A stretch of 64,000 nt of DNA from an uncultured bacterium. Lineage in GTDB: Bacteria; Bacillota_I; Bacilli_A; Acholeplasmatales; Anaeroplasmataceae. This document shows positions 1 through 64,000 of this stretch, in pieces. The translations under genes and the position numbers were made by a program. Numbering within the stretch: the stretch's first letter is position 1; every line of letters begins with the position of its first letter. Under the pieces are notes generated by a model that worked only from the letters and a program-made list of their open reading frames with translations, did no database searches and was not told the origin of the DNA. The DNA is taken from the NCBI GenBank assembly GCA_949293265.1, contig CASFCK010000001.1, positions 1 through 64,000 of the forward strand, in the 5' to 3' direction.

Positions 1-1
1 G

Positions 2-976
2 ATGAGTGTCGAAGATAGAAAATTTATTTTTGATTCAACAGCCCTTAAACTTAAAATGCATCCGGCAATTATAGAAAAAGATTTCTGGATTTGTTATATT
101 TTAGATTACTTGTTCAATGAGTCACAATACAAGAATCATTTTACGTTTAAAGGAGGAACGAGTCTATCTAAAGCATATGATGTTATAACACGTATGTCTG
201 AAGATATTGATTTAATTTTAGATTGGGAAGTTTTAGGAGTAGAAAGAAGTGAACCTTTCTTAGATAGAAGTAAAAGACAACAAGAAATATTAAATGCTAA
301 ATTAAATAATTTAGCACAAGAATTTATAGTTAATGAGTTAAAGTTGGATTTGGTAAATGGTTTAGCGAATATTTCTGGTTTAAATGTGGAAGTTATTAAG
401 GAAGAACAGTTAATAAATATCTATTATCCTAAAATTTATGATACTAGAGTTGCTGGCATTTTGCCATGTGTAAGATTAGAGATTGGTCCTTTAGCAGCTT
501 GGTCTCCTGGAAGTATAGTAGAAGTAAAACCATATATAGATGGTATAATCCCTAATCTTCATATTGAAGAAACTAAAGTCAGAACTGTAACAATTGCAAG
601 AACATTTTGGGAGAAAATAACTATATTACATCAAGAAGCTAATAGACCTAATAATAAGGCTATTCCAAGTAGATATTCGAGGCATTATTAAGATGTCTAT
701 TAAATTTATGCATCAAAATATATTGATAAAATATTAAGTGATAGAGAATTGCTGAAAACAGTAACTAAATTCAAAATTAAATTTTATAGTAGTGGTTGGG
801 CAAAATTTAATGATGTATTAGAAGGTAATTTGAAGATTGTTCCGCTAGATTATAGAATTAAAGAACTTGAAAATGATTATGATTCTATGCGTGAAATGAT
901 AGTAGGAGAACCACCAGAATTTTCTATAATTTTAGATAAGCTTAAGAAATTAGAAAGTATTTTAAACAAAAAATAA
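2..976 (+). pseudogene. Decayed AbiEii/AbiGii-type nucleotidyltransferase toxin gene
   Basis: The reading frame matches the AbiEii (type IV toxin-antitoxin) nucleotidyltransferase family. A GGTS motif lies at residues 51-54 and the metal-binding DxD pair at about D68/D70 (SEDIDL). A late RYSRHY motif is also present. The frame is broken by two in-frame TAA codons, at 689-691 (where Tyr is expected) and 701-703 (where Lys is expected). It then continues in the same frame to 976 with a family-like C-terminus. Each stop is one base away from the expected codon, so this looks like nonsense decay. The ATG at position 2 may not be the true start, because the gene could begin before the window. The cognate antitoxin AbiEi would be expected upstream and is not visible. 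Confidence 0.75.
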
Positions 977-1307
977 TCATAATTTTTATCTAGTCTTAAA
1001 CGTATTTTTCGCGTATGTTTAGGGAAATAGATGGAAATTATCTAGTTTATTTGAAACCACAACGATGTTTAAATTTAGTAATTTTTATATAACTATTCAT
1101 GTTGAGGTCGTTGTAAGTCTTTCATACTTTAAATAAATAATCATAATAATCTAGGTAAATAGTATTTACCTTAATTAATTTTTAATATAATTAAATTAAT
1201 TCTTTTAAGATATTTGATTAATGAATTAGTTATTAAAAAATAGCAATTTATGTTAAAAAAGATCGATAATATAGCAAAGATATTTAAAAACAATAGGCGG
1301 TGATCAA
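977..1307. other. Gene-free stretch with several inverted repeats
   Basis: No plausible coding frame is seen. The stretch holds a perfect 8-bp hairpin at 1153-1171 (AGGTAAAT/ATTTACCT, 3-base loop). A 7-bp inverted pair, ACAACGA near 1060 and TCGTTGT near 1107, is also present. The motif TATCTAGT occurs twice, near 989 and 1038. The last part is the leader of the ABC exporter operon, with a GGCGGTG ribosome-binding site just before the ATG at 1308. The hairpin could be an operator or a weak terminator of the decayed toxin gene. Confidence 0.4.
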
Positions 1308-3371
1308 ATGATTAAAATAAAAGATGTATCTAAATTTTACAACTCTAATGGTATAACTACTTTAGCTCTTGAACATATAAATTTAGAATTTAAAAAAGGA
1401 GATATTGTAGCTATTACCGGTGAAAGTGGCAGTGGTAAATCAACATTATTAAATATTATATGTGGTAATGATAGTTACGATGATGGTGAAATATATTTTA
1501 ATGGTAATGAAACATCTTATTTTGATAATGATGATTTAGATAGGTTTAGAAATAAATATGTTGGGTTTATTTATCAAAATTACAATATTATTGACAGTTA
1601 TACAGTCTTACAAAATGTAATGTTTCCCTTATTAATTAAGGGTTATTCCTATAAAGAAGCTTATGAAAAAGCCTTAGAATTAATAACTAAAGTTGGTTTA
1701 AAAGATCGTGTTAAGCATAAAGGTACAAAACTATCAGGTGGTGAAAAACAAAGAGTAGTAATAGCTCGGGCTTTAGCTAGTGACCCAGAGATTCTTGCTT
1801 GTGATGAACCAACAGGGAATCTAGATACTAAGACCGCAAATGAAATTATTACTTTAATAAAAGAAATAGCTAGCGATAAATTAGTACTTATTGTAACGCA
1901 TAATTATGAACAAGTTAAAGATATTGCTACTAGAAAAGTAACATTAGTAGATGGTAAAGTGATAGAAGATAAAGAACTAAAAGAAGTTAATTATGTAGAA
2001 GATAAGGAAATGGTCTTAGAAAAACAAGTTATTTCTTTAAAAAACATATTATATTTTACTAAAAATAATATTTTAGCCACACCTAAAAAAACATTATTTG
2101 CTTTTTTAATTTTATTTGTTATGACTTTTGCTATTTTATCATTGTTTCAAGGTATTAATTATTCTTATAATACAACCAAAAAATACTCTTATGATAACAT
2201 AAGTTATTTTGGACCTGATTATTTAATTTTTAATAAGGCAAATAAGAAGCCGTTTAGCGAATCAGAATTAAAATATTTACAAGATTTAAACTATCAGTTT
2301 GATTATTATGAATTACAACAAAGAGATATGATTAATACGGATCTTGTGAATTTAAATTATTTAAATTTTATACCTGAATATGATGAAATAATTGGTAGAC
2401 TACCAAAGGATGATAATGAATGTTTGTTAATTGCTTCAAATTATTATTTAAACGAACTTAATTATTTTGTTAATTATTTAGATAAAGAATTTAAAGTTTA
2501 TGAACTAAATACTAAATTTAAAATTGTAGGTGTTATTAGTAATGAATATGTAAATAAAACCTCATTTTACACATTAAATGACTATTCTAAGGATTTATTA
2601 TCAGCTAATTTTAACGATAATTTGAGTGCATATTTAACTAATTATTCCGATCAAAACATTTTGATAAATAAAACCGATAAATCGCTAAATATAGAGAAAA
2701 TAACCCTACATTTACCATACGGATATGAAGATTATGGTAATCTAGTTATAACTTTATATGATACTTATAATATAGATTTAGCATTTGATGTAATATATGA
2801 TAAAGATATAGTTAAGCCCTTTATATATTTACCATATGATTTTAGTTTAGATGATATAGGAATATATGAAATAGGAATTAAATATGATAATTTAGATTCT
2901 CTAATCAATACTTTAAAAGATAATAATTATAATATTTATATACCTTATAATAATTCTAATTCAGGTTTAGATATAATCATTACCTTAATTATTTTAACCT
3001 TAATTTCGATTGTACCAGTTATTTTTATATATTTAATAACTTATTTAATATTTAGGACTATCTATATTTCTAAATTTAGAGAATATACAATTATGCGAAT
3101 AATTGGCATTGATAAAAGAAACATGAATAAATTATTCTTACTAGAAACCTTCTTCGTTTCATTTATCTCTTCGACGATAACCTTTATTATTAGCATTATT
3201 ATTGGTTATGTATTTAATGTTGCCTTATATAAACAATTAAATTTATATATTGTTTTAGTATATTTTATAATGGTGTTTATATTTAGTTTATTTTTAGCAA
3301 TTAAGATCAATAGAAGGTTATTTAGATATAATACTGCTAAAATGTTGAAGGATGGTGTTGATTATGCTTAA
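1308..3371 (+). CDS. ABC exporter, ATPase fused to FtsX-like permease (first subunit)
   Basis: A 687-residue half-transporter. Residues 1-220 form an ABC ATPase with Walker A GESGSGKST at 38-46, signature LSGGE near 143 and Walker B CDEPTGNLD near 163. This is the LolD/MacB-like class. A membrane helix follows at about 262-283, then a roughly 270-residue extracytoplasmic domain, then three helices (about 557-582, 612-636, 645-667) typical of FtsX/MacB permeases. That gives a four-helix MacB topology with the ATPase at the N-terminus. It overlaps the next, similarly built gene by 8 bp, so the two probably form a heterodimer. The substrate is unknown; peptide, lipid or antimicrobial export is typical of the family. 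Confidence 0.8.
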   Translation: MIKIKDVSKFYNSNGITTLALEHINLEFKKGDIVAITGESGSGKSTLLNIICGNDSYDDGEIYFNGNETSYFDNDDLDRFRNKYVGFIYQNYNIIDSYTVLQNVMFPLLIKGYSYKEAYEKALELITKVGLKDRVKHKGTKLSGGEKQRVVIARALASDPEILACDEPTGNLDTKTANEIITLIKEIASDKLVLIVTHNYEQVKDIATRKVTLVDGKVIEDKELKEVNYVEDKEMVLEKQVISLKNILYFTKNNILATPKKTLFAFLILFVMTFAILSLFQGINYSYNTTKKYSYDNISYFGPDYLIFNKANKKPFSESELKYLQDLNYQFDYYELQQRDMINTDLVNLNYLNFIPEYDEIIGRLPKDDNECLLIASNYYLNELNYFVNYLDKEFKVYELNTKFKIVGVISNEYVNKTSFYTLNDYSKDLLSANFNDNLSAYLTNYSDQNILINKTDKSLNIEKITLHLPYGYEDYGNLVITLYDTYNIDLAFDVIYDKDIVKPFIYLPYDFSLDDIGIYEIGIKYDNLDSLINTLKDNNYNIYIPYNNSNSGLDIIITLIILTLISIVPVIFIYLITYLIFRTIYISKFREYTIMRIIGIDKRNMNKLFLLETFFVSFISSTITFIISIIIGYVFNVALYKQLNLYIVLVYFIMVFIFSLFLAIKINRRLFRYNTAKMLKDGVDYA

Positions 3372-5967
3372 AATAGTTAATTTGAATAAATATTTTAACA
3401 AACATAAGAAAAACCAAATTCATGTTTTAAAAGATATTAATTTAGATTTACCAGATAACGGACTTATTAGCATTGTTGGGGAAAGTGGTAGTGGTAAAAC
3501 CACTTTATTACATTCTATTGGTGGTCTAGATAAATATGAAGGAGAAATATTATATAATAATAGTTTATATAAAGGTGAAAAACTTGATTTATTTAGACAA
3601 GATAATATCGGCGTTATTTTTCAAAATTATTTATTGTTTGAAAACTTAACTGTATATGAAAATTTAGAAATTTGTTTAAGAATAATTGGAATAAAAGATA
3701 AACAAGAAGTAGATAAACGAATAGAATATGTTTTAAATCAAGTTGGAATGTACAAATTTAGAAAAAAGTTAGCTAAGAATTTATCAGGTGGCCAACAACA
3801 AAGAGTTAGTATAGCTAGAGCTTTAATTAAAAAAACTAAAATTTTATTAGCTGATGAACCAACTGGTAATTTAGATCGTAAAAACACGATTGAAATTATG
3901 AATATTTTAAAACAAATTAGTAAAACGACTCTAGTTATTTTAATCACTCATAATCGTGAAATGGCAAATATTTATAGCGATGTAATTTTAAATATTGTTG
4001 ACGGACAACTTGTTAATAGGAAAATTGAAACTATTAATACAGTTACAAATTATACTGATGACATTATTTATTTAGAAGATTTTAATAAAGAGACTATAAA
4101 TAAAGATACATTAAATTTAGAACTTTATGGTAAAGTTAATAAAATTAACATAAAATTAATTTATAAAGATGATAGATATTATTTGATTAGTGATCAAAAC
4201 ATAAATATAATTAACAAAAATCAGATTAAAGAAAAGCGAGAAAAGATAAACATAGAAGAGTTAAGCCAAACAAATTATGATGCAAGTTGGTATAATGATA
4301 AAAAAAGTAATCGTACACTATCGACATTTAAAGAAGTTTTAATAGATCTTTTGGGACGTAGAAATAAAAAACAAAGATTTATTAATTTTTCATTTTTATG
4401 TTTAGGTGTTATATTAGCCATATCTATTGCTTCTTTTTTTAATTTTGTTTTAATTAAAGATGATGATATATCATATATGAAGAATAAATACTTGATTTAT
4501 AATACCGATGAATATAGTTATAGTTATTTTAGTGATTATGAAAATATTAGTAAATATGTTACTAATTATGCATATTATGCCTATATAATGGTTTCAAAGG
4601 AAGAATTGGATGTTAGTTATGAAAAAACTTATAACTATCAAGCAATTTATTTGCCTATCAGTAATTTAACAGACGAAAAATTATTATGCGGTGATAAGGA
4701 AAATGTCGTTATTTCATCAGCTTTAGCAAATACTCTTTATAATTCTCAAAAATATGAAGATATCTTAGGCAAAAAATTAAATTTAAGTGGGCAAAATAAT
4801 ATTACAACTTCAATTGGTGGTGTTATTGAAGATTATACTAATGTTGTATATCTCGATGACAAAATGTTTTATAGAAGTTTAAGTTATAACAAAAAAAGAG
4901 ATATAATAAGTTATTATGATTTAATTGGACTTGAAAATTATGATTATGAAATTGTAAGCTCTAATTTAAATAAGGTAGATAATTCTGTATATGTTTTAGC
5001 TAATTCGCAATATGAAGTCGGAGATAGAATTAAATTTAATAATGACATTAGTTTAACCTTGACTGTAGCTGGTAAAATTAAAATTAATGATGATTTGAGT
5101 CAAATTTATGATTTAACTAAGCAAGAAGTTATAAATAATATGTTGTTTTTTGTTGATACAGCTGATATTGAATATTTAAATTCTACTAGAACAACTTCAT
5201 GGGGACTAATAGATTGTGCAAATAATGTTAATTATAAAATAGTTAGTGGAACTTTTAATGGTGATAATAATTCTTGTATAGCCCCTGTAAATAATAATTA
5301 TCAAATTGGAGATACATATTATAGTAATAATGGTAGCTATACAATTACTGGTTTATATGAAGCTAGATTTAATGATTCATTAAATTCGATATTATCAACT
5401 AAGGAAAATATAATATTTAATAATATTGATTATAATTTAATTTATTTTGAAATTACTGATTATGCTGGCCTAGTAAATTTTTTAGCAAATCATTATGACA
5501 ATTATGAACTTATTAGTGTATATGATTATTATTATAATCTTGCTGAAGAAGCTCAAAAGATAAATATTATTGTTTTTGGAACACTATCAGGAATTTTATT
5601 ACTTATTTATGTTTTATTCATTTATTTTGTTATGCGAGCTAAAGTTTTAAGTGATCAATATGATATTGCTGTATATAGATGTTTAGGGGCTTCAAAAAGA
5701 TCGTTTTATGCTAAATATATTAAAGATGTAGTAATTAGGAGTTTATTTACATCGACAGTTGGTTATGTTATTTGTTATATTATATATATATTATTAAACA
5801 CTTTAACTAATATGTTAATAGGCATAAATGTCTTAAGTGTTGATGTTATCTCATTTATAATCGGTTTAGGAATAATATATTTAGTAAATATTTTAATTGG
5901 ATTATTACCAATATTAATTTATTTACATAAAACACCTGCTGAATTAATAAGTAAATATGATATGTAG
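3364..5967 (+). CDS. ABC exporter, ATPase fused to FtsX-like permease (second subunit)
   Basis: An 867-residue partner of the preceding gene. The N-terminal ABC ATPase has Walker A GESGSGKTT, signature [15 protein letters not shown] and Walker B LLADEPTGNLD. One helix lies near residue 345, a large extracytoplasmic region of roughly 380 residues follows, and three C-terminal helices end the protein. A start at 3352 (MVLIM) is possible, but AAGGA about 11 bases before the ATG at 3364 favours the latter. This gives an ATGCTTAA overlap with the upstream stop, indicating translational coupling. The extracytoplasmic domain is longer than in the first subunit, so the dimer is asymmetric. No sensor kinase or regulator of the BceRS type is adjacent. 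Confidence 0.8.
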   Translation: MLKIVNLNKYFNKHKKNQIHVLKDINLDLPDNGLISIVGESGSGKTTLLHSIGGLDKYEGEILYNNSLYKGEKLDLFRQDNIGVIFQNYLLFENLTVYENLEICLRIIGIKDKQEVDKRIEYVLNQVGMYKFRKKLAKNLSGGQQQRVSIARALIKKTKILLADEPTGNLDRKNTIEIMNILKQISKTTLVILITHNREMANIYSDVILNIVDGQLVNRKIETINTVTNYTDDIIYLEDFNKETINKDTLNLELYGKVNKINIKLIYKDDRYYLISDQNINIINKNQIKEKREKINIEELSQTNYDASWYNDKKSNRTLSTFKEVLIDLLGRRNKKQRFINFSFLCLGVILAISIASFFNFVLIKDDDISYMKNKYLIYNTDEYSYSYFSDYENISKYVTNYAYYAYIMVSKEELDVSYEKTYNYQAIYLPISNLTDEKLLCGDKENVVISSALANTLYNSQKYEDILGKKLNLSGQNNITTSIGGVIEDYTNVVYLDDKMFYRSLSYNKKRDIISYYDLIGLENYDYEIVSSNLNKVDNSVYVLANSQYEVGDRIKFNNDISLTLTVAGKIKINDDLSQIYDLTKQEVINNMLFFVDTADIEYLNSTRTTSWGLIDCANNVNYKIVSGTFNGDNNSCIAPVNNNYQIGDTYYSNNGSYTITGLYEARFNDSLNSILSTKENIIFNNIDYNLIYFEITDYAGLVNFLANHYDNYELISVYDYYYNLAEEAQKINIIVFGTLSGILLLIYVLFIYFVMRAKVLSDQYDIAVYRCLGASKRSFYAKYIKDVVIRSLFTSTVGYVICYIIYILLNTLTNMLIGINVLSVDVISFIIGLGIIYLVNILIGLLPILIYLHKTPAELISKYDM

Positions 5968-5975
5968 GAGCTAAA

Positions 5976-6437
5976 ATGCATAAAAAAGAAATTGTTGAAT
6001 TAACTAATATGTGTATGATTATCGATGAAAAAACTAATAAAATTTTATGCCAAGATAGACTTAAAAATGATTGGCCAGGATTAACTTTACCTGGTGGTCA
6101 CGTTGAAAATGGTGAGCCATTTATAAAATCTGTTATTAGAGAAGTTAAAGAAGAAACTGGTTTAACAATTTATGATTTAAAATTAGAAGGTATAGTTAGT
6201 TGGTATAATAAAGCATTAAATGAGCGGTGTGTAATCTTTTTATATAAAACAACTAAATATAAGGGCAAATTAATTCAATCAAGTGAAGGTATAAATAAAT
6301 GGTTAACGCTTGAAGAAATAAAAAAAGGCCACATGGCACCAGATTTTAAAGAAATATTAAGTATTTATTTACATGAAGATGGAAGAGAAGAATATTTTTG
6401 TGATGATCCAGAAAAGAAAAAAATAATTTATTTATAA
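5976..6437 (+). CDS. Nudix hydrolase (MutT/8-oxo-dGTPase-like)
   Basis: A 153-residue Nudix protein. The Nudix box GX5EX7REUXEEXGU is intact around residues 37-60 (GGHVENGEP, then REVKEETGL). Members hydrolyse nucleoside diphosphates linked to another group. The WPGLTLPGGHVE context resembles 8-oxo-dGTP diphosphatases, but substrate cannot be read from sequence. It starts 8 bases after the ABC exporter gene and shares its transcript. A strong terminator follows at 6440. Confidence 0.85.
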   Translation: MHKKEIVELTNMCMIIDEKTNKILCQDRLKNDWPGLTLPGGHVENGEPFIKSVIREVKEETGLTIYDLKLEGIVSWYNKALNERCVIFLYKTTKYKGKLIQSSEGINKWLTLEEIKKGHMAPDFKEILSIYLHEDGREEYFCDDPEKKKIIYL

Positions 6438-6439
6438 AC

Positions 6440-6468
6440 AAAGAAGGAAGGCTTAGCCTTCCTTCTTT
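6440..6468. terminator. Bidirectional terminator between convergent genes
   Basis: A perfect 13-bp stem (AAAGAAGGAAGGC with its complement) closes over a 3-base TTA loop. T-rich flanks lie on both sides. The loop TTA at 6453-6455 is the TAA stop codon of the minus-strand gene, so one arm also encodes that protein's last residues. It serves the Nudix operon and the convergent membrane-protein gene. Confidence 0.85.
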
Positions 6469-7370
6469 GGTCTTCCTTGACTGTCATAATTATCAACATT
6501 CTTTTTATTAGGATCAATTAAAATTAATTTATTTACAAATTTTTTAAAACTATTTATATTTTTTGTGCTTTGAGCTTTATTTTCTGCCAATTGATTTCGT
6601 AATGCTTCTGGTAACATATTGTAAGCTTTTATTTTTTCTTCATTTAATTTAGCTTTAATATCAGCTCTAAATTTTTCATAATGTTTTAATCCTTCTGAAT
6701 CTTTTGCTAGTTTAACTATCTTTTTAAATACACCTAAGGAATTAATTAAATCAACAAGAAACACTCCATAAACTATTCCTAGGGCAAATATAAACATAAA
6801 GTTTATGACGTTTCCTGTATCGCCACCTTCAAACATAAAATCAAAGAGGTTTAAAAACATTACATAGATGTAAGGATTTAAGGCATAATAATAGATTAAA
6901 GTAACTATAAACCAAATTAAAGAGAAAACCGGACAAATGACACCTAAAATATTACCTTTCATATTAGTATAATCCCATAACCTAATTTTAAAACCTTTAA
7001 CAAAGATAACACCACCAATAAACTCTAAAAGAATTAAACCAATTACAGTTATTGAAATTGGAATTAAATCGTAAACTGTAGGTCCACTTTGTAAAGTATT
7101 TCCAAACAAATTTCCTAAAGGGTTATATAAAATAATAGAATCAGGCAAAATTTGTTGCATAAGGGCCGATATGCCAAACATAAGAACCAAACCAAAGCCA
7201 TATAATGGTAACCAAGGTCCTTTCATAAAACCAGGATTTACCCATTTTTTAGCAGAAACATAGCGCCTATAGAGACATTCTGATAAATATCCTAACATAC
7301 AACCGATTAAAAACATAAATAAGATAACAATTATATATTTATTTACGATACTGCTTAATAACATTTTCAA
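6453..7370 (-). CDS. Putative ABC-transporter type IV membrane protein (PF06541-like)
   Basis: A 305-residue polytopic membrane protein with roughly six hydrophobic segments in residues 10-220 and a soluble, basic C-terminal tail. The segments containing ECLYRRY, GFMKGPWLPLYGFG and LWDYTNMKGN are typical of the PF06541 family, annotated as putative ABC transporter permeases, though no ATPase is paired with it here. The tail (about 220-305) is rich in Lys and Asn and ends with the stop codon inside the shared terminator loop. Its function is unknown. It is monocistronic. Confidence 0.7.
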   Translation of the reverse strand: MKMLLSSIVNKYIIVILFMFLIGCMLGYLSECLYRRYVSAKKWVNPGFMKGPWLPLYGFGLVLMFGISALMQQILPDSIILYNPLGNLFGNTLQSGPTVYDLIPISITVIGLILLEFIGGVIFVKGFKIRLWDYTNMKGNILGVICPVFSLIWFIVTLIYYYALNPYIYVMFLNLFDFMFEGGDTGNVINFMFIFALGIVYGVFLVDLINSLGVFKKIVKLAKDSEGLKHYEKFRADIKAKLNEEKIKAYNMLPEALRNQLAENKAQSTKNINSFKKFVNKLILIDPNKKNVDNYDSQGRPKKEG

Positions 7371-7468
7371 ATCACTCGCTTTCTTTAATTAAATTATAAC
7401 ATAATAATTTAATCTATGCTATAAAGACTAAAAACACTTTTTGTTAGGGTAATAAAAAAAAAGCTAGT

Positions 7469-8697
7469 TTAATTTATTTTATTAATTTTTATGATAGTTA
7501 AGAAATAGATAATTAATGATATAAAAGCTGTTATAAATTCGGTGATAGGGAAGGCTATGAAAACGCCATTAGCCTTAAAAGGAATAACTAAAATTAAGGC
7601 TAGTGGAATGATTAGGACTATATATCTAAGAAGAGAGATTATTAGACTTGTTAGGCTTTTAGATAGACCTTCAAGGCCGCCACAACAAGTAATAGAAATA
7701 GCCGAAATTATAAAGCCAATTGATATAATTTTTAAAGCAATTGATCCTAATTTTATTATATTTTCACTTTCGCTAAATAAGCTTAGTATTTGATTTGGAA
7801 TACTTAAACTTAAAACTGTTACTATTAGCATTATAATAAGTGTAAGAAAAAAAGTATATTTAAAACATTCATTTACCTTATCTATTCTTTTAGCACCATA
7901 GTTATAACCGACAATTGGTCTCATACCTTGTACAAAACCATTAGCTGGTAAATAAATGAAGGTTTGAAGTTTATAATAGATGCCAAGTATAGTAATATAA
8001 TCTTCATTAAATGGCTTTAATATGCCATTAAGTGCTGAAATTAATATAGATGGTAATGCTAAGTTTAGAGTTGAAGGAATACCTACTAAATATAATTTTT
8101 TAGTGATATTTAAACTTAATTTATAATTATTTATTTTTATTTCTTTTTTAGCAAAAACATAATATATTAAATAAATCAATAATGATAAAGTTTGACCAAG
8201 TCCGGTAGCTAAGGCAGCTCCTGCCATACCCATTTTAGGAAAAGGGCCATAACCAAAAATCAAAATTGGATCAAATATAATATTAAAAATACAACCGATT
8301 ATTAAAGCTATCATAGCGTATTCTTGACCAAGTTTTATAACGCTTGTATTAGTTGTAAATAAGCTTAAGAAGGCATGGGTTCCAATCATGCAAACAAGTG
8401 TTAAAATAAGAGAATGAATAAAACTATATATTAGTCCGAGTGAAGCGGTGTTGTCCATTTCATTTTTGCCCCAAAATAATAAGATATAGTCGAACTAATA
8501 CCAACCCCAAATCCGACGGCGACGGCAATTATTAAATTTTGCATTGGATATATTAAACTGATCGCATTTAAGGCATCATCACCAAGTTTGGCGATAAATA
8601 AGCTGTCTATAATGTTATATAAACTATTAAATAACATCGAAATTACCATAGGCAATCCTAATTTTAATAATAATTTAAATATTTTTTGACTTTCCAT
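7469..8697 (-). pseudogene. MATE-family efflux transporter interrupted by a frameshift
   Basis: Two frames together make a MATE (NorM/DinF-type) multidrug transporter of about 410 residues. The N-terminal part (about 88 residues from the ATG at 8697) ends in GISSTISYYFGAK. The remainder resumes in another frame at NTASLGLIYSF, exactly where MATE proteins continue after the GAK motif. Adding one A to the run of five A (plus-strand T at 8463-8467) restores GAK-NE-MDNTASLGL. So this is a one-base deletion in a homopolymer: true inactivation, sequencing error or slippage. The start at 8697 is chosen over 8709 because GGAGAT lies about 6 bases before it. Confidence 0.8.
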
Positions 8698-8709
8698 ACT
8701 TATCTCCAT

Positions 8710-8739
8710 AAAAAAAGCCCATAGCTTAAGCTATGTGGC
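8710..8739 (-). terminator. Leader terminator directly before the MATE start (candidate attenuator)
   Basis: On the minus strand a stem built on the palindrome CATAGCTTAAGCTATG, extended by a GCC/GGC clamp with one bulged base, is followed by seven T. It ends only a few bases before the GGAGAT ribosome-binding site of the MATE gene. A minus-strand -10 box TATAAT sits at 8788-8793, so the transcript should start near 8781. The terminator is therefore inside the MATE 5' leader rather than at the end of another gene, which suggests attenuation. Confidence 0.6.
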
Positions 8740-8768
8740 GAAAAAAGCAAATTGCTATAAAAATCCAC

Positions 8769-9042
8769 AAAAAATTTTAGTGATATAATTATAGCAAAAA
8801 TAAAACGATATGCAGGTTGAAATTAAATACCTTAATGAAAAAACAACTATTTTATGGTAAAATATTTTTCAGTAGTCCATGAGTTTTGTCTACATAATTT
8901 ATAAGATGTGATTCCTACTTCTACAGCAAATACTTAGTACTTGAACTATATAGAACATTTTTTAAGCTAAGAATAGGAATCATATAAATTGTAATAAAAA
9001 CAAAATTACTTATTTTCAATAGATAAAATTTTTAGGAAGGAT
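8769..9042. other. Divergent intergenic region with a nested inverted repeat
   Basis: No gene is seen. Besides the minus-strand MATE promoter (TATAAT at 8788-8793) there is a nested dyad. GATTCCTA at 8910-8917 pairs with TAGGAATC at 8974-8981. Inside it CTTAG at 8933-8937 pairs with CTAAG at 8967-8971. This could be the folded leader of the plus-strand gene at 9043 or a small RNA. The AGGAAGG ribosome-binding site is at 9034-9040. Confidence 0.35.
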
Positions 9043-10194
9043 GTGAAAGTCGAGGCCTGGTTTACTCGACATTTTATGCTATATTTGACGGCAAATTTAG
9101 ATGATTTAAATAAAATAATTAATTTAAAAAATGAAGTTAAGGCAAGAATTATTAAGGAAAACTTAAATATTTGGCTTTATGATTATCCTAGTGATACATT
9201 ATTAGAAACTGATTTAAAAAATGGGTATGGGAGAATAATTAAAGATAATGATCGTGTAATTGCCTATGCTAGTTGTCATTTAACTGAATCGGAATATAGT
9301 CAAAGTGCATTTTGTTATGAAAAATTATATACATTTAGTCGGTTGATGGTTGCGGATACTTATCTTAAAAAGGGGATAGGATCATATTTAATTAAAATGA
9401 TGTTAGAAGAATTTAAATCTAAAACTAAAGGTTTTGGGATAATTGTTGATGAATGTAATATTAAGGCAATTAATCTATATAAAAGCTTAGGCTTTAGATT
9501 TGAGTCATATACAAAAGAAGTATTTGGTACTTTTTTAACTTATACTTATTATTATGAAAATAGTTTTACTGATGATTTGAATTATGAATTAGCTAAATTA
9601 AGTGATTATAAATACCAACAATTCGTTAAAAAATTATATAATACTAAATATAAAATCTTAGGTGTTAGAATGCCTTTGTTAAGAAATTTTAGTAAAAATC
9701 TTGACTTAAATTATATTGATAAAATTAATTTTAATAGCATAGAAACATTATTATTAGGTTCTATCCTGCTTAGAAGAGTTAAAAATAAAAATATAATTAT
9801 AAAATATTTAAATAAGATTTTACCATATATAGATAGTTGGACAATCACAGATAGTTTAGCTAGTAATTTGGTAATTATTAGCAAAGAACAAGAAAAATAC
9901 TTTAATTACTTAGAAGAATTGATAGACTCTAATAAAGAATATTATGTAAGACTTGCTATAAGTATTTTAATATTTCAATGTAAAAAGCTAGAATTATATG
10001 CTAAAATATATAGGTTAATAGATAAGGTAAAAATTAACACATATTATGTTAATATGGCTATTGCATGGTTATTAAATAATATGGCATTTAACGATCAATA
10101 TGTTTTCACATATATTAAAAAATTAAATGGCGATATTAATAAAATGTTTTTACAAAAGAGAAGAGATAGTTTAAGAGAAAGGAAGATAAAATGA
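9043..10194 (+). CDS. Fusion of GNAT acetyltransferase and AlkD-like DNA-alkylation-repair domain
   Basis: A 383-residue two-domain protein. Residues 12-175 are a GNAT N-acetyltransferase: [18 protein letters not shown] carries the acetyl-CoA loop, followed by [13 protein letters not shown]. Residues 190-380 match the PF08713 AlkD-like HEAT-repeat family: [15 protein letters not shown], then [14 protein letters not shown], then [11 protein letters not shown], then [13 protein letters not shown]. AlkD proteins are DNA glycosylases for bulky or cationic alkyl-purines. The acetyltransferase substrate is unknown. GTG at 9043 follows AGGAAGG too closely; ATG at 9076, separated from it by a GTCGAG/CTCGAC hairpin, is a credible alternative. 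The stop overlaps the thyA start. Confidence 0.8.
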
Positions 10195-11057
10195 AACAAT
10201 ATTTAGATTTATGTCGTTATATTTTAGAAAATGGACATAAGAAAGAAGATCGAACAGGTACGGGGACAATTTCTATTTTTGGTTATCAAATGCATTTTGA
10301 TTTAAATGAAGGTTTTCCATTATTAACTACAAAAAGAGTACATTTAAAGAGTATAATTCATGAATTATTATGGTTTATATCAGGTTCAACTAATATTAGA
10401 CCTTTAGTGCTAAATGATGTACGAATATGGAATGATTGGCCTTATGCAAAATATAGTAAAAGCGAAGAATTTAGAGGCGAAACAATCGAAGAATTTGCCC
10501 AAAAAATTAAAACCGATGAAGATTTCGCAATTAAATGGGGTGATTTAGGCCCAGTTTATGGAAAACAATGGCGTAATTTTGATGGTGTAGATCAACTTAC
10601 AAACCTAATAAATGATATAAAAAATAATCCTAATTCAAGAAGGTTAATTATTTCGGCTTGGAATCCTAAAGAAGTAAAAGATATGGCTTTACCACCTTGT
10701 CATAGTTTTATGCAATTTTATGTAAATGAAGGAAAATTATCATGTCAGTTATATCAAAGATCTGGTGATGTGTTTTTAGGAATACCTTTTAATATTGCTT
10801 CTTATAGTTTGTTTACGATGATGATAGCTCAAGTATGTGGTTTAAAATTAGGTGAATTTGTTCATACAATTGGTGATGCGCATATTTATTTAAATCATCT
10901 AGAACAAGTGAATAAACAATTAACTCGTACTCCTAGACCATTACCACATATGCATATTAATCCAAATATTAAATCTATTTATGATTTTAAATATGAAGAT
11001 TTTGAATTGACGGATTATAATCCTTATAAGGGTATTAAAGGCAAGGTGGCTGTATGA
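10191..11057 (+). CDS. thyA: Thymidylate synthase
   Basis: A 288-residue ThyA that makes dTMP from dUMP using methylenetetrahydrofolate. The N-terminal [16 protein letters not shown], the catalytic cysteine near residue 170 in LPPCHSF and the dUMP-binding [17 protein letters not shown] are all present. Length is in the family range. It overlaps the upstream gene by ATGA and the downstream folA by 4 bp, so the set is translationally coupled. ThyA oxidises folate to dihydrofolate, which FolA recycles. Confidence 0.97.
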
Positions 11058-11524
11058 TTTCTTTAATCTGGGCAATGAGTGAAAAATGGCTTATTGGCAA
11101 GGAAAATAAAATACCATGGCACGTTAAAGAGGATTTGCTATATTACAAAGAAAAAACAAAAGGTCAGACTGTATTAATGGGTGAAAACACCTATGATTCA
11201 TTAAAGGGTTATTATAAAACTAAACCATTACCATATGGCAAAATTTTTGTAGCAAGTCTAAGTGATCGTGTGTTTTCTGATGCAATTAAAGTTTCTGATG
11301 TTATTTCTTTTCTTGCTAATAATAAAGAGGATTTATTTGTTGTTGGTGGGGCTAGTATTTATAAATTAAGCTTACCTTATGCAGATAAGTTGTATATTTC
11401 AATTATCAAAGGTGATTATGATGGTGATACATATTTCCCTTCATTTTCGTTAGATGAGTATTTATTAGTTAGTTCTAATGAGACAGAAAAAGTTAAATAT
11501 TTAATTTATGAGAGGAATAAATAA
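11054..11524 (+). CDS. folA: Dihydrofolate reductase
   Basis: A 156-residue DHFR that reduces dihydrofolate to tetrahydrofolate with NADPH. It begins with the family pattern [22 protein letters not shown]. The substrate-binding acidic residue is in KEDLLYYKE, and [11 protein letters not shown] and [11 protein letters not shown] form the cofactor site. The pairing with thyA is the classic folate-cycle operon. The plsC gene starts 2 bases after its stop. Confidence 0.95.
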
Positions 11525-11526
11525 TT

Positions 11527-12333
11527 ATGGTTGTTTGGATTTTTATATTATTATTTACGGCTTTATTTAGTTATCTTTGGTCTTTACTTAGTCTTAGTAG
11601 CTTATGGTTTATTATTTTATATGTTTTCTTAGGATTTATTTCAAGTTTAATTTTCGTTATTATATTAGTATTCATTTTCATATTTATAGTTAGTAAAACT
11701 AGATATGATAATAAAATAAGTCATAGAATTTTGTGGTATTTATTAGATTTTGTACGAACCATCTTACGTATTAAATTAGAGGTAGAGGGAAAAGAAAATA
11801 TTCCTAATGATACTTTTGTAGTTTATGGCAATCATAAATCTAATTGTGACGTTATATTAGTTTATTTAGCTTATAAAAAAGTCATGTCTGCGGTAGCTAA
11901 AAAGGAATTAGCTAGTGTGCCAATTTTAAGCTACATAATGAAAATATTTGAAGTTGTACCTCTAGATCGCAATAACGAAAGAGAAGGTGTACGCGCATTA
12001 TTAAAGGCTATAAAATTAGTTGAAGGTGGTTATAATATGATTATTTTCCCTGAAGGTGGTATTAAAACAAGGGAATATGAAACTACGGCTGGTTTTAAAG
12101 CTGGATCATTTAAACTCGCTACTAAACCTGAAGCTATAGTAAGCCCGGTTAGTATAATTGGTTCTAGTAAAATTTCTAAAAATTTCCCATGGCATAAAAC
12201 TAAAGTTAAAATTATTATTCATAAACCTATCCCTAGTTCTAAATATTTAGCTGAAAACACTTTTGAATTAGGTGAACAAGTTATTAAGATGATTGATGAA
12301 GGAGTATTAACAAATAAGATTCAGGAGGTCTAA
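11527..12333 (+). CDS. plsC: 1-acyl-sn-glycerol-3-phosphate acyltransferase (PlsC-like)
   Basis: A 268-residue membrane acyltransferase. Two hydrophobic segments in the first 60 residues anchor it. The HX4D catalytic motif is in GNHKSNCD near residue 98 and the phosphate-binding FPEGG motif is near 177. Members acylate lysophosphatidate to phosphatidate in phospholipid synthesis. The specific substrate is inferred from family. It lies in the thyA-folA transcript and abuts the next gene. Confidence 0.85.
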   Translation: MVVWIFILLFTALFSYLWSLLSLSSLWFIILYVFLGFISSLIFVIILVFIFIFIVSKTRYDNKISHRILWYLLDFVRTILRIKLEVEGKENIPNDTFVVYGNHKSNCDVILVYLAYKKVMSAVAKKELASVPILSYIMKIFEVVPLDRNNEREGVRALLKAIKLVEGGYNMIIFPEGGIKTREYETTAGFKAGSFKLATKPEAIVSPVSIIGSSKISKNFPWHKTKVKIIIHKPIPSSKYLAENTFELGEQVIKMIDEGVLTNKIQEV

Positions 12334-12864
12334 ATGAAACCGATTTATTTAATCTTATTATTTTTGTTTTGTTTTATTTTTCTACTTTTTTTAGTTTATG
12401 TAATTTATCGATTTTACCGTTATAAAATAGCAAAAATAAAAATCGAAGAATTATTAACAGCTATATTAAATGAACATAAAAACCCAAATAATCGATTAAT
12501 AAAAGAAAAAAAGAAAATATATGATTATTATTTAGAAACATTAACAACTAATTATTATATAAAAGTGATTTATAACTATAACAATTATGAAATTTCTATA
12601 AATAGTAGATATTCATGGCAATATAAAAAAGATATTAATGATGACAAAATTAGATTCATAGATGGAGTTGTAGATTTCGTTAATTTTAAGCCTTTTGATA
12701 AGAAAAAAGAAACAGTAAAGCTTTGTTTAATTTACCCAAATTCACGTTCTTTACTCTATTATATTAATGAATCAGATATTTCCTTTATTAGGCCAGAAGA
12801 ATTTTTGTATGGAATAAAGTTTATCACATATGAAAGATTAAATAATAATCATAATTACATTTAA
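12334..12864 (+). CDS. Membrane-anchored protein of unknown function
   Basis: A 176-residue protein not recognised. Residues 4-28 are one very hydrophobic helix, followed by a basic stretch (YRFYRYKIAKIKIEE) and a soluble Tyr-, Lys- and Asn-rich domain of about 130 residues. The likely topology is N-out or N-in with the domain at the membrane surface. It starts directly after plsC with AGGAGGTC just before the ATG, and ends 11 bases before mutS2. The context suggests cotranscription only. Confidence 0.6.
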   Translation: MKPIYLILLFLFCFIFLLFLVYVIYRFYRYKIAKIKIEELLTAILNEHKNPNNRLIKEKKKIYDYYLETLTTNYYIKVIYNYNNYEISINSRYSWQYKKDINDDKIRFIDGVVDFVNFKPFDKKKETVKLCLIYPNSRSLLYYINESDISFIRPEEFLYGIKFITYERLNNNHNYI

Positions 12865-12875
12865 AGGATGATATT

Positions 12876-15188
12876 ATGTTTGATTTGAACACTTTAGAAT
12901 TTGATAAAGTTTTAAAACAACTTGAACCCTTATGTTTTAGTAGATATGCTAAATCAGAAATTACAAATTTATTACCGGCTAGTAATATTCTTGATGTATC
13001 GACATTATTAAATGAAACAGCCGAGGCAATAAATATTTTGGTTAAATATGGAATGATTCCGTTAAGCAATTTTGAAGGAGTTTTAGAAGCTTTAAATTTA
13101 GCAAAAAAGGGGGCTAATTTACTAGCAACTGATATTGTTAATGTAATAATTCTCATCAATAATAGTTTAGAAATAAATAAATATTTAAATAATATTTTTC
13201 AAAATAGTAAAGATGATTACCCTAATTTTGAAAATTATAATGCTAATTTAATTAATTTGACAAAGCTTCGTAATATATTAACAATCGCAGTAGGAATGGA
13301 TGGTAATATTTTAGACCAAGCCTCTAGAAATCTATTTCAAATCAGAAGAAAATTAAGTCTAACAGAAAATAAATTACGCCAAACCTTAAATCAAATAATG
13401 TTAGCTAATTCTAACAAGTTGCAAGAATTATTGATTACAATTAGAGACAATAGAATGTGTTTGCCAGTTAAAATTGAATATAAAAACAGCTTTAAAGGGA
13501 TAATGCATGATATATCAAGTTCAAACACAACCTGTTATATTGAACCAGATGAATGTTTTATGATTGCTAATGAACTTGATAATATAAAAGAAGAAGAACG
13601 AGTAGAAATTAATAAAATTTTAGCTGAACTATCACTTTTAATAAATACTAATTATGAGGCTTTATATAATAATTTTACGATTATAACTAAATTAGATATG
13701 ATTTTTGCTAAAGCTAAATACTCAAAAGAATATACAAAACCAAAATTAAGCACAGAATATAGCTTTAATTTAGTAAATGTTTGTCACCCATTAATTAATA
13801 AAGATATTGTAATTCCAATTTCTATTAAAATGAATAAAAACGATAATATTATTATAATTACCGGACCTAATACAGGTGGTAAAACTGTTAGTTTAAAAAC
13901 AGTTGGCTTATTAAATTTAATGGTCCAAGCTGGTATATATCCTAATAGTAAAAAAGAATCATGTTATTATGTTTTTAAAAATATACGTGCTGATATTGGT
14001 GATGAACAAAGCATTGAAGAAAGTTTATCTACTTTTTCAAGTCATATTACTAAAATTAAAGATATATTAGCTTATGATTTAGAAGAATCACTCGTTTTAT
14101 TAGATGAAGTTGGTTCCGGTACAGACCCAAAAGAAGGTAGTGCCCTAGCTATTGCAATTATTGAATATTTAAAAAATAAAAATGCTAAAGCTATTATTAC
14201 TACCCATTATACAGATTTAAAAAATTATGCTTATGAAACAGAAGGTGTTATCAATGCTAGTGTCGAGTTTAATAGTAACACCCTAAAACCAACTTATAAA
14301 ATATTACTTGGTGTACCTGGTAGTTCAAATGCTATCGATATTGCTACTAATTTAGGCTTAAATAGAGATGTCATAACTAAAGCTAGAACGATTCTAGCTA
14401 ACGAACCACTTAATAAAGATATTATTAATTTAGAAAATAGATTACAAGATTTAAGTAGTAAAGAAGAATTATTAGAACAAGAAAAACTACAAATTGAAGA
14501 ATTGAAATTTGCCTTAACAGAAGAAAAAAATATCATTGAAAACGAAAGAGCTAAATTATTATTTAAAGCTAAAAAAGAAGCTGATGAAATAATTAATAAA
14601 GCTAAAGCAGATGCTAGTGATTTATTAGCTAAATTAAAAGATGTTACAAAGGAAATAGACGTAAAAGATCATGTTATAGCTGATTTAAAAAATAAGGTTA
14701 ATACATTGTCTAGTGAAGAAATTAAAGTTAATCCTTTTGATGAAGAATTTAAAATAGATGATTTTGTAAAAATTATTCCTTATAACAAAGTTGGTAAGAT
14801 AATTAGTATAAATAAAGACCGTTATAAAGTTAACTTTGGTCAATTCACTATGGATTTTAAGAAAAAAGATTTAATAAAAACTATAGTTCAAGAAAAAAAA
14901 GAACAGCGAAAAACAAAATTAAGTGGTTACAATCAAGTTAAGGGAGCTAGCTTAAAATTAGATTTACGTGGTAAACGTTACGAGGAAGTTAAAGATTTAT
15001 TAGAAGATTTTATTGATAGAGCTGTTTTAGCTAATTATGAATCGGTTAATATAGTTCATGGCTACGGACAAGGTGTTATTAGGAATAGAGTTCAAGAACT
15101 ATTAAAAAACAACCCCAATGTTAAATCATACCGTTATGGTGGTGAAGGTGAAGGACTTAATGGAGCTACGGTGGTGTTTTTAAAATGA
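12876..15188 (+). CDS. mutS2: MutS2 / ribosome-collision ATPase with Smr nuclease domain
   Basis: A 770-residue MutS2. The ATPase core shows Walker A GPNTGGKTVS near residue 330 and Walker B LLDEVGSGTDPKEGSA near 410. A long coiled coil lies at about 500-610. The C-terminal Smr domain contains LDLRGKRYEEV and the HGYGQG motif. It lacks the MutS mismatch-recognition domain, as expected. MutS2 acts in recombination control and, in Bacillus, in rescue of collided ribosomes (RqcU). Its stop overlaps the thiN start by ATGA. Confidence 0.95.
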   Translation: MFDLNTLEFDKVLKQLEPLCFSRYAKSEITNLLPASNILDVSTLLNETAEAINILVKYGMIPLSNFEGVLEALNLAKKGANLLATDIVNVIILINNSLEINKYLNNIFQNSKDDYPNFENYNANLINLTKLRNILTIAVGMDGNILDQASRNLFQIRRKLSLTENKLRQTLNQIMLANSNKLQELLITIRDNRMCLPVKIEYKNSFKGIMHDISSSNTTCYIEPDECFMIANELDNIKEEERVEINKILAELSLLINTNYEALYNNFTIITKLDMIFAKAKYSKEYTKPKLSTEYSFNLVNVCHPLINKDIVIPISIKMNKNDNIIIITGPNTGGKTVSLKTVGLLNLMVQAGIYPNSKKESCYYVFKNIRADIGDEQSIEESLSTFSSHITKIKDILAYDLEESLVLLDEVGSGTDPKEGSALAIAIIEYLKNKNAKAIITTHYTDLKNYAYETEGVINASVEFNSNTLKPTYKILLGVPGSSNAIDIATNLGLNRDVITKARTILANEPLNKDIINLENRLQDLSSKEELLEQEKLQIEELKFALTEEKNIIENERAKLLFKAKKEADEIINKAKADASDLLAKLKDVTKEIDVKDHVIADLKNKVNTLSSEEIKVNPFDEEFKIDDFVKIIPYNKVGKIISINKDRYKVNFGQFTMDFKKKDLIKTIVQEKKEQRKTKLSGYNQVKGASLKLDLRGKRYEEVKDLLEDFIDRAVLANYESVNIVHGYGQGVIRNRVQELLKNNPNVKSYRYGGEGEGLNGATVVFLK

Positions 15189-15790
15189 TATGTGAATTGT
15201 TTTTGCCTTATCAAGAAGATGAGATTATAAATAGTTCTGAATCACTTAAAGTAGGTATTGATAGGGGAGCTTTAATTGCGATAAATAAAGGTATAAAATT
15301 AGATTATGCTATAGGTGATTTTGATTCTATAACGGATATTGAATTAAAACAAATCGAAAAAACATGTCCAAATATTATTAAATTAAACCGAATTAAAGAT
15401 GATACAGATACTGAATACGCGATTAAATATTTTAAAGATGCAACTGAATTTATAATTCATGGTGGTATACAGGGTAAAAGAATTGAACATTTAATTAGTA
15501 ATATAAATTTAATTTTAAAATATAATAATATTACGACTATTAAAGATAATAATACTAAAATTTGTCCTCTAACGAGTGGATATTATTTTATAAATGAATA
15601 TAAATACATAAGCTTTTTTGCTAAAAGTAGAAGTGTTATTAGTTTAAAAGGTTTTAAATATAATTTAGATAATTATGTTTTTAATGATTTTGATAATTTA
15701 TGTATCTCAAATGAAATTGAAAATGAATGCGGAGAAGTTACATTTACAGGAAAAGGTGTTGTAATAATGTCAAAAAGTGATAATTTTTGA
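15185..15790 (+). CDS. thiN: Thiamine pyrophosphokinase
   Basis: A 201-residue ThiN that transfers pyrophosphate from ATP to thiamine to give TPP. VGIDRGALIAINKGIKLDYAIG is followed by the metal and substrate motif GDFDSI, then RIKDDTDTEYAIKY and the HGGIQGKRIEH segment, all typical. It is coupled to mutS2 by overlap. The TPP-riboswitch-controlled thiamine importer gene lies directly downstream, so the two steps of thiamine salvage adjoin but are separated by a terminator. Confidence 0.93.
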   Translation: MICELFLPYQEDEIINSSESLKVGIDRGALIAINKGIKLDYAIGDFDSITDIELKQIEKTCPNIIKLNRIKDDTDTEYAIKYFKDATEFIIHGGIQGKRIEHLISNINLILKYNNITTIKDNNTKICPLTSGYYFINEYKYISFFAKSRSVISLKGFKYNLDNYVFNDFDNLCISNEIENECGEVTFTGKGVVIMSKSDNF

Positions 15791-15811
15791 TTTACAACAC
15801 CTTTTTTTTAT
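15751..15811 (+). terminator. Terminator at the end of thiN
   Basis: A 14-bp perfect stem (15751-15764 with 15792-15805) is followed by a T run. The left arm lies inside the last codons of thiN and the loop is 27 bases. Confidence 0.7.
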
Positions 15812-15824
15812 TAATTTGATGTGG

Positions 15825-15830
15825 TATAAT
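15825..15830 (+). promoter_or_regulatory. Extended -10 promoter for the thiT transcript
   Basis: TATAAT preceded by TGG gives an extended -10 element about 10 bases before the TPP aptamer. No good -35 is seen, consistent with an extended -10 promoter. Confidence 0.6.
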
Positions 15831-15839
15831 TTTTTTGTC

Positions 15840-15957
15840 ATACGGGGAGCCTATAAATGGCTGAGAGGATGAAAGTCGACCCATTGACCTGATCTAGGTA
15901 ATGCTAGCGTAGGGAATGATATCCTTTTTAGCATTGTCCTAAACGGACATTTTTTTT
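15840..15957 (+). ncRNA. TPP (THI element) riboswitch with transcription terminator
   Basis: The aptamer shows the conserved blocks GGGGAGCC, GGCTGAGAGG, GACCC, ACCTGATCTAGGTAATGC and GCGTAGGGAA. It is followed by a terminator stem TGTCC/GGACA at 15935-15949 with eight T. An alternative pairing is visible: AATGCTA inside the aptamer (15900-15906) with TAGCATT (15929-15935), which touches the terminator's first base. Binding of TPP should free the terminator and shut off thiT. Confidence 0.95.
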
Positions 15958-15975
15958 ATTTAAAAGAGGAGAAAT

Positions 15976-16593
15976 ATGAAAAAAAATGATGAATTAGTGC
16001 GCACAGTCGCCGAAGCTGCAATTCTAGCAGCACTTGCCTTTGTTCTTGATTTATTACAAGGCGCCATTTTTGATGCAGTACCATTTTTTGCTAATGGTGG
16101 TAGTGTTGGTATTGCTATGTTGCCAATAATTATTTTGGCTATTAGAAGGGGGCCATTAGTTGGATTTTTAGCTGGCTTAGTAACCGGGGTGTTACAAATG
16201 CTTGGTGGCTTTTATGCCATAAGTTCGACATGGTATAAGGTAATGTTCCAAGTTTTATTAGACTACACTTTAGCTTATGCAATTTGTGGCTTATTTGCAG
16301 GAATTTTTAAATACACACTTTCTGGCGAAAACAAGAAGCATGATCTAATAATGATTATTATTGCTGCTTTTGTTGGGGGTATAGGTAAATATTTATGTCA
16401 TGTTCTAGCAGGTTATTTTTTCTGGCCAAATGAAATTTGGGGTGGACCGTTAGCCTATTCAATTTTATATAATGGTATTTATATGTTACCTTCTACAGTT
16501 TTATGTATGGCTTGTGTTGCTATATTATATGTAAGAAAAAACGACTTTTTCTTAACTACTAAATATATTAATTCAAATGAGGTAAATGCTTAA
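15976..16593 (+). CDS. thiT: Thiamine-specific ECF transporter S component
   Basis: A 205-residue integral membrane protein with about six helices. It begins with the AEAAILAALAFVLDLL segment shared by ThiT proteins and carries RRGPLVGFLAGLVTGVLQMLGG and the aromatic ligand-pocket residues near SSTWYKV and LDYTLAYAICGL. It binds thiamine and works with the shared EcfAA'T module, which is not in this window. Control by the TPP riboswitch upstream supports the assignment. Confidence 0.95.
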   Translation: MKKNDELVRTVAEAAILAALAFVLDLLQGAIFDAVPFFANGGSVGIAMLPIIILAIRRGPLVGFLAGLVTGVLQMLGGFYAISSTWYKVMFQVLLDYTLAYAICGLFAGIFKYTLSGENKKHDLIMIIIAAFVGGIGKYLCHVLAGYFFWPNEIWGGPLAYSILYNGIYMLPSTVLCMACVAILYVRKNDFFLTTKYINSNEVNA

Positions 16594-16826
16594 TGAAAAA
16601 AGCAATTTTAGTTATCACTTTAGGCTTAATAAATACAATATACGCCTTAGCTTCACTACTAGATATATGGCTAGGTCAGTTAACTGATCCTAATAGCGTA
16701 TATGATGAATATGGTTTTGATTTTTCTGGTAGTGATAGTCTTACTATTTGGTTAATTTCAGGTGTTATTATTTTGATATTAGGTATATTCATGTATCAAG
16801 ATAATCGTAAAAAAACAAATCTATAA
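16593..16826 (+). CDS. Small two-helix membrane protein
   Basis: A 77-residue unrecognised protein with helices at about residues 5-25 and 51-69, separated by an acidic loop. It overlaps the thiT stop by one base (TAATG), so it is coupled to the thiamine importer and shares its riboswitch. A role as an accessory to ThiT is only inferred from position. A terminator follows. Confidence 0.6.
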   Translation: MKKAILVITLGLINTIYALASLLDIWLGQLTDPNSVYDEYGFDFSGSDSLTIWLISGVIILILGIFMYQDNRKKTNL

Positions 16827-16840
16827 TCTTATTAATCATG

Positions 16841-16876
16841 AAAAACTAAGATTCTTTGATTTCTTAGTTTTTTTCT
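16841..16876 (+). terminator. Terminator after the thiT operon
   Basis: An 11-bp stem AAAAACTAAGA (16841-16851) and TCTTAGTTTTT (16862-16872) with a 10-base loop and a T tail. Confidence 0.8.
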
Positions 16877-16894
16877 TTCTTTATTACTTATTTA

Positions 16895-16903
16895 TGGTAT
16901 AAT
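16895..16903 (+). promoter_or_regulatory. Extended -10 promoter for the ABC transporter operon
   Basis: TGGTATAAT gives a TGn-extended -10 box 30 bases before the ATG at 16933. The AGAAAGG-type ribosome-binding site lies between. Confidence 0.5.
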
Positions 16904-16932
16904 TAAAAGATAGAAAGGTCTGGTGATCTTTA

Positions 16933-17796
16933 ATGTTAGATGTTTTACATGTCAGCAAAAAAATTAATGATAAAATAGTTATAGATGATTGTTCTTTTCA
17001 AACTAAAAATAACTCCATATTTGGAATTGTCGGTATTAATGGTGTGGGTAAAACTACCTTATTACGTCTATGTAGCGGAGTATTAAAACCAGATGAAGGA
17101 ACAATCCTTTTAGGTACAGAAACAATTTATTCTAATATTGAAGCTAAAAAGAATATAGTTTATATACCAGATAGCCCATATTATGAGCCTAATTCAACTG
17201 TAATAAGTGTAAAGAGATTATATGAAGCTTTTTATGAAATTGATAATAATTATTTTGAATATCTTTTAGAACGCTTTGAATTGAAAAAAAATGATTTTTT
17301 GATTCATCTATCTAAAGGTATGTTGAAAAGATTTTACTTAGTAATAGCCTTAGCTATTGCTCCTAAATTATTATTACTAGATGAAACATTTGATGGAATA
17401 GATCCAAATTGTAAAAGAATATTTAAAGAAGAAATTAAAAAAATAGTTAATAAGAAAAAGATAAATGTTGTCCTAACAAGTCATAGTTTACGTGAACTTT
17501 CTAATCTAGCTGATGAAATAGCATATTTAGTTGATGGTAAATTATTAAAAATTGATGATAAAACTTATTTAAGTGATCCTATTTATCGGGTTGTCGTTTA
17601 TAAAAAGCCAAATGTTAAATATGATATTAGTAAATTATATGTTTTAAAAATGGAAGAATTAGAATCAGTAATTTTGTTAGATGTATACAATAATCAAGAA
17701 GATATTAAATATGTGTTTTCTGATGTAATACATTTAGAAATTAAAGAAGTGTCTTTTGATAATTGGATAGTTTATCAAATGGAGGTGTTAAAGTGA
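16933..17796 (+). CDS. ABC transporter ATP-binding protein (YtrB/BcrA-like)
   Basis: A 287-residue ATPase. Walker A is GINGVGKTT near residue 35, a degenerate signature LSKGMLKRF is near 127, and Walker B is LLLLDETFDGIDP. The LSKGM signature and a C-terminal extension of about 80 residues are usual in the YtrB/BcrA subfamily that pairs with a separate permease. The permease gene overlaps its stop as GTGA. The substrate is unknown. Confidence 0.85.
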   Translation: MLDVLHVSKKINDKIVIDDCSFQTKNNSIFGIVGINGVGKTTLLRLCSGVLKPDEGTILLGTETIYSNIEAKKNIVYIPDSPYYEPNSTVISVKRLYEAFYEIDNNYFEYLLERFELKKNDFLIHLSKGMLKRFYLVIALAIAPKLLLLDETFDGIDPNCKRIFKEEIKKIVNKKKINVVLTSHSLRELSNLADEIAYLVDGKLLKIDDKTYLSDPIYRVVVYKKPNVKYDISKLYVLKMEELESVILLDVYNNQEDIKYVFSDVIHLEIKEVSFDNWIVYQMEVLK

Positions 17797-18782
17797 ATAA
17801 GCAATTTTTTAAGTATTTATTTCGTAAAGAAATTATCTTTTATTTGTTTTTATTCATTGTTTATTTATTAGCATTTCCTATGTTGATTTTATTTGTTATT
17901 AGTAATTATAAACCATTTTTATTACAAATATTTTATATACCGATGGTAATTTATATCGTTATAGCTTATGTATTACCAATTTGGGATTTTAGGCATAATT
18001 ACATTAAAAAAATGGCTAATTTTTACTATTCATTACCGATTAAATCAGAAACTATTTATAAAACTAAAACTTATTTTCATATATTAATCAATATATTTAT
18101 TTTTAGTATAGCTATTTTAATTGGCTTTCTTGTTTTATTTTGCTCAAACATTAAAGTTAATTTTCTATATTTATTTATTCTATTAGGACTAATAAATGTA
18201 ATTTTTATATCTACATACTTATTTCAATCTTTTATAGCAAGTAGGTGCTATTCATTTGTCGAAGCCTTATTTTTAAGCGTAGCATATCTTGCCTTACCAG
18301 CATTAATATTTGTTTCTTTATATTTTGGATTAAATGTAAATGTTGAATGGGCAAAAATCAGTTTTATTGGGCAAACAGATTATGTCATCAACTATTTTTT
18401 TAATCGTGCTTTAAGTAATTTTGGAGTTTCTTTTGCAAATTATATTAGTATATTTGTAGGACTTTTAGCTTGTTTATTTTTACATTTTTTAACTTTATAT
18501 CGTGTTAGACGTTTAAAAATAGAACAAGTAGGTGAAAAAACAGACAGTATTTTTGCTACAAAATTGTTATTACCAGTCTATTTGTTTTTTATTTTATTAT
18601 TAGGAAACTATACTATTGGTTGGTTATGTCTATTTATTAATGTTTTGGTAATTTTAATTTACCTTTGTTTTAATGTTTTAAAATATCATAAAATAATTTG
18701 GAATTATAAACTGATTGCAATGTATGTATCTTTTTTTGCTGTTACTAATTTAATAGCATTTTTGGTGGTTAGATCGATATGA
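17793..18782 (+). CDS. ABC transporter permease
   Basis: A 329-residue polytopic membrane protein with about eight hydrophobic helices, encoded directly after its ATPase. GTG at 17793 is chosen as start because GGAGGT precedes it by about 7 bases, rather than the upstream in-frame ATG at 17763 that lies inside the ATPase gene. The RHNYIKKMANFYYSLPIKSETIYKTK segment resembles the coupling region of ABC-2-type permeases. The last codons overlap the hydrolase gene by 4 bp. Confidence 0.75.
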   Translation: MNKQFFKYLFRKEIIFYLFLFIVYLLAFPMLILFVISNYKPFLLQIFYIPMVIYIVIAYVLPIWDFRHNYIKKMANFYYSLPIKSETIYKTKTYFHILINIFIFSIAILIGFLVLFCSNIKVNFLYLFILLGLINVIFISTYLFQSFIASRCYSFVEALFLSVAYLALPALIFVSLYFGLNVNVEWAKISFIGQTDYVINYFFNRALSNFGVSFANYISIFVGLLACLFLHFLTLYRVRRLKIEQVGEKTDSIFATKLLLPVYLFFILLLGNYTIGWLCLFINVLVILIYLCFNVLKYHKIIWNYKLIAMYVSFFAVTNLIAFLVVRSI

Positions 18783-19489
18783 AAACTATAATCTTAATAC
18801 ATGGTTTTTTAACTAATAAAGATGATTTTAGAAATATTATAAGTGATTTAAATGAATTATATGATTATGTAGCTATCTACGAAGTTCCAGGTCACACTAT
18901 ACCACCTAATTATAAATTATTTAACGTCAATGATACATTTAAAACCCTACTTTCTTTTTATGACGAATTAGCTTTAAAGTTTGACGCAATTGATTGTATG
19001 GGTTTTTCAATGGGTGGAGCTTTAGCTACATATTTACAAAGTGTTAGAAAGATTAATAAATTAGTACTTTTAGCTCCGGCAAATCGGTATTTAAATTTTA
19101 AATTACTACATAACCGACTATATTTTATAAAGAAAATTCGTAAAGAACGTAATAAATTTGAACTAAATAATTTAAATGCTGATGATAAAGCAGCCTTTAA
19201 TTTAGCTATTACTAGATTAATACCACATTATTCTATCCACAATCTCCAAACATTTAGAAAAATTATTGCAGTTTGCAATAAAGAACTAATTGCTATAACT
19301 TGTCCGGTTTTAATAATATGGGGAAAATTAGATCAATTAGTTCCCTTTAATTCGGTATCATACGTTTATGATCTTGCGATTAATGAGAGAGAATTAGTTA
19401 TATATGATGATATTAGTCATTTAATGTTAGAAAGCAAAAATTATCAAAAAATTATTAATAAAATAGTTGATTATATAAAGCGAGGATGA
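18779..19489 (+). CDS. Alpha/beta-hydrolase (esterase/lipase-like)
   Basis: A 236-residue alpha/beta-hydrolase. The oxyanion-hole HGF near residue 8, nucleophile elbow GFSMGG near 78, acid in WGKLDQLVP near 188 and catalytic His in ISHLMLES near 217 give a complete triad. It resembles monoacylglycerol lipases and carboxylesterases. It is coupled to the ABC permease by ATGA and ends just before nusB, linking the exporter to the housekeeping cluster. Confidence 0.8.
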   Translation: MKTIILIHGFLTNKDDFRNIISDLNELYDYVAIYEVPGHTIPPNYKLFNVNDTFKTLLSFYDELALKFDAIDCMGFSMGGALATYLQSVRKINKLVLLAPANRYLNFKLLHNRLYFIKKIRKERNKFELNNLNADDKAAFNLAITRLIPHYSIHNLQTFRKIIAVCNKELIAITCPVLIIWGKLDQLVPFNSVSYVYDLAINERELVIYDDISHLMLESKNYQKIINKIVDYIKRG

Positions 19490-19494
19490 TTTTA

Positions 19495-19878
19495 ATGAAT
19501 AGAAGAGATTTAAGAATAGAGGTCGTTAAAGTATTATATGAAATTAATATTTTAAATGAAGAAATAATTAATAATAAAGAGTTAGATAAAGAAGTAAAAG
19601 AAGTAGTTAATTTAGTAATTGCTAACAAAAAAACTATTGACGAAAAAATAAGTCAAAATTTAGTTAACTATACTATAAATCGTCTAAATATAGTCGACTT
19701 AGCTATAATTGAATTAGCTACCTATGAAATGTTATATACTGATACACCTTTTCAAATAATTATTAATGAAGCATTAAATATTTCAAGAAAATATACACAG
19801 ACCGATGATTATGATTCAGTTAAATTTAATAATAAATTATTAGATCAAATCCATAAATCAATGGTGAATAATGAGTGA
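19495..19878 (+). CDS. nusB: Transcription antitermination factor NusB
   Basis: A 127-residue NusB, which binds boxA RNA with NusE in antitermination. It shows the usual RRDLRIEVVKVLYEI opening and the IINEALNISRKYT segment near the C-terminus. ATG at 19495 is chosen over 19486 because GAGGATG precedes it at good spacing. Its gene overlaps xseA by 8 bp. The Bacillota order nusB-folD-xseA is kept except that folD is absent. Confidence 0.9.
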   Translation: MNRRDLRIEVVKVLYEINILNEEIINNKELDKEVKEVVNLVIANKKTIDEKISQNLVNYTINRLNIVDLAIIELATYEMLYTDTPFQIIINEALNISRKYTQTDDYDSVKFNNKLLDQIHKSMVNNE

Positions 19879-21202
19879 AAAAGTATTAACGGTCAGTGCA
19901 ATTAATAATTATATAAAAAGTATTTTTGAAAATAATATTTATTTACAAAGTTTTTTAATTGAAGGAGAAATATCTAATTTTAAATACCATTCATCAGGAC
20001 ATTTATATTTTATTTTAAAAGATAACAATTCCCAAATTAATTGTGTTATGTTTGCCTCTAGTGCGCGAATATTAAAATTCATGCCCAAAAATGGTAACAA
20101 AGTTTTAATTAGAGGTAAATTGTCTAGTTATCCTCAAGGTGGGACTTATCAAATTTATGTTTCAAATATGAAATTACAAGGAAGTGGAGAACTATATATC
20201 CGCTTCGAGCAATTAAAAAAAGAATTATATGCACTTGGCTATTTTGATGCTGAACATAAGAAGAAATTACCGCGTTTTGTAAATACTATAGCGGTAATTA
20301 CATCAGAAACCGGGGCTGTTATTAGAGATATAATAAAAACGATTAATAAACGGTATAATAAAGTTAGAGTGATTCTATATCCAGCTAGAGTTCAAGGTGA
20401 AGGTGCTAAAGAAGAAATAGCTTTTCAAATTAACAAGGTTAATATTGATAATTTAGCCGATGTTATAATCTTAGCTCGTGGTGGTGGTTCGATTGAAGAT
20501 TTATGGCCATTTAATGAACGAATAGTAGCAGAAGCTATCTATGCTAGTAGAATTCCTATTGTTAGTGCTATAGGTCATGAAACAGATTTTACGATAGCTG
20601 ATTATGTAGCTGATATGCGAGCTCCTACTCCAACGGCGGCAGGTACTTTAGTCGTTCCTGATAAAGCTAGTTTAGAGGCAGAAATAAATGCTTATTTTAA
20701 GATTATAAATAAAATATATGCTAATAAAATGGCAGAATATAACCTAGGAGTTATAAATTTAGAAAAAAGATTAGATATGTTAAATCCACTAAATGCTTTA
20801 AAACGCGAAAAACAAGATTTAAATAATCTTTTAAAGCATTTAAATCTTGTTTATGATAAACAAATATCAAATTTTAAAGCTGGTATTAATAATTTAAATA
20901 CTTGTTTATTAAGCTGTCAACCGAAACAAGTAATTAAATTAAAATATGAAAAATTAAATAAAATATCTAATAATTTAAAAAATAATTTCATGACAAATTA
21001 TCAAGCAAAGAAACAAAATTATTTATTATTAAACGCTAAATTAGAATCTTTAAATCCACTTAAAATAATGGCTAAAGGATTTTCTATTGCTAGTAAGGAT
21101 GGTAAGTATCTAAAAAGTGTTAATGATGCTAAAATTGGTGATATAATCGAGACTAAATTTGCAGATGGTCAGATTAAGAGTAAAATTTTGGAGGTTAAAT
21201 AA
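19871..21202 (+). CDS. xseA: Exodeoxyribonuclease VII large subunit
   Basis: A 443-residue XseA. The N-terminal OB fold (SFLIEGEISNFKYHSSGHLYF) is followed by the catalytic domain with AVITSETGAVIRDI, ILARGGGSIEDLWPFNE and SAIGHETDFTIADYVADMRAPTP. A coiled-coil C-terminus ends the protein. It degrades single-stranded DNA with XseB, encoded immediately downstream. Confidence 0.97.
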   Translation: MSEKVLTVSAINNYIKSIFENNIYLQSFLIEGEISNFKYHSSGHLYFILKDNNSQINCVMFASSARILKFMPKNGNKVLIRGKLSSYPQGGTYQIYVSNMKLQGSGELYIRFEQLKKELYALGYFDAEHKKKLPRFVNTIAVITSETGAVIRDIIKTINKRYNKVRVILYPARVQGEGAKEEIAFQINKVNIDNLADVIILARGGGSIEDLWPFNERIVAEAIYASRIPIVSAIGHETDFTIADYVADMRAPTPTAAGTLVVPDKASLEAEINAYFKIINKIYANKMAEYNLGVINLEKRLDMLNPLNALKREKQDLNNLLKHLNLVYDKQISNFKAGINNLNTCLLSCQPKQVIKLKYEKLNKISNNLKNNFMTNYQAKKQNYLLLNAKLESLNPLKIMAKGFSIASKDGKYLKSVNDAKIGDIIETKFADGQIKSKILEVK

Positions 21203-21203
21203 A

Positions 21204-21440
21204 ATGCCAAATTATGAAGAAAATATAAAAAATTTAGAAGCTATAGTAGCTAAATTAGAAGATAAGGACATTTCCTTAGAAGACTTAGTTAAAAATTATA
21301 CTAATGGTTTAGAATTAGTTAAAGAATGTTATAACATTTTAAAAGAAAAAGAAAACTTAGTAGCTTTAAAAATGACAGAACTAGGATTAGAGGAATTTAA
21401 AGATAATAATAATCAACAAGAATTTGAAGAAAATTTATAG
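21204..21440 (+). CDS. xseB: Exodeoxyribonuclease VII small subunit
   Basis: A 78-residue XseB. It has the family pattern YEENIKNLEAIVAKLED, then SLEDLVKNYTNGLELVKEC, an all-helical fold that binds the XseA coiled coil. ATG at 21204 is chosen over an upstream in-frame ATG within xseA because GGAGG lies about 9 bases before it. Confidence 0.93.
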   Translation: MPNYEENIKNLEAIVAKLEDKDISLEDLVKNYTNGLELVKECYNILKEKENLVALKMTELGLEEFKDNNNQQEFEENL

Positions 21441-21458
21441 AAAGGAGTGTGGCAATTA

Positions 21459-23300
21459 ATGTTTGATATTAGTAAGATAGAAAATCCTGAGTTTTTAAAT
21501 AAATTAACAACTAAAGAAAAAGAAGCTCTAGCTGCTGATATTAGAGAATTTTTAATTGCCAACATTGCTAAAACAGGCGGCCATTTAGCTAGTAATTTAG
21601 GAATAGTTGAGCTGAGTATAGCCTTATATTCGGTTTTTGATTACAAAATGACAGATATTATCTATGATGTAGGTCATCAAAGTTATGTGCATAAAATATT
21701 AACAGGAAGAGCTAAATATTTTAATAGTTTAAGACAAAAAGATGGTTTAAGTGGCTACATGTCAAGAAAAGAATCACCATATGATGTTTTTGAAAGTGGA
21801 CATAGTTCAACATCAATCTCCGCACTTGCTGGGTTAATGCTTGCTTATGGCAAAGATAGCAAACGAAAAGTTATAGCGGTTATAGGTGATGCATCAATAA
21901 CTAATGGGGTAAGTTTTGAAGCCCTAAATTATTTAGGCACGTTAAAAGGCTATAGTCCCCTAATAATTTTAAATGATAATAAAATGGGCATTTCTAAAAG
22001 TGTCGGTTCACTTAATTTGGTTTTTGATAAATTACGTTCTAAAAAACTAATTATTAAAACTAAGAAAGTACTTAATAACATTTTACCTAAATTTTTAACT
22101 AATTCATTTCATCGTTTAAAAAGAGCTGTTAAAGGTTATGTCCAACATGATAATATTTTTGAAGATTTAGGCTTTGATTATTACGGACCTGTTGATGGTA
22201 ATAATATGAAGTCTATAATTAAAGCATTAGAAAGAGTTAAAGATGTTGAAGGACCGGTTCTTTTACATGTTTTAACTGAAAAAGGTAAAGGCTATACATT
22301 AGCTGAACATGATGATGTAGGTAACTTTCATGGCGTTGAGCCGTTTGATGTTAAAACGGGTAAACCATTAAATAAAAAGTTAAATAATATTCATTCATTT
22401 TCGGAAGTTGTGTCAGAATCATTAATTAAAATACGGGAAAAAAGAGATTTTTATATTATAACACCAGCAATGAAAGTTGGAGCTAAATTAGAAAAATTTG
22501 CAAAATTATATCCTGATTCATTAATAGATGTTGGGATAGCCGAAGAACACGCAACTGTTATGGCTAGTGGTTTAGTTTTAGGTGGTAAAAAGGCGGTATT
22601 ATTAATGTATTCTACATTTGCTCAAAGAGCATATGATTTTTTCTTAAATGATATATGTAGATCTAATATTCCGGTTATTATCGGAATAGATAGAGCAGGA
22701 GTAGTAGGACGTGATGGACCGACTCATCAAGGGATTTATGATGTTGCGATGTTTAATTCAATGCCTAATGTAATAATAGTTGAACCAAGAAATTATCAAG
22801 AAGTTATTGGTTTATTTATGACTGCTTTTGAAACCAATAAACCAGTTGTAATACGTTACCCTAGAAAAGATATAATTTGTGATTTTAATAATTTAGAATT
22901 AACATATACTAATTTTTCTTGGGAAATAATAAGAAAAGGTAATAAGGGTATTGTTTTAGCGTATGGACCAATGGTTGATTATCTAGATAAAATTATTTAT
23001 AAAAACAATTTAGATGTTATATTATGCAATTGCCGCTTAATAAAGCCACTTGATTTTGAAATGTTAAATTATTTAAAATCATTAAATTTACCATTCTTAA
23101 TTTTAGAAGATGTTGTTGAATGTGCATCATTATATGAAAAAATTAAAGCTCAAGATATTAAAAATGTTAAGGGTATTAATTTTAAAACTGATGAAATCAT
23201 ACCTCAAGGTTCAATTAGTGAAGTTTTAGATGCATATGGCTTTTCTGAGACTAATATAGTGAAGGAAATAAACAAATTATGCGACTTGATAAATACTTAG
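21459..23300 (+). CDS. dxs: 1-deoxy-D-xylulose-5-phosphate synthase
   Basis: A 613-residue thiamine-diphosphate enzyme that condenses pyruvate and glyceraldehyde-3-phosphate, the first step of the MEP isoprenoid pathway. GGHLASNLGIVELSIAL, YDVGHQSYVHK, VIGDASITNG for TPP and magnesium, and the transketolase middle domain (VDVGIAEEHATVMASGL) are present. ATG at 21459 follows AAAGGAG. ispA, normally between xseB and dxs, is missing. TPP supply links it to thiN/thiT; ispH is at 27957. Confidence 0.95.
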   Translation: MFDISKIENPEFLNKLTTKEKEALAADIREFLIANIAKTGGHLASNLGIVELSIALYSVFDYKMTDIIYDVGHQSYVHKILTGRAKYFNSLRQKDGLSGYMSRKESPYDVFESGHSSTSISALAGLMLAYGKDSKRKVIAVIGDASITNGVSFEALNYLGTLKGYSPLIILNDNKMGISKSVGSLNLVFDKLRSKKLIIKTKKVLNNILPKFLTNSFHRLKRAVKGYVQHDNIFEDLGFDYYGPVDGNNMKSIIKALERVKDVEGPVLLHVLTEKGKGYTLAEHDDVGNFHGVEPFDVKTGKPLNKKLNNIHSFSEVVSESLIKIREKRDFYIITPAMKVGAKLEKFAKLYPDSLIDVGIAEEHATVMASGLVLGGKKAVLLMYSTFAQRAYDFFLNDICRSNIPVIIGIDRAGVVGRDGPTHQGIYDVAMFNSMPNVIIVEPRNYQEVIGLFMTAFETNKPVVIRYPRKDIICDFNNLELTYTNFSWEIIRKGNKGIVLAYGPMVDYLDKIIYKNNLDVILCNCRLIKPLDFEMLNYLKSLNLPFLILEDVVECASLYEKIKAQDIKNVKGINFKTDEIIPQGSISEVLDAYGFSETNIVKEINKLCDLINT

Positions 23301-24031
23301 TAGATAAAGGTTATTTTAAAACGCGTAACAAAGCCTTAACTGCCATAAAAAACGGGGCTGTTTTGCTTGCTGGAAGCACGATATTTAAGCCTAGTTATGA
23401 AGTTTTAGATAGTTTAGATATTATAATAAATACAAACCTTTTAATACCTTATGTATCACGAGGTGGCTTAAAACTAGAAACAGCAATTAAATCTTTTAAT
23501 TTAAATTTTCAAAATAAAGTTGTCTTAGATATTGGTTCCTCAACAGGTGGATTTACTGATTGTGCTATAAAACATGGCGCAAAATTAGTATATGCAGTTG
23601 ATGTCGGTACCAATCAATTAGATGAATCTCTAAAATCAAATGCTAAAGTCGTATCTTTAGAAAACACTAATATTTTATCACTTCCATTTTTTTCAAATTC
23701 AATCGATATAGTCTTACTAGATTGTTCATTTGTTAGTGTTAATGTTTTATTGCCAGCTATAAATAATTATGTAACTGAAAATAATTATTTAGTATTATTA
23801 ATTAAACCTCAATTTGAGGCTGGTAATATCTATTTAAAAAATGGGATTGTTAAAGATAAGAAAATGGTATTAAATATTTTAAACAAAGTAGAAAAAGAAC
23901 TAAATAGTATAAATTTATATATAAATAAAATTATAAAATCACAAATTAAAGGTAAAGATGGTAATCAAGAATATTTAGCAATTGTAAGTAGAAAAGAAGC
24001 AAAAAAAATTGATTTTTTGACTATTATTTAA
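23279..24031 (+). CDS. tlyA: TlyA family rRNA 2'-O-methyltransferase (hemolysin-like)
   Basis: A 250-residue protein with an N-terminal S4 RNA-binding domain (residues 1-60, RLDKYLVDKGYFKTRNKA) and a FtsJ-like methyltransferase domain. The latter has the SAM motif LDIGSSTGGFTDC near residue 83 and KPQFEAG near 180. TlyA methylates ribosomal RNA. It starts inside the last codons of dxs. The usual argR/ahrC between tlyA and recN is absent. Confidence 0.93.
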   Translation: MRLDKYLVDKGYFKTRNKALTAIKNGAVLLAGSTIFKPSYEVLDSLDIIINTNLLIPYVSRGGLKLETAIKSFNLNFQNKVVLDIGSSTGGFTDCAIKHGAKLVYAVDVGTNQLDESLKSNAKVVSLENTNILSLPFFSNSIDIVLLDCSFVSVNVLLPAINNYVTENNYLVLLIKPQFEAGNIYLKNGIVKDKKMVLNILNKVEKELNSINLYINKIIKSQIKGKDGNQEYLAIVSRKEAKKIDFLTII

Positions 24032-24042
24032 TGGAGATAAAT

Positions 24043-25692
24043 ATGTTAGAAAGATTAATAATTAATAATATTGCCATAATAAAAGACATTGATGTAAATT
24101 TTCATGATAAACTTAATATAATCTCGGGCGATACAGGAGCAGGTAAAAGTTTAGTCATAGATAGTTTATTACTTTTAAGTGGAAATAGAGCATATCAAAA
24201 TTTAATTAGATATGAAGAAAAAATGGCTTTTGTTGAAGCTCATTTTAATAATAACAATCCGGAATTAACTAAATATTTAACTACTTTAAGTATAAAAGAC
24301 ACCAATAATATTATAATCAGAAGAGAGATTAAAGATGGTAGAAATTCAATTAAAGTTAATAGCCAAAATGTAACTTTAAGTGAATTAAAAGATATAGCTA
24401 ATTATTTATTTAATATCCATGAACAACAAGATACATTTAAATTGTTTAATGAAGATTCATATCTAGAATATATTGATAATGAAGATGAGATAATTAAAGC
24501 TAAAAATGATTATTTATTTGCACATAATAAATATTTAGAGATTAAGAATAAATATAATGATCTATTAAATAATAAAAAAACAAGTTTAGATAAATTAGAC
24601 TATTTACTATATGAAAAAAAAGAATTAGAAGAATTAAATTTAGAATATGATGAAGATAAAAAAGTTGCTGACAAAATTGCTATCTTAAAGAATTTTGATA
24701 AAATTTTTGAAGCTCTAAATTACGCATATAATACATTGAATACAAATCTAAATGATAATTTATATAATGCAAAAGAAGAATTAGCAAAGATTAGTGATTT
24801 AAAAGCTGAATATAATAGTTATTGTGAGACTATGAATGATGCATATTATAATCTAGAAGATATAAAAAGTGCTATTTATAAAGAAATTAATAATTTAGAT
24901 TATGATAAACAAGAGTTAGAAGAACTTGAAAATAGAAGTTATACACTTGAAAAAATCAAAGAAAAATATAAAAAAACTTTAAATGAAATAATAGAATATT
25001 ACAATAATATTAATTATGAAATTGAAAAAATAACTAATTATGATGAATTAATATTAAAAATAGAAAAAGAATATCAACAAATTAAAGATAACCTCTATGA
25101 ATTAGGCCTTAAATTAAGAAATTTAAGAAAGAAAAAAGGTTTAAAATTAGAAAAAGAAATAATTAAAAATTGTCAGGATCTAGATTTAGATAAGATAGAT
25201 TTCAACATTAGATTTTTTGAAGCAGCTAAAGATGAATTTTACAATAATGGTATCGACAAAGTTAATTTTTTAGTTTCCTTTAATAGTGGTGAACCAGTAA
25301 AAGAACTAAGCAAAGTTGCTAGTGGCGGGGAATTAGCTCGATTAATGTTAGCTATAAAAACGATCGATGCGAAAACAAAAAATTATTCTTTAATGGTTTT
25401 TGATGAAATCGATACAGGAGTTTCTGGAGAGGCTGCATTAAAGATAGCAAACAAAATTAAAGAAATTGCAACATCAACTCAAGTAATTTGTATTACTCAT
25501 ATAGCTAGAGTAGCCGCGATGGGAGACTATGAATATTTAATTTATAAAGAAGAAAATGCGGGCAAAACATTTGCCCACATTAAAGAATTAAATACTGAAG
25601 AAAGAGTTAAAGTTATTGCTAGAATGATCGCTGGTAATAATATAACTGAAGGGTCAATTCTAAGTGCTAAAGAACTATTAGGCTTAACTTAA
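24043..25692 (+). CDS. recN: DNA repair protein RecN
   Basis: A 549-residue SMC-like ATPase of double-strand-break repair. It has an N-terminal Walker A GDTGAGKS near residue 30, a central coiled coil (about 150-370) and the C-terminal signature LSKVASGGELARLMLAIK with Walker B VFDEIDTGVSGEAA. ATG at 24043 follows GGAG. Its 3' end overlaps the convergent HAD gene by 9 bp. Confidence 0.96.
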   Translation: MLERLIINNIAIIKDIDVNFHDKLNIISGDTGAGKSLVIDSLLLLSGNRAYQNLIRYEEKMAFVEAHFNNNNPELTKYLTTLSIKDTNNIIIRREIKDGRNSIKVNSQNVTLSELKDIANYLFNIHEQQDTFKLFNEDSYLEYIDNEDEIIKAKNDYLFAHNKYLEIKNKYNDLLNNKKTSLDKLDYLLYEKKELEELNLEYDEDKKVADKIAILKNFDKIFEALNYAYNTLNTNLNDNLYNAKEELAKISDLKAEYNSYCETMNDAYYNLEDIKSAIYKEINNLDYDKQELEELENRSYTLEKIKEKYKKTLNEIIEYYNNINYEIEKITNYDELILKIEKEYQQIKDNLYELGLKLRNLRKKKGLKLEKEIIKNCQDLDLDKIDFNIRFFEAAKDEFYNNGIDKVNFLVSFNSGEPVKELSKVASGGELARLMLAIKTIDAKTKNYSLMVFDEIDTGVSGEAALKIANKIKEIATSTQVICITHIARVAAMGDYEYLIYKEENAGKTFAHIKELNTEERVKVIARMIAGNNITEGSILSAKELLGLT

Positions 25693-26487
25693 AATAAATT
25701 TTGTAATAGCATGACTAACACCGCTAGATTCATTATCTAAAGTAATGAAATTAGCGGCTTTTTTAACGTAATCAAAAGCATTGGCCATTGCCACACCTAT
25801 ACCAGCTTTTAAGATCATATTTAAATCGTTGCCAGCATCACCGATCGCCATAGTATCAGCCATATCAACATTTAAATAACTAGCTAGTCTTTCTAAAGCT
25901 AGACCTTTATCAGTTTTTTTATTTAAAAATTCTAAAAATATATCTGAACTTCTAACCATAGAATAAGTAGTTATAATATTAGGGTCAATATTATTTTCAA
26001 TAAAATTCAGTCGTTCTTTATTATCTACAATCATTACTTTAAGATATAGATCTGGAGGTAATGATTTAAAGTCAACATACTTAGCTTCTATTTTATTAAT
26101 TTTTATTTCTACATCAGTGTAAGGATTAGGCTTAGAACATAATAATGTTTCATCTTTTCTAAAAGCATGACAATAACTATTGAATAAGACACTTTGTTCA
26201 TATATTTTTAATAAGTCATCATGATTTAAGCTTGATAAATATATTTCTTTATTTAGTCCAACATTCAATATTTTAGCCCCATTATAACATATTACATAAT
26301 CATTATTTGTAGTTAGTCCTAATTTTTCTAATACTGGTTTAACACCACAAAAAGGTCGGCCTGAGGCAATGACTATCTTGCAACCTATTTCTTTTGCTTT
26401 TTTAATAGCTATAATATTTTCATTTGAAATATTTTTATTTTTATCAAAAAGAGTTCCATCTAAATCAATTGTACAAATTTTAATCAT
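25684..26487 (-). CDS. Cof-type HAD-superfamily phosphatase
   Basis: A 267-residue HAD IIB hydrolase. Motif I DLDGTLFD is near residue 8, motif II ASGRP near 42, the motif III lysine is in KTDKGLALE, and motif IV GDAGNDLNMI is near 215. Members dephosphorylate sugar phosphates, FMN or pyridoxal phosphate; the substrate is unknown. ATG at 26487 is selected because AGGAG lies 5 bases upstream; a longer frame from 26517 runs through a terminator. Confidence 0.85.
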   Translation of the reverse strand: MIKICTIDLDGTLFDKNKNISNENIIAIKKAKEIGCKIVIASGRPFCGVKPVLEKLGLTTNNDYVICYNGAKILNVGLNKEIYLSSLNHDDLLKIYEQSVLFNSYCHAFRKDETLLCSKPNPYTDVEIKINKIEAKYVDFKSLPPDLYLKVMIVDNKERLNFIENNIDPNIITTYSMVRSSDIFLEFLNKKTDKGLALERLASYLNVDMADTMAIGDAGNDLNMILKAGIGVAMANAFDYVKKAANFITLDNESSGVSHAITKFILS

Positions 26488-26501
26488 ATAAGCTCCTATA
26501 A

Positions 26502-26527
26502 TAAAAAATATTCGCATTGCGAATATT
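26502..26527 (-). terminator. Terminator of the small minus-strand gene
   Basis: A 9-bp stem AATATTCGC/GCGAATATT with a 3-base loop lies at 26507-26527, followed on the minus strand by six T. It overlaps the stop codon of the small gene upstream. Confidence 0.75.
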
Positions 26528-26699
26528 AAACTTGAAGTATACTAACAACAATAAAATAAATAACAGTAGCTACCATAGCAACAACAAAAGAAGCTGCTAA
26601 TAATGCTATTAAAATCTTACCCCAAGCTTTTTTAGTTGGGCTTGTATAAGTTTTTTTATTAGATACATTATTGTTTTTAACTTTTTTAGCTTTAGACAT
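26526..26699 (-). CDS. Small single-helix membrane protein (57 residues)
   Basis: A short gene with a good GAGGTG ribosome-binding site 8 bases before its ATG and its own terminator. The N-terminal 30 residues are strongly basic (MSKAKKVKNN, then PTKKAWGK), followed by one hydrophobic helix of about 25 residues reaching almost to the C-terminus. It is reminiscent in shape of SecE-like or DUF-class small membrane proteins, but no family is recognised. It is divergent from dinB and shares a palindromic promoter region with it. Confidence 0.7.
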   Translation of the reverse strand: MSKAKKVKNNNVSNKKTYTSPTKKAWGKILIALLAASFVVAMVATVIYFIVVSILQV

Positions 26700-26724
26700 T
26701 CTATTTCACCTCATAAATAAATGT

Positions 26725-26750
26725 GTTATAATAACAATGGTTATTATAAC
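26725..26750. promoter_or_regulatory. Palindromic divergent promoter/operator between small membrane gene and dinB
   Basis: GTTATAATAAC and GTTATTATAAC form a perfect 11-bp dyad with a 4-base AATG spacer. Each arm contains a -10-like hexamer, so both divergent genes probably use it. The dyad is a candidate repressor site or back-to-back promoters. Confidence 0.55.
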
Positions 26751-26780
26751 TTAAAATTTTAAAAAAAGGAAGTGTTAATT

Positions 26781-27968
26781 TTGGCAAATATTATATTACA
26801 TATTGATTTTAATGCTTTCTTTTGTTCAGTAGCGGAAATCTATAACCCGGCTTTACGTAATACAGCTTTTGCGATAGGTAGGGAAAACTCAAATTACGGG
26901 GTTATATCAACTGCAAGTTATAAAGCACGTGAATATGGTATTCATAGCGGAATGCCTCTAGCATTAGCTTTTAAAAAACTTAAAACATTAAATGTTATAA
27001 GCTTACCTTATTCGTATTATTTGAATTATCATAATAAATTTATTAATTTATTAAAAGAATATACTAATCTAATTGAAGTTGGTTCAATTGATGAGGCTTA
27101 TGTTGACATAACGGAATTAGCTAAAGTTAGACATCCGTTAGTTATAGCTAAAGAAATTCAGACAAGGTTATTAAAAGAATATCATTTGCCATGTTCAATT
27201 GGGATTGCTACTACATTATTTTTAGCTAAAATGGCTTCTGATTTACAAAAACCATTAGGCTTAACCGTGATTAGAAATAAAGACATTAAGAATAAATTAT
27301 ATTGTTTAAGTGTTAGGGATATTTTTGGAATAGGGAAAAAAACATATCCTAAATTAGAAGAAAAAGGAATTAAAACAATTGCTGATTTCTTAAATCAAGA
27401 TAATAAATCTTTAGTTCTAGAAGTTATATCTGAAGACTATTATCTAGAAATTGTAAATAAATTTCAGGGTAAATCAAACAATAAAATAAATCCTTTACAT
27501 AAAGAAGATAATTTATCAATTTCAACTATGAATACTTACGATAGGCGTTTAAATTCAGAACAAGAAATTGAAGAAGAACTATTGATTTTAACTAGAAACG
27601 TCTATAAACGATTAATAAAAGGTAATTATGTAACTAAAACTATTTCTATAACATTAAGAAATATCGAATTTAAAACTATCACTCGGTCTAAAACTATTGA
27701 ATATACTGATGATTTACAAGTGATAAGTGATGAAGTAATTGAATTATTTAGACAAAACTATAAAAACGATACATTGCGGCTAATTGGAGTTGGATTAGCA
27801 AATTTAATTAAGAAAAATTTATTAGTTAAAGATGATGAATATAATTTGTTTACAGCATTAAATAAAGATGAAAAGAAAGAAGTTATTAGTGATTTAATTA
27901 AAGATTTTGAAGGTAAATATGGCAAAAAAGCCTTATATTATGGTAAATATAAGACCCTATTTAATTAA
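26781..27968 (+). CDS. dinB: DNA polymerase IV (Y-family, DinB)
   Basis: A 395-residue translesion polymerase. Catalytic acidic residues are in HIDFNAFF near residue 8 and SIDEAYVD near 100. The helix-hairpin-helix segment VRDIFGIGKKTYPKLEEKGI and the little-finger domain follow. TTG at 26781 is the preferred start, since AAGGAAG lies 8 bases upstream; GTG at 26772 would be too close. A second Y-family polymerase (UmuC-type) is at 42541. Its 3' end overlaps ispH by 12 bp. Confidence 0.93.
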   Translation: MANIILHIDFNAFFCSVAEIYNPALRNTAFAIGRENSNYGVISTASYKAREYGIHSGMPLALAFKKLKTLNVISLPYSYYLNYHNKFINLLKEYTNLIEVGSIDEAYVDITELAKVRHPLVIAKEIQTRLLKEYHLPCSIGIATTLFLAKMASDLQKPLGLTVIRNKDIKNKLYCLSVRDIFGIGKKTYPKLEEKGIKTIADFLNQDNKSLVLEVISEDYYLEIVNKFQGKSNNKINPLHKEDNLSISTMNTYDRRLNSEQEIEEELLILTRNVYKRLIKGNYVTKTISITLRNIEFKTITRSKTIEYTDDLQVISDEVIELFRQNYKNDTLRLIGVGLANLIKKNLLVKDDEYNLFTALNKDEKKEVISDLIKDFEGKYGKKALYYGKYKTLFN

Positions 27969-28793
27969 ATAATCATAGATATTTTTAACTAATGACATAG
28001 GTGTAGAAGCTCCGCTTGTTATGCCTATGTTTTGAAATTTAGTTAAATCGTATTTCTTTAAGTCATCTAAATTAGATATTAAAATTGAATTTGTTTTACT
28101 TAAGGCTAGTTCATATAGCCTTTTTGTATTGCTTGAATGAATATCCCCTACAACTATAATTAAATCATAATTACTATTTAATACTGCAACTTGTCTTTTA
28201 GTTGTAGCTAAGCAAATTTTATTATCTATTATTGCTTGAGGATATTTATTTTTAATATACTCGTAAATGGCTTTTAAATCTAAGGTTGAAAGAGTAGTTT
28301 GATTAGTTATATATATTTTATCATTATTAATATTTAATTTATCAATATCTTTAATATCTGCAACAAAATGAATGTTTTTAGCAATAGTTAACACAGCTTC
28401 ACTTTCACTATGATTATTTTTACCTACATATATTATTTCATATCCTAGTTTTATATATTCTTTAATTTTATTATGAATTAAAGAAACAACCGGACAAGTT
28501 GCATCAACAATAGTTAACCCTCGCATTCTAGCATCAGCAATTAAAGATTCATCAGTACCATGGGCTTGAAATATTAAGGTACCCTTAGTTATATTTTTAA
28601 TATCATCTTTATGATGTTCATCGATAATTATAACTCCTTGTTTTAAATATTTTTCCATAACAAGGTCATTATGAATTAATTTTCCGACTAAATAATAGGG
28701 CTTTTCTAAATCTGCTTTAAGGGCGTTGTCTAATAATTTAATTGCTCGTTTAACGCCCATACAATAACTTTGAGGTTCAATTAATTTGACCAT
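27957..28793 (-). CDS. ispH: 4-hydroxy-3-methylbut-2-enyl diphosphate reductase
   Basis: A 278-residue IspH (LytB), the last MEP-pathway enzyme, making IPP and DMAPP through a [4Fe-4S] cluster. The three cluster cysteines are visible in SYCMGVKRA, DATCPVV and KICLATTKRQ. The EPQSYCMGVKRA opening and the SHGTDE-like QAHGTDE segment are typical. With dxs it shows that isoprenoids are made by MEP here. It is monocistronic and divergent from the helicase gene. Confidence 0.96.
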   Translation of the reverse strand: MVKLIEPQSYCMGVKRAIKLLDNALKADLEKPYYLVGKLIHNDLVMEKYLKQGVIIIDEHHKDDIKNITKGTLIFQAHGTDESLIADARMRGLTIVDATCPVVSLIHNKIKEYIKLGYEIIYVGKNNHSESEAVLTIAKNIHFVADIKDIDKLNINNDKIYITNQTTLSTLDLKAIYEYIKNKYPQAIIDNKICLATTKRQVAVLNSNYDLIIVVGDIHSSNTKRLYELALSKTNSILISNLDDLKKYDLTKFQNIGITSGASTPMSLVKNIYDYLIK

Positions 28794-28890
28794 ATTATCA
28801 CCACTTTTATTCTAGCACATAATCTATTTAGTGTCTATTTTTATACTTGAAAAAAGAAGTAAATTAAGCTAAAATTAGAAAGGTGTTAAC

Positions 28891-30177
28891 ATGCAAAAAT
28901 ATCTTAAACATGATTTTATAATAAATAATTTAATTAAAGAAAATATTACAGAACTAATGCCTGTCCAAATTAGAATGTTAGAAGAATTTGCTAAATCTAA
29001 AAATATAATTTTAACATCTAAAACAGGTAGTGGTAAGACTTTGGCTTATCTTTTACCAATCTTAAATGAGCTTGATTTTGCTGTAAAAAAATTACAATTA
29101 TTAATTTTATTACCTACTAATGAATTAGCATATCAAACTTATTTAGTAGTTAAATCATTATTACAAGGTGAAAATATTGATATTCGCCTATATGATTCTA
29201 ATACTGCTTCAAAAGACGAGGTTGTTAAATTAAATAAGAAACAACCCCAAATCGTAATTGGCACGATAGGTAAGATATTTGATCTAAGCATTAAGCAAAA
29301 TGCTTTAAAAATCCATGAACTTAATTTTTTTGTTTTAGATGAAGCTGATATGGCTTTAGATAATGGTTTTAGAGAAGAATTAGATGATATTTTAGTGTTA
29401 GTTACTGAAGCTAAGAAAATATTTGTTTCAGCTACGATTCGTAAAGAATTAGAAAATTTAATTAAAAAATATGCTTTATATGCTAATTATATTAATTTTG
29501 ATGATATGTTAGATACTAAAATTGAACATATTTGGATACCTGTAAGATATAATGAAAGAATAGATGTATTAAATAATTTATTACGAGTTATTAATCCTTA
29601 TTTATGTTTGATTTTTGTTAGTAAGAAGGAAAATATTCAATTTGTATATAATGATTTAGCTAACAAAGGCTATAACTGCACAATGATTAGTTCTAATATG
29701 AGTATAAGAGAGCGTAAAAGAATTTTACGCGAGATTAATGATTTGAGATATCAATATATTGTAACAAGTGATATTTTAGCTCGTGGTATTGATATTAAAG
29801 GTGTTAGTCATATTATTTCTTATGATCTACCATATGATTTTGAATTTTATATTCATCGTTCGGGTAGAACAGCTAGAATGAATAGAGATGGTATTAGTTA
29901 TGCCTTATATGATAAGTTAGATGATAATTATTTAGATTTATTAGCTAAAAGAGGAATAAAGCCTATTTATATGGATATCGTTGGTGATGAATTAGTTCCA
30001 TATAAAGGTAGGAATGTTAGAAAAAATAGACGATTAGATAAAACAAATTATCATAATTTAGCTAGTAAGATGATTCCAAAAAGTAAAAAAGTAAAACCAG
30101 GTCACAATAAAAAAAGAATGGCTGAAATTGAAAAGTTAGCTAATATTTTAAAAAATAAAGACAAAAAAAGGGGATAA
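28891..30177 (+). CDS. DEAD-box RNA helicase
   Basis: A 428-residue helicase. The Q-like MPVQIRMLEEF, motif I SKTGSGKT, motif II VLDEADM, motif III SAT, and motif VI HRSGRTARM are complete. The C-terminal 60 residues are strongly basic (KNRRLDKTNYH, then SKKVKPGHNKKR), as in CshA/CshB-type helicases acting on mRNA decay or ribosome assembly. The DegV gene follows after 3 bases, in one operon. Confidence 0.92.
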   Translation: MQKYLKHDFIINNLIKENITELMPVQIRMLEEFAKSKNIILTSKTGSGKTLAYLLPILNELDFAVKKLQLLILLPTNELAYQTYLVVKSLLQGENIDIRLYDSNTASKDEVVKLNKKQPQIVIGTIGKIFDLSIKQNALKIHELNFFVLDEADMALDNGFREELDDILVLVTEAKKIFVSATIRKELENLIKKYALYANYINFDDMLDTKIEHIWIPVRYNERIDVLNNLLRVINPYLCLIFVSKKENIQFVYNDLANKGYNCTMISSNMSIRERKRILREINDLRYQYIVTSDILARGIDIKGVSHIISYDLPYDFEFYIHRSGRTARMNRDGISYALYDKLDDNYLDLLAKRGIKPIYMDIVGDELVPYKGRNVRKNRRLDKTNYHNLASKMIPKSKKVKPGHNKKRMAEIEKLANILKNKDKKRG

Positions 30178-30180
30178 AAT

Positions 30181-31053
30181 ATGCGAGACTACATAATAAT
30201 TACTGATTCAACTACAGATTTGCCTGCTAGTTATGCATTAGAAAATAATCTTGTTGTTATACCAATGAAATTTAGTATGGATGGCAAAGAATATTCTAAT
30301 TATCTTGATGAAAGAGAAATGACTAATAAAGAATTTTATGAAAATGAACGTAATAATAAAATTGCTAAAACTGCTCAATTAACTATGTATGAAATTGAAG
30401 ATGTTTATCGTAAATATTTAGACCAAGGTCTAGATATTTTAGCGATTGGTTTTTCTTCAGGTTTATCAGGAACTTTTAATTCTATGCGTTTAGCTAAGGA
30501 AGAATTAGAAGAAGAATATAAAGATGCAAAAATTGTTATTATTGATTCTCTTTGTGCATCATTAGGAGAAGGCTTATTTGTTTATTATGCTGTTGAGAAT
30601 AAGAAAAAAGGTTTGTCTTTAACCGATAATGAAAAAAACTTATTAGAATTAAGACCGCATTTATGTCATTGGTTTACAGTCTTAAATTTAGAAACTTTAC
30701 GTAGAGGTGGAAGAGTTTCTAATGTTGCGGCTTTTGTTGCTGATACACTTAATATTAAACCGGTATTACATGTTGATGATGCTGGTCATCTAATTGCAAT
30801 GCGTAAAACTATTGGACGTAAAAGAAGTTTATTAGCTTTAGTTGATAAATTAGAAGAAACAATTGATCGAAAAGAACCACAAATGATTATGATTGGACAT
30901 GGTGATTGTTTAGATGATGCATTATTTGTAGCAGAAGAAGTTAAAAAAAGAGTAGCAGTAAAAGATGTGTTAATCAATTGTATTGGACCGGTAATTGGGG
31001 CTCATTCAGGTCCGGGAACATTGGCGTTGTTCTTTGTTGGTTCTAAACGTTAA
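30181..31053 (+). CDS. DegV family fatty-acid-binding protein (FakB-like)
   Basis: A 290-residue DegV protein. The opening IITDSTTDLPASYALENNL, the fatty-acid-binding loop GFSSGLSGTFNS and the late ETLRRGGRVSN and IGPVIGAHSGPGTLALFF segments are conserved. Family members such as FakB hand exogenous fatty acids to the kinase FakA, not found in this window. It is cotranscribed with the helicase. Confidence 0.9.
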   Translation: MRDYIIITDSTTDLPASYALENNLVVIPMKFSMDGKEYSNYLDEREMTNKEFYENERNNKIAKTAQLTMYEIEDVYRKYLDQGLDILAIGFSSGLSGTFNSMRLAKEELEEEYKDAKIVIIDSLCASLGEGLFVYYAVENKKKGLSLTDNEKNLLELRPHLCHWFTVLNLETLRRGGRVSNVAAFVADTLNIKPVLHVDDAGHLIAMRKTIGRKRSLLALVDKLEETIDRKEPQMIMIGHGDCLDDALFVAEEVKKRVAVKDVLINCIGPVIGAHSGPGTLALFFVGSKR

Positions 31054-31078
31054 AAAAGTCACTGTTGTGACTTTTTTT
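31052..31078. terminator. Bidirectional terminator between DegV gene and pectate lyase gene
   Basis: Stem AAAAAAGTCAC/GTGACTTTTTT with a TGTT loop, with T runs on both strands. The stop codon of the convergent minus-strand gene lies at its edge (31077-31079). Confidence 0.85.
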
Positions 31079-34000
31079 ATGGTTTTATAATAATTAAAAA
31101 TAAGTTTATTGAATCGCCTTTTGTGATAGTTATTTCACCATTAATTGTAGTATAAAAGAGTCCGTCATCATTCGGACATATTATTTTTTTATCATTTATT
31201 TTAATATAATCATCTTTTACGGCATCGGTATATAAATATAATTCAGCATTTGAACTATTAATTATAATCGATGTTGCAGTTTCAATTTTTAGGCAAGTTT
31301 TATATGTGATATCTTCATATATTAATTCGCCTTTAGATGTGCTAGTGTTTCCGCTAATAGTAATGAAATCATAGTTTTTATAATTAGTATTTTCGTTACC
31401 AAAACTTATTATAATTTGATTGTTAATAATTGAATCATAGTTTTTAAGTATAGTTTCATATTTAGCTATATGTTCATCAGATAGTATGCTTAATTGTAGA
31501 TGATTTAAGCTTTGGTATATAGTTTGCAATTCATTTATCTTTAAACCATCTTTTATAGATAAATTAAATTCATCTAATGAAGATAGAATACTAATAAACT
31601 TATGGCTAACTAAATAGGACTTTAGAGCTGTTATTCCGTTATTTAATTTATTTATTAATTCAATATCTATGTTGATATTGCCTAATTCAGTATATTTTGT
31701 ATAAACATCTTGATATGCTTTTAAGGCGTAATCTATAGCTTCTACATTAAATTTATCGATTTGATTATAATCAATTAAATTCTTTATTTCTGTAATAATT
31801 TTATTCAGAGAAATATTATTAAAAGTTTCTTCAGCCTTTATTAAGTCATTGTAGTTTGTAACTAGTTTTTCTAGATCAGATGGAAGTAAATTATAGGCTT
31901 CTCTAGCTATTTTAATCAACATTAAACTATTTTCATTAACAACACCAATCTTAGATATTAAATTAATCACATTTTCAACTTCTAAAGCTTGAATTTTTGT
32001 ATAGGCTGCATCTAATTTTAGATATAATTCTGCAGAAATTTGTTTTTTATCTTTTTCAGATAAATTACTATAGAGTTTATAGGTATTATAGATTTGTTCT
32101 TTATTACTTATAGTAATATTATTAGGTAGATTATTAATAGCATTAATAGTTTGTTCAAGTTTAGTGGTTTCTTGAATAAATTCTAAATACGATACACTAA
32201 TTTCTTTATTTTTAATACCAGAAGCTAAAATATAAGTACCACTAGGTAAGGTGATTTCAGCATCACCGATTAATTTACTTAAATATAATTTTCCAAAATT
32301 ATCAATTAATTCAGCACCTTGTTCTTTAGTTTTGGCGCTAACAGTTATTTTCATTGTTGTCTTTGTGCTTAGAGTAAAGGTTATAATTTGACCTTTGCCG
32401 CTAATTTGGTTTTGATTTGAATTAGTTATATTTGTAAAAATTATATTATTTAAATTTGTTGTCTCATTTGTCCTTATTTTTGAAAAATCAATAATTAGAT
32501 TTTTAGCATCTATATTCACGGAAGTAGGAGGTAAATTTTCAGCCATTTGGGTATTTTTTAAAGCATTATAATTATGCGTTCCGGAATTCTTAATAACTTC
32601 TTGTCTTGCGGTTAAAGGATCAGTTAAATAATAGTCATTTAAATAAAATAATTGGGCATTATTTTCAAAAGCAGTATAGGAAGTTTGGTCATAATAACAA
32701 TTGCTATTTACTAAATCTAATCTATCATTAACTTGATTTGGTAACCCTTCATAACAAGAGAAGAAGACATTGTTATAAAATTTAGTAGTACCACTAGTAT
32801 TATTATTATCAACTATTTGTTTACAACCATCAAAATAATTGCTTTCGGCAAAAATATAACAATTGGCTCGGGCTGAAATTACATAGTTAATTTTGCCAGT
32901 ATAATCCTTATCAACCGATATATAGTTATTATAAAAGTGAATATTAGCTTGTCTAGCTAATGGTTGTCTAGATAGACAATTATGCCACCAATTATGGTGC
33001 ATGGAGATGTTATATTGTAAAGAAGTATCACTAGAACCAATTAAATTGGTTTTATGGCAATCCTTAAGATAATTATAGGAAAAAGTATAATAAAGACCTC
33101 GTTTGAAATCGCAAGATCCATCACCTTCAGCTTTATCTGATTCAGCTGGGTTAGCACAGTAACCAGGCAAAAATACATTATTATGAATCCAACATCTAGA
33201 AACAGGTACGGTAATTAGATTATTTTCTTGTTTACCTTCCATTCCAATTGCATCTTCAGGATAATTTGCAAACGATAGATTTCTTACTTCAAAACTTTCA
33301 CCAGTAGAAACGCCATATTTAGTTGTAGTATTACTATTAGCTATAAAATGTATACCAAAGCCATAAAATCCAGCATTTTCACCTATACCTTCAATAGTTA
33401 AATTAAATGCATCAACCATTCTTGCCATCCGACCATTATCGCCTACACTACCACCAAACGCAGTTGAATTATAGGCAGTTAGTCCAGTGATTAAGCTTTT
33501 ACTAGAATCGGTTTTGTCCTCAGCATTGACTAAATCTAAAACCCTAATGTTTACGGCACCGTAATCAAGACAAGCGGCCTTAATACCATATTTTGATTTT
33601 TCATCATATTGGCGATTATTTAAGAAATAGCCTATACTAGTATCAGTGTTATTTTTAAAATATTTACTAATATCAGTTTTATTTAATGTATTAGTTTTTT
33701 TATCATATACATAAGCATAATCTAAGATGTTATTTTTATTACTGTCACTTAAATAGATTACTAAAGTTTTATCTTTTAGTGATCCATCATCTAAATAGGC
33801 ACCTATACCGTTAGTATAATTAAAATGGGCATAACCAGATCTATCGTAATTATTTACTTCTAAGTTTGAAATGGTAATTTCATCATCAGCCAATTTAATT
33901 TTTAAATTATATGTGCCATTAGTTAGTCCTATAATATCAACTCTTACTTTATTATCTATTAATCTAATTAGATTATGATCAGCATTATACCAACTTGTAG

Positions 34001-34775
34001 AGCCATTTTTTGCATATTTAACACTAAGGGAATCGATATTTGTTGCATTGATAATAACATATAGACCCTCTTCATAAGTTTGATAATCGGCAATAAAATT
34101 TAGATTTTGTTTAATATAGCCACAAGAACATTTATTATTAACAAAATTATGTTTTTCCTTATAAATAACCTTATCACAATTAACACATTCTTCATAATGA
34201 TAAGTATCATCATATTTAATTTCATATTGATGTTGTTGAAGTGGAAGAAGAATAGATTCATAAGTAACTTCCTTATCACCAGATTCATCGCTAAAATATA
34301 AATGACAGTTTTGACATTGATAACTAAGCTTATGACCTGGTTTAAGGCAAGTCGAGCTTGTTTCAGGAAGTAAGACCAGATTGTGTTTGCCAAGATTAAT
34401 AATTTCATCTAGATCGGTTAATTTCAAGCCTTTTTCATCGAGATAATAATTATGACAAGTAGCACATTCATAATAATTTATAATATTATTTTGACATTTA
34501 TCGTAAATCTTTTTTTCTAAATTATGGGTATGCGAAGTTAATTCATAACCACAATATTCACAAATGTTAGCTTTGAAGTTATGTTTTTCGATAATTTTAT
34601 AATCACAGCTTTTACATGTTTTTTCATGAGTATCTATATCGATAGGGATATATATATATTCATGTTTGTGGAAATTTTTGTGGGAATTATTAATTACAAC
34701 TATAGTAGTTATTATCCCAATTGTTAGAAAAAAAAGAAGAGAAAAAAATATAATAGACTTGAGTTTTTTATTCAT
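31077..34775 (-). CDS. Large surface protein with PL1-type pectate-lyase domain
   Basis: A 1232-residue protein. Residues 7-29 are a signal or anchor helix. Residues 46-220 hold repeated zinc-ribbon-like CxxC pairs (CKSC, CEYC, CATC, CQNC, CVNC) flanked by His. A right-handed beta-helix domain (about 400-700) follows with PL1 pectate-lyase hallmarks: GDGSCDFKRG, DCHKTNLIGSSD and the RQPLAR motif near 597 followed by NIHFYNN. Residues about 870-1130 are helical FIVAR-like repeats (AINNLPNNITI, AREAYNLLPSDL). No LPxTG sorting signal is seen. ATG at 34775 follows AAAGG. Pectin or other uronate-polymer cleavage is inferred. Confidence 0.75.
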   Translation of the reverse strand: MNKKLKSIIFFSLLFFLTIGIITTIVVINNSHKNFHKHEYIYIPIDIDTHEKTCKSCDYKIIEKHNFKANICEYCGYELTSHTHNLEKKIYDKCQNNIINYYECATCHNYYLDEKGLKLTDLDEIINLGKHNLVLLPETSSTCLKPGHKLSYQCQNCHLYFSDESGDKEVTYESILLPLQQHQYEIKYDDTYHYEECVNCDKVIYKEKHNFVNNKCSCGYIKQNLNFIADYQTYEEGLYVIINATNIDSLSVKYAKNGSTSWYNADHNLIRLIDNKVRVDIIGLTNGTYNLKIKLADDEITISNLEVNNYDRSGYAHFNYTNGIGAYLDDGSLKDKTLVIYLSDSNKNNILDYAYVYDKKTNTLNKTDISKYFKNNTDTSIGYFLNNRQYDEKSKYGIKAACLDYGAVNIRVLDLVNAEDKTDSSKSLITGLTAYNSTAFGGSVGDNGRMARMVDAFNLTIEGIGENAGFYGFGIHFIANSNTTTKYGVSTGESFEVRNLSFANYPEDAIGMEGKQENNLITVPVSRCWIHNNVFLPGYCANPAESDKAEGDGSCDFKRGLYYTFSYNYLKDCHKTNLIGSSDTSLQYNISMHHNWWHNCLSRQPLARQANIHFYNNYISVDKDYTGKINYVISARANCYIFAESNYFDGCKQIVDNNNTSGTTKFYNNVFFSCYEGLPNQVNDRLDLVNSNCYYDQTSYTAFENNAQLFYLNDYYLTDPLTARQEVIKNSGTHNYNALKNTQMAENLPPTSVNIDAKNLIIDFSKIRTNETTNLNNIIFTNITNSNQNQISGKGQIITFTLSTKTTMKITVSAKTKEQGAELIDNFGKLYLSKLIGDAEITLPSGTYILASGIKNKEISVSYLEFIQETTKLEQTINAINNLPNNITISNKEQIYNTYKLYSNLSEKDKKQISAELYLKLDAAYTKIQALEVENVINLISKIGVVNENSLMLIKIAREAYNLLPSDLEKLVTNYNDLIKAEETFNNISLNKIITEIKNLIDYNQIDKFNVEAIDYALKAYQDVYTKYTELGNINIDIELINKLNNGITALKSYLVSHKFISILSSLDEFNLSIKDGLKINELQTIYQSLNHLQLSILSDEHIAKYETILKNYDSIINNQIIISFGNENTNYKNYDFITISGNTSTSKGELIYEDITYKTCLKIETATSIIINSSNAELYLYTDAVKDDYIKINDKKIICPNDDGLFYTTINGEITITKGDSINLFLIIIKP

Positions 34776-34794
34776 TATAATTACAACCTTTCTA

Positions 34795-34837
34795 TTAAAG
34801 CGCTTACATTGTAACATATTTTAATATAATCTGTCTA
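34795..34837 (-). promoter_or_regulatory. Promoter and candidate cre box for the pectate-lyase gene
   Basis: Minus strand: -35 TAGACA (34832-34837), 18-base spacer, -10 TACAAT (34808-34813), directly followed by TGTAAGCGCTTTAA (34795-34808). The latter fits the CcpA cre consensus TGWAANCGNTNWCA with one mismatch. A site at the transcription start would repress when preferred sugars are present. No ccpA gene is in the window, so regulation is inferred. Confidence 0.55.
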
Positions 34838-34842
34838 TAAAG

Positions 34843-34871
34843 AAAAAGCTAAAGCTACGAAAGCTTTAGCT
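34843..34871 (-). terminator. Terminator after glgC
   Basis: A 10-bp stem AGCTAAAGCT/AGCTTTAGCT (34847-34856 with 34862-34871) is followed by a T run on the minus strand, separating glgAC from the pectate-lyase promoter. Confidence 0.8.
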
Positions 34872-34877
34872 AAAAGA

Positions 34878-36110
34878 TTATTCTAATGATTCACCACTAT
34901 GTAAATGTTTAGTTTCAATTTTCTTTTTAGTAGCAGATGAAGGAATTCTAACATTACGTTCCACTACCGTGTTTTCAGGTAAAACTAAACGTTTACCAAT
35001 TACATTTATACCTGAATTTAAAACTTTTGGTTTGGCTTTATTTGGTGTGTAGTCATCACCTGTACCAATTACGCAGTTATCACCAATGATGGCTTCTTTA
35101 TCTATAATAGTATTTTCAATATGAACGTTTTTACCAATTTGAACATCATTCAAGATAACTGAATTTTTAACAACTGAACCCTCACCAACTTTAACGCCAG
35201 GAGAAAGAACACTATGATCAATTTTACCATAAATTTGATCACCATGAGAAACTAAAGAATCTTTAATACTTGCCTTATCACCTATTTTTACTGGAGGTAA
35301 GTCTTCGGATTTAGTATATATTTTCCATTTTGTATCATATAAATCGAGAGTGCAATCATCACTACATAGTTGTAGGTTAGCATCTAAATATGAATCATAT
35401 GTTCCTACATCTTTCCAATAGTCATAATATTCATATGCATATACCTTACTATTTTCAATCATATGTGGAATAATATGGTTACCAAAATCTAAATCTACGA
35501 TGTCTGGGTATGATTCAAGTTGTTTAACTAAGGCATCAGTGTTAAATACATAAATACCCATTGAAGCTTTATTAGATTTAGGTTGTTTTGGTTTTTCTTG
35601 GAATTTTGTTACTTGTAATTCATCATTAGTCTCAAGAATACCAAAACGGTTTGCCTCTTCGATTGGAACAATTTTAGCAGCGATTGTAACATCAGCACCA
35701 GTCGCTTTGTGTTGTTCAATCATTTTACGATAATCCATTTTATAAATATGATCACCTGATAAAATTAAAACGTATTTTGAAGCATAACGTTTTACGAATT
35801 CAATATTTTTTCTTACAGCATCAGCTGTACCTTCATACCAAGAATTATTAGGTTGAAGTAGTGTGACAAAAGAATCACGACGGTCTAAGTCCCAAGGTTT
35901 ACCAACACCGATGTGTTCATTTAGTGAAAGTGGTAAATATTGAGTTAAAATACCGATTTGGAAAATGCCACTATTTGTGCAGTTTGATAAGGCAAAATCA
36001 ATAATTCTGAATTTACCTGCAAAAGGTACTGCCGGTTTAGATCTTTTTTCTGATAGAATATCTAATCTAGAGCCTCTACCCCCTGCTAAAATTAAAGCTA
36101 AAGTTTCCAT
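34878..36110 (-). CDS. glgC: Glucose-1-phosphate adenylyltransferase
   Basis: A 410-residue GlgC that makes ADP-glucose from ATP and glucose-1-phosphate. The nucleotide-binding LAGGRGSRLDILSEKRSKPAV opening, the SGDHIYKMDY motif, FQEKPKQPKSNKASMGIYVF and a C-terminal left-handed beta-helix (VSHGDQIYG, VLSPGVKVGEGS) are present. It lies 11 bases downstream of glgA in one transcript. A GlgD-like regulatory subunit is not seen, so a homotetramer is likely. Confidence 0.95.
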   Translation of the reverse strand: METLALILAGGRGSRLDILSEKRSKPAVPFAGKFRIIDFALSNCTNSGIFQIGILTQYLPLSLNEHIGVGKPWDLDRRDSFVTLLQPNNSWYEGTADAVRKNIEFVKRYASKYVLILSGDHIYKMDYRKMIEQHKATGADVTIAAKIVPIEEANRFGILETNDELQVTKFQEKPKQPKSNKASMGIYVFNTDALVKQLESYPDIVDLDFGNHIIPHMIENSKVYAYEYYDYWKDVGTYDSYLDANLQLCSDDCTLDLYDTKWKIYTKSEDLPPVKIGDKASIKDSLVSHGDQIYGKIDHSVLSPGVKVGEGSVVKNSVILNDVQIGKNVHIENTIIDKEAIIGDNCVIGTGDDYTPNKAKPKVLNSGINVIGKRLVLPENTVVERNVRIPSSATKKKIETKHLHSGESLE

Positions 36111-36121
36111 AAATAACCTCC

Positions 36122-37531
36122 TTATAATAACTTATTATATAATTCTATATATGATTTAGCTGAAGAATTCCAGCTGAAATCCTGTTCCATAGCTCTTTTT
36201 ACTAGAGCATTCCATGCGTCTTTATTTTCATAAGTCGACATAGCTAAGAAAATAACATCCTTGAAGTTGTGTGCATTATAATTTGCGAAACTAAACCCAG
36301 TACCTTCACCAGTATATTGGTTGTATGGGATTACAGTATCTTTTAATCCGCCAGTTTCTCTAACTAATGGTAATGTACCATATCGCATAGCAATCATTTG
36401 ACCAAGACCACAAGGTTCAAATTTAGATGGCATTAAGAAAACATCACTTGCTGCATAAATTTTTTGAGCTAAAGGATCACTATATCCTATATATACTAAG
36501 AAACGGCCAGGATATTTAGCAGCTAAATAGTTGAAATAGTCTTCATATTTTTTATCGCCACTGCCTAATATGAAGAATGTTGCGTTAGAATAATAAAGCA
36601 CATCTTCTAAAATAGGCATAAACAAATCAACACCTTTTTGATCAACCAATCTAGAAACTAAACCAAATAATGGGGCTTCTAGGCTATTAGCATGATATTC
36701 AGTTAATAATTGACGTTTATTTTCTCTTTTTCCTTCGATAAAGGAATTTGAATCATAATTTTGATATAAGTTTTTATCAGTTGCTGGATTATATTTATCA
36801 ACATCTAAACCGTTTATGATTCCATAAAAATCATATTTACGAAGTTCTAATACTTTATTCATTTCATAACCATAATAATCAGTTAAAACCTCGTCTTTAT
36901 AGGTTGGACTAACAGTGTTAATAATATCAGATTCCATTATAGCAGTTTTCATAAAATTAACGCAGTTGTTAAATTCAAGACTATTAGAATAAGGCATAAA
37001 TAAAATATCTAAAAGATTTTTAGGGAAAATACCTTGATATTGAATATTATGAATAGAATAAACAGTTTTAATACGACGATATTCAGGATAATAATTGTAA
37101 TTAGCTTTTAAAATGTATGGTATTAACCCTGTTTGCCAATCATTATTATGAATAATATCAGGATAGAAGTTAGCAACTTTAATTGCTTCAAGAACCGCAA
37201 AACAAAAGAAGGCAAACCTTTCCCCATCATCACCATGACCATAAATTGTATCACGATTGAAATATTTATCACTATCAATAAAATAGTAGATTACCCCTTC
37301 GTTTTCAGCTTTAAATAGGCCTAAATATTCGTTATGGTCAGCAATTCTAACGTAAGCATAACCAATATATTCAGCTTGATTTTTTTCTTTGATTTTTTTG
37401 TAATAAGGCATTATTACCCTTACATCAATACCTTCTTTTTTTAAAGCTTTAGGTAATGCACCTATAACATCAGCTAAGCCACCAGTTTTAATATAAGGAG
37501 CGCCTTCACTAGCACAAATTAAAACGTTCAT
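36122..37531 (-). CDS. glgA: Glycogen synthase (ADP-glucose type, GT5)
   Basis: A 469-residue GlgA that elongates alpha-1,4-glucan. The ADP-glucose site KTGGLADVIGALPKAL is near residue 16, followed by HNNDWQTGL, and the C-terminal Rossmann domain has GLVSRLVDQKG and PSKFEPCGLGQMIAMRYGTLPLVRETGG. It is the first gene of glgA-glgC, driven by a promoter with a candidate cre box. glgB and glgP are not in the window. Confidence 0.96.
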   Translation of the reverse strand: MNVLICASEGAPYIKTGGLADVIGALPKALKKEGIDVRVIMPYYKKIKEKNQAEYIGYAYVRIADHNEYLGLFKAENEGVIYYFIDSDKYFNRDTIYGHGDDGERFAFFCFAVLEAIKVANFYPDIIHNNDWQTGLIPYILKANYNYYPEYRRIKTVYSIHNIQYQGIFPKNLLDILFMPYSNSLEFNNCVNFMKTAIMESDIINTVSPTYKDEVLTDYYGYEMNKVLELRKYDFYGIINGLDVDKYNPATDKNLYQNYDSNSFIEGKRENKRQLLTEYHANSLEAPLFGLVSRLVDQKGVDLFMPILEDVLYYSNATFFILGSGDKKYEDYFNYLAAKYPGRFLVYIGYSDPLAQKIYAASDVFLMPSKFEPCGLGQMIAMRYGTLPLVRETGGLKDTVIPYNQYTGEGTGFSFANYNAHNFKDVIFLAMSTYENKDAWNALVKRAMEQDFSWNSSAKSYIELYNKLL

Positions 37532-37562
37532 ATAAAAAATCCTTTCTTTTAATCTATTAATA

Positions 37563-37591
37563 ATTATACAATATTAAAAACGTTTTCACAA
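37563..37591 (-). promoter_or_regulatory. glgA promoter with candidate cre box
   Basis: Minus strand: -35 TTGTGA (37586-37591), 17-base spacer, -10 TATAAT (37563-37568). TGAAAACGTTTTTA at 37575-37588 fits the cre consensus with one mismatch and lies across the -35/spacer, where CcpA-type binding would block RNA polymerase. Confidence 0.55.
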
Positions 37592-37747
37592 TAGATTTTT
37601 TTGCTAGTTTTATCACTTTATGATATGCTTTTTCGATAGTAAAAAGAAATATTTACTAGATATATAAAATTATAAAATTAAATTATTGAAAAATTATTTT
37701 AATGATGCTATAATTCATAAGAAATGTTTCCTTAAGGAGTGTATATA

Positions 37748-38329
37748 ATGGCAGTTGGAAATACTAGAAGTCTTAGAAGAGTTAAATATAAATTTAAATG
37801 GACTAAAGAATTAACATTTTTAATTTTAGGTCTAGTGGTTATAATTGTTGCTACTGTATTATTATCTTTACCAACAAGAGTTGATAAGTTAATTAATAAA
37901 TGGCCTAGTTTAACTACTGAAACTGTATATTATGAAGTTTCTGAAGATGATTTGGTTGATTTAATAAATGATGGCGAATACATTTTCGTTTTCTATGGAA
38001 GTCCAAATGATGAAAATGCATCTAATAATTTAACATTAGTAGAAACATATGCTTCTAATTTTGATGTTGATAGAGTTTATTGGTTAGATTCAACAGAAAT
38101 TTTAAATACTAGTGATGAAACAAAGAATACTCGTGATTTTAAAGAACAAATTGCTAAAAGAGAAGAATCATTAAAAGGTGTAGATTTATTAGAAACATTA
38201 AGTTTCTGGGCTTATAATGATGGCAATTTATTAGTTGACTATGCTGACTACAGTGAAGATGGTGGTACTAATAGTTTTGAACAAGTAGTTAATAAAACTT
38301 TTGGTGCTTACAAAGAATCATTAAATTAG
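37748..38329 (+). CDS. Membrane-anchored thioredoxin-like protein without cysteines
   Basis: A 193-residue protein. A basic N-terminus is followed by one helix (about residues 24-45), then an extracytoplasmic domain. EYIFVFYGSPNDENASN resembles the strand-to-helix start of a thioredoxin fold, but the place of the CxxC pair has no cysteine, so redox activity is unlikely. ATG at 37748 is chosen because AAGGAG lies 9 bases upstream. It could be a redox-dead adaptor or chaperone. Its own terminator separates it from argS. Confidence 0.5.
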   Translation: MAVGNTRSLRRVKYKFKWTKELTFLILGLVVIIVATVLLSLPTRVDKLINKWPSLTTETVYYEVSEDDLVDLINDGEYIFVFYGSPNDENASNNLTLVETYASNFDVDRVYWLDSTEILNTSDETKNTRDFKEQIAKREESLKGVDLLETLSFWAYNDGNLLVDYADYSEDGGTNSFEQVVNKTFGAYKESLN

Positions 38330-38350
38330 GAAGATGCAAATCTTCCTTTT
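38329..38350 (+). terminator. Terminator between the thioredoxin-like gene and argS
   Basis: A GGAAGAT/ATCTTCC 7-bp stem with a GCAA loop and TTTT. The T run is short, so read-through to argS is plausible. Confidence 0.65.
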
Positions 38351-38372
38351 ATAATTATTAGGAGAATAGATT

Positions 38373-40049
38373 ATGATTAATAATATTAAAGAAAATATCA
38401 AAAAATTAATTGATGATAAATATGAAGTTAAAGTGGTTGTTGAAGAGCCTAAAGATATCAAGATGGGTGATCTTGCTATACCGGTTTTTCCGATTGTAAA
38501 AAAACTTCGTAAACCATTACCTGAAGTTGCAAGTGAAGTTGCATTGCTAATTAGAGATAATATAAATGAAGTTAAAGACCTTAAAGTTGTCGGTGGCTTT
38601 GTTAATTTGATTTTATCTAAAGAAGAAATGTCTAAAAATATAATTTTAGAAGTTTTAAATAACGGTTGTAATTATGCTAGTAAAGAAAAAAACAACGAGG
38701 TTATTTGCTTAGATTATTCTAGTCCTAATATTGCTAAAAGCTTCAGCATTGGTCATTTACGATCTACAATTATCGGTAATTCTTTAAAATTAATTTACCA
38801 AAAACTAGGTTATGATACTGTGTCTATTAATTATTTAGGTGATTGGGGAACACAATTTGGCAAAATGATTGTTGCTTATTTAAAATGGGGCGATAAAGAA
38901 AAAATTAATAATGATCCAATAAATGAAATGACTAGTTTATATGTTAAATTTCATGAAGAAGCAAAAAAAGACCCTAGTTTAGAAGATGAAGCTAGACAAG
39001 CATTTAGAAAATGTGAATTAGGTGATCCAAAATATTTAGAATTATGGCGTTATATCAGAGAAGAATCATTAAAAGAAAGCGCCCAAATTTATGATCTTTT
39101 AGGTGTAACATTTGATTCTTACAATGGTGAAGCTTTCTATAATGATAAAATGGATCCAATTATTGAAGAATTAGAGGCAAAAAAATTAGTTGAATTAGAC
39201 GATAATGCTTTAATTGTTAGATTCGAAGATTTACCACCAGCTTTAATTAAGCGTAGTGATGGTGGTAGTCTATATATGACAAGAGATTTAGCTGCTTTAT
39301 TCTATCGTAAAAAAGAATATAATTTTAGCAAAATATTATATGTTGTTGGTAATGAACAAAAACTTCATTTTGAACAAATTAAACGCATTGTTTCTATGCT
39401 TGGCTATGATTTTGCTGATGAAATATATCATATTGGATTTGGCTTATATTTAACTAACGGTAAGAAAATGTCTACTCGTTCTGGTGGGGTTGTTAAATTA
39501 TATGATGTTTTAATGAAAGCTATTTGTTTAGCTAAAGAAGAAATTGAATTAAAAAATAAGAATTTAGCTAATAAAGATGAAATTGCTAAAAAGGTCGGTT
39601 TAGCTAGTGTTTTATATAATGATCTAAAAAATCAAAGAGAATTAGATATTGAATTTGATCTAAATTCATGCGTTAAATTTGAAGGTAATACCGGCCCATA
39701 TTTATTATATAGTGGGGTTAGAATTGCATCTATTTTAAAAGATAAAGAAATAGATCTAAATAATCTTGATTTAGAAGTGCTAAATAAAGATATCTATTAT
39801 GAAATAGTTAGATTATTAAATGGATTTAAAGTTGTTTTAGAAAAATCAGCAACTGATTTTGCTCCAAGCCATATTGCAAAATACTTATATACATTGGCTA
39901 CTACGTTTAATAAATTTTATGCTTTAGAAAAAATTAATTGTGAAGATATTAAAATTAGAAACACTAATTTAGCTCTAATTAAAGCGATTAGAATTATTTT
40001 AAATGAAGGTTTACGTTTACTTGGAATAGATTATGTAAATGAAATGTAG
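38373..40049 (+). CDS. argS: Arginyl-tRNA synthetase
   Basis: A 558-residue class I synthetase. The HIGH-like SIGHLRST near residue 128, the ArgRS-specific NYLGDWGTQFGKM, the KMSKS-like KKMSTRSG near 365 and the C-terminal DALR anticodon domain (from about 430) are present. AGGAG precedes the ATG. No T-box leader is seen. The flippase-like gene starts 2 bases after its stop. Confidence 0.97.
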   Translation: MINNIKENIKKLIDDKYEVKVVVEEPKDIKMGDLAIPVFPIVKKLRKPLPEVASEVALLIRDNINEVKDLKVVGGFVNLILSKEEMSKNIILEVLNNGCNYASKEKNNEVICLDYSSPNIAKSFSIGHLRSTIIGNSLKLIYQKLGYDTVSINYLGDWGTQFGKMIVAYLKWGDKEKINNDPINEMTSLYVKFHEEAKKDPSLEDEARQAFRKCELGDPKYLELWRYIREESLKESAQIYDLLGVTFDSYNGEAFYNDKMDPIIEELEAKKLVELDDNALIVRFEDLPPALIKRSDGGSLYMTRDLAALFYRKKEYNFSKILYVVGNEQKLHFEQIKRIVSMLGYDFADEIYHIGFGLYLTNGKKMSTRSGGVVKLYDVLMKAICLAKEEIELKNKNLANKDEIAKKVGLASVLYNDLKNQRELDIEFDLNSCVKFEGNTGPYLLYSGVRIASILKDKEIDLNNLDLEVLNKDIYYEIVRLLNGFKVVLEKSATDFAPSHIAKYLYTLATTFNKFYALEKINCEDIKIRNTNLALIKAIRIILNEGLRLLGIDYVNEM

Positions 40050-40051
40050 CT

Positions 40052-41173
40052 ATGAAAAATAAAAAGAAAATTATTACTAATTTAATTTTACTAATATCAT
40101 TAATTATTTTTGTTATAATAATGATAATTAATTTAGGAGATATTAGAACAATCTATGAAAATTTAAAAAATGCAAACTATAAATACTTGTTGATAATAAT
40201 ATTATTATTAATAGCATATTTGATTTTATGGCCGCTTTCTTTAAGCCTTATTATAAAAGTTGAAGAACCAAAAGTGAAATTAAGTCGAGACTTGCAAATC
40301 AGTGCTACAGAATTCTTTTTTAATGGTATAACTCCATTTTCTAGTGGTGGACAACCGTTTCAAGTTTATTCGATGAATAAAGTTGGAATTAGCGTTGCTA
40401 AATCTACCTCTATTATTACGATTAACTTTATTATTTATCAAATTGTCATTAATATTTTTTCAATATTTTCAATTGCTCTATATTTTAATAAAGTTAAAGA
40501 TACAATAAATAATTTTATTTGGTTTGCTATAATAGGTTTTACAATTAATTTTATAGTATTATTGTTTTTGATACTATTAGCAGTATCAAGTAAAACTGGT
40601 GTTGTTTTCCATAAATTTTTAACCTGGTTAGCCCATTTTAAAATATTTAAAAAGCTTGAAAATAAGATACCGGCATTTGATCAGTTCATCGCTGATGCTC
40701 AAGCTGCATTTAAGCAAATTAGTAAAAAATGGAAGACGGTTTTATTCTCAACCATCCTAAAAATATTATCTTTAGCCATCTTTTATTCTATACCATTTTT
40801 TGGAATTAAAGCGCTTAATATAGCTATTTCTTATGAACAAATATTTTATGTTATAGCTATGACATGTTTTGCCTTAACAATGTTTATTTGGTTACCAACT
40901 CCAGGTTCTAGTGGTGGTGTTGAATTAGCTTTCTCAGCTATTTTTACTACACTTGCAGTTGATAAAAACAATAGTATATCATTGATGCTTATTTGGCGTT
41001 TTGCCACATATTATTTAGTTATGATTTATGGTTTGATTATATATTTAATTATGGAAAGGGGGATAAAAAAGGATGCGAATAGGAATATTCACGGATGCTT
41101 ATTATCCGAACATCAGCGGAGCGATAACATCGTTAATGACATTAGAAACGAAACTAAGAGAGATGGGGAATGA
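40052..41173 (+). CDS. Flippase-like membrane protein (LPG-synthase TM / UPF0104 family)
   Basis: A 373-residue polytopic protein with about eight helices. The EFFFNGITPFSSGGQPFQVYSM segment and WLPTPGSSGGVELAFSAIFT match the lysylphosphatidylglycerol synthetase TM-region family (AglD2/MprF flippase domain). The last 33 residues are hydrophilic and encoded entirely within the next gene in another frame. The family-like part ends near LIIYLIMERGIKK. The original stop may have been lost, or a frameshift is present. A partner role in lipid or glycolipid translocation is inferred from the adjacent glycosyltransferase. Confidence 0.75.
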   Translation: MKNKKKIITNLILLISLIIFVIIMIINLGDIRTIYENLKNANYKYLLIIILLLIAYLILWPLSLSLIIKVEEPKVKLSRDLQISATEFFFNGITPFSSGGQPFQVYSMNKVGISVAKSTSIITINFIIYQIVINIFSIFSIALYFNKVKDTINNFIWFAIIGFTINFIVLLFLILLAVSSKTGVVFHKFLTWLAHFKIFKKLENKIPAFDQFIADAQAAFKQISKKWKTVLFSTILKILSLAIFYSIPFFGIKALNIAISYEQIFYVIAMTCFALTMFIWLPTPGSSGGVELAFSAIFTTLAVDKNNSISLMLIWRFATYYLVMIYGLIIYLIMERGIKKDANRNIHGCLLSEHQRSDNIVNDIRNETKRDGE

Positions 41174-42266
41174 AGTATATATCTTTACTATTGACCCTAA
41201 AGTTAAAGAAAAAATGGTTAATCCTAATATAATTTATTTTAGTGGATTTACGGTTCCGTTAAAAAAGTTGAAGTCATATAAATTAGCTTTTAAAACGTAT
41301 TTAAAGATAAAGGAATTAAAAAAATATCAGCTTGATGTCATTCACTTACAAACTGAATTTTCAATGGCTAATTTTGCGGTTGCAACAAGCAAAAAATATA
41401 AAATTCCTTTAGTTTATACACTTCATACCCTTTATGAAGATTATTTATCATATATTTCTAAAACAATTGATGAACTTTTTCACAAAAGCTTTTTAGCCTC
41501 TTTAGCTAAAATATTGATTTCACCGATTAATAAAGTAGCTACTATTAAGATTGTTCCATCACGTAAAACTTTAGCTTTAATATCTAAATATTATATTGAT
41601 GGAGATGTTCGTGTTGTTCCAACCGGTCTAAATTTAGCAAATTTTACGGACAAGAAAAAAGATGAAGCATATCTTACAAAACTAAAAGAAAGTCTAAATA
41701 TTCCAAGTACTGATGTCATTTACCTTTATTTAGGTAGAATCTCTCCTGAAAAAGCAATTGATGAATTAATCGAGGCGTTTGCAAAAGCGTATCATGAAAA
41801 TAATAATATGACATTTTTAATAATTGGTGATGGGGCAATATTAAATGATTTAAAAGAATTAGCAACAAATTTAAATATTCCAAAAAATAAAATTAAATTC
41901 TTAGGTTTTATTGAATGGAATAATATAGTACCTTACTATCAAATTGCTGATGCCTTTTTAAATGCCTCAACTAGCGAAACTCAAGGATTAACTTATATAG
42001 AGGCTTTAGCTTGTGGTACGCCAATTATTGTAAAATATGATGAAGTTTTAGATGATGTAGTTGAAGTCGGTGTCAATGGATATTTTTATCAAGAACGACA
42101 AGAATTAGTTAACTATTTAATCGATTTTACTACCCATAGAGAAAAAATAAGAAATTTAAAAAATAAAACTTATGAAACAATTTTAAAGTTTAGTGATCAA
42201 GTTTTTGCTGAAAAAGTCTATGCTATTTACCAGGATGCAATTAACAAGTGTCACAATAAAAAATGA
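41073..42266 (+). CDS. GT4 glycosyltransferase, diacylglycerol glucosyltransferase-like
   Basis: A 397-residue GT-B enzyme. It opens with MRIGIFTDAYYPNISGAITS, has DVIHLQTEFSMANFAV and YTLHTLYEDYL in the acceptor domain and LGRISPEKAIDELIEAF plus the donor-site TSETQGLTYIEALACGTPII. This pattern is that of the 1,2-diacylglycerol 3-glucosyltransferases of Acholeplasma-like bacteria, which make membrane glucolipids. AAAAAAGG precedes the ATG, supporting 41073 as start despite the 101-bp overlap with the upstream frame. Confidence 0.85.
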   Translation: MRIGIFTDAYYPNISGAITSLMTLETKLREMGNEVYIFTIDPKVKEKMVNPNIIYFSGFTVPLKKLKSYKLAFKTYLKIKELKKYQLDVIHLQTEFSMANFAVATSKKYKIPLVYTLHTLYEDYLSYISKTIDELFHKSFLASLAKILISPINKVATIKIVPSRKTLALISKYYIDGDVRVVPTGLNLANFTDKKKDEAYLTKLKESLNIPSTDVIYLYLGRISPEKAIDELIEAFAKAYHENNNMTFLIIGDGAILNDLKELATNLNIPKNKIKFLGFIEWNNIVPYYQIADAFLNASTSETQGLTYIEALACGTPIIVKYDEVLDDVVEVGVNGYFYQERQELVNYLIDFTTHREKIRNLKNKTYETILKFSDQVFAEKVYAIYQDAINKCHNKK

Positions 42267-42321
42267 TTGCAAAAATCCTGAAAAAGTTGTATCATATGAA
42301 GGAAAAATTATTTTCCTTTAT

Positions 42322-42406
42322 GCCTGCGTGGTGGAATGGTAGACACAGCAGACTCAAAATCTGCCGCCCTTAAAGCATGTCGGTTCGAGTCCGACCGCAG
42401 GTACCA
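42322..42406 (+). tRNA. tRNA-Leu (CAA anticodon)
   Basis: An 85-base class II tRNA with encoded CCA. The acceptor stem is GCCTGCG/CGCAGGT, the anticodon loop CTCAAAA gives anticodon CAA, and there is a long variable arm and a GGTTCGAGTCC T-arm. It reads UUG leucine codons. A terminator follows. Confidence 0.95.
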
Positions 42407-42418
42407 GACTAGAAATTT

Positions 42419-42442
42419 ATCCCATTTTAGAAATGGGATTTT
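42419..42442 (+). terminator. Terminator after tRNA-Leu
   Basis: A 9-bp perfect stem ATCCCATTT/AAATGGGAT with a 3-base loop and trailing TTTATT. Confidence 0.75.
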
Positions 42443-42494
42443 ATTATATGCTTTTGTATACCTGATTGGTATATTTTTTTTATTTTCCTCTTTA

Positions 42495-42540
42495 TTTGTC
42501 AACTCGTTTAGTTTATAATATAACCAAAGGAGTTGACAAA
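42495..42540 (+). promoter_or_regulatory. Inverted-repeat operator around the umuC-like promoter and start
   Basis: TTTGTCAACTC (42495-42505) and GAGTTGACAAA (42530-42540) are perfect 11-base inverted copies. The -10 box TATAAT (42514-42519) lies between. The right arm covers the GGAG ribosome-binding site and abuts the ATG. The left arm is upstream of the expected transcription start, so a DNA operator is more likely than an RNA hairpin. It does not resemble the Bacillus LexA box. Confidence 0.55.
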
Positions 42541-43776
42541 ATGTTTTTGTGTATAGACTTGAAATCATTTTATGCCTCGGTTGAATGCGCTATAAGAGGG
42601 TTAAATACATTAAATACTAATTTAGTTGTAGCTGATGAAAAAAGAGGGAAAGGGGCATTATGTTTAGCTGTGAGTCCTAGTTTAAAAGCTTTAGGTGTTA
42701 GAAATAGATGTAGGTTATATGAAATCCCAAATCATATTAATTACATAATTGCTAAACCTAGAATGAGCTTATATATTAAATATTCAGTAATGATTTACAA
42801 AATATATTTAAAATATATTTCTAGTGATGATATTCATCAATATTCAATAGATGAAGCATTTTTAGATATTAGTAGTTATTTAAATTATTATAAAATTAGT
42901 TGTTATGAATTAGCTTTATCTATAATGAATACTATAATGAAAAAAACTGGTATAGTTGCTACATGCGGTATCGGTGAAAATATGTATTTAGCGAAAGTAG
43001 CATTAGATATTTTAGCTAAAAAAAGTAAGGATAATATCGGTTATTTAGATAAAGATTTATATTTATTAAAGCTTGGTTTACACGAACCATTGACTGATTT
43101 TTGGCAAATTGGAACGGGTATTATGATGAGACTTTTAAAATGTAATATTAGGAATATGAAAGATATTAGAAATGCCAACGAAGAGTTATTACACCATGTA
43201 TTTGGTGTAAATGCCAATATTTTGATTGAACATGCTAATGGTAGAGATGAAACTACGATATCAGATATAAAACAATACAATTCTCAAAGTAAAAGTTTAT
43301 CATTATCGCAAGTTTTGTTTTCTGATTATAGTTTCGTTGATGCTAGAAACATATTGAAAGAAATGGTTTTTACTTTAGTTTTATCTTTAATTAATAATGG
43401 ACTATGTACAGGTTTAATAAGTTTACATATTGGCTATGTTAATATAAAAAGTTTTAATAAGCAAAAAATAATCTATAACACCAATTGCTATAGCTTAATA
43501 TGTAAAGATTTTTTATATTTATATGATAAATTTGTCAAAAAAAATGCAAAAATACGACAAGTTAGTATTAGTTTAGGTTTGTTAAAACATAGAGATCAGA
43601 AAGACTATAATTTATTTACTGATGAATTTAAGGAAACTAGAGAAATTAATTTATTAAAAGCAATTAACGAAATCAAGGCAAAATATGGGAGGAATAGTTT
43701 ATTAACTGCCAATAATTTATTAAAAACGTCAACTCAAAAAACTCGTAATGAATTAATAGGAGGACATCATGAATAA
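42541..43776 (+). CDS. Y-family DNA polymerase, UmuC/UvrX-like
   Basis: A 411-residue translesion polymerase. Catalytic residues are in CIDLKSFYASVE near residue 5 and YSIDEAFLDI near 104. The LGVRNRCRLYEIP segment and a DFWQIGTGIMMRLLKCNI thumb region resemble Bacillus YqjW/UvrX. ATG at 42541 is set by AAGGAG 6 bases upstream. A yolD-like gene overlaps its end, the arrangement common for UvrX polymerases on chromosomes, phages and plasmids. An inverted repeat at its promoter suggests tight control. Confidence 0.9.
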   Translation: MFLCIDLKSFYASVECAIRGLNTLNTNLVVADEKRGKGALCLAVSPSLKALGVRNRCRLYEIPNHINYIIAKPRMSLYIKYSVMIYKIYLKYISSDDIHQYSIDEAFLDISSYLNYYKISCYELALSIMNTIMKKTGIVATCGIGENMYLAKVALDILAKKSKDNIGYLDKDLYLLKLGLHEPLTDFWQIGTGIMMRLLKCNIRNMKDIRNANEELLHHVFGVNANILIEHANGRDETTISDIKQYNSQSKSLSLSQVLFSDYSFVDARNILKEMVFTLVLSLINNGLCTGLISLHIGYVNIKSFNKQKIIYNTNCYSLICKDFLYLYDKFVKKNAKIRQVSISLGLLKHRDQKDYNLFTDEFKETREINLLKAINEIKAKYGRNSLLTANNLLKTSTQKTRNELIGGHHE

Positions 43777-44071
43777 TGCAAAATTATATATGCCATTTCA
43801 AGCTTTAAAAGGGTATGAGGAAGCAATAAAAAAAGCTACTAAGGATAAAACACCACGGCGAATATTATTAGAAGATAGAGAAGAAAGTATTAATTACTTT
43901 TTGAATAATCTAAATCTTAATGATTTAGTTAGAATAATATATTATAATAAAGATAGCTATCTTTTGAAAAGAGGAGTAGTTTTCAAAATAGATAGGTCTA
44001 AAAGATATCTTTTAATCAACAACCTAAAAATATCTTTTAAAGACATATATGATATAGAGGTATTAGAATGA
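43769..44071 (+). CDS. YolD-like protein
   Basis: A 100-residue protein of the YolD family. The opening YMPFQALKGYEEAIKKA matches the family's MPFxALxG motif, and the rest is a small beta-rich domain (DLVRIIYYNKDSYLLKRGVVFKID). It overlaps the UmuC-like polymerase by 8 bp and the HAD gene by 4 bp. YolD genes usually accompany Y-family polymerases and are thought to modulate them, but the mechanism is not known. Confidence 0.8.
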   Translation: MNNAKLYMPFQALKGYEEAIKKATKDKTPRRILLEDREESINYFLNNLNLNDLVRIIYYNKDSYLLKRGVVFKIDRSKRYLLINNLKISFKDIYDIEVLE

Positions 44072-44682
44072 ATATTTTTTTTGATTTAGATGGGACCCTA
44101 ATAGATTCAATATATGATATTGCTAATAGTCTTAATTTAGCTTTAATTGCTAATGACTTAAATAGTATCACATTAGAAGAGGCAAAATCTTATATCGGTC
44201 ATGGTTCTAAAAACTTAATAATCAAGGCTAGTCGTGATAAATTTAGTTTAAAATTATATGAAGATTATAAAAGAATATATCACGAAAATTTATGCAATCT
44301 GTCTAAACCATATCAAGATGTTGTTGAAACATTAAGAACATTAAAAAATAAAGGTTATCAATTAGGTGTATATTCCAATAAAGATGAACAGGATGTAGCT
44401 AAAATAGTAGACCATTATTTTCCTAATATATTTGTTTTTGTTATTGGTAAAAGAACAGGATATAATTTAAAACCAGATCCAACTCTAATGCAAGATATTA
44501 TTAAGCAAAAAGCTTTAAATTTATCGGAAACATATTATGTTGGAGATATGGAAACAGACTATGATTTAGCTAAAAATTTAAGGATTAAATTTATTTATGC
44601 AAGTTATGGCTATGGTAAAAAATATTTAGATAATTATGCAGAAATTAAAGAATTTAAAGATTTAATTAAGTTGTTTGACTAA
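44068..44682 (+). CDS. HAD phosphatase, phosphoglycolate-phosphatase-like
   Basis: A 204-residue HAD class IA hydrolase. Motif I FFDLDGTLIDS is near residue 4, motif II GVYSNKDE near 100, the lysine in LKPDP and motif IV VGDMETDYDLAKN near 155. The fold and length suit Gph-type phosphoglycolate phosphatases, which would clear DNA-repair-derived phosphoglycolate, consistent with the neighbouring polymerase operon, but substrate is unproven. Confidence 0.85.
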   Translation: MNIFFDLDGTLIDSIYDIANSLNLALIANDLNSITLEEAKSYIGHGSKNLIIKASRDKFSLKLYEDYKRIYHENLCNLSKPYQDVVETLRTLKNKGYQLGVYSNKDEQDVAKIVDHYFPNIFVFVIGKRTGYNLKPDPTLMQDIIKQKALNLSETYYVGDMETDYDLAKNLRIKFIYASYGYGKKYLDNYAEIKEFKDLIKLFD

Positions 44683-44724
44683 TTGAACAATAAGTCATAT
44701 AATATGACGCAAGAGGTGATTTTA

Positions 44725-46086
44725 ATGTATAGAAAAAGTGTATGGGATAAATTTGACAATTATGAAGATATAATGACATATAATGAAGGATATAAGGACT
44801 TTATCACAAAAGGTAAAACAGAAAGATTATGTGTCAATGAAGCAATAAAATTAGCTGAAAAAGCGGGGTTTAAACCATTAGAAACTTTTAAAACATTAAA
44901 ACCTGGTGATAAGGTTTATAGTGTTAATCGTGGTAAAAATATTGCAGTTTTTGTCATTGGTAAAGAAAATTTAGAAAACGGATTAAATATATTAGGTGCT
45001 CATATTGATTCACCGCGTTTAGATATAAAACAAAATCCACTTTATGAAAGTACTGAATTTTCGTTATTAGATACTCATTACTATGGCGGAATTAAAAAAT
45101 ATCAATGGGTTACAATTCCATTAGCTCTTCATGGTGTAGTTTATAAAAAAGATGGAAAAGTTATAGATGTTAATATTGGTGATGAAGAAAATGATCCAGT
45201 TGTAGGTATAAGTGATTTACTTGTTCATTTATCTGGTGATCAATTACAAAAGACAGCAAATAAGGTAATTGAAGGTGAAGACCTTGATATAATGGTTGGT
45301 TCAATTCCATTAAAGACTGCTGAAAAAGACAAAGTTAAAGCAAATGTTTTAAGAATAATTAAAGAAAAATATGACTTTGAAGAAGAAGATTTCTTAAGCG
45401 CTGAAATAGAAGTTGTACCTGCTGGTAAAGCTCGTGATTATGGTCTAGATAGATCTATGGTTGCTGGTTATGGCCATGATGATAGAGTTTGTGCTTACAC
45501 TTCTTTAACTGCTGTATTAGACTTAAAAGATGTACCTAATAAAACTGCTTGTGCTATTTTAGTTGATAAAGAAGAAGTTGGTTCAATTGGTGCTACTGGT
45601 GCCCAATCAAGCTATTTCATTAATGTAATTGCTGAACTATTAAACTTAGAAGGCAAGTATAGTGATCTAGTATTGCGTCATGCATTAACAAATTCAAAGA
45701 TGTTATCTAGCGATGTCTCAGCTGGTGTAGATCCATTATTCTTAGGTGTTAATGAAATGAAAAATAGTGCTTTTTTAGGTAAAGGTATCGTTTTAAATAA
45801 ATATACTGGTAGCCGTGGTAAGGGCGGATGTAACGATGCTAACCCTGATTTTATTGCATATATTAGAAATATATTTGATAATAATAATATTTGTTTCCAA
45901 ACTGCTGAAATTGGTAAAGTTGATCAAGGTGGCGGTGGTACAATCGCTTATATACTTGCTAATTACAATATGAATGTGATTGATGCAGGTATACCAGTAC
46001 TTAACATGCATGCACCTATGGAAATAGTTTCTAAAGCTGATGTTTATGAAGCATATTGTGCATATCTAGCTTTTATAAAGGCATAA
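44725..46086 (+). CDS. M18 family aminopeptidase
   Basis: A 453-residue zinc aminopeptidase (COG1362). Metal and catalytic motifs are GAHIDSPRLDI, GHDDRVCAYTS, VDKEEVGSIGATGAQS, GGCNDANPDF and the late LNMHAPMEIVSKAD. ATG at 44725 is chosen because GAGGTG is 7 bases upstream; the longer frame from 44683 is unlikely. It releases N-terminal residues from peptides in the cytosol. A strong terminator follows. Confidence 0.92.
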   Translation: MYRKSVWDKFDNYEDIMTYNEGYKDFITKGKTERLCVNEAIKLAEKAGFKPLETFKTLKPGDKVYSVNRGKNIAVFVIGKENLENGLNILGAHIDSPRLDIKQNPLYESTEFSLLDTHYYGGIKKYQWVTIPLALHGVVYKKDGKVIDVNIGDEENDPVVGISDLLVHLSGDQLQKTANKVIEGEDLDIMVGSIPLKTAEKDKVKANVLRIIKEKYDFEEEDFLSAEIEVVPAGKARDYGLDRSMVAGYGHDDRVCAYTSLTAVLDLKDVPNKTACAILVDKEEVGSIGATGAQSSYFINVIAELLNLEGKYSDLVLRHALTNSKMLSSDVSAGVDPLFLGVNEMKNSAFLGKGIVLNKYTGSRGKGGCNDANPDFIAYIRNIFDNNNICFQTAEIGKVDQGGGGTIAYILANYNMNVIDAGIPVLNMHAPMEIVSKADVYEAYCAYLAFIKA

Positions 46087-46092
46087 TTAATA

Positions 46093-46122
46093 AGGAGGAA
46101 GTTTGACTTCCTCCTATATTTT
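46093..46122. terminator. Terminator between aminopeptidase and HtrA-like genes
   Basis: A 10-bp stem AGGAGGAAGT/ACTTCCTCCT with a TTG loop, then ATATTTTT. It lies between convergent genes. Confidence 0.8.
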
Positions 46123-46136
46123 TAAATTTATTAAAT

Positions 46137-47240
46137 CTATAATGGTATAAATTGTGTAATTGTAAAAGTTAGACTCTTTTCGGTTCGATTACGAATAATA
46201 TTGATAGTTATTTTATCACCAATAGATAGATTAGAATTATATAATTTTTGAATCAAGTTATTAGCTGAGGTAAAGTTTATATCAATAATTGTTCCATCGT
46301 GTAATTCAGCGCTAACTGAGACGATTTCATCATAAAGTTGTAAATAATTATAGCCAGATGTAGTAGTATTATTAGATAAACCTGTTACAGCTACATAACT
46401 TCCGCCAAATAATGAATATGATATATCAGATAAGACGAAAGCAAATTCATAACTACCTATATAATAACCTTTAGTAGTCCAATTACCATCATTATATATT
46501 GCAGTTTCAAAAATGGAATTTACAACATCTATAGCCTTGTTAATAGGAATAGCAAAACCTAAACCTTCAACACCATCATCAACATATTTAGCATTAACAA
46601 CACCACATAGTCTACCCAACATATCAAACATCGCACCACCACTGTTGCCGGAATTTATAGAAGCATCTGTTTGAATTAATTCCATAGTTCGATAATCTTC
46701 AGATACAACTTTGCGATTAATATATGATACATAACCAGAAGTAACACTACCAGGTAACGTTCCAAGTGGGTTACCTATTATAACAATTTGGTTACCTAAG
46801 TCTAATTCACTAGTACTAATAGTAGCATATGTATAATTAGTACCTAATATTGATAATACGGCGATATCATTTGTAGGATCACCACCAACAAGATTGGCAT
46901 CTATAGTTGTTTCTTGATCAGCTAAAGTAACAGTAAAACTTGTAGCGCCATCAATAACATGATAACATGTTAAAATATAGCTCAAATTTAACTCATCATT
47001 GTAGGAAAAAAGTGTTCCACTTCCCATACTATAAGAAATTTGATCAACATTAGCTCTTACTGATACTACGCTGTCGTAAGTTGCATCAACAACACTTGCT
47101 ACTGTACCTGGTTCTTCAAGAATCTCTGTATCATTAGTGTTAATAATTGCGCTTGATTGTTTAACTTGTTGATCATTATTACAACTTGTTAAGGTAAAAA
47201 TTAAGATTAATGCAAATAAAGCGGAAATTTTATATTTCAT
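46137..47240 (-). CDS. HtrA/DegP-like serine protease, predicted lipoprotein
   Basis: A 367-residue secreted protease. The N-terminus is a lipoprotein signal ending in the lipobox LTSC (Cys near residue 20). A trypsin-like domain has His in TCYHVID, Asp in TNDIAVLSI and Ser in INSGNSGGAMFD. A C-terminal PDZ-like region (about 265-367) follows. Quality control of surface proteins is the usual role. It is divergent from the polyamine operon. Confidence 0.9.
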   Translation of the reverse strand: MKYKISALFALILIFTLTSCNNDQQVKQSSAIINTNDTEILEEPGTVASVVDATYDSVVSVRANVDQISYSMGSGTLFSYNDELNLSYILTCYHVIDGATSFTVTLADQETTIDANLVGGDPTNDIAVLSILGTNYTYATISTSELDLGNQIVIIGNPLGTLPGSVTSGYVSYINRKVVSEDYRTMELIQTDASINSGNSGGAMFDMLGRLCGVVNAKYVDDGVEGLGFAIPINKAIDVVNSIFETAIYNDGNWTTKGYYIGSYEFAFVLSDISYSLFGGSYVAVTGLSNNTTTSGYNYLQLYDEIVSVSAELHDGTIIDINFTSANNLIQKLYNSNLSIGDKITINIIRNRTEKSLTFTITQFIPL

Positions 47241-47366
47241 TTTATCTTGTCCTTTCTTTAGTAATGATTATAATTAACAATTTTAGAATAATTATGTTAT
47301 TAGTATTTTAAATTGTTGTTTTTTAAAGTAAAATAAGGCATAATTAATGAGAAAGAAGGTTTTAAA

Positions 47367-48869
47367 GTGTCTAATATTAATCAAAATCAAACACCATTTG
47401 TGGATGCTTTAAATGAATATATAAACAATTCTATTTCGCCATTTGATGTTCCCGGTCATCATATGGGAAATGTAGAAAACAAATTAAAAGATATACTAGG
47501 CGATAGGGCATTTAAAGCAGATGTCAATGCACCTCGTGGTCTAGATAATTTAAACCATCCGACAGGAGTTATAAAAAAAGCACAACAATTGATGGCTGCT
47601 GCCTATGGAGCAAGAGAAGCATTTTTTTTAGTTAATGGAACTACTGTTGGAATTCAAGCGATGATTATGACTGTATGCAAAGCTAAAGATAAGATCATAT
47701 TACCTCGAAATTGCCATAAATCAGCTATTAACGCTTTAATATTAAGTGGAGCAATACCAGTTTTCATAAGTCCTAAATTTGATCTTAATTTAGAAATTGC
47801 AAATCAACCAACAATAAATGATTATATAGATGCTATGGATAAAAATAGGGATGCTAGAGCTATATTTGTTATAAATCCAACTTATTTTGGAGCTTGTTTA
47901 GATTTAGCATCACTAGTAAAAGAAGCTCATAAACGCAATATTTTAGTTTTAGTTGATGAAGCACATGGTTCGCATTTTGCCTTTAATGAAAATGGGCCTA
48001 CTAGCGCTATGAAAGCCTTAGCTGATGCTAGTAGTTGTAGTGCTCATAAAACGCTAGGTAGCTTAACTCAATCTTCAGTTTTATTGATCAACAGTGATAA
48101 AATTAGTCATTATGATATTTTAAAAACATTAAATATCTTAAACACGACTAGTCCTTCAAATATCCTTATAGCTAGTTTAGATGCAGCTAGATATTATATG
48201 GCTATGCATGGTAAAGAAAAAATCACAGAAATTATTAGTTTAGCTAATTATGCTAAAGAAAAAATCAATTTAATTCCCGGGTTTAAAGTTCGTGATAAAT
48301 TATATTTTATGGCTAATGGTCAATTTGATTATGATGAAACAAAATTAGTCATTGAATTAGAAAATATAAATTTGACTGGATTTGAACTTTATAATTTATT
48401 AAAGGATAAATACAGAATTCAAATGGAACTAGCTGAACAATATGTTGTTTTAGCTATTTTAGCTATAGGCTCTAAAAAAGAACATATCGATAATTTAATA
48501 TTGGCTTTAAAAGATATTTCTAAGTCATATTATAGTTTAGATATTAAATATCCAAAATATAAATTTAATGTTGATTATCCACCTCAAGTAGTTAGACCTA
48601 GAAGTGCGTATCATGCGCCACTTAAAAAAGTTAAATTAGAAGAGGCGATTGGTAAAATTTCTAAAGAAGCTATTATGGTATATCCACCAGGAATTCCTCT
48701 TATAATACCTGGTGAAGTGTTTACTAAACCACTTATTGAACATATTAAATATTACTTATCTACTGATGCTACAATTTTATCTGATTATGATGACGGATAT
48801 GTTTCAGTAATTGACGAAGAGAATTGGGAAAAATACCAAAAATATAGGGAGGAATTAGAAAATGATTAA
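47367..48869 (+). CDS. speA: Arginine decarboxylase (Orn/Lys/Arg decarboxylase, short type)
   Basis: A 500-residue PLP-dependent fold-I decarboxylase without the N-terminal wing domain, like Bacillus SpeA. GHHMGNVENKLK, FFLVNGTTVGIQAM, LVDEAHGSHFAF and the PLP lysine in SAHKTLGSLTQ are present. The family acts on arginine, lysine or ornithine. Arginine is inferred because agmatine deiminase and N-carbamoylputrescine amidase follow and overlap. The start is GTG at 47367 with AGAAGGT 6 bases before it. Confidence 0.88.
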   Translation: MSNINQNQTPFVDALNEYINNSISPFDVPGHHMGNVENKLKDILGDRAFKADVNAPRGLDNLNHPTGVIKKAQQLMAAAYGAREAFFLVNGTTVGIQAMIMTVCKAKDKIILPRNCHKSAINALILSGAIPVFISPKFDLNLEIANQPTINDYIDAMDKNRDARAIFVINPTYFGACLDLASLVKEAHKRNILVLVDEAHGSHFAFNENGPTSAMKALADASSCSAHKTLGSLTQSSVLLINSDKISHYDILKTLNILNTTSPSNILIASLDAARYYMAMHGKEKITEIISLANYAKEKINLIPGFKVRDKLYFMANGQFDYDETKLVIELENINLTGFELYNLLKDKYRIQMELAEQYVVLAILAIGSKKEHIDNLILALKDISKSYYSLDIKYPKYKFNVDYPPQVVRPRSAYHAPLKKVKLEEAIGKISKEAIMVYPPGIPLIIPGEVFTKPLIEHIKYYLSTDATILSDYDDGYVSVIDEENWEKYQKYREELEND

Positions 48870-49920
48870 TTTCCCTTATGAAGGGCAAAAACATTCTGCA
48901 ACAATTATTATGTTACCATATCGTGAAGATATTTGGCTTAACGCAGGAGAAGATGCAAGAAAAACGATATTAGATATGGCTAAAATAATCACTCAATATG
49001 AAAAGTTAATATTAATCGTTGACCCAAGCATTATAGATATAGTTAAAAAGAATTTTAATTTAACCAATGTTTCCATTATAGAAGCTAAATATAATGATGC
49101 TTGGGCACGTGATATAATGCCAATTTTTGTTATTGAAAACAATAAAGTTAAGGCAATAAGTTTTGATTTTAATGCCTGGGGTGGTAAGATCGATGGGCTC
49201 TATGAAAATTATGAAGATGATCGAAAAATTAAAACTACAATTTGTCAAAAACTAGGAATAACAGAGAAAAAAGTTCCATTCATCTTAGAAGGTGGATCAA
49301 TAAATACTAATGGTAAAGGAGTACTTATAACTACTGAAGCTTGTTTATTATCAAAAGGTAGGAACCCAAAATACAGTAAAGAAGAAATTGAAACTATCTT
49401 AAAAGAAAATTTAGGTTTAAATGAAGTAATTTGGCTTGAAAATGGAATTGTTGAAGATGAAACTAATGAACATGTAGACAATATGGCGGTTTTTTTAGAT
49501 GAAAATACTATCGCAATAGCTAGTAGTGACAAGGGACAACAAGCTAAATATTCTAAATCTGCTTATGACAAACTTGTAAAATTAGGTTATAGTGTAATTA
49601 AAATTCCTGTCCCAGAACCAGATTTATTTTTAACTGAAGATGAAGAAAAATTGATTGTAGTAGATAATGAGGCTAAACAAAGATTATCTAACGCTAAATT
49701 AGCTGCTAGCTATATTAATTTTTATCAAAGTGATAAATATATCCTTTTACCACAATTTGGTGTTAAAGAAGATAATATAGCATATAACATTTTAAATAAT
49801 TTTTATCAAGGAAATAAAAAAATATATCGTATAAACTCTAGATCTATTTTAGTTTCAGGAGGAAATATTCACTGTATAACAATGCAAATACCGGAGGTTA
49901 AATATGAAAGTAAAAATTAG
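48862..49920 (+). CDS. aguA: Agmatine deiminase
   Basis: A 352-residue guanidino-modifying enzyme converting agmatine to N-carbamoylputrescine and ammonia. NDAWARDIMPIFV, FNAWGGKIDGLY, LEGGSINTNGKG, NEHVDNMAVF and the catalytic Cys in SGGNIHCIT match the family. It overlaps speA by 8 bp and aguB by 17 bp. It is step two of the arginine-to-putrescine route. Confidence 0.95.
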   Translation: MINFPYEGQKHSATIIMLPYREDIWLNAGEDARKTILDMAKIITQYEKLILIVDPSIIDIVKKNFNLTNVSIIEAKYNDAWARDIMPIFVIENNKVKAISFDFNAWGGKIDGLYENYEDDRKIKTTICQKLGITEKKVPFILEGGSINTNGKGVLITTEACLLSKGRNPKYSKEEIETILKENLGLNEVIWLENGIVEDETNEHVDNMAVFLDENTIAIASSDKGQQAKYSKSAYDKLVKLGYSVIKIPVPEPDLFLTEDEEKLIVVDNEAKQRLSNAKLAASYINFYQSDKYILLPQFGVKEDNIAYNILNNFYQGNKKIYRINSRSILVSGGNIHCITMQIPEVKYESKN

Positions 49921-50761
49921 TGCAATCCAAATGAAAATGACTAACAACGAAAACGAAAATATAAATAAAGCAGATAAATTTATTAAAGAAGCTGTTAAAA
50001 AGGGGGCTAATATTGTTTTATTACCAGAATTATTTAGCAACTTATATTTTTGTCAAATAGAAGAATATGATCATTTTCTATTAGCTAAACCTTATAAAAA
50101 TAATGAAATGCTTAAACATTTTAGCGCTTTAGCTAAAGAATTAAATGTTGTTTTACCAATCAGTTTTTTTGAAAAAGAAGGTAATTGTTTTTACAATTCA
50201 ATAGTGGTTTTCGATGCTGATGGTAAGGATTTAGGTATTTATCGTAAAACTCATATCCCTACCGGACAATGTTATGAAGAGAAATTTTATTTTACGCCTG
50301 GTGATACAGGATTTAAAGTGTTTAATACGAAATTTGGCCGTTTAGGTATCGGAATTTGTTGGGATCAATGGTTTCCAGAGACAGCCCGTATTTTAGCAAT
50401 CAAAGGCGCAGAAATATTGTTATTTCCGACTGCTATAGGTAGTGAACCTGTATTAGATAAAGACAGTAAAGAACATTGGCAAAACGTTATGCTTGGTCAT
50501 GCCGCAAGTAATATAATGCCACTTGTTGCTAGTAACCGGATTGGTGATGAAACTTATGGTGATTCTAGTATGAAATTTTATGGTTCATCTTTTATAGCTA
50601 ATGAAATTGGCAATAAAGTTTGTGAATTAAGTAGAGATGAAGAAGGAGTATTAATTGCTGAATTTGACTTAGATGAAATTGCTAAGAAACGATATAGCTG
50701 GGGTGTTTTTAGAGATAGAAGACCAGAAATGTATAAAGATATCTTAAAAAATAGTGAATAA
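49904..50761 (+). CDS. aguB: N-carbamoylputrescine amidase
   Basis: A 285-residue nitrilase-superfamily enzyme that hydrolyses N-carbamoylputrescine to putrescine. The Glu-Lys-Cys triad is in LLPELFSN, YRKTHIPTG and GICWDQWFPE. The stop is followed by the promoter of tRNA-Gln. Together with the two upstream genes it encodes a complete putrescine pathway. Use of an amidase rather than a carbamoyltransferase makes the route biosynthetic, not ATP-yielding. Confidence 0.95.
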   Translation: MKVKISAIQMKMTNNENENINKADKFIKEAVKKGANIVLLPELFSNLYFCQIEEYDHFLLAKPYKNNEMLKHFSALAKELNVVLPISFFEKEGNCFYNSIVVFDADGKDLGIYRKTHIPTGQCYEEKFYFTPGDTGFKVFNTKFGRLGIGICWDQWFPETARILAIKGAEILLFPTAIGSEPVLDKDSKEHWQNVMLGHAASNIMPLVASNRIGDETYGDSSMKFYGSSFIANEIGNKVCELSRDEEGVLIAEFDLDEIAKKRYSWGVFRDRRPEMYKDILKNSE

Positions 50762-50797
50762 TTACTAAAAATAGCGTATAATATATGCGCTATTAAT

Positions 50798-50872
50798 AGA
50801 AGCATCGCCAAGCGGAAAGGCAAGGGACTCTGACTCCCTCAGACGTTGGTTCGAATCCAACTGCTTCTGCCA
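50798..50872 (+). tRNA. tRNA-Gln (CTG anticodon)
   Basis: A 75-base tRNA with encoded CCA. The acceptor stem AGAAGCA/TGCTTCT, anticodon arm AGGGA-CTCTGAC-TCCCT (anticodon CTG) and T-arm TTGGTTCGAATCCAA are complete. A -10 box TATAAT lies at 50777-50782. It reads CAG glutamine codons, rare in an AT-rich genome. Confidence 0.92.
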
Positions 50873-50922
50873 AATAGGATTTAACAAGCTTATGCTTGAT
50901 AGTTTATAAAAGGAGTGAAAAT

Positions 50923-51183
50923 ATGATTTTTTATAGCGTTGTAGCTATTATTTTAGGTTTGGTTTTAATTATTTATGGAATAAAATTAAATATTAGTAAA
51001 GCAAATCTAAAAAGTATACCAATTTACATTATTGCATTAATGTACGTTGGAGTAGGTGTATACGGCTTTTTTATAAATCAGGATTATGATTGGGCAATCA
51101 TATTAGCCTTAATTGTAATTTGTATCATTACATTAGTAATATTTGGGGTTTTATTTAAAAAAGATCAAATAACTAAGCATTAA
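50923..51183 (+). CDS. Small three-helix membrane protein
   Basis: An 86-residue unrecognised protein with helices at about residues 2-20, 30-49 and 55-77 and a basic end. ATG at 50923 follows AAAGGAG, so an upstream in-frame start is rejected. It sits between tRNA-Gln and the polyamine transporter operon. A weak hairpin with a T run follows the stop. Confidence 0.65.
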   Translation: MIFYSVVAIILGLVLIIYGIKLNISKANLKSIPIYIIALMYVGVGVYGFFINQDYDWAIILALIVICIITLVIFGVLFKKDQITKH

Positions 51184-51252
51184 GCCTAGTTATTTTTTTA
51201 TTTATTATGTTTAGTAATGCTTAATAATTTGTTTAATAAATCTAATTTTTTA

Positions 51253-51304
51253 TTGCTATTAAATAGGACTTTTGTTATAATTAGTTTAGTTATTTTTAAC
51301 TAAA
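51253..51304 (+). promoter_or_regulatory. Promoter and dyad operator of the regulator-potABCD operon
   Basis: -35 TTGCTA (51253-51258), 17-base spacer and -10 TATAAT (51276-51281). A perfect 8-bp dyad TTTAGTTA/TAACTAAA (51285-51292, 51297-51304) covers the expected start site. The first gene is an XRE-cupin regulator, so autorepression is inferred. Confidence 0.6.
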
Positions 51305-51332
51305 AGTTTATAATTATAAAACGGAGTAATGT

Positions 51333-51866
51333 ATGAAAATAGGAAGTAAAATTAGAGAAAGACGAATACTTTTACAACTTACGCAAGAAGAATTGGCTAA
51401 TAGATGTGAGTTAACAAAAGGTTATATATCACAATTAGAAAACGATAAAACGGATCCTTCAATAGAGACTCTCAAAATCATTTTAGATGCGCTTGGAATG
51501 TCATTTGCAAGCTTCTTTAAAGAAGAGGAACAACAACAAATTAAATTTACTGAAGAAGAACAGTTAGATAAAGACTTTGGTGGGTATATTCAAAGTTGGT
51601 TAGTACCATCAGCTCAAAGTTTAGCAATGGAACCAATCTATGTTAAAATTAAGCCAAAAATGAAGACAGTTGTAGATTTACCACATGATGGTGAAGAATT
51701 TGGTTATGTTATATTTGGAATGATAAATCTATATTATGGTGACCAAGTTATAACAATCAATAAGGGAGAATCATTTTATTTTAAAACAAATAAACAACAT
51801 TATATACAAAATATAGGCGATGATGAAGCCCAAATTATATGGGTATCATATCCCCCTAATTTCTAG
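51333..51866 (+). CDS. XRE-family regulator with C-terminal cupin (PuuR-like)
   Basis: A 177-residue regulator. Residues 5-60 form a helix-turn-helix ([31 protein letters not shown]) and residues 105-175 a cupin sensor domain ([18 protein letters not shown] and [17 protein letters not shown]). This layout is common for regulators of polyamine genes. It is the first gene of the potABCD transcript, ending 11 bases before the potA start. Confidence 0.85.
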
Positions 51867-51877
51867 AGGTGAAATAT

Positions 51878-53407
51878 ATGGCAAAAAAATTAATCGAGTT
51901 AAAAAATATCAAGAAAAGTTTTAACGAAAACACAGTAATAAAAGATTTGAGTTTATATATAAATGAAAATGAATTTATAACTTTACTAGGACCTTCAGGA
52001 TGTGGTAAAACCACATTATTAAGAATAATTGGGGGATTTGAGGAACCGGATAGTGGTGAAGTAGTATTAGATGGAGTTAAAATAAATGATGTGCCAGCTC
52101 ATTTAAGACCAGTAAATACTGTGTTTCAAAGATATGCTTTGTTCCCCCACTTAAATGTTTTTGATAATGTGGCATTTGGTTTAAGAAATTTTAACAGAAC
52201 GATTTCTGATCTTAAAACAAGAGTATCACGTAAATATGAAGCAACACGTAAAGAAATCGAAGGAAAATTAAAATTAAAAAATATAACTAAAGAAGAGAAA
52301 ATAGATTTAAAATATGAATTAAAGAAGATAAAACAACAAATTAAAGATGAGGTTTTAGACGAAAAAAATAATTTGATAAGTAAAGGTCTAACTGAAGTTG
52401 AAGAAAAATATGAAAAAATAATCACTGAATTAGATAGACAAATAGATATAGAATGGGATAAAGATGAAGAGGTAAAAGCAGCTAAAATACGGTTAAAAGA
52501 AATTGATGAACTAGTTTCAGAAGCAGTTGAAAATGGAGCAAAAGAAGAAAAAGAATATAAAAAATATGAATCAGAAATTAAACAATTAAAAAACATAGCT
52601 AAATGGACAAAACTTACCGAACTCGAAAATAAAAAGAAACAAGTTTTAAAAGATAAAGCACTAGAAATAAAGAGTGCTAAGTCCTTAATGAAGAATAAAA
52701 AGCAAATTAAGGATGCAGTACTTAGTGCATTAAAATTAGTTAAACTAGAAGGATTTGAATATCGTAAAATAGATGCTATGTCAGGCGGACAACAACAAAG
52801 AGTAGCTATCGCAAGAGCAATTGTTAATAAACCAAGAATTCTATTGTTAGATGAACCATTAGCCGCTCTTGATTTAAAGCTACGTCAAGCTATGCAATAT
52901 GAGTTAAAAGCAATGCAAAAAGAACTTGGTATTACTTTTATATTTGTTACTCATGATCAAGAAGAAGCGCTTACGATGAGCGATACAATAGTTGTTATGA
53001 ATGAGGGTGAAATACAACAAATTGGAACACCTGAAGACATTTATAATGAGCCGAAAAACCGCTTTGTTGCGAACTTTATTGGTGAATCAAACATTATAAG
53101 AGGAAGATATCTTGGTAATAAAGAAGTTGAATTTTTAGATGAAAAATTTCTTTGTGTTGATGAAAATTTTGCTAAAGATGAAGAAGTAGACGTAGTGATT
53201 AGGCCAGAAGATTTTGACATAGTAGAACTAGATAAAGCTAAATTAATTGGGGTTGTAGAACATGTAATTTTTAAAGGAATTCATTTTGAAATTACTGCTA
53301 ATGTTAAAGGAAATAAATTTATAATTCGTAAGTATGAATTATTCCATGAAGGTGATCAAATTGGTTTGATGGTTGATCCTCATGAAATTCATTTGATGAA
53401 GGTGTAG
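51878..53407 (+). CDS. potA: Spermidine/putrescine ABC transporter ATPase with long insertion
   Basis: A 509-residue PotA. Walker [10 protein letters not shown] is at 38-46, Q-loop near 84, signature MSGGQQQRV at 301-309 and Walker [13 protein letters not shown] at 321-332. A TOBE-like domain ends the protein (from about 410). Between Q-loop and signature, residues about 105-270, lies an extra Lys/Glu-rich coiled-coil segment of about 165 residues, absent from ordinary PotA (about 350-380 residues). Mycoplasma PotA proteins are also enlarged. ATG at 51878 follows GAGGTG. Confidence 0.92.
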
Positions 53408-53408
53408 T

Positions 53409-54254
53409 ATGAAAAAATATAACAAATTAGCTATACCATATATTCTTTGGATGCTAGTTTTAACTGGTATTCCAATTGTTTTAATGATTTTCTTTAGTAT
53501 TTCTAATACTGAAAGTTTTTCAACTTACACATTTAAATTTGCTGATTTCGCTTTTTCGCTAAGTCATGGTAACATTGCCTTTTCAAGTGTGTTTTTCAAA
53601 GCTTTTTTAAGAAGTTTTGCCTATGCTTTAATTGCTACAATATCTACATTTTTAATTGGTTACCCAATTGCTTATATTATTTCTATGATGCATTCTAAAT
53701 ATAAATTTATTCTTTTATTAATCTTTATTTTGCCAATGTGGACAAATATGTTATTAAGAATTCAAACTTTAAATAATTTGTTTAAACCAAATTCTTTTTT
53801 ATCAAACACATTTGGTATTTCTATTGATTTAACGGAATATAAATCACTAAAAATAATTTTGGTAATGACAATTGTATATTTACCGTTTATGATATTTCCT
53901 TGTTATACAGTACTAGAAAAAATGGACCGAACATTGCTAGAAGCTAGCCAAGATTTAGGGGCTTCTAAAGTTAAATCTTTCTTTAAAATAACATTCCCAT
54001 TAAGTATTAAAGGTGCCTTTAGTGGATTTATTATGGTTTTTTTACCATGTGCAATGGGATTTACTATACCGCAAATCGTAACTGATGGTGACCCGAATTA
54101 TGCAATGTTAGGTCAATTGATAGAAAGACAATTTATGTCATCAAGTCCAGCTTATAATGTTGGAAGTTTAATGAGTTTATTTATCTTAATTTTTACTTTA
54201 GGCTCTATTTATTTAATTGGTAAAGTAGACAAGGATGGTGAAACATTACTATGA
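53409..54254 (+). CDS. potB: Spermidine/putrescine ABC transporter permease PotB
   Basis: A 281-residue permease with six helices. The EAA loop near residue 175 (LLEASQDLGASKVKSFFKITFPL) is that of binding-protein-dependent importers. It starts one base after potA and overlaps potC by 4 bp. It forms the PotB-PotC channel heterodimer. Confidence 0.92.
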   Translation: MKKYNKLAIPYILWMLVLTGIPIVLMIFFSISNTESFSTYTFKFADFAFSLSHGNIAFSSVFFKAFLRSFAYALIATISTFLIGYPIAYIISMMHSKYKFILLLIFILPMWTNMLLRIQTLNNLFKPNSFLSNTFGISIDLTEYKSLKIILVMTIVYLPFMIFPCYTVLEKMDRTLLEASQDLGASKVKSFFKITFPLSIKGAFSGFIMVFLPCAMGFTIPQIVTDGDPNYAMLGQLIERQFMSSSPAYNVGSLMSLFILIFTLGSIYLIGKVDKDGETLL

Positions 54255-55084
54255 AACAAAAACAAAAAGAACTAATAATTAAAATTATAGCTGGTGTATT
54301 CCTCGTTGCAGTATTATTATTTACGTATCTTCCAATTATAATTATAGCATTGACAAGTATTTCAAATGATCTATTTGGTCTGTCTATGACTAAGCCAACA
54401 TTTATATGGTATCAAACAATGTGGAAGTCAAGATCACTTATGAATGCGATTATTTACACATTACAAATATCAATTTGTTCAACTATTATTTCAATAATAT
54501 TTGGTACAATTTCCGCGATCGGAATCCATAATTTAAACCGTAAAAATAAGCAAAAAGTTATAATGCTTAACAATGTACCAATTTTAAATACAGATATAGT
54601 ATCTGCAGTCTTTCTATTAATAGTTTTTCAATTAGTAGGAATGATAGTCGGAAGAAGTGTTTTTGGTTTTACGACAACCCTAATTGCTCATGTGCTATTT
54701 TCCACTCCATACGTTGTTCTTAGTGTATTACCAAAATTAAATTCTATCAATAATGACTCACTTTATGAAGCAAGTTTAGATCTTGGATGTTCACCAACTA
54801 AAACAATATTTAAAATCGTCATTCCAAACATAAAAACAGGGATAATTACAGGTGGTTTATTGGCTTTTACAATGAGTATAGATGACTTTATAATTACTTA
54901 TTTTGTAACAGGAAAAAGACAAAACTTTTCAACTTGGCTATATGGTTCATTAAGAACTTTAAGAAACGGTTTATGGAATCAAGCTTGTGCGTATAATACA
55001 CTATTAATAATTATAACTATTGTTATTGTATTTGGGTATCAATTTGTTGTCTTAAGCAAAAATAAGCGAGGAGTAAAAAAATGA
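54251..55084 (+). CDS. potC: Spermidine/putrescine ABC transporter permease PotC
   Basis: A 277-residue permease with six helices and the EAA loop YEASLDLGCSPTKTIFKIVIP near residue 175. FLAYLPIIIIALTSIS-like and DDFIITYFVTGKRQNFSTW segments are typical of PotC. It is a separate gene from potD here, whereas some Bacilli have potCD fusions. It overlaps potD by 4 bp. Confidence 0.92.
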   Translation: MKQKQKELIIKIIAGVFLVAVLLFTYLPIIIIALTSISNDLFGLSMTKPTFIWYQTMWKSRSLMNAIIYTLQISICSTIISIIFGTISAIGIHNLNRKNKQKVIMLNNVPILNTDIVSAVFLLIVFQLVGMIVGRSVFGFTTTLIAHVLFSTPYVVLSVLPKLNSINNDSLYEASLDLGCSPTKTIFKIVIPNIKTGIITGGLLAFTMSIDDFIITYFVTGKRQNFSTWLYGSLRTLRNGLWNQACAYNTLLIIITIVIVFGYQFVVLSKNKRGVKK

Positions 55085-56202
55085 AAAAGGCTATTGTTAC
55101 AGGATTTATTACTTGTATAATGCTGATTTTAAGTAGTTGTTCATATTATCAAGAATTAATCATTTTAAATTGGCAAGATTATCTATCATATGATTTAATA
55201 ACTAAGTTTGAAGAAGAAAATAACTGTATTGTTACTGAACTAACTACTACTAGCAATGAAAATATGTATAATGATATTTTAAATAGAAGGGTACCATATG
55301 ATATTGTTATTCCTTCTGATTATATGATTGACAAGCTATATAAGAACGCTTTATTAAAAGAAATTGATTTTAATAAACTAACAAATTACGATGAAAATAT
55401 GTTTGTTTTAGAGCTTCAAGAACTGATGTATAGCCAAGCAAATAAACATTATAAAAATTACTATATTCCTTATTTTTGGGGTAGTCTTGGAATAATGTAT
55501 AGTACAAAAAACTATCCTGATTTAGGTAAAATTATTGAAGAATATGGTTGGGCTGTTTTTTTTGAAGATGTATTACCAAAAGGCTGTAAAGTTGGTATGT
55601 ATGATTCGAGCAGGGATGCTTTTGCCTGTGCTGAATTATATTTAGGGTACAGCTTAAATGATACTGATAAAAATCATCTTGATATTTGTGCTAATTTAAT
55701 AGCAAGTAGAAAATTTTCTAAATGGGGAACTGATGATCTTAAAATTGATGTTTCAGCAGGAAACCTTGATGTAGCTTTAGTTTATTCCGGTGATTTTTTT
55801 GATGCATGGTATGCTGATAGTGAGGGTGAAAACAGTAGTAATATTGAAACATATAGTATCTATGCACCAACATCAGCTAATAATGTATTTTACGATGGAA
55901 TGGTTATCCCGATAACTAGTCAGGAAACTGAATTAGCCTATAAGTTTATTGATTTTATGCTAGATTATGAAAACAGTTATATAAATACTGAAGCAGTAGG
56001 TTATTGTCCAACACTACAAAGTGTCTATGATGAAATATTTAGTAGTGATGATTGGGAAGATATAACAAATATTACTGCTTACAATCCGGCATTAATAGTA
56101 GATGAAGCTAAAACAAAAGCTGAAGTGTACTTAGACCTAGGTAATGAAGTGTATCGTTATATGGAAAATTTATACAATAACAAAATACGCTTTGGTAATT
56201 AA
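55081..56202 (+). CDS. potD: Spermidine/putrescine-binding lipoprotein PotD
   Basis: A 373-residue substrate-binding protein with a lipoprotein signal ending in LSSC (Cys near residue 20). The mature part starts with LIILNWQDYLSYDLITKFEE and contains YDIVIPSDYMIDKL, YIPYFWGSLGIMYS and DVALVYSGDF, as in PotD/PotF. It captures polyamines outside and delivers them to PotBC. A strong terminator ends the operon. Confidence 0.93.
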   Translation: MKKAIVTGFITCIMLILSSCSYYQELIILNWQDYLSYDLITKFEEENNCIVTELTTTSNENMYNDILNRRVPYDIVIPSDYMIDKLYKNALLKEIDFNKLTNYDENMFVLELQELMYSQANKHYKNYYIPYFWGSLGIMYSTKNYPDLGKIIEEYGWAVFFEDVLPKGCKVGMYDSSRDAFACAELYLGYSLNDTDKNHLDICANLIASRKFSKWGTDDLKIDVSAGNLDVALVYSGDFFDAWYADSEGENSSNIETYSIYAPTSANNVFYDGMVIPITSQETELAYKFIDFMLDYENSYINTEAVGYCPTLQSVYDEIFSSDDWEDITNITAYNPALIVDEAKTKAEVYLDLGNEVYRYMENLYNNKIRFGN

Positions 56203-56205
56203 ACT

Positions 56206-56232
56206 ATGCTAGCAGATTTGCTAGCATTTTTT
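56206..56232 (+). terminator. Terminator after potD
   Basis: An 8-bp stem ATGCTAGC/GCTAGCAT (56206-56213 with 56220-56227), 6-base loop, then a T run. Confidence 0.85.
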
Positions 56233-56271
56233 ATGTTGTAATAAGTCAGCTATATAATGTTGTTAAAAAAC

Positions 56272-56306
56272 ATTTCAAAAGGTACGTAGTATTTAAAACC
56301 AGATAA
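56272..56306 (+). repeat. Dispersed palindromic repeat, copy 1
   Basis: A 35-base element matching copy 2 at 56444 in 31 of 35 positions. Its core is ACGTAGT-ATTTAAA-ACCAGAT, an imperfect dyad. It lies in a 350-base gene-free stretch between the potD terminator and the nucleoside kinase gene, which otherwise shows only AT-rich sequence. Confidence 0.55.
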
Positions 56307-56443
56307 AAGAATAATAATAAACGTTTAAAAATAATTTAATTAACAAGAAATGGTTATTATATCTATATAGACTTTGAAAATTATATTACTTTATTTTCTA
56401 ATTAAAATAATGTAAAATATATCTACTGAACAACGATAAAATA

Positions 56444-56478
56444 ATTTCAAAAGATATCTAGTATTTAAAACTAGATAA
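56444..56478 (+). repeat. Dispersed palindromic repeat, copy 2
   Basis: Direct repeat of copy 1, 172 bases downstream. The core ATCTAGT-ATTTAAA-ACTAGAT (56456-56476) is a perfect 7-bp inverted repeat with a 7-base loop. It is about 80 bases before the nucleoside kinase start. Confidence 0.6.
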
Positions 56479-56554
56479 GCTAATATATATAAATATATAT
56501 TACAATATTGATATTATTATATATTGTTTTAGAAATAATGAAAGGAATGAAAAA

Positions 56555-58204
56555 ATGATCATTACACTAAATGGGACAAAAAAAGAAGTTAATGGTCCTA
56601 TAAAACTACAAGATTTACTCGTAGCTAATGAAAAAAAGAAATACCAAGCCGCAAAGGTTAATAATCGAATTAGAGAATTAGGTTATGTTTTAAATAACGA
56701 TGCCGAGGTTGAATTTTTAGATTTAACTGACTCAGATGCATGTCGTATTTATCAATCTACACTTAGATATTTAATCGTTATGGCCGCTAAAGAACTATAT
56801 CCTAATTGTCGAATAATTTTTAATTATAGTATTTCCCGTTCAATTTTCGCTACTATAACTAACCTTAATCGTCCTTTTACTAAGAAGGACCTATCAGCTA
56901 TTGAAGAGCGGTTAAAGGCCATTATAGAAGCTGATATGCCTATAATAAGAAAAACTATAACTAAAGACGAAGCATTAGCACTATATGAAAAACAAGGCTA
57001 TATTGATAAGGTTAAAGTATTGAAATATCGGCCTGAAGAAACAGTACACATATATGAATGTGGTGATTATAAAAATTATATGTTTGGGTATATGTTGCCT
57101 TCTACAGGCTATATAAGTGAATATATATTAAGACTTTATACACCTGGCTTTTTAATTCAATATCCACGTTCTGAAACTGGTGGAAAAATACCTAAATTTG
57201 AAGATGCTCCTGTTTTTACTAATGCATTAAGGGAAGCTAATAATTGGGGTAACATCATTGAAGCTAGCTATATTTCACAAATGAACAACTTAGTTGAAAG
57301 TAAAGAAGCATTAGAATTTATAAACGTTTGTGAAACTAAACACAATAATATGCTTGCTGAACTAGGTGAGAACATAAAAAAAACTATCGACGATATTAAA
57401 TTAATCGCTGTAGCAGGTCCATCTTCAAGTGGTAAGACAACATTCACCAACAGGCTTAGAATTGAGCTTATGAGCCGTGGAATTAAGCCTTTAATGATTT
57501 CTATAGATGATTACTATTTAGGTCTGGATAAGGCCCCAAAAGACGAACATGGCAAGCCTGATTTAGAGCATATAGATGCTTTAGATCGCGAATTATTTAA
57601 CGAACATATGTATCGTTTAATTCAAGGCGAAGAAGTGACATTACCACACTTTAATTTTGAAACATCATCAAGAGAAGTTGGTAAGACTGTGAAATTAGGT
57701 AAAAATCAACCTATTATGATTGAAGGTATTCATGCGTTAAATGATGAATTAACCCCATCTATTCCATCACATCAAAAATATAGAATATATATAGCTCCAC
57801 AAGCTCAATTACATATTGATGATCAAAATCCTATAAGCATATCCGATATACGATTAATAAGGAGAATGGTTAGAGATCATAATTATCGAAACTATGACTG
57901 TGAGAAAACGTTAGCGATATGGCCATCTGTTAGAAGAGGTGAATTTAGATGGATTTATCCACATCAAGAAAAAGCTGATTATGTATTCAATAGTGAATTA
58001 ACATATGAATTATGCGTAATGAAAAAGTATGCATTACCACTACTAGAAAGAATCGATTCTGCTAGTCCGCACTATATAACAGCTAATAGATTAATTAAAT
58101 TTTTGAAATACTTTAAAGACATAAAGGATCGTTGGGTTCCATGTAATTCACTACTTAGAGAATTTATTGGTGATTCAATATTTTATACAGATGATTTAGA
58201 ATAA
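56555..58204 (+). CDS. Nucleoside (uridine) kinase with TGS and ThrRS-editing-like domains
   Basis: A 549-residue fusion. Residues 1-60 are a TGS domain, about 65-270 resemble the second additional domain of threonyl-tRNA synthetase, and the C-terminal half is a phosphoribulokinase/uridine kinase with Walker A GPSSSGKTTF near residue 290, SIDDYYLGLDKAP and IEGIHALND. This architecture is widespread in Bacillota as nucleoside kinase. It is monocistronic, with AAAGGAATG-type ribosome-binding sequence before the ATG and a terminator after. Confidence 0.9.
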   Translation: MIITLNGTKKEVNGPIKLQDLLVANEKKKYQAAKVNNRIRELGYVLNNDAEVEFLDLTDSDACRIYQSTLRYLIVMAAKELYPNCRIIFNYSISRSIFATITNLNRPFTKKDLSAIEERLKAIIEADMPIIRKTITKDEALALYEKQGYIDKVKVLKYRPEETVHIYECGDYKNYMFGYMLPSTGYISEYILRLYTPGFLIQYPRSETGGKIPKFEDAPVFTNALREANNWGNIIEASYISQMNNLVESKEALEFINVCETKHNNMLAELGENIKKTIDDIKLIAVAGPSSSGKTTFTNRLRIELMSRGIKPLMISIDDYYLGLDKAPKDEHGKPDLEHIDALDRELFNEHMYRLIQGEEVTLPHFNFETSSREVGKTVKLGKNQPIMIEGIHALNDELTPSIPSHQKYRIYIAPQAQLHIDDQNPISISDIRLIRRMVRDHNYRNYDCEKTLAIWPSVRRGEFRWIYPHQEKADYVFNSELTYELCVMKKYALPLLERIDSASPHYITANRLIKFLKYFKDIKDRWVPCNSLLREFIGDSIFYTDDLE

Positions 58205-58228
58205 AACTTGACAATTGTCAAGTTTTTT
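58205..58228 (+). terminator. Terminator after the nucleoside kinase gene
   Basis: An 8-bp stem AACTTGAC/GTCAAGTT with an AATT loop and six T. Confidence 0.85.
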
Positions 58229-58327
58229 ATTTTTTTATTAAAATAAATAAATATATTCATTTTTTAAAAATGACTATATTGAAAACTTAATTATTTTATA
58301 ATATAATTAGCATAAGAGGTGAATTAT

Positions 58328-59425
58328 ATGTCATGTTTAAATAACATTGATAGATTACAAATAAGCAATGAAACTATGATGAAACTTTTATCGTTATACG
58401 AATACAAAGGTAAAGATTACTATTTTGAAAATATATTAAAAGGTAGTTTATCACAAATAATAAAACAGACTATAGAAAGAGATACTTTCTATTTAGGAAA
58501 GATAATGAACTTAAATATAACAAATAATAGATTTAAATTAATAATTAAAAAAGAATCTACCCCTAAGACAAATGATGAAAAAATACTTCTAAATTTAAAA
58601 AATATATTTAAAATTATAGCTGAACAATCTGATAAATTAGAATTAACAAACAATGAGTTCTTAAGATTAGCTATTAAGATTTATAAAGAAGTAACAAATA
58701 TTCACTATGTAACGGATAACGTAGTAGTAAAAATCAACCTATTAAATGAGAAAAAACAAGAATCTAGACGTAAAAAAATAGATGAATTATTGCAAATATA
58801 TATTAAATTACTTAACGGAAATAAGCATGAATTAACGCAGTTAGTAACTAATTTTTATATAGATTTCATTAATATAAAGCCATTCAACGAAGGAAATGAC
58901 GTAGTTGGTGTTTTAATTATTTATCTATTATTATTAAAAGAACAGTTCAAAATGTTCCATTACGTTTCATTTTTTGAAATGTTATATGATGAATATGACA
59001 ATTTTAAATCATTAGTAAATAAAGCTAATTTTAATTATGATGATGGATATAGTCAAACAGCCCCACTAAATAATTTTATAATTGACATCTTAATAGATGG
59101 ATATGCTAAAGTTGATAAATTAGCATCTGATACTAAATTTGATGCAAATATTACAAAAACATATAACATAGAAAATACGATTATGCGACTAGGCGAAGTC
59201 TTCACGAAAGAAGAAATCAGAGCAAAACACCCATATGTAAGTTTATCTACGATTGATCGAACTTTAAAGAGAATGCGAGACGAGAACAAAATTCGACCTA
59301 ATGGTGTAGGTAGAAGTGCAACTTGGGTTAGAATTTCTAATTATGAAAGATTCGAACCAACATCAAATAGACAAATGAGTCTTTATGATATCATAATGAA
59401 TAACGATAAAGAAGATGAGAAGTGA
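58328..59425 (+). CDS. Fic-domain protein with a lost catalytic motif
   Basis: A 365-residue protein with Fic architecture. The all-helical core (about 85-260) is followed by a winged-helix-like region (about 290-345, FTKEEIRAKHPYVSLSTIDRTLKRM). At the position of the Fic motif HPFxxGNGR it has KPFNEGNDV (residues 184-192). The catalytic His is Lys, and the Gly-Arg pair is Asp-Val. AMPylation activity is therefore unlikely. The frame is otherwise intact with a GAGGTG ribosome-binding site before ATG 58328 and its own terminator. It may act as a regulator or be in early decay. Confidence 0.7.
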   Translation: MSCLNNIDRLQISNETMMKLLSLYEYKGKDYYFENILKGSLSQIIKQTIERDTFYLGKIMNLNITNNRFKLIIKKESTPKTNDEKILLNLKNIFKIIAEQSDKLELTNNEFLRLAIKIYKEVTNIHYVTDNVVVKINLLNEKKQESRRKKIDELLQIYIKLLNGNKHELTQLVTNFYIDFINIKPFNEGNDVVGVLIIYLLLLKEQFKMFHYVSFFEMLYDEYDNFKSLVNKANFNYDDGYSQTAPLNNFIIDILIDGYAKVDKLASDTKFDANITKTYNIENTIMRLGEVFTKEEIRAKHPYVSLSTIDRTLKRMRDENKIRPNGVGRSATWVRISNYERFEPTSNRQMSLYDIIMNNDKEDEK

Positions 59426-59440
59426 TCTCATCTTTTTTTT
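59413..59440 (+). terminator. Terminator overlapping the end of the Fic-like gene
   Basis: An 8-bp stem AGATGAGA/TCTCATCT (59413-59420, 59426-59433) followed by T. The TGA stop lies in the loop. Confidence 0.85.
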
Positions 59441-59460
59441 ATGCTAATTTATATTTTGTA

Positions 59461-59739
59461 ATGTCAAAGTTAAAAGAAGAAGAAAAAGAAGAGACAAAAT
59501 GTAAAGTAAAGTTAGAATCTATTTGCACAGGTAAAATCGAGCAATCGAGATGTACAATTGGTCAGTTTTAACAATTTCGAATCGTATTTAAAGCAAAAAT
59601 GCCTAATAAAACATATTCAAACAGCATAATATGACTATGTTTAACAAGAGAAGAATTAGTGGATTTTATTAATAAACACCCTCTTTATGGTGTCATGAAA
59701 TTCTTTTCGGTACCATTTTTATCATTTTTAAATATCTAA
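59461..59739 (+). pseudogene. Decayed small gene with two in-frame stops
   Basis: One reading frame of 93 codons from ATG 59461 to TAA 59739 is broken only by TAA at 59569 and TGA at 59632. The pieces read protein-like (EEKEETKCKVKLES, then FRIVFKAKMPNKTYSN, then LTREELVDFINKHPLYGVMKFF). No family is recognised and there is no ribosome-binding site, so it is treated as a remnant. Confidence 0.35.
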
Positions 59740-59880
59740 ATAAGTTCCTATAATATATATTATGTTAACCATTAAATTATATAAGAATGGTCTTGTAATT
59801 AGAGTTATGTGGAAAAGTGGATTAAATGATAATATGCTATATTTCGAATTATTCATATTCTACGCATTTTCTTGAAAAAT

Positions 59881-59926
59881 AAAAATCGAGCTTGTGAATT
59901 GGCAAGGACGCCTTTACTCGATTTTT
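59881..59926 (+). terminator. Long-loop hairpin, terminator-like
   Basis: Perfect 10-bp arms AAAAATCGAG (59881-59890) and CTCGATTTTT (59917-59926) enclose 26 bases that include GGC-aaggac-GCC. A T run follows. No gene directly precedes it, so it may end an unrecognised transcript or be part of a mobile-element end. Confidence 0.45.
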
Positions 59927-60008
59927 ATTTAAATTTTATATTTTAATTTAATTTTAAAAAAGTTTACATATTTTTTTGCATTGAATCTAGTTGCTAACCA
60001 CAACACAT

Positions 60009-60029
60009 CTAGTTTTTAAAACCAGATTA
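60009..60029 (+). repeat. Dispersed palindromic repeat, copy 3
   Basis: ATCTAGT-TTTTAAA-ACCAGAT resembles the cores of the copies at 56284 and 56456 (same arms and 7-base centre). Similar TATCTAGT motifs also occur near 989 and 1038. Confidence 0.45.
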
Positions 60030-60155
60030 GCTTCGAAAAATTGTTTTGTTGGTATAATACTATATATGTTACCAGGATTTATAATATTAAATATCTATTA
60101 ATTTTTATATTGATTATTTAATAGATTTTTACTATTTATTGATATGTTTATTTCG

Positions 60156-60233
60156 AATAAAGTAGGCCAGGATTTTCGGCAATTGAAGGCCATGTAAAAG
60201 ACGGTAGTCTAACATGTCTAGGGTAACTTTATT
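60156..60233. other. GC-richer segment, candidate structured RNA or coding remnant
   Basis: An outer 8-bp pair AATAAAGT (60156-60163) and ACTTTATT (60226-60233) encloses GGCC repeats (60165-60168, 60188-60191) and a two-part hairpin: CATGT (60191-60195) with ACATG (60212-60216), and AGAC with GTCT around a GGTA loop. Composition stands out against the surroundings. Alternatively, the minus strand reads 35 open codons with LDMLDYRLLHGLQLPKIL and codons unlike the neighbours, suggesting a foreign protein fragment. Confidence 0.35.
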
Positions 60234-60382
60234 TAAAATTTATTGACTTCTAAATCATAAATTTTTTGACTTTAATAGATTAATAAAATAGAATTGGTAT
60301 TTATTTTTTATATTATTTTTTAGGTTTATGTTTTTACTTAATTAATGATCGGAATCATATAATTTAGACTTTTATATTATGA

Positions 60383-60575
60383 TTACTTTTTAATTTTTAT
60401 GATATCTTACTAAACGATGTCCCAGTTTCTGATCTAATTATTTTTGCTGCTAATCATGTATGCCCACATTGGCTTTTTTAAATATTATTAATTTGATTAT
60501 TGCTTTGTCTATTTAAATATTTATTAAATTGATAGTTCTTTTATCTGTTGTATTAAGTTGGTGGCGTCCTTTTAC
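60383..60575 (-). pseudogene. Possible transposase HTH remnant
   Basis: Minus-strand pieces in two frames read VKGRHQLNTTDKRTINLIN and then LAAKIIRSETGTSFSKIS, with stops and a frame change between. This order of a GR-x-L linker and a helix-turn-helix ending in an SETG-type turn resembles Tc1/IS630-like transposase N-termini. The match is by eye and weak. Confidence 0.25.
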
Positions 60576-61081
60576 TATTTTAATTTATTTATTAGTTTTT
60601 AAATCTTATAAGAAAAATATGTAAAATATATGTTATTAGTATTTAGGCTTTTGATTTTTAAATTAATAAATAGCTTTTATTTTTTAATATTTAATATAAA
60701 AAATGATGTTTAGTGTAATAAAAGTTAGTTTGCTTTTTGCTTATCATTTATGACATTTACTAGATTTAATAATAGGTTTTTAAAATGTGCTTCTTCTTGT
60801 GATAGTTATCAGGTTTGGATTTCTTTTGTTAAATATTATTCCTATTGTTATATCTAGATTTTCTTATATAATAATTCTTCTATTTAAACATTTGTTTTTT
60901 AGATTTATTTAGTAAAATATTGTAAATAAGTATATTTATATATTAATGTTAAATCAATATTTACTTTACAAAAATAATTTAGTTATTTACATAGTTTAAA
61001 ATACTAGCTTTAATAATAAATATATTATTAAACATGTTAATAATAACTATATAAGTGCTGAAAATTTTTCTTTTATACAAT

Positions 61082-61138
61082 AAAAAAAGACAAATCGAAT
61101 TTGTTTTTCCTTAGTATTTCTTCACTCGATTTGTCTTT
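61082..61138 (-). terminator. Terminator of the xerD-deoB-alcohol dehydrogenase transcript
   Basis: Perfect 13-bp arms AAAGACAAATCGA (61086-61098) and TCGATTTGTCTTT (61126-61138) with a 27-base loop. On the minus strand a run of seven T follows. It lies about 130 bases past the dehydrogenase stop. Confidence 0.65.
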
Positions 61139-61268
61139 GATTTTTAAATATTTTTCAACTTTATTGTAGTTTTAAATAGTATGTTTAATGGTTTATAATA
61201 GTTTTAAATATGGTATTAAAAACTAGGTTTGTTTTGAAATATTTTATTCTCTATATATTCTTTTAGTA

Positions 61269-62447
61269 TTATTCGTAACAAGCATTAAGAATTTCTAAAC
61301 AGGTTTCATAGTTTAATATGAATATATCATCAATTGTTCGTTTGCCATTAAATGTATAGAGATTTGCGATACTAGGTAAATCGGTTTTTTTAACTCCAAC
61401 TTCTTTTAATGTTGTTGGCATACCAATTTCTTGAAAATATGTCTTAAACATTTGAATAGCTGTTTTAGCAGCAAATTCAGGTTTTATATTAGTTGATAAT
61501 CCAAGGCTCAAATAGCCTAGTTTTGCAAAAGGTAAAGGATATATTTCAGCTGCTTTATTTGCCCATGCTGGCCATAGTATAGCAAGACCTGCACCATGTG
61601 CTACATGGTCAAATAGACCAGATAAAGCATGCTCCATTTGATGTACAGGCATTTGATATTCTTTACCACAGGCTGTTAAACCATTATGACTTAAACTAGA
61701 TGCCCACATTAATGTAGCTCTTGCGTCGTAGTCATTTGGTTTGTTATATGCTATTTTACCGACTTCGTAAACTGCTTTAATTAAACCATAGGCTAAGTTA
61801 TCTGTTAGTGGATTATATGTGTTATCATATGATAATACTCTTTCGAGCGTATGCATCATTATATCAACAATACCACAAGCGGTTTGATACTTAGAAACGC
61901 TATATGTAAATTTGGGATTACATATTGCAAATAAAGGGCGATTTAACTCTGAACTGAAACCCCGTTTGTCGTTTAATCTATCATTTGTAATTACACATGA
62001 ATTTGACATTTCACTACCAGCAGCTGAAATGGTTAATATTACACCTACAGGTAATGATTTTTCTAATTTCTTTTCCCCGCAATTATAAACCCAAGGACTG
62101 CAATCAGTATAAAATCCGGCCGCAATACTCTTAGCTGAGTCTATTACAGAACCACCACCAACGGCTAAAATGAAGTCAATATTAGCTTCTTTTGCTAATT
62201 TTACTCCTTGTTCTACTAAACTAAGTTTTGGGTTTGCTTCTACACCGCCTAATTCAATGTAGTCTATATTATTGTTTTTTAATTCATCAACAACATAATC
62301 ATAAAGTCCTATTTTTCTAATTGATTCCTTACCGTAGTGGAATAATATTTTTTTGAATTTATATTCTCTTAATATCTTTCCTAAATTTTTTTCAGCATCT
62401 ATGCCAAAGAAAACTTTTGTTGGCGTATTATAAATAAAATTTCTCAT
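61269..62447 (-). CDS. Iron-containing alcohol dehydrogenase (butanol-dehydrogenase-like)
   Basis: A 392-residue group III alcohol dehydrogenase. The NAD(P) site GGGSVIDSAKSIA is near residue 95. Metal ligands are Asp in CGIVDIMMHTLE and His in PVHQMEHALSGLFDHVAHGAG. The opening NFIYNTPTKVFFG is typical of BdhA/YqhD-type enzymes that reduce aldehydes in fermentation. It follows deoB by one base, which may link deoxyribose-derived acetaldehyde to ethanol, an inference from position. Confidence 0.92.
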   Translation of the reverse strand: MRNFIYNTPTKVFFGIDAEKNLGKILREYKFKKILFHYGKESIRKIGLYDYVVDELKNNNIDYIELGGVEANPKLSLVEQGVKLAKEANIDFILAVGGGSVIDSAKSIAAGFYTDCSPWVYNCGEKKLEKSLPVGVILTISAAGSEMSNSCVITNDRLNDKRGFSSELNRPLFAICNPKFTYSVSKYQTACGIVDIMMHTLERVLSYDNTYNPLTDNLAYGLIKAVYEVGKIAYNKPNDYDARATLMWASSLSHNGLTACGKEYQMPVHQMEHALSGLFDHVAHGAGLAILWPAWANKAAEIYPLPFAKLGYLSLGLSTNIKPEFAAKTAIQMFKTYFQEIGMPTTLKEVGVKKTDLPSIANLYTFNGKRTIDDIFILNYETCLEILNACYE

Positions 62448-62448
62448 T

Positions 62449-63624
62449 CTATAACTCCTTTAAAAAAGATTTGCCAATAGGTTGAGGCTTTAATTTAAAG
62501 TTTTCGTTAATTGTTTGACCTAAATCCGCAAATGATGTTCTTAAGCCTAAATTCACGCCTTTAATTTTTCTATTATAAGCAAAGACAGGAACTAATTCTC
62601 TTGTATGATCAGTACCATGCCATGTAGGGTCATTGCCATGATCAGCTGTAATTAACAGTAAATCATCATCATTAAGCAAAGGTAATAATTTAGATAAATC
62701 ATAATCAAACTCCTCTAAAGCTTTTTTATAACCTTCAGGATTTCTTCTATGACCATATAGCGCGTCGAAATCAACTAAATTTAGATAGCATAAGCCTTTA
62801 AAATTTGTTTTAGCAATTTCATTCATAATTTCCATTCCGTTATGATTAGAAACAGTTTTATAGGCTTTAGTTATACCACAACCGTTATAAATGTCATTAA
62901 TTTTACCGATGCTAATTACATCATAGCCGCTTACTTTTAAATAATCTAATGTGGTTTCATGAGCCGGAGATAATGCATAATCATGACGATTAGGTGTTCT
63001 TACAAAATTATATTTATTAGTTCCAACAAAAGGTCTAGCTATTATACGTCCTACTTTCCATTCTGGTTTCATACAAATTTCTCTAGCAATATTACAACAA
63101 CGATATAATTCGTCCAAGCCAAAAACTTCCTCGTGGCATGCAATTTGTAAAACACTATCAGCAGATGTATAAACGATCATAGCCTTAGTTCTAAGGTGTT
63201 CTTCACCTAGTTCTTTGATTATTTCCGTACCACTTGCAGCACAATTACCGATAACTTTATGACCTGTTTTATTTTCTAATTCAGCAATTAATTCTTTAGG
63301 GAATCCTGTGTCAGTGAATGTTTTTAAAGGTTTTGTTGTTAATACTCCCATAAATTCAAAATGCCCTGTTAAAGTATCTTTACCAACACTAGCTTCTTGC
63401 ATTTTACCATAACACGCTACTGGGTTAGTATTAGGGCTAACTCCTTTAATTTTAGTTAAATTACCATAACCAAATCGTTGTAGACATGGTAATTTAATAC
63501 CATTACATGCATCAGCAATATGACTGATAGTATTTGCACCTTCATCACCATAGTTTATACTAGTAGGATCACTACCACATCCTACAGAATCCATTACGAT
63601 AGTAAATATTCTTTTAAATTCCAT
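62449..63624 (-). CDS. deoB: Phosphopentomutase
   Basis: A 391-residue DeoB interconverting ribose- or deoxyribose-1- and 5-phosphates in nucleoside salvage. Metal-binding VMDSVGCGSDP at the start, GKDTLTGHFEFMG, and the late LLITADHGNDPTWHGTDHTRE are conserved. Its ATG overlaps the xerD stop (TAATG), keeping the Bacillus xerD-drm order, although the purine nucleoside phosphorylase gene is replaced here by an alcohol dehydrogenase. Confidence 0.96.
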   Translation of the reverse strand: MEFKRIFTIVMDSVGCGSDPTSINYGDEGANTISHIADACNGIKLPCLQRFGYGNLTKIKGVSPNTNPVACYGKMQEASVGKDTLTGHFEFMGVLTTKPLKTFTDTGFPKELIAELENKTGHKVIGNCAASGTEIIKELGEEHLRTKAMIVYTSADSVLQIACHEEVFGLDELYRCCNIAREICMKPEWKVGRIIARPFVGTNKYNFVRTPNRHDYALSPAHETTLDYLKVSGYDVISIGKINDIYNGCGITKAYKTVSNHNGMEIMNEIAKTNFKGLCYLNLVDFDALYGHRRNPEGYKKALEEFDYDLSKLLPLLNDDDLLLITADHGNDPTWHGTDHTRELVPVFAYNRKIKGVNLGLRTSFADLGQTINENFKLKPQPIGKSFLKEL

Positions 63625-64000
63625 TATTCATTTTCCTCCTTTTTTAATGGATGTGTATTTTGATAAATTTCTTTGAGTTTGGTTTTATCTATATGTGTAT
63701 ATATTTGAGTTGTTGAAATATCTTCATGGCCTAATAATTCCTGAACAATTCTTAAACTAGCTCCATTAGCTAATAAATGGGTAGCAAAACTATGCCTAAT
63801 TGTATGAGGTGAAATAGTTTTATCAATCCCAGCTTCGCTAGCTAAATTTCTAATATATTTAAAAAAACCTTGACGGGACATTTTTTCACCTTTATAGTTA
63901 TAAAACAATAATGAGCCAGGCTTTTTACTAATATTTGAACGTGAATTTTCAATATAATCTCTAAGAGCAATTATTGCCATATCTCCTAGTGGAATAATTC
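63624..64000 (-). CDS. xerD: Tyrosine recombinase XerD, C-terminal part (cut by window edge)
   Basis: The frame is open to the window end, so the N-terminus lies outside. The visible 125 residues hold the HTIRHSFATHLL box, LLGHEDISTTQIYTH with the conserved His and catalytic Tyr, and the IPLGDMAIIALRDYI lead-in. The first catalytic Arg is off-window. Its position before deoB identifies it as the chromosome-dimer-resolution XerD rather than a phage integrase. Confidence 0.85.
   Translation of the reverse strand, partial: IIPLGDMAIIALRDYIENSRSNISKKPGSLLFYNYKGEKMSRQGFFKYIRNLASEAGIDKTISPHTIRHSFATHLLANGASLRIVQELLGHEDISTTQIYTHIDKTKLKEIYQNTHPLKKEENE

Follow-up and report, generated by a model that had tools for sequence, protein, structure and literature searches.

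The window, a stretch of 64,000 nucleotides from an uncultured member of the Anaeroplasmataceae, encodes a Fic-family protein that has lost its catalytic residues and is nevertheless inherited vertically under purifying selection. In most families the gene of this protein, referred to here as pseudo-Fic, is positioned next to dif, the recombination site of XerCD, and it is linked to parE-parC, the genes of topoisomerase IV (topo IV). Two classes of palindromes of fixed geometry accompany it, one in the promoter of its transcription unit and one beside dif, and a short motif recurs at the end of its C-terminal tail. The sequence data suggest, with a probability of about 0.6, that pseudo-Fic is a repurposed Fic protein with binding sites next to dif and in its own promoter and serves as an accessory factor of terminus processing. 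The protein probably helps to untangle and separate finished chromosomes. An earlier note on this DNA is partly supported by the results below; it mentioned neither dif and the parE-parC operon nor the palindromes or the clamp-type tail.

Positions of the pseudo-Fic gene and associated features in the window
Feature	Position	Strand	Remark
Uridine-kinase-like (PRK) protein	56555..58204	+	Cluster directly upstream of pseudo-Fic in 71/114 loci
Promoter palindrome TAAATATATTCA-N11-TGACTATATTGA	58248..58282		Abuts -35-like TTGAAA (by eye); presumed operator
Pseudo-Fic gene	58328..59425	+	Fic core aa ~60-265, winged helix aa ~277-335, flexible tail
Degenerate catalytic motif KPFNEGNDV	58877..58903	+	aa 184-192
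QMSLY	59372..59386	+	aa 349-353; resembles beta-clamp (DnaN) binding pentapeptide QL[S/D]LF
Dif-flanking palindrome AAAACATATTCA-N12-TGACTATGTTTA	59608..59643		99 nt before dif; presumed pseudo-Fic site
dif, XerCD recombination site AGTTCCTATAATATATATTATGTTAACC	59743..59770	+	Sole match within 3 mismatches in the window's genome
Tyrosine recombinase gene	63624..63998	-	Runs off the window edge; N-terminus missing

The reading frame of pseudo-Fic is open from 58328 to 59425. It starts at the GTG at 58319 or, better, at the ATG at 58328, which is directly preceded by AGAGGTG, and its stop codon at 59425 is overlapped by a hairpin followed by T8. Family libraries mostly miss the gene. The Pfam Fic model reaches 5 of 65 members (E <= 0.001), and no NCBIfam model matches the window protein at E <= 1. 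The score of the window protein with Pfam Fic PF02661, 25 bits against a cut-off of 24, gives a weak assignment above the threshold. Two more Fic-domain genes with higher Pfam scores are present in the genome of the window (G000:C45:661-909 and G000:C32:10866-11120).

The AlphaFold2 model of the window protein, calculated from a 65-sequence family alignment, has a mean pLDDT of 90.8 and contains a C-terminal winged helix at about residues 277-335. The structure 8uqu ranks first among solved structures in the comparisons of the model by Foldseek (E 8e-11, TM 0.90 by target) and VIA-align (Z 31.0, rmsd 1.9 Å over 249 residues), and it is the sole solved-structure sequence relative at E <= 1e-3 (E 1.4e-10). 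The model, the 8uqu match, and the Pfam score indicate that the predicted fold of the window protein is a Fic fold; both structure-match lists are filled by this one domain, which leaves room for other folds. The earlier note pointed to a Fic fold joined to a winged helix. Amino acids 19-335 of the window protein align with 39-364 of the 8uqu chain sequence, winged helix included, and the intact-motif relatives align through the winged helix as well; judged from these alignments, the arrangement is already known. The fold is shared with intact-motif Fic proteins that are extended at the C-terminus or carry a winged helix there, from Bordetella (8uqu, the closest structure), Shewanella (3eqx, 3zcn, 3zec), and Desulfovibrio (4rgl); pseudo-Fic differs from these in its lost catalytic and inhibitory residues.

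The replacement of HPFxxGNGR by KPFNEGNDV in an intact gene, reported previously for this DNA, is confirmed at residues 184-192 of the protein. The catalytic His, the Arg of the GNGR motif, and the inhibitory Glu are each found in 0/115 distinct pseudo-Fic orthologues, whereas all three are present in 14/14 lower-scoring Fic relatives. Accordingly, the active-site motif HPFx[D/E]GN[G/K]R is missing from all 115 members of the family. The inhibitory-helix glutamate is a feature of autoinhibited Fic proteins, and the loss of this brake along with the engine, the His and the Arg, would fit a true pseudoenzyme. The residues Lys-Asp-Val, the conservation of which had been put forward for checking, are not conserved; what is kept is the motif Asn (Asn190, in 109/115) and an acidic residue, Asp or Glu, next to it (106/115). 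The separation of the 115 pseudo-Fic sequences from the 14 others is based on match score and tree, not on the motif alone, with the lowest pseudo-Fic at 147 bits and the highest other sequence at 110 bits. The loci were deduplicated by identical ORF, and locus L054, with no ORF at the match, was dropped.

Protein searches identified matches in 83/100 relatives at E <= 1e-5, in two of which (G087 and G094) the sole match is a Fic protein with an intact motif, and in 118/296 genomes of the class at E <= 1e-20, four of which (G153, G200, G223, and G264) have an intact-motif Fic as the match. The matches of the family profile split into two groups, at or above 299.7 bits and at or below 164 bits. 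The profile search was put to the phylum, and every genome listed belongs to the class of the window. Neither pseudo-Fic nor dif was found in two genomes of the window genus (G004 and G005), reflecting either the loss of both together or an assembly gap at the terminus that affects both. In genus g23, the five genomes listed lack FtsK gamma as well as any dif with up to three mismatches, and pseudo-Fic has no match there at E <= 1e-20; this pattern fits the loss of the whole system.

Pseudo-Fic is an old and strongly preserved protein, not a broken copy. The window copy differs from its nearest relative by 72 synonymous and 3 non-synonymous changes, which corresponds to a w of 0.007; the values for three neighbour genes in the same comparison, 0.023, 0.041, and 0.102, are all higher. 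Among six members of the genus, the non-synonymous difference is 0.086 in the winged helix, 0.127 in the N-terminal region, 0.163 in the motif helix, and 0.189 in the Fic core, and the winged helix is thus the slowest of the regions measured. Nine of the 14 invariant positions are within the winged helix (F292, P302, S305, T308, I309, L313, G328, R329, and W333). In the tree, the 115 pseudo-Fic sequences are on one side of a branch with a support of 100, apart from the 14 others, and nearly every family forms one group (19 changes for 19 groups, with a minimum of 18). A decaying pseudogene or an assembly artefact is ruled out by the intact frames, the w of 0.007, and the same lesion in all 115 orthologues, and horizontal, toxin-like spread by the mostly single-group families and the conserved synteny. 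Close relatives with the full motif together with relaxed selection on the window copy were looked for and did not occur. The selection for a Fic fold that is presumably non-AMPylating, as the earlier note proposed, agrees with the absence of His, Arg, and inhibitory Glu from the family and with the low w of the window copy.

The genomic neighbourhood ties pseudo-Fic to topoisomerase IV. In 70 of the 94 loci that have at least 3.9 kb of upstream sequence, one of the five preceding genes is a parC on the strand of pseudo-Fic; L135 was excluded from this count, as the ORF caller took an antisense frame there. The ParE and ParC of one locus were confirmed by the NCBIfam equivalogs TIGR01058 and TIGR01061. 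Among loci with enough sequence, those of families f7, f12, f16, f19, f23, and f24 mostly have the order parE-parC-(one gene or none)-pseudo-Fic, and those of f3 and f5 mostly parC-kinase-pseudo-Fic. Different genes precede pseudo-Fic in f9, and the genes downstream vary between families. The window genus has retained the kinase gene, with topo IV unlinked; its parC is about 115 kb away (G000:C1:174015-176216). Behind the kinase gene, the genus has retained the hairpin AACTTGACAATTGTCAAGTT and a T-rich run (58205-58236), from which a separate promoter for pseudo-Fic is expected there. The tyrosine recombinase gene is positioned on the far side of dif, behind deoB, and its full copy in the relative L147 is XerD (NCBIfam TIGR02225). 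A search for structured RNA in the region 56000-62000 found no Rfam family that reaches its gathering score.

The dif sequence AGTTCCTATAATATATATTATGTTAACC was derived from the aligned downstream DNA of six genus members, in which the block is identical except for one base of the window copy. The dif of B. subtilis is ACTTCCTAGAATATATATTATGTAAACT (PMC3025954, excerpt). In the window, dif is 317 bp from the end of pseudo-Fic. Matches to AGTTCCTATAATATATATTATGTTAACC within three mismatches are present in 41/100 relatives and 110/296 class genomes, once in each except G219, which has two. Searches with four seed variants located dif in 69/114 loci, 0.2-2.2 kb downstream of the gene in f1, f2, f4, f5, f7, f9, and f19, and 3.5 and 6.8 kb downstream in two f12 loci, which are the only exceptions to this range. 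When both strands were searched, all dif matches of at least 22 of 27 bases were on the strand of the gene. A dif-linked gene in all families is ruled out by f3, f16, f23, and f24, where dif is at least 18 kb from the gene or on another contig.

The GC skew of the last 4 kb of the window is negative after positive bins, which fits a terminus, although the bin 32001-36000 is slightly negative too. Over the last 24 kb, the cumulative skew reaches its maximum at 61538. Between dif and a convergent alcohol dehydrogenase gene (59771-61268), about 1.5 kb of AT-rich DNA contains no ORFs of at least 60 amino acids, and many f1 loci likewise have a long empty stretch after dif. The usual description of chromosomal dif is that of a 28-bp core activated by FtsK. 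FtsK gamma is present in 264/296 class genomes, which leaves the idea of pseudo-Fic as an FtsK replacement unsupported; pseudo-Fic would add to FtsK. The same count leaves no evident gap for an accessory factor to fill, which speaks against the proposed role.

The palindromes were first noticed by eye at the promoter and beside dif. In the window genus, the palindrome TATANTCA-N11-TGANTATA abuts a -35-like element of the pseudo-Fic promoter, and alignment on dif yields the consensus element TAAACATANTCA-N11..13-TGANTATGTTTA. The core TANTCA-N(8..14)-TGANTA, a pattern derived partly from the sites that were then counted, was counted 19 times in the 8.4 kb that precede pseudo-Fic (2.25 per kb) and 3 times in the 3.1 kb that precede parE, compared with 0.16 per kb in other intergenic DNA and 0.012 per kb in coding DNA. 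The spacers of the sites upstream of pseudo-Fic or parE are solely 11-14. A longer core pattern with the N11 spacer, the spacing covered by the genome-wide scan, has 0-4 strand-unique places per genome in 15 whole genomes. Palindromes are located upstream of parE in f3 and f19, and sites upstream of the gene or parE in f12 and f19.

Beside dif, 20 loci of f1, f5, f7, and f9 have a match to 9 or 10 of the 10 core positions in a single 6-bp bin at -132, and the core matches over all 900 bp of 69 loci number 61 against 18 expected. The gap between palindrome and dif is 98-99 nt in 65/76 sites and 96-100 nt in 75/76. A model of the dif-flank site run over 1.236 Mb (at least 17 of 22 positions) gave 140 matches, of which 42 are at dif -130, a further 30 are upstream of pseudo-Fic or parE, and 12 are at dif +265; other intergenic DNA has 18 and coding DNA 38. 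Some places are counted twice because of two spacers, and upstream denotes the next gene at any distance. The +265 class was seen in f1 only. A second, like palindrome is present about 265 bp beyond dif in L026, L027, L032, L050, and L051, and two f19 loci have a site at +209/+251. Loci L046/L047 have a palindrome at about -65 of dif and the variant half-site TACCTCA upstream of pseudo-Fic and at dif +268; their promoter and dif sites look as if they were changing together. A scan of mean dyad symmetry by offset rediscovered dif itself and nothing else, and a count of perfect dyads upstream of parE found none that were shared. The slow winged helix and the conserved palindromes in the promoter and beside dif support a DNA-binding function, one half of the DNA-binding or sensor role suggested in the earlier note; there is zero evidence for the sensor.

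Linked loci served to build the dif-flank model, which was then tested on genomes outside this group by way of their dif flanks. For the first set of these, the -130 score exceeded the 95th percentile of control positions in 12/15 genomes of f3, 8/9 of f16, 2/2 of f23, and 6/6 of f24, in contrast to 0/1 of f12, 0/2 of f19, and 0/20 genomes without the gene; the totals over the first 35 and 20 genomes are 28 and 0. The best site of the +-450 bp flank was at -129+-4 in 49/69 linked loci, 29/35 unlinked genomes, and 0/20 genomes without the gene. The 35 included three with dif near the gene (G156 of f12; G313 and G190 of f19), and without them the count is 29/32. Scrambled controls, models with swapped halves or reversed, gave 0 to 4 per group. 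A last set, evaluated with model and criterion fixed, repeated the result, with 8/8 in f16, 2/2 in f24, 0/1 in f19, and 0/9 without the gene, or 10/10 unlinked positives against 0/9 negatives.

The combined unlinked genomes (f3 12/15, f16 17/17, f23 2/2, f24 8/8) amount to 39/42 against 0/29 without the gene; the Fisher probability of 7e-17 is not to be taken at face value, because the genomes are related. Counted by family, the result is 10/12 against 0/6 (0.0015), with f2 and f4 counted positive on weak scores, and the families are not independent, since the positive ones may be one clade. The tested flanks comprise those of all 15 f3 genomes, all 17 of f16, all 8 of f24, and both of f23 with a dif match, one of f12, and three of f19, and the negatives are all 29 dif-matching genomes of f10, f11, f13, f14, f15, and f20 without a gene match (E <= 1e-20); the make-up of these groups was counted by hand from lists. 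Families f2, f4, and f5 match the model only weakly. A site at -130 was found in 0/3 genomes of f12 and 0/5 of f19, although both families have the gene, and the best flank site was at -129+-4 in 0/1 and 0/3 of their tested flanks and in 0/2 and 0/2 of their linked loci. Except in f12 and f19, dif thus has a site-like element at constant spacing from its XerC arm, as Xer sites with accessory sequences do. The side was assigned from the arm order of E. coli dif.

The C-terminal tail of pseudo-Fic may connect it to the replication machinery. Clients of the sliding clamp carry QL[S/D]LF or QxxLF motifs (PMC12309361, excerpt). After the winged helix and a variable linker, 68/115 tails finish with a Q-x-x-[LI]-[FY] type end by a loose pattern (f1 36/42, f3 20/21, f5 11/12, other families 1/40), which is missing from the remaining 47/115 and from all intact-motif Fic (0/14). 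In QMSLY of the window, Tyr replaces the Phe of the pentapeptide. The tails of f16, f24, and f7 have related ends, such as QLDLNI and QLNLDL; nothing similar to the clamp motif is found in those of f9, f12, f19, and f2. A stricter pattern matches 64/113 pseudo-Fic tails against 8/779 neighbour proteins, four of the eight being f12 ParC, and a mean of 0.3 of 111 shuffled tails. PolC ends, used as a positive control, are NQISLFDL in f12, SQMNLFNL in f16, NQLSLF in f7, and NQVSIFDF in f24; among the 15 PolC read, the end is degenerate (xGLFA and similar) in the order of the window. In the members with this end, the pseudo-Fic tail has a QxxLF-type motif in an accessible segment, as clamp clients do, and would bind DnaN.

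The tails of ParC encoded upstream of pseudo-Fic (for example at L160:2751-5324) contain a clamp-motif-like [LIF]-[SDT]-L-F after a linker in 59/69 cases, compared with 13/709 other proteins, and QxxLF proper in 21/69; the truncated L112 was left out of the ParC count. This tail is also present in f12 and f2, whose pseudo-Fic lacks the motif, and topo IV itself may bind the sliding clamp in the class of the window. The 14 GyrA tails inspected as a check are mostly without the motif, one (G085) ending in DSLFDE. Two Y-family polymerase (IMS) domains are encoded in the window at 26802-27242 and 42553-43005, and DinB has EYNLF in f1 as opposed to QLNLF and QLNIF in f12 and f16.

The same palindrome at the operon promoter and in the dif flank makes the winged-helix pseudo-Fic most simply the binder of both, and pseudo-Fic would be what binds the palindromes. 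The protein may also be read as no more than an autoregulated transcription factor acting on the topo IV operon, with a winged helix that represses its own or the parE promoter, a Fic domain that dimerises or senses a ligand, and a dif-flanking site that is secondary and without a role in dimer resolution. The palindromes that abut the -35-like element in the window genus and precede parE in f3 and f19 agree with such a regulator, as do f12 and f19, which have promoter-type sites and none at -130 of dif. However, the dif-flank site keeps its fixed distance even where dif is far from the gene (39/42), which gene regulation leaves unexplained and which makes this explanation unlikely. Another DNA-binding protein of the terminus, similar to MatP, RTP, or an SMC loader, could own the palindromes, and pseudo-Fic would then do something else, such as using its Fic surface and its tail to hold topo IV or the clamp. 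The families that have pseudo-Fic and no site at -130 (f12 and f19) allow for this, pseudo-Fic being only a candidate binder, but the occurrence of the same half-sites in the pseudo-Fic or operon promoter of several families is the usual sign of an autoregulator, and the best flank site is at -129+-4 in 0/29 genomes without the gene, so that a separate owner of the sites is rather improbable.

RTP is a winged-helix protein encoded near its own sites. A replication-fork trap like RTP/Tus, in which the winged helix at the dif-side site blocks forks or keeps termination near dif, would be in keeping with the winged helix, the site near dif, the promoter site, and the clamp-type tail. It is nonetheless very improbable, given that the palindrome is single and symmetric where a trap would have opposed polar sites, that further sites are scarce (each of 15 genomes has 0-4 core N11 matches), and that strict core sites stand on both sides of dif in just one of 69 loci (L050, at -130 and +265). 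Motif-less Fido enzymes may have a different chemistry, and the Asn190 and adjacent acidic residue kept in most of the 115 members could be part of a new active site. Such a kept or gained activity is the least probable explanation, in view of the loss of all three residues, His, Arg, and inhibitory Glu, and of the concentration of most invariant residues and the lowest non-synonymous rate in the winged helix. The accessory-factor reading itself is weakened by exceptions to each of its components, namely the dif site in f12 and f19, the tail in f9, f12, f19, and f2, and the operon in f9 and the window genus, and it leaves the role of the Fic domain unexplained. The weak model matches of f2, f4, and f5, the 38/140 model matches in coding DNA, and the 47/115 tails without the pentapeptide also speak against it.

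In the accessory-factor reading, pseudo-Fic is an ancient pseudoenzyme; its Fic domain has lost the residues for nucleotide transfer and autoinhibition, and the protein has kept the fold, the Asn-[Asp/Glu] remnant, and the highly conserved winged helix. The protein, presumably as a dimer, would bind TAAACATANTCA-N11..13-TGANTATGTTTA in the promoter of its own transcription unit, before its own gene or before parE in the topo IV operon, and regulate its own expression. At the second palindrome, 98-99 nt from the XerC arm of dif, the bound protein would organise the dif region. This organisation would serve recombination by XerCD and decatenation by topo IV, the last steps of chromosome separation, and we infer that pseudo-Fic acts on one or the other of these. 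In many lineages, the clamp-binding tail would tie pseudo-Fic to the sliding clamp. A more far-reaching proposal is tentative and somewhat doubtful: a Fic protein was domesticated once, before the families split, into a dedicated terminus factor, encoded beside topo IV, that reads a cer-like accessory site of the chromosomal dif, physically joins dif/XerCD, topo IV, and the sliding clamp, and couples dimer resolution, decatenation, and the end of replication.

Individual elements of the proposed system have counterparts in known ones, described here from excerpts of the cited articles. Plasmid sites such as cer are known to have accessory sequences and DNA-binding proteins that go with them (PMC3025954, PMC2409434). 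In cer, the Arg-box bound by ArgR is 98 bp upstream of the XerC site (PMC2409434), and the ArgR/PepA system resembles the pseudo-Fic case in this spacing of about 98 bp between a protein's site and the XerC arm. The pseudo-Fic case, known from sequence alone, differs from cer in its chromosomal dif, its Fic-derived candidate binder, and a gene near topo IV. The dif of E. coli is the place of a network of topo IV, XerCD, and MatP (PMC4865107). MatP binds DNA of the terminus and has ties to topo IV and dif, as proposed for pseudo-Fic, but it uses dispersed matS sites and not one fixed beside dif. The neighbours, the site, and the tail place pseudo-Fic for a role in the topo IV/XerCD network with a different fold. 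MatP-type organisers have many sites dispersed over the terminus domain; for the pseudo-Fic palindrome, the count of 0-4 core matches per genome covers the N11 spacer in 15 genomes. MatP is not known to be related to pseudo-Fic. Fic proteins that AMPylate ParE/GyrB (PMC7479194) share with pseudo-Fic the fold and a tie to topo IV; in pseudo-Fic, the tie is genomic, through the neighbouring parE-parC, the motif is dead, and inheritance is vertical. A Fic gene beside parE invites the idea of domestication, with such ParE-modifying enzymes as putative ancestors. The C-terminal Q-x-x-[LI]-[FY] on a flexible tail is common to pseudo-Fic and sliding-clamp clients (PMC12309361), and this putative clamp binder differs from the known clients in being neither a polymerase nor a known repair protein.

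Searches of the open PMC literature found no paper on a pseudo-Fic or inactive Fic as a regulator or pseudoenzyme, and none on a Fic domain with a degenerate HPFxxGNGR and a winged helix. Among the matches listed for dif, the terminus, and topoisomerase IV, none mentions a Fic family protein, and by title and the start of the abstract none of the papers found on dif accessory sequences and palindromes concerns the dif-flanking element described here. In a large part of a bacterial class, an accessory palindrome appears to accompany the chromosomal dif, spaced from it roughly as the Arg-box is in cer, and the candidate binder of the palindrome is of unexpected origin, a catalytically dead Fic protein encoded beside topo IV. 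The analysis names a conserved gene mostly missed by family libraries, and pseudo-Fic illustrates a possible fate of a toxin-like enzyme fold. For small-genome relatives of the mycoplasmas, the protein suggests a connection of topo IV with XerCD, and perhaps with the replication clamp, that is open to direct testing.
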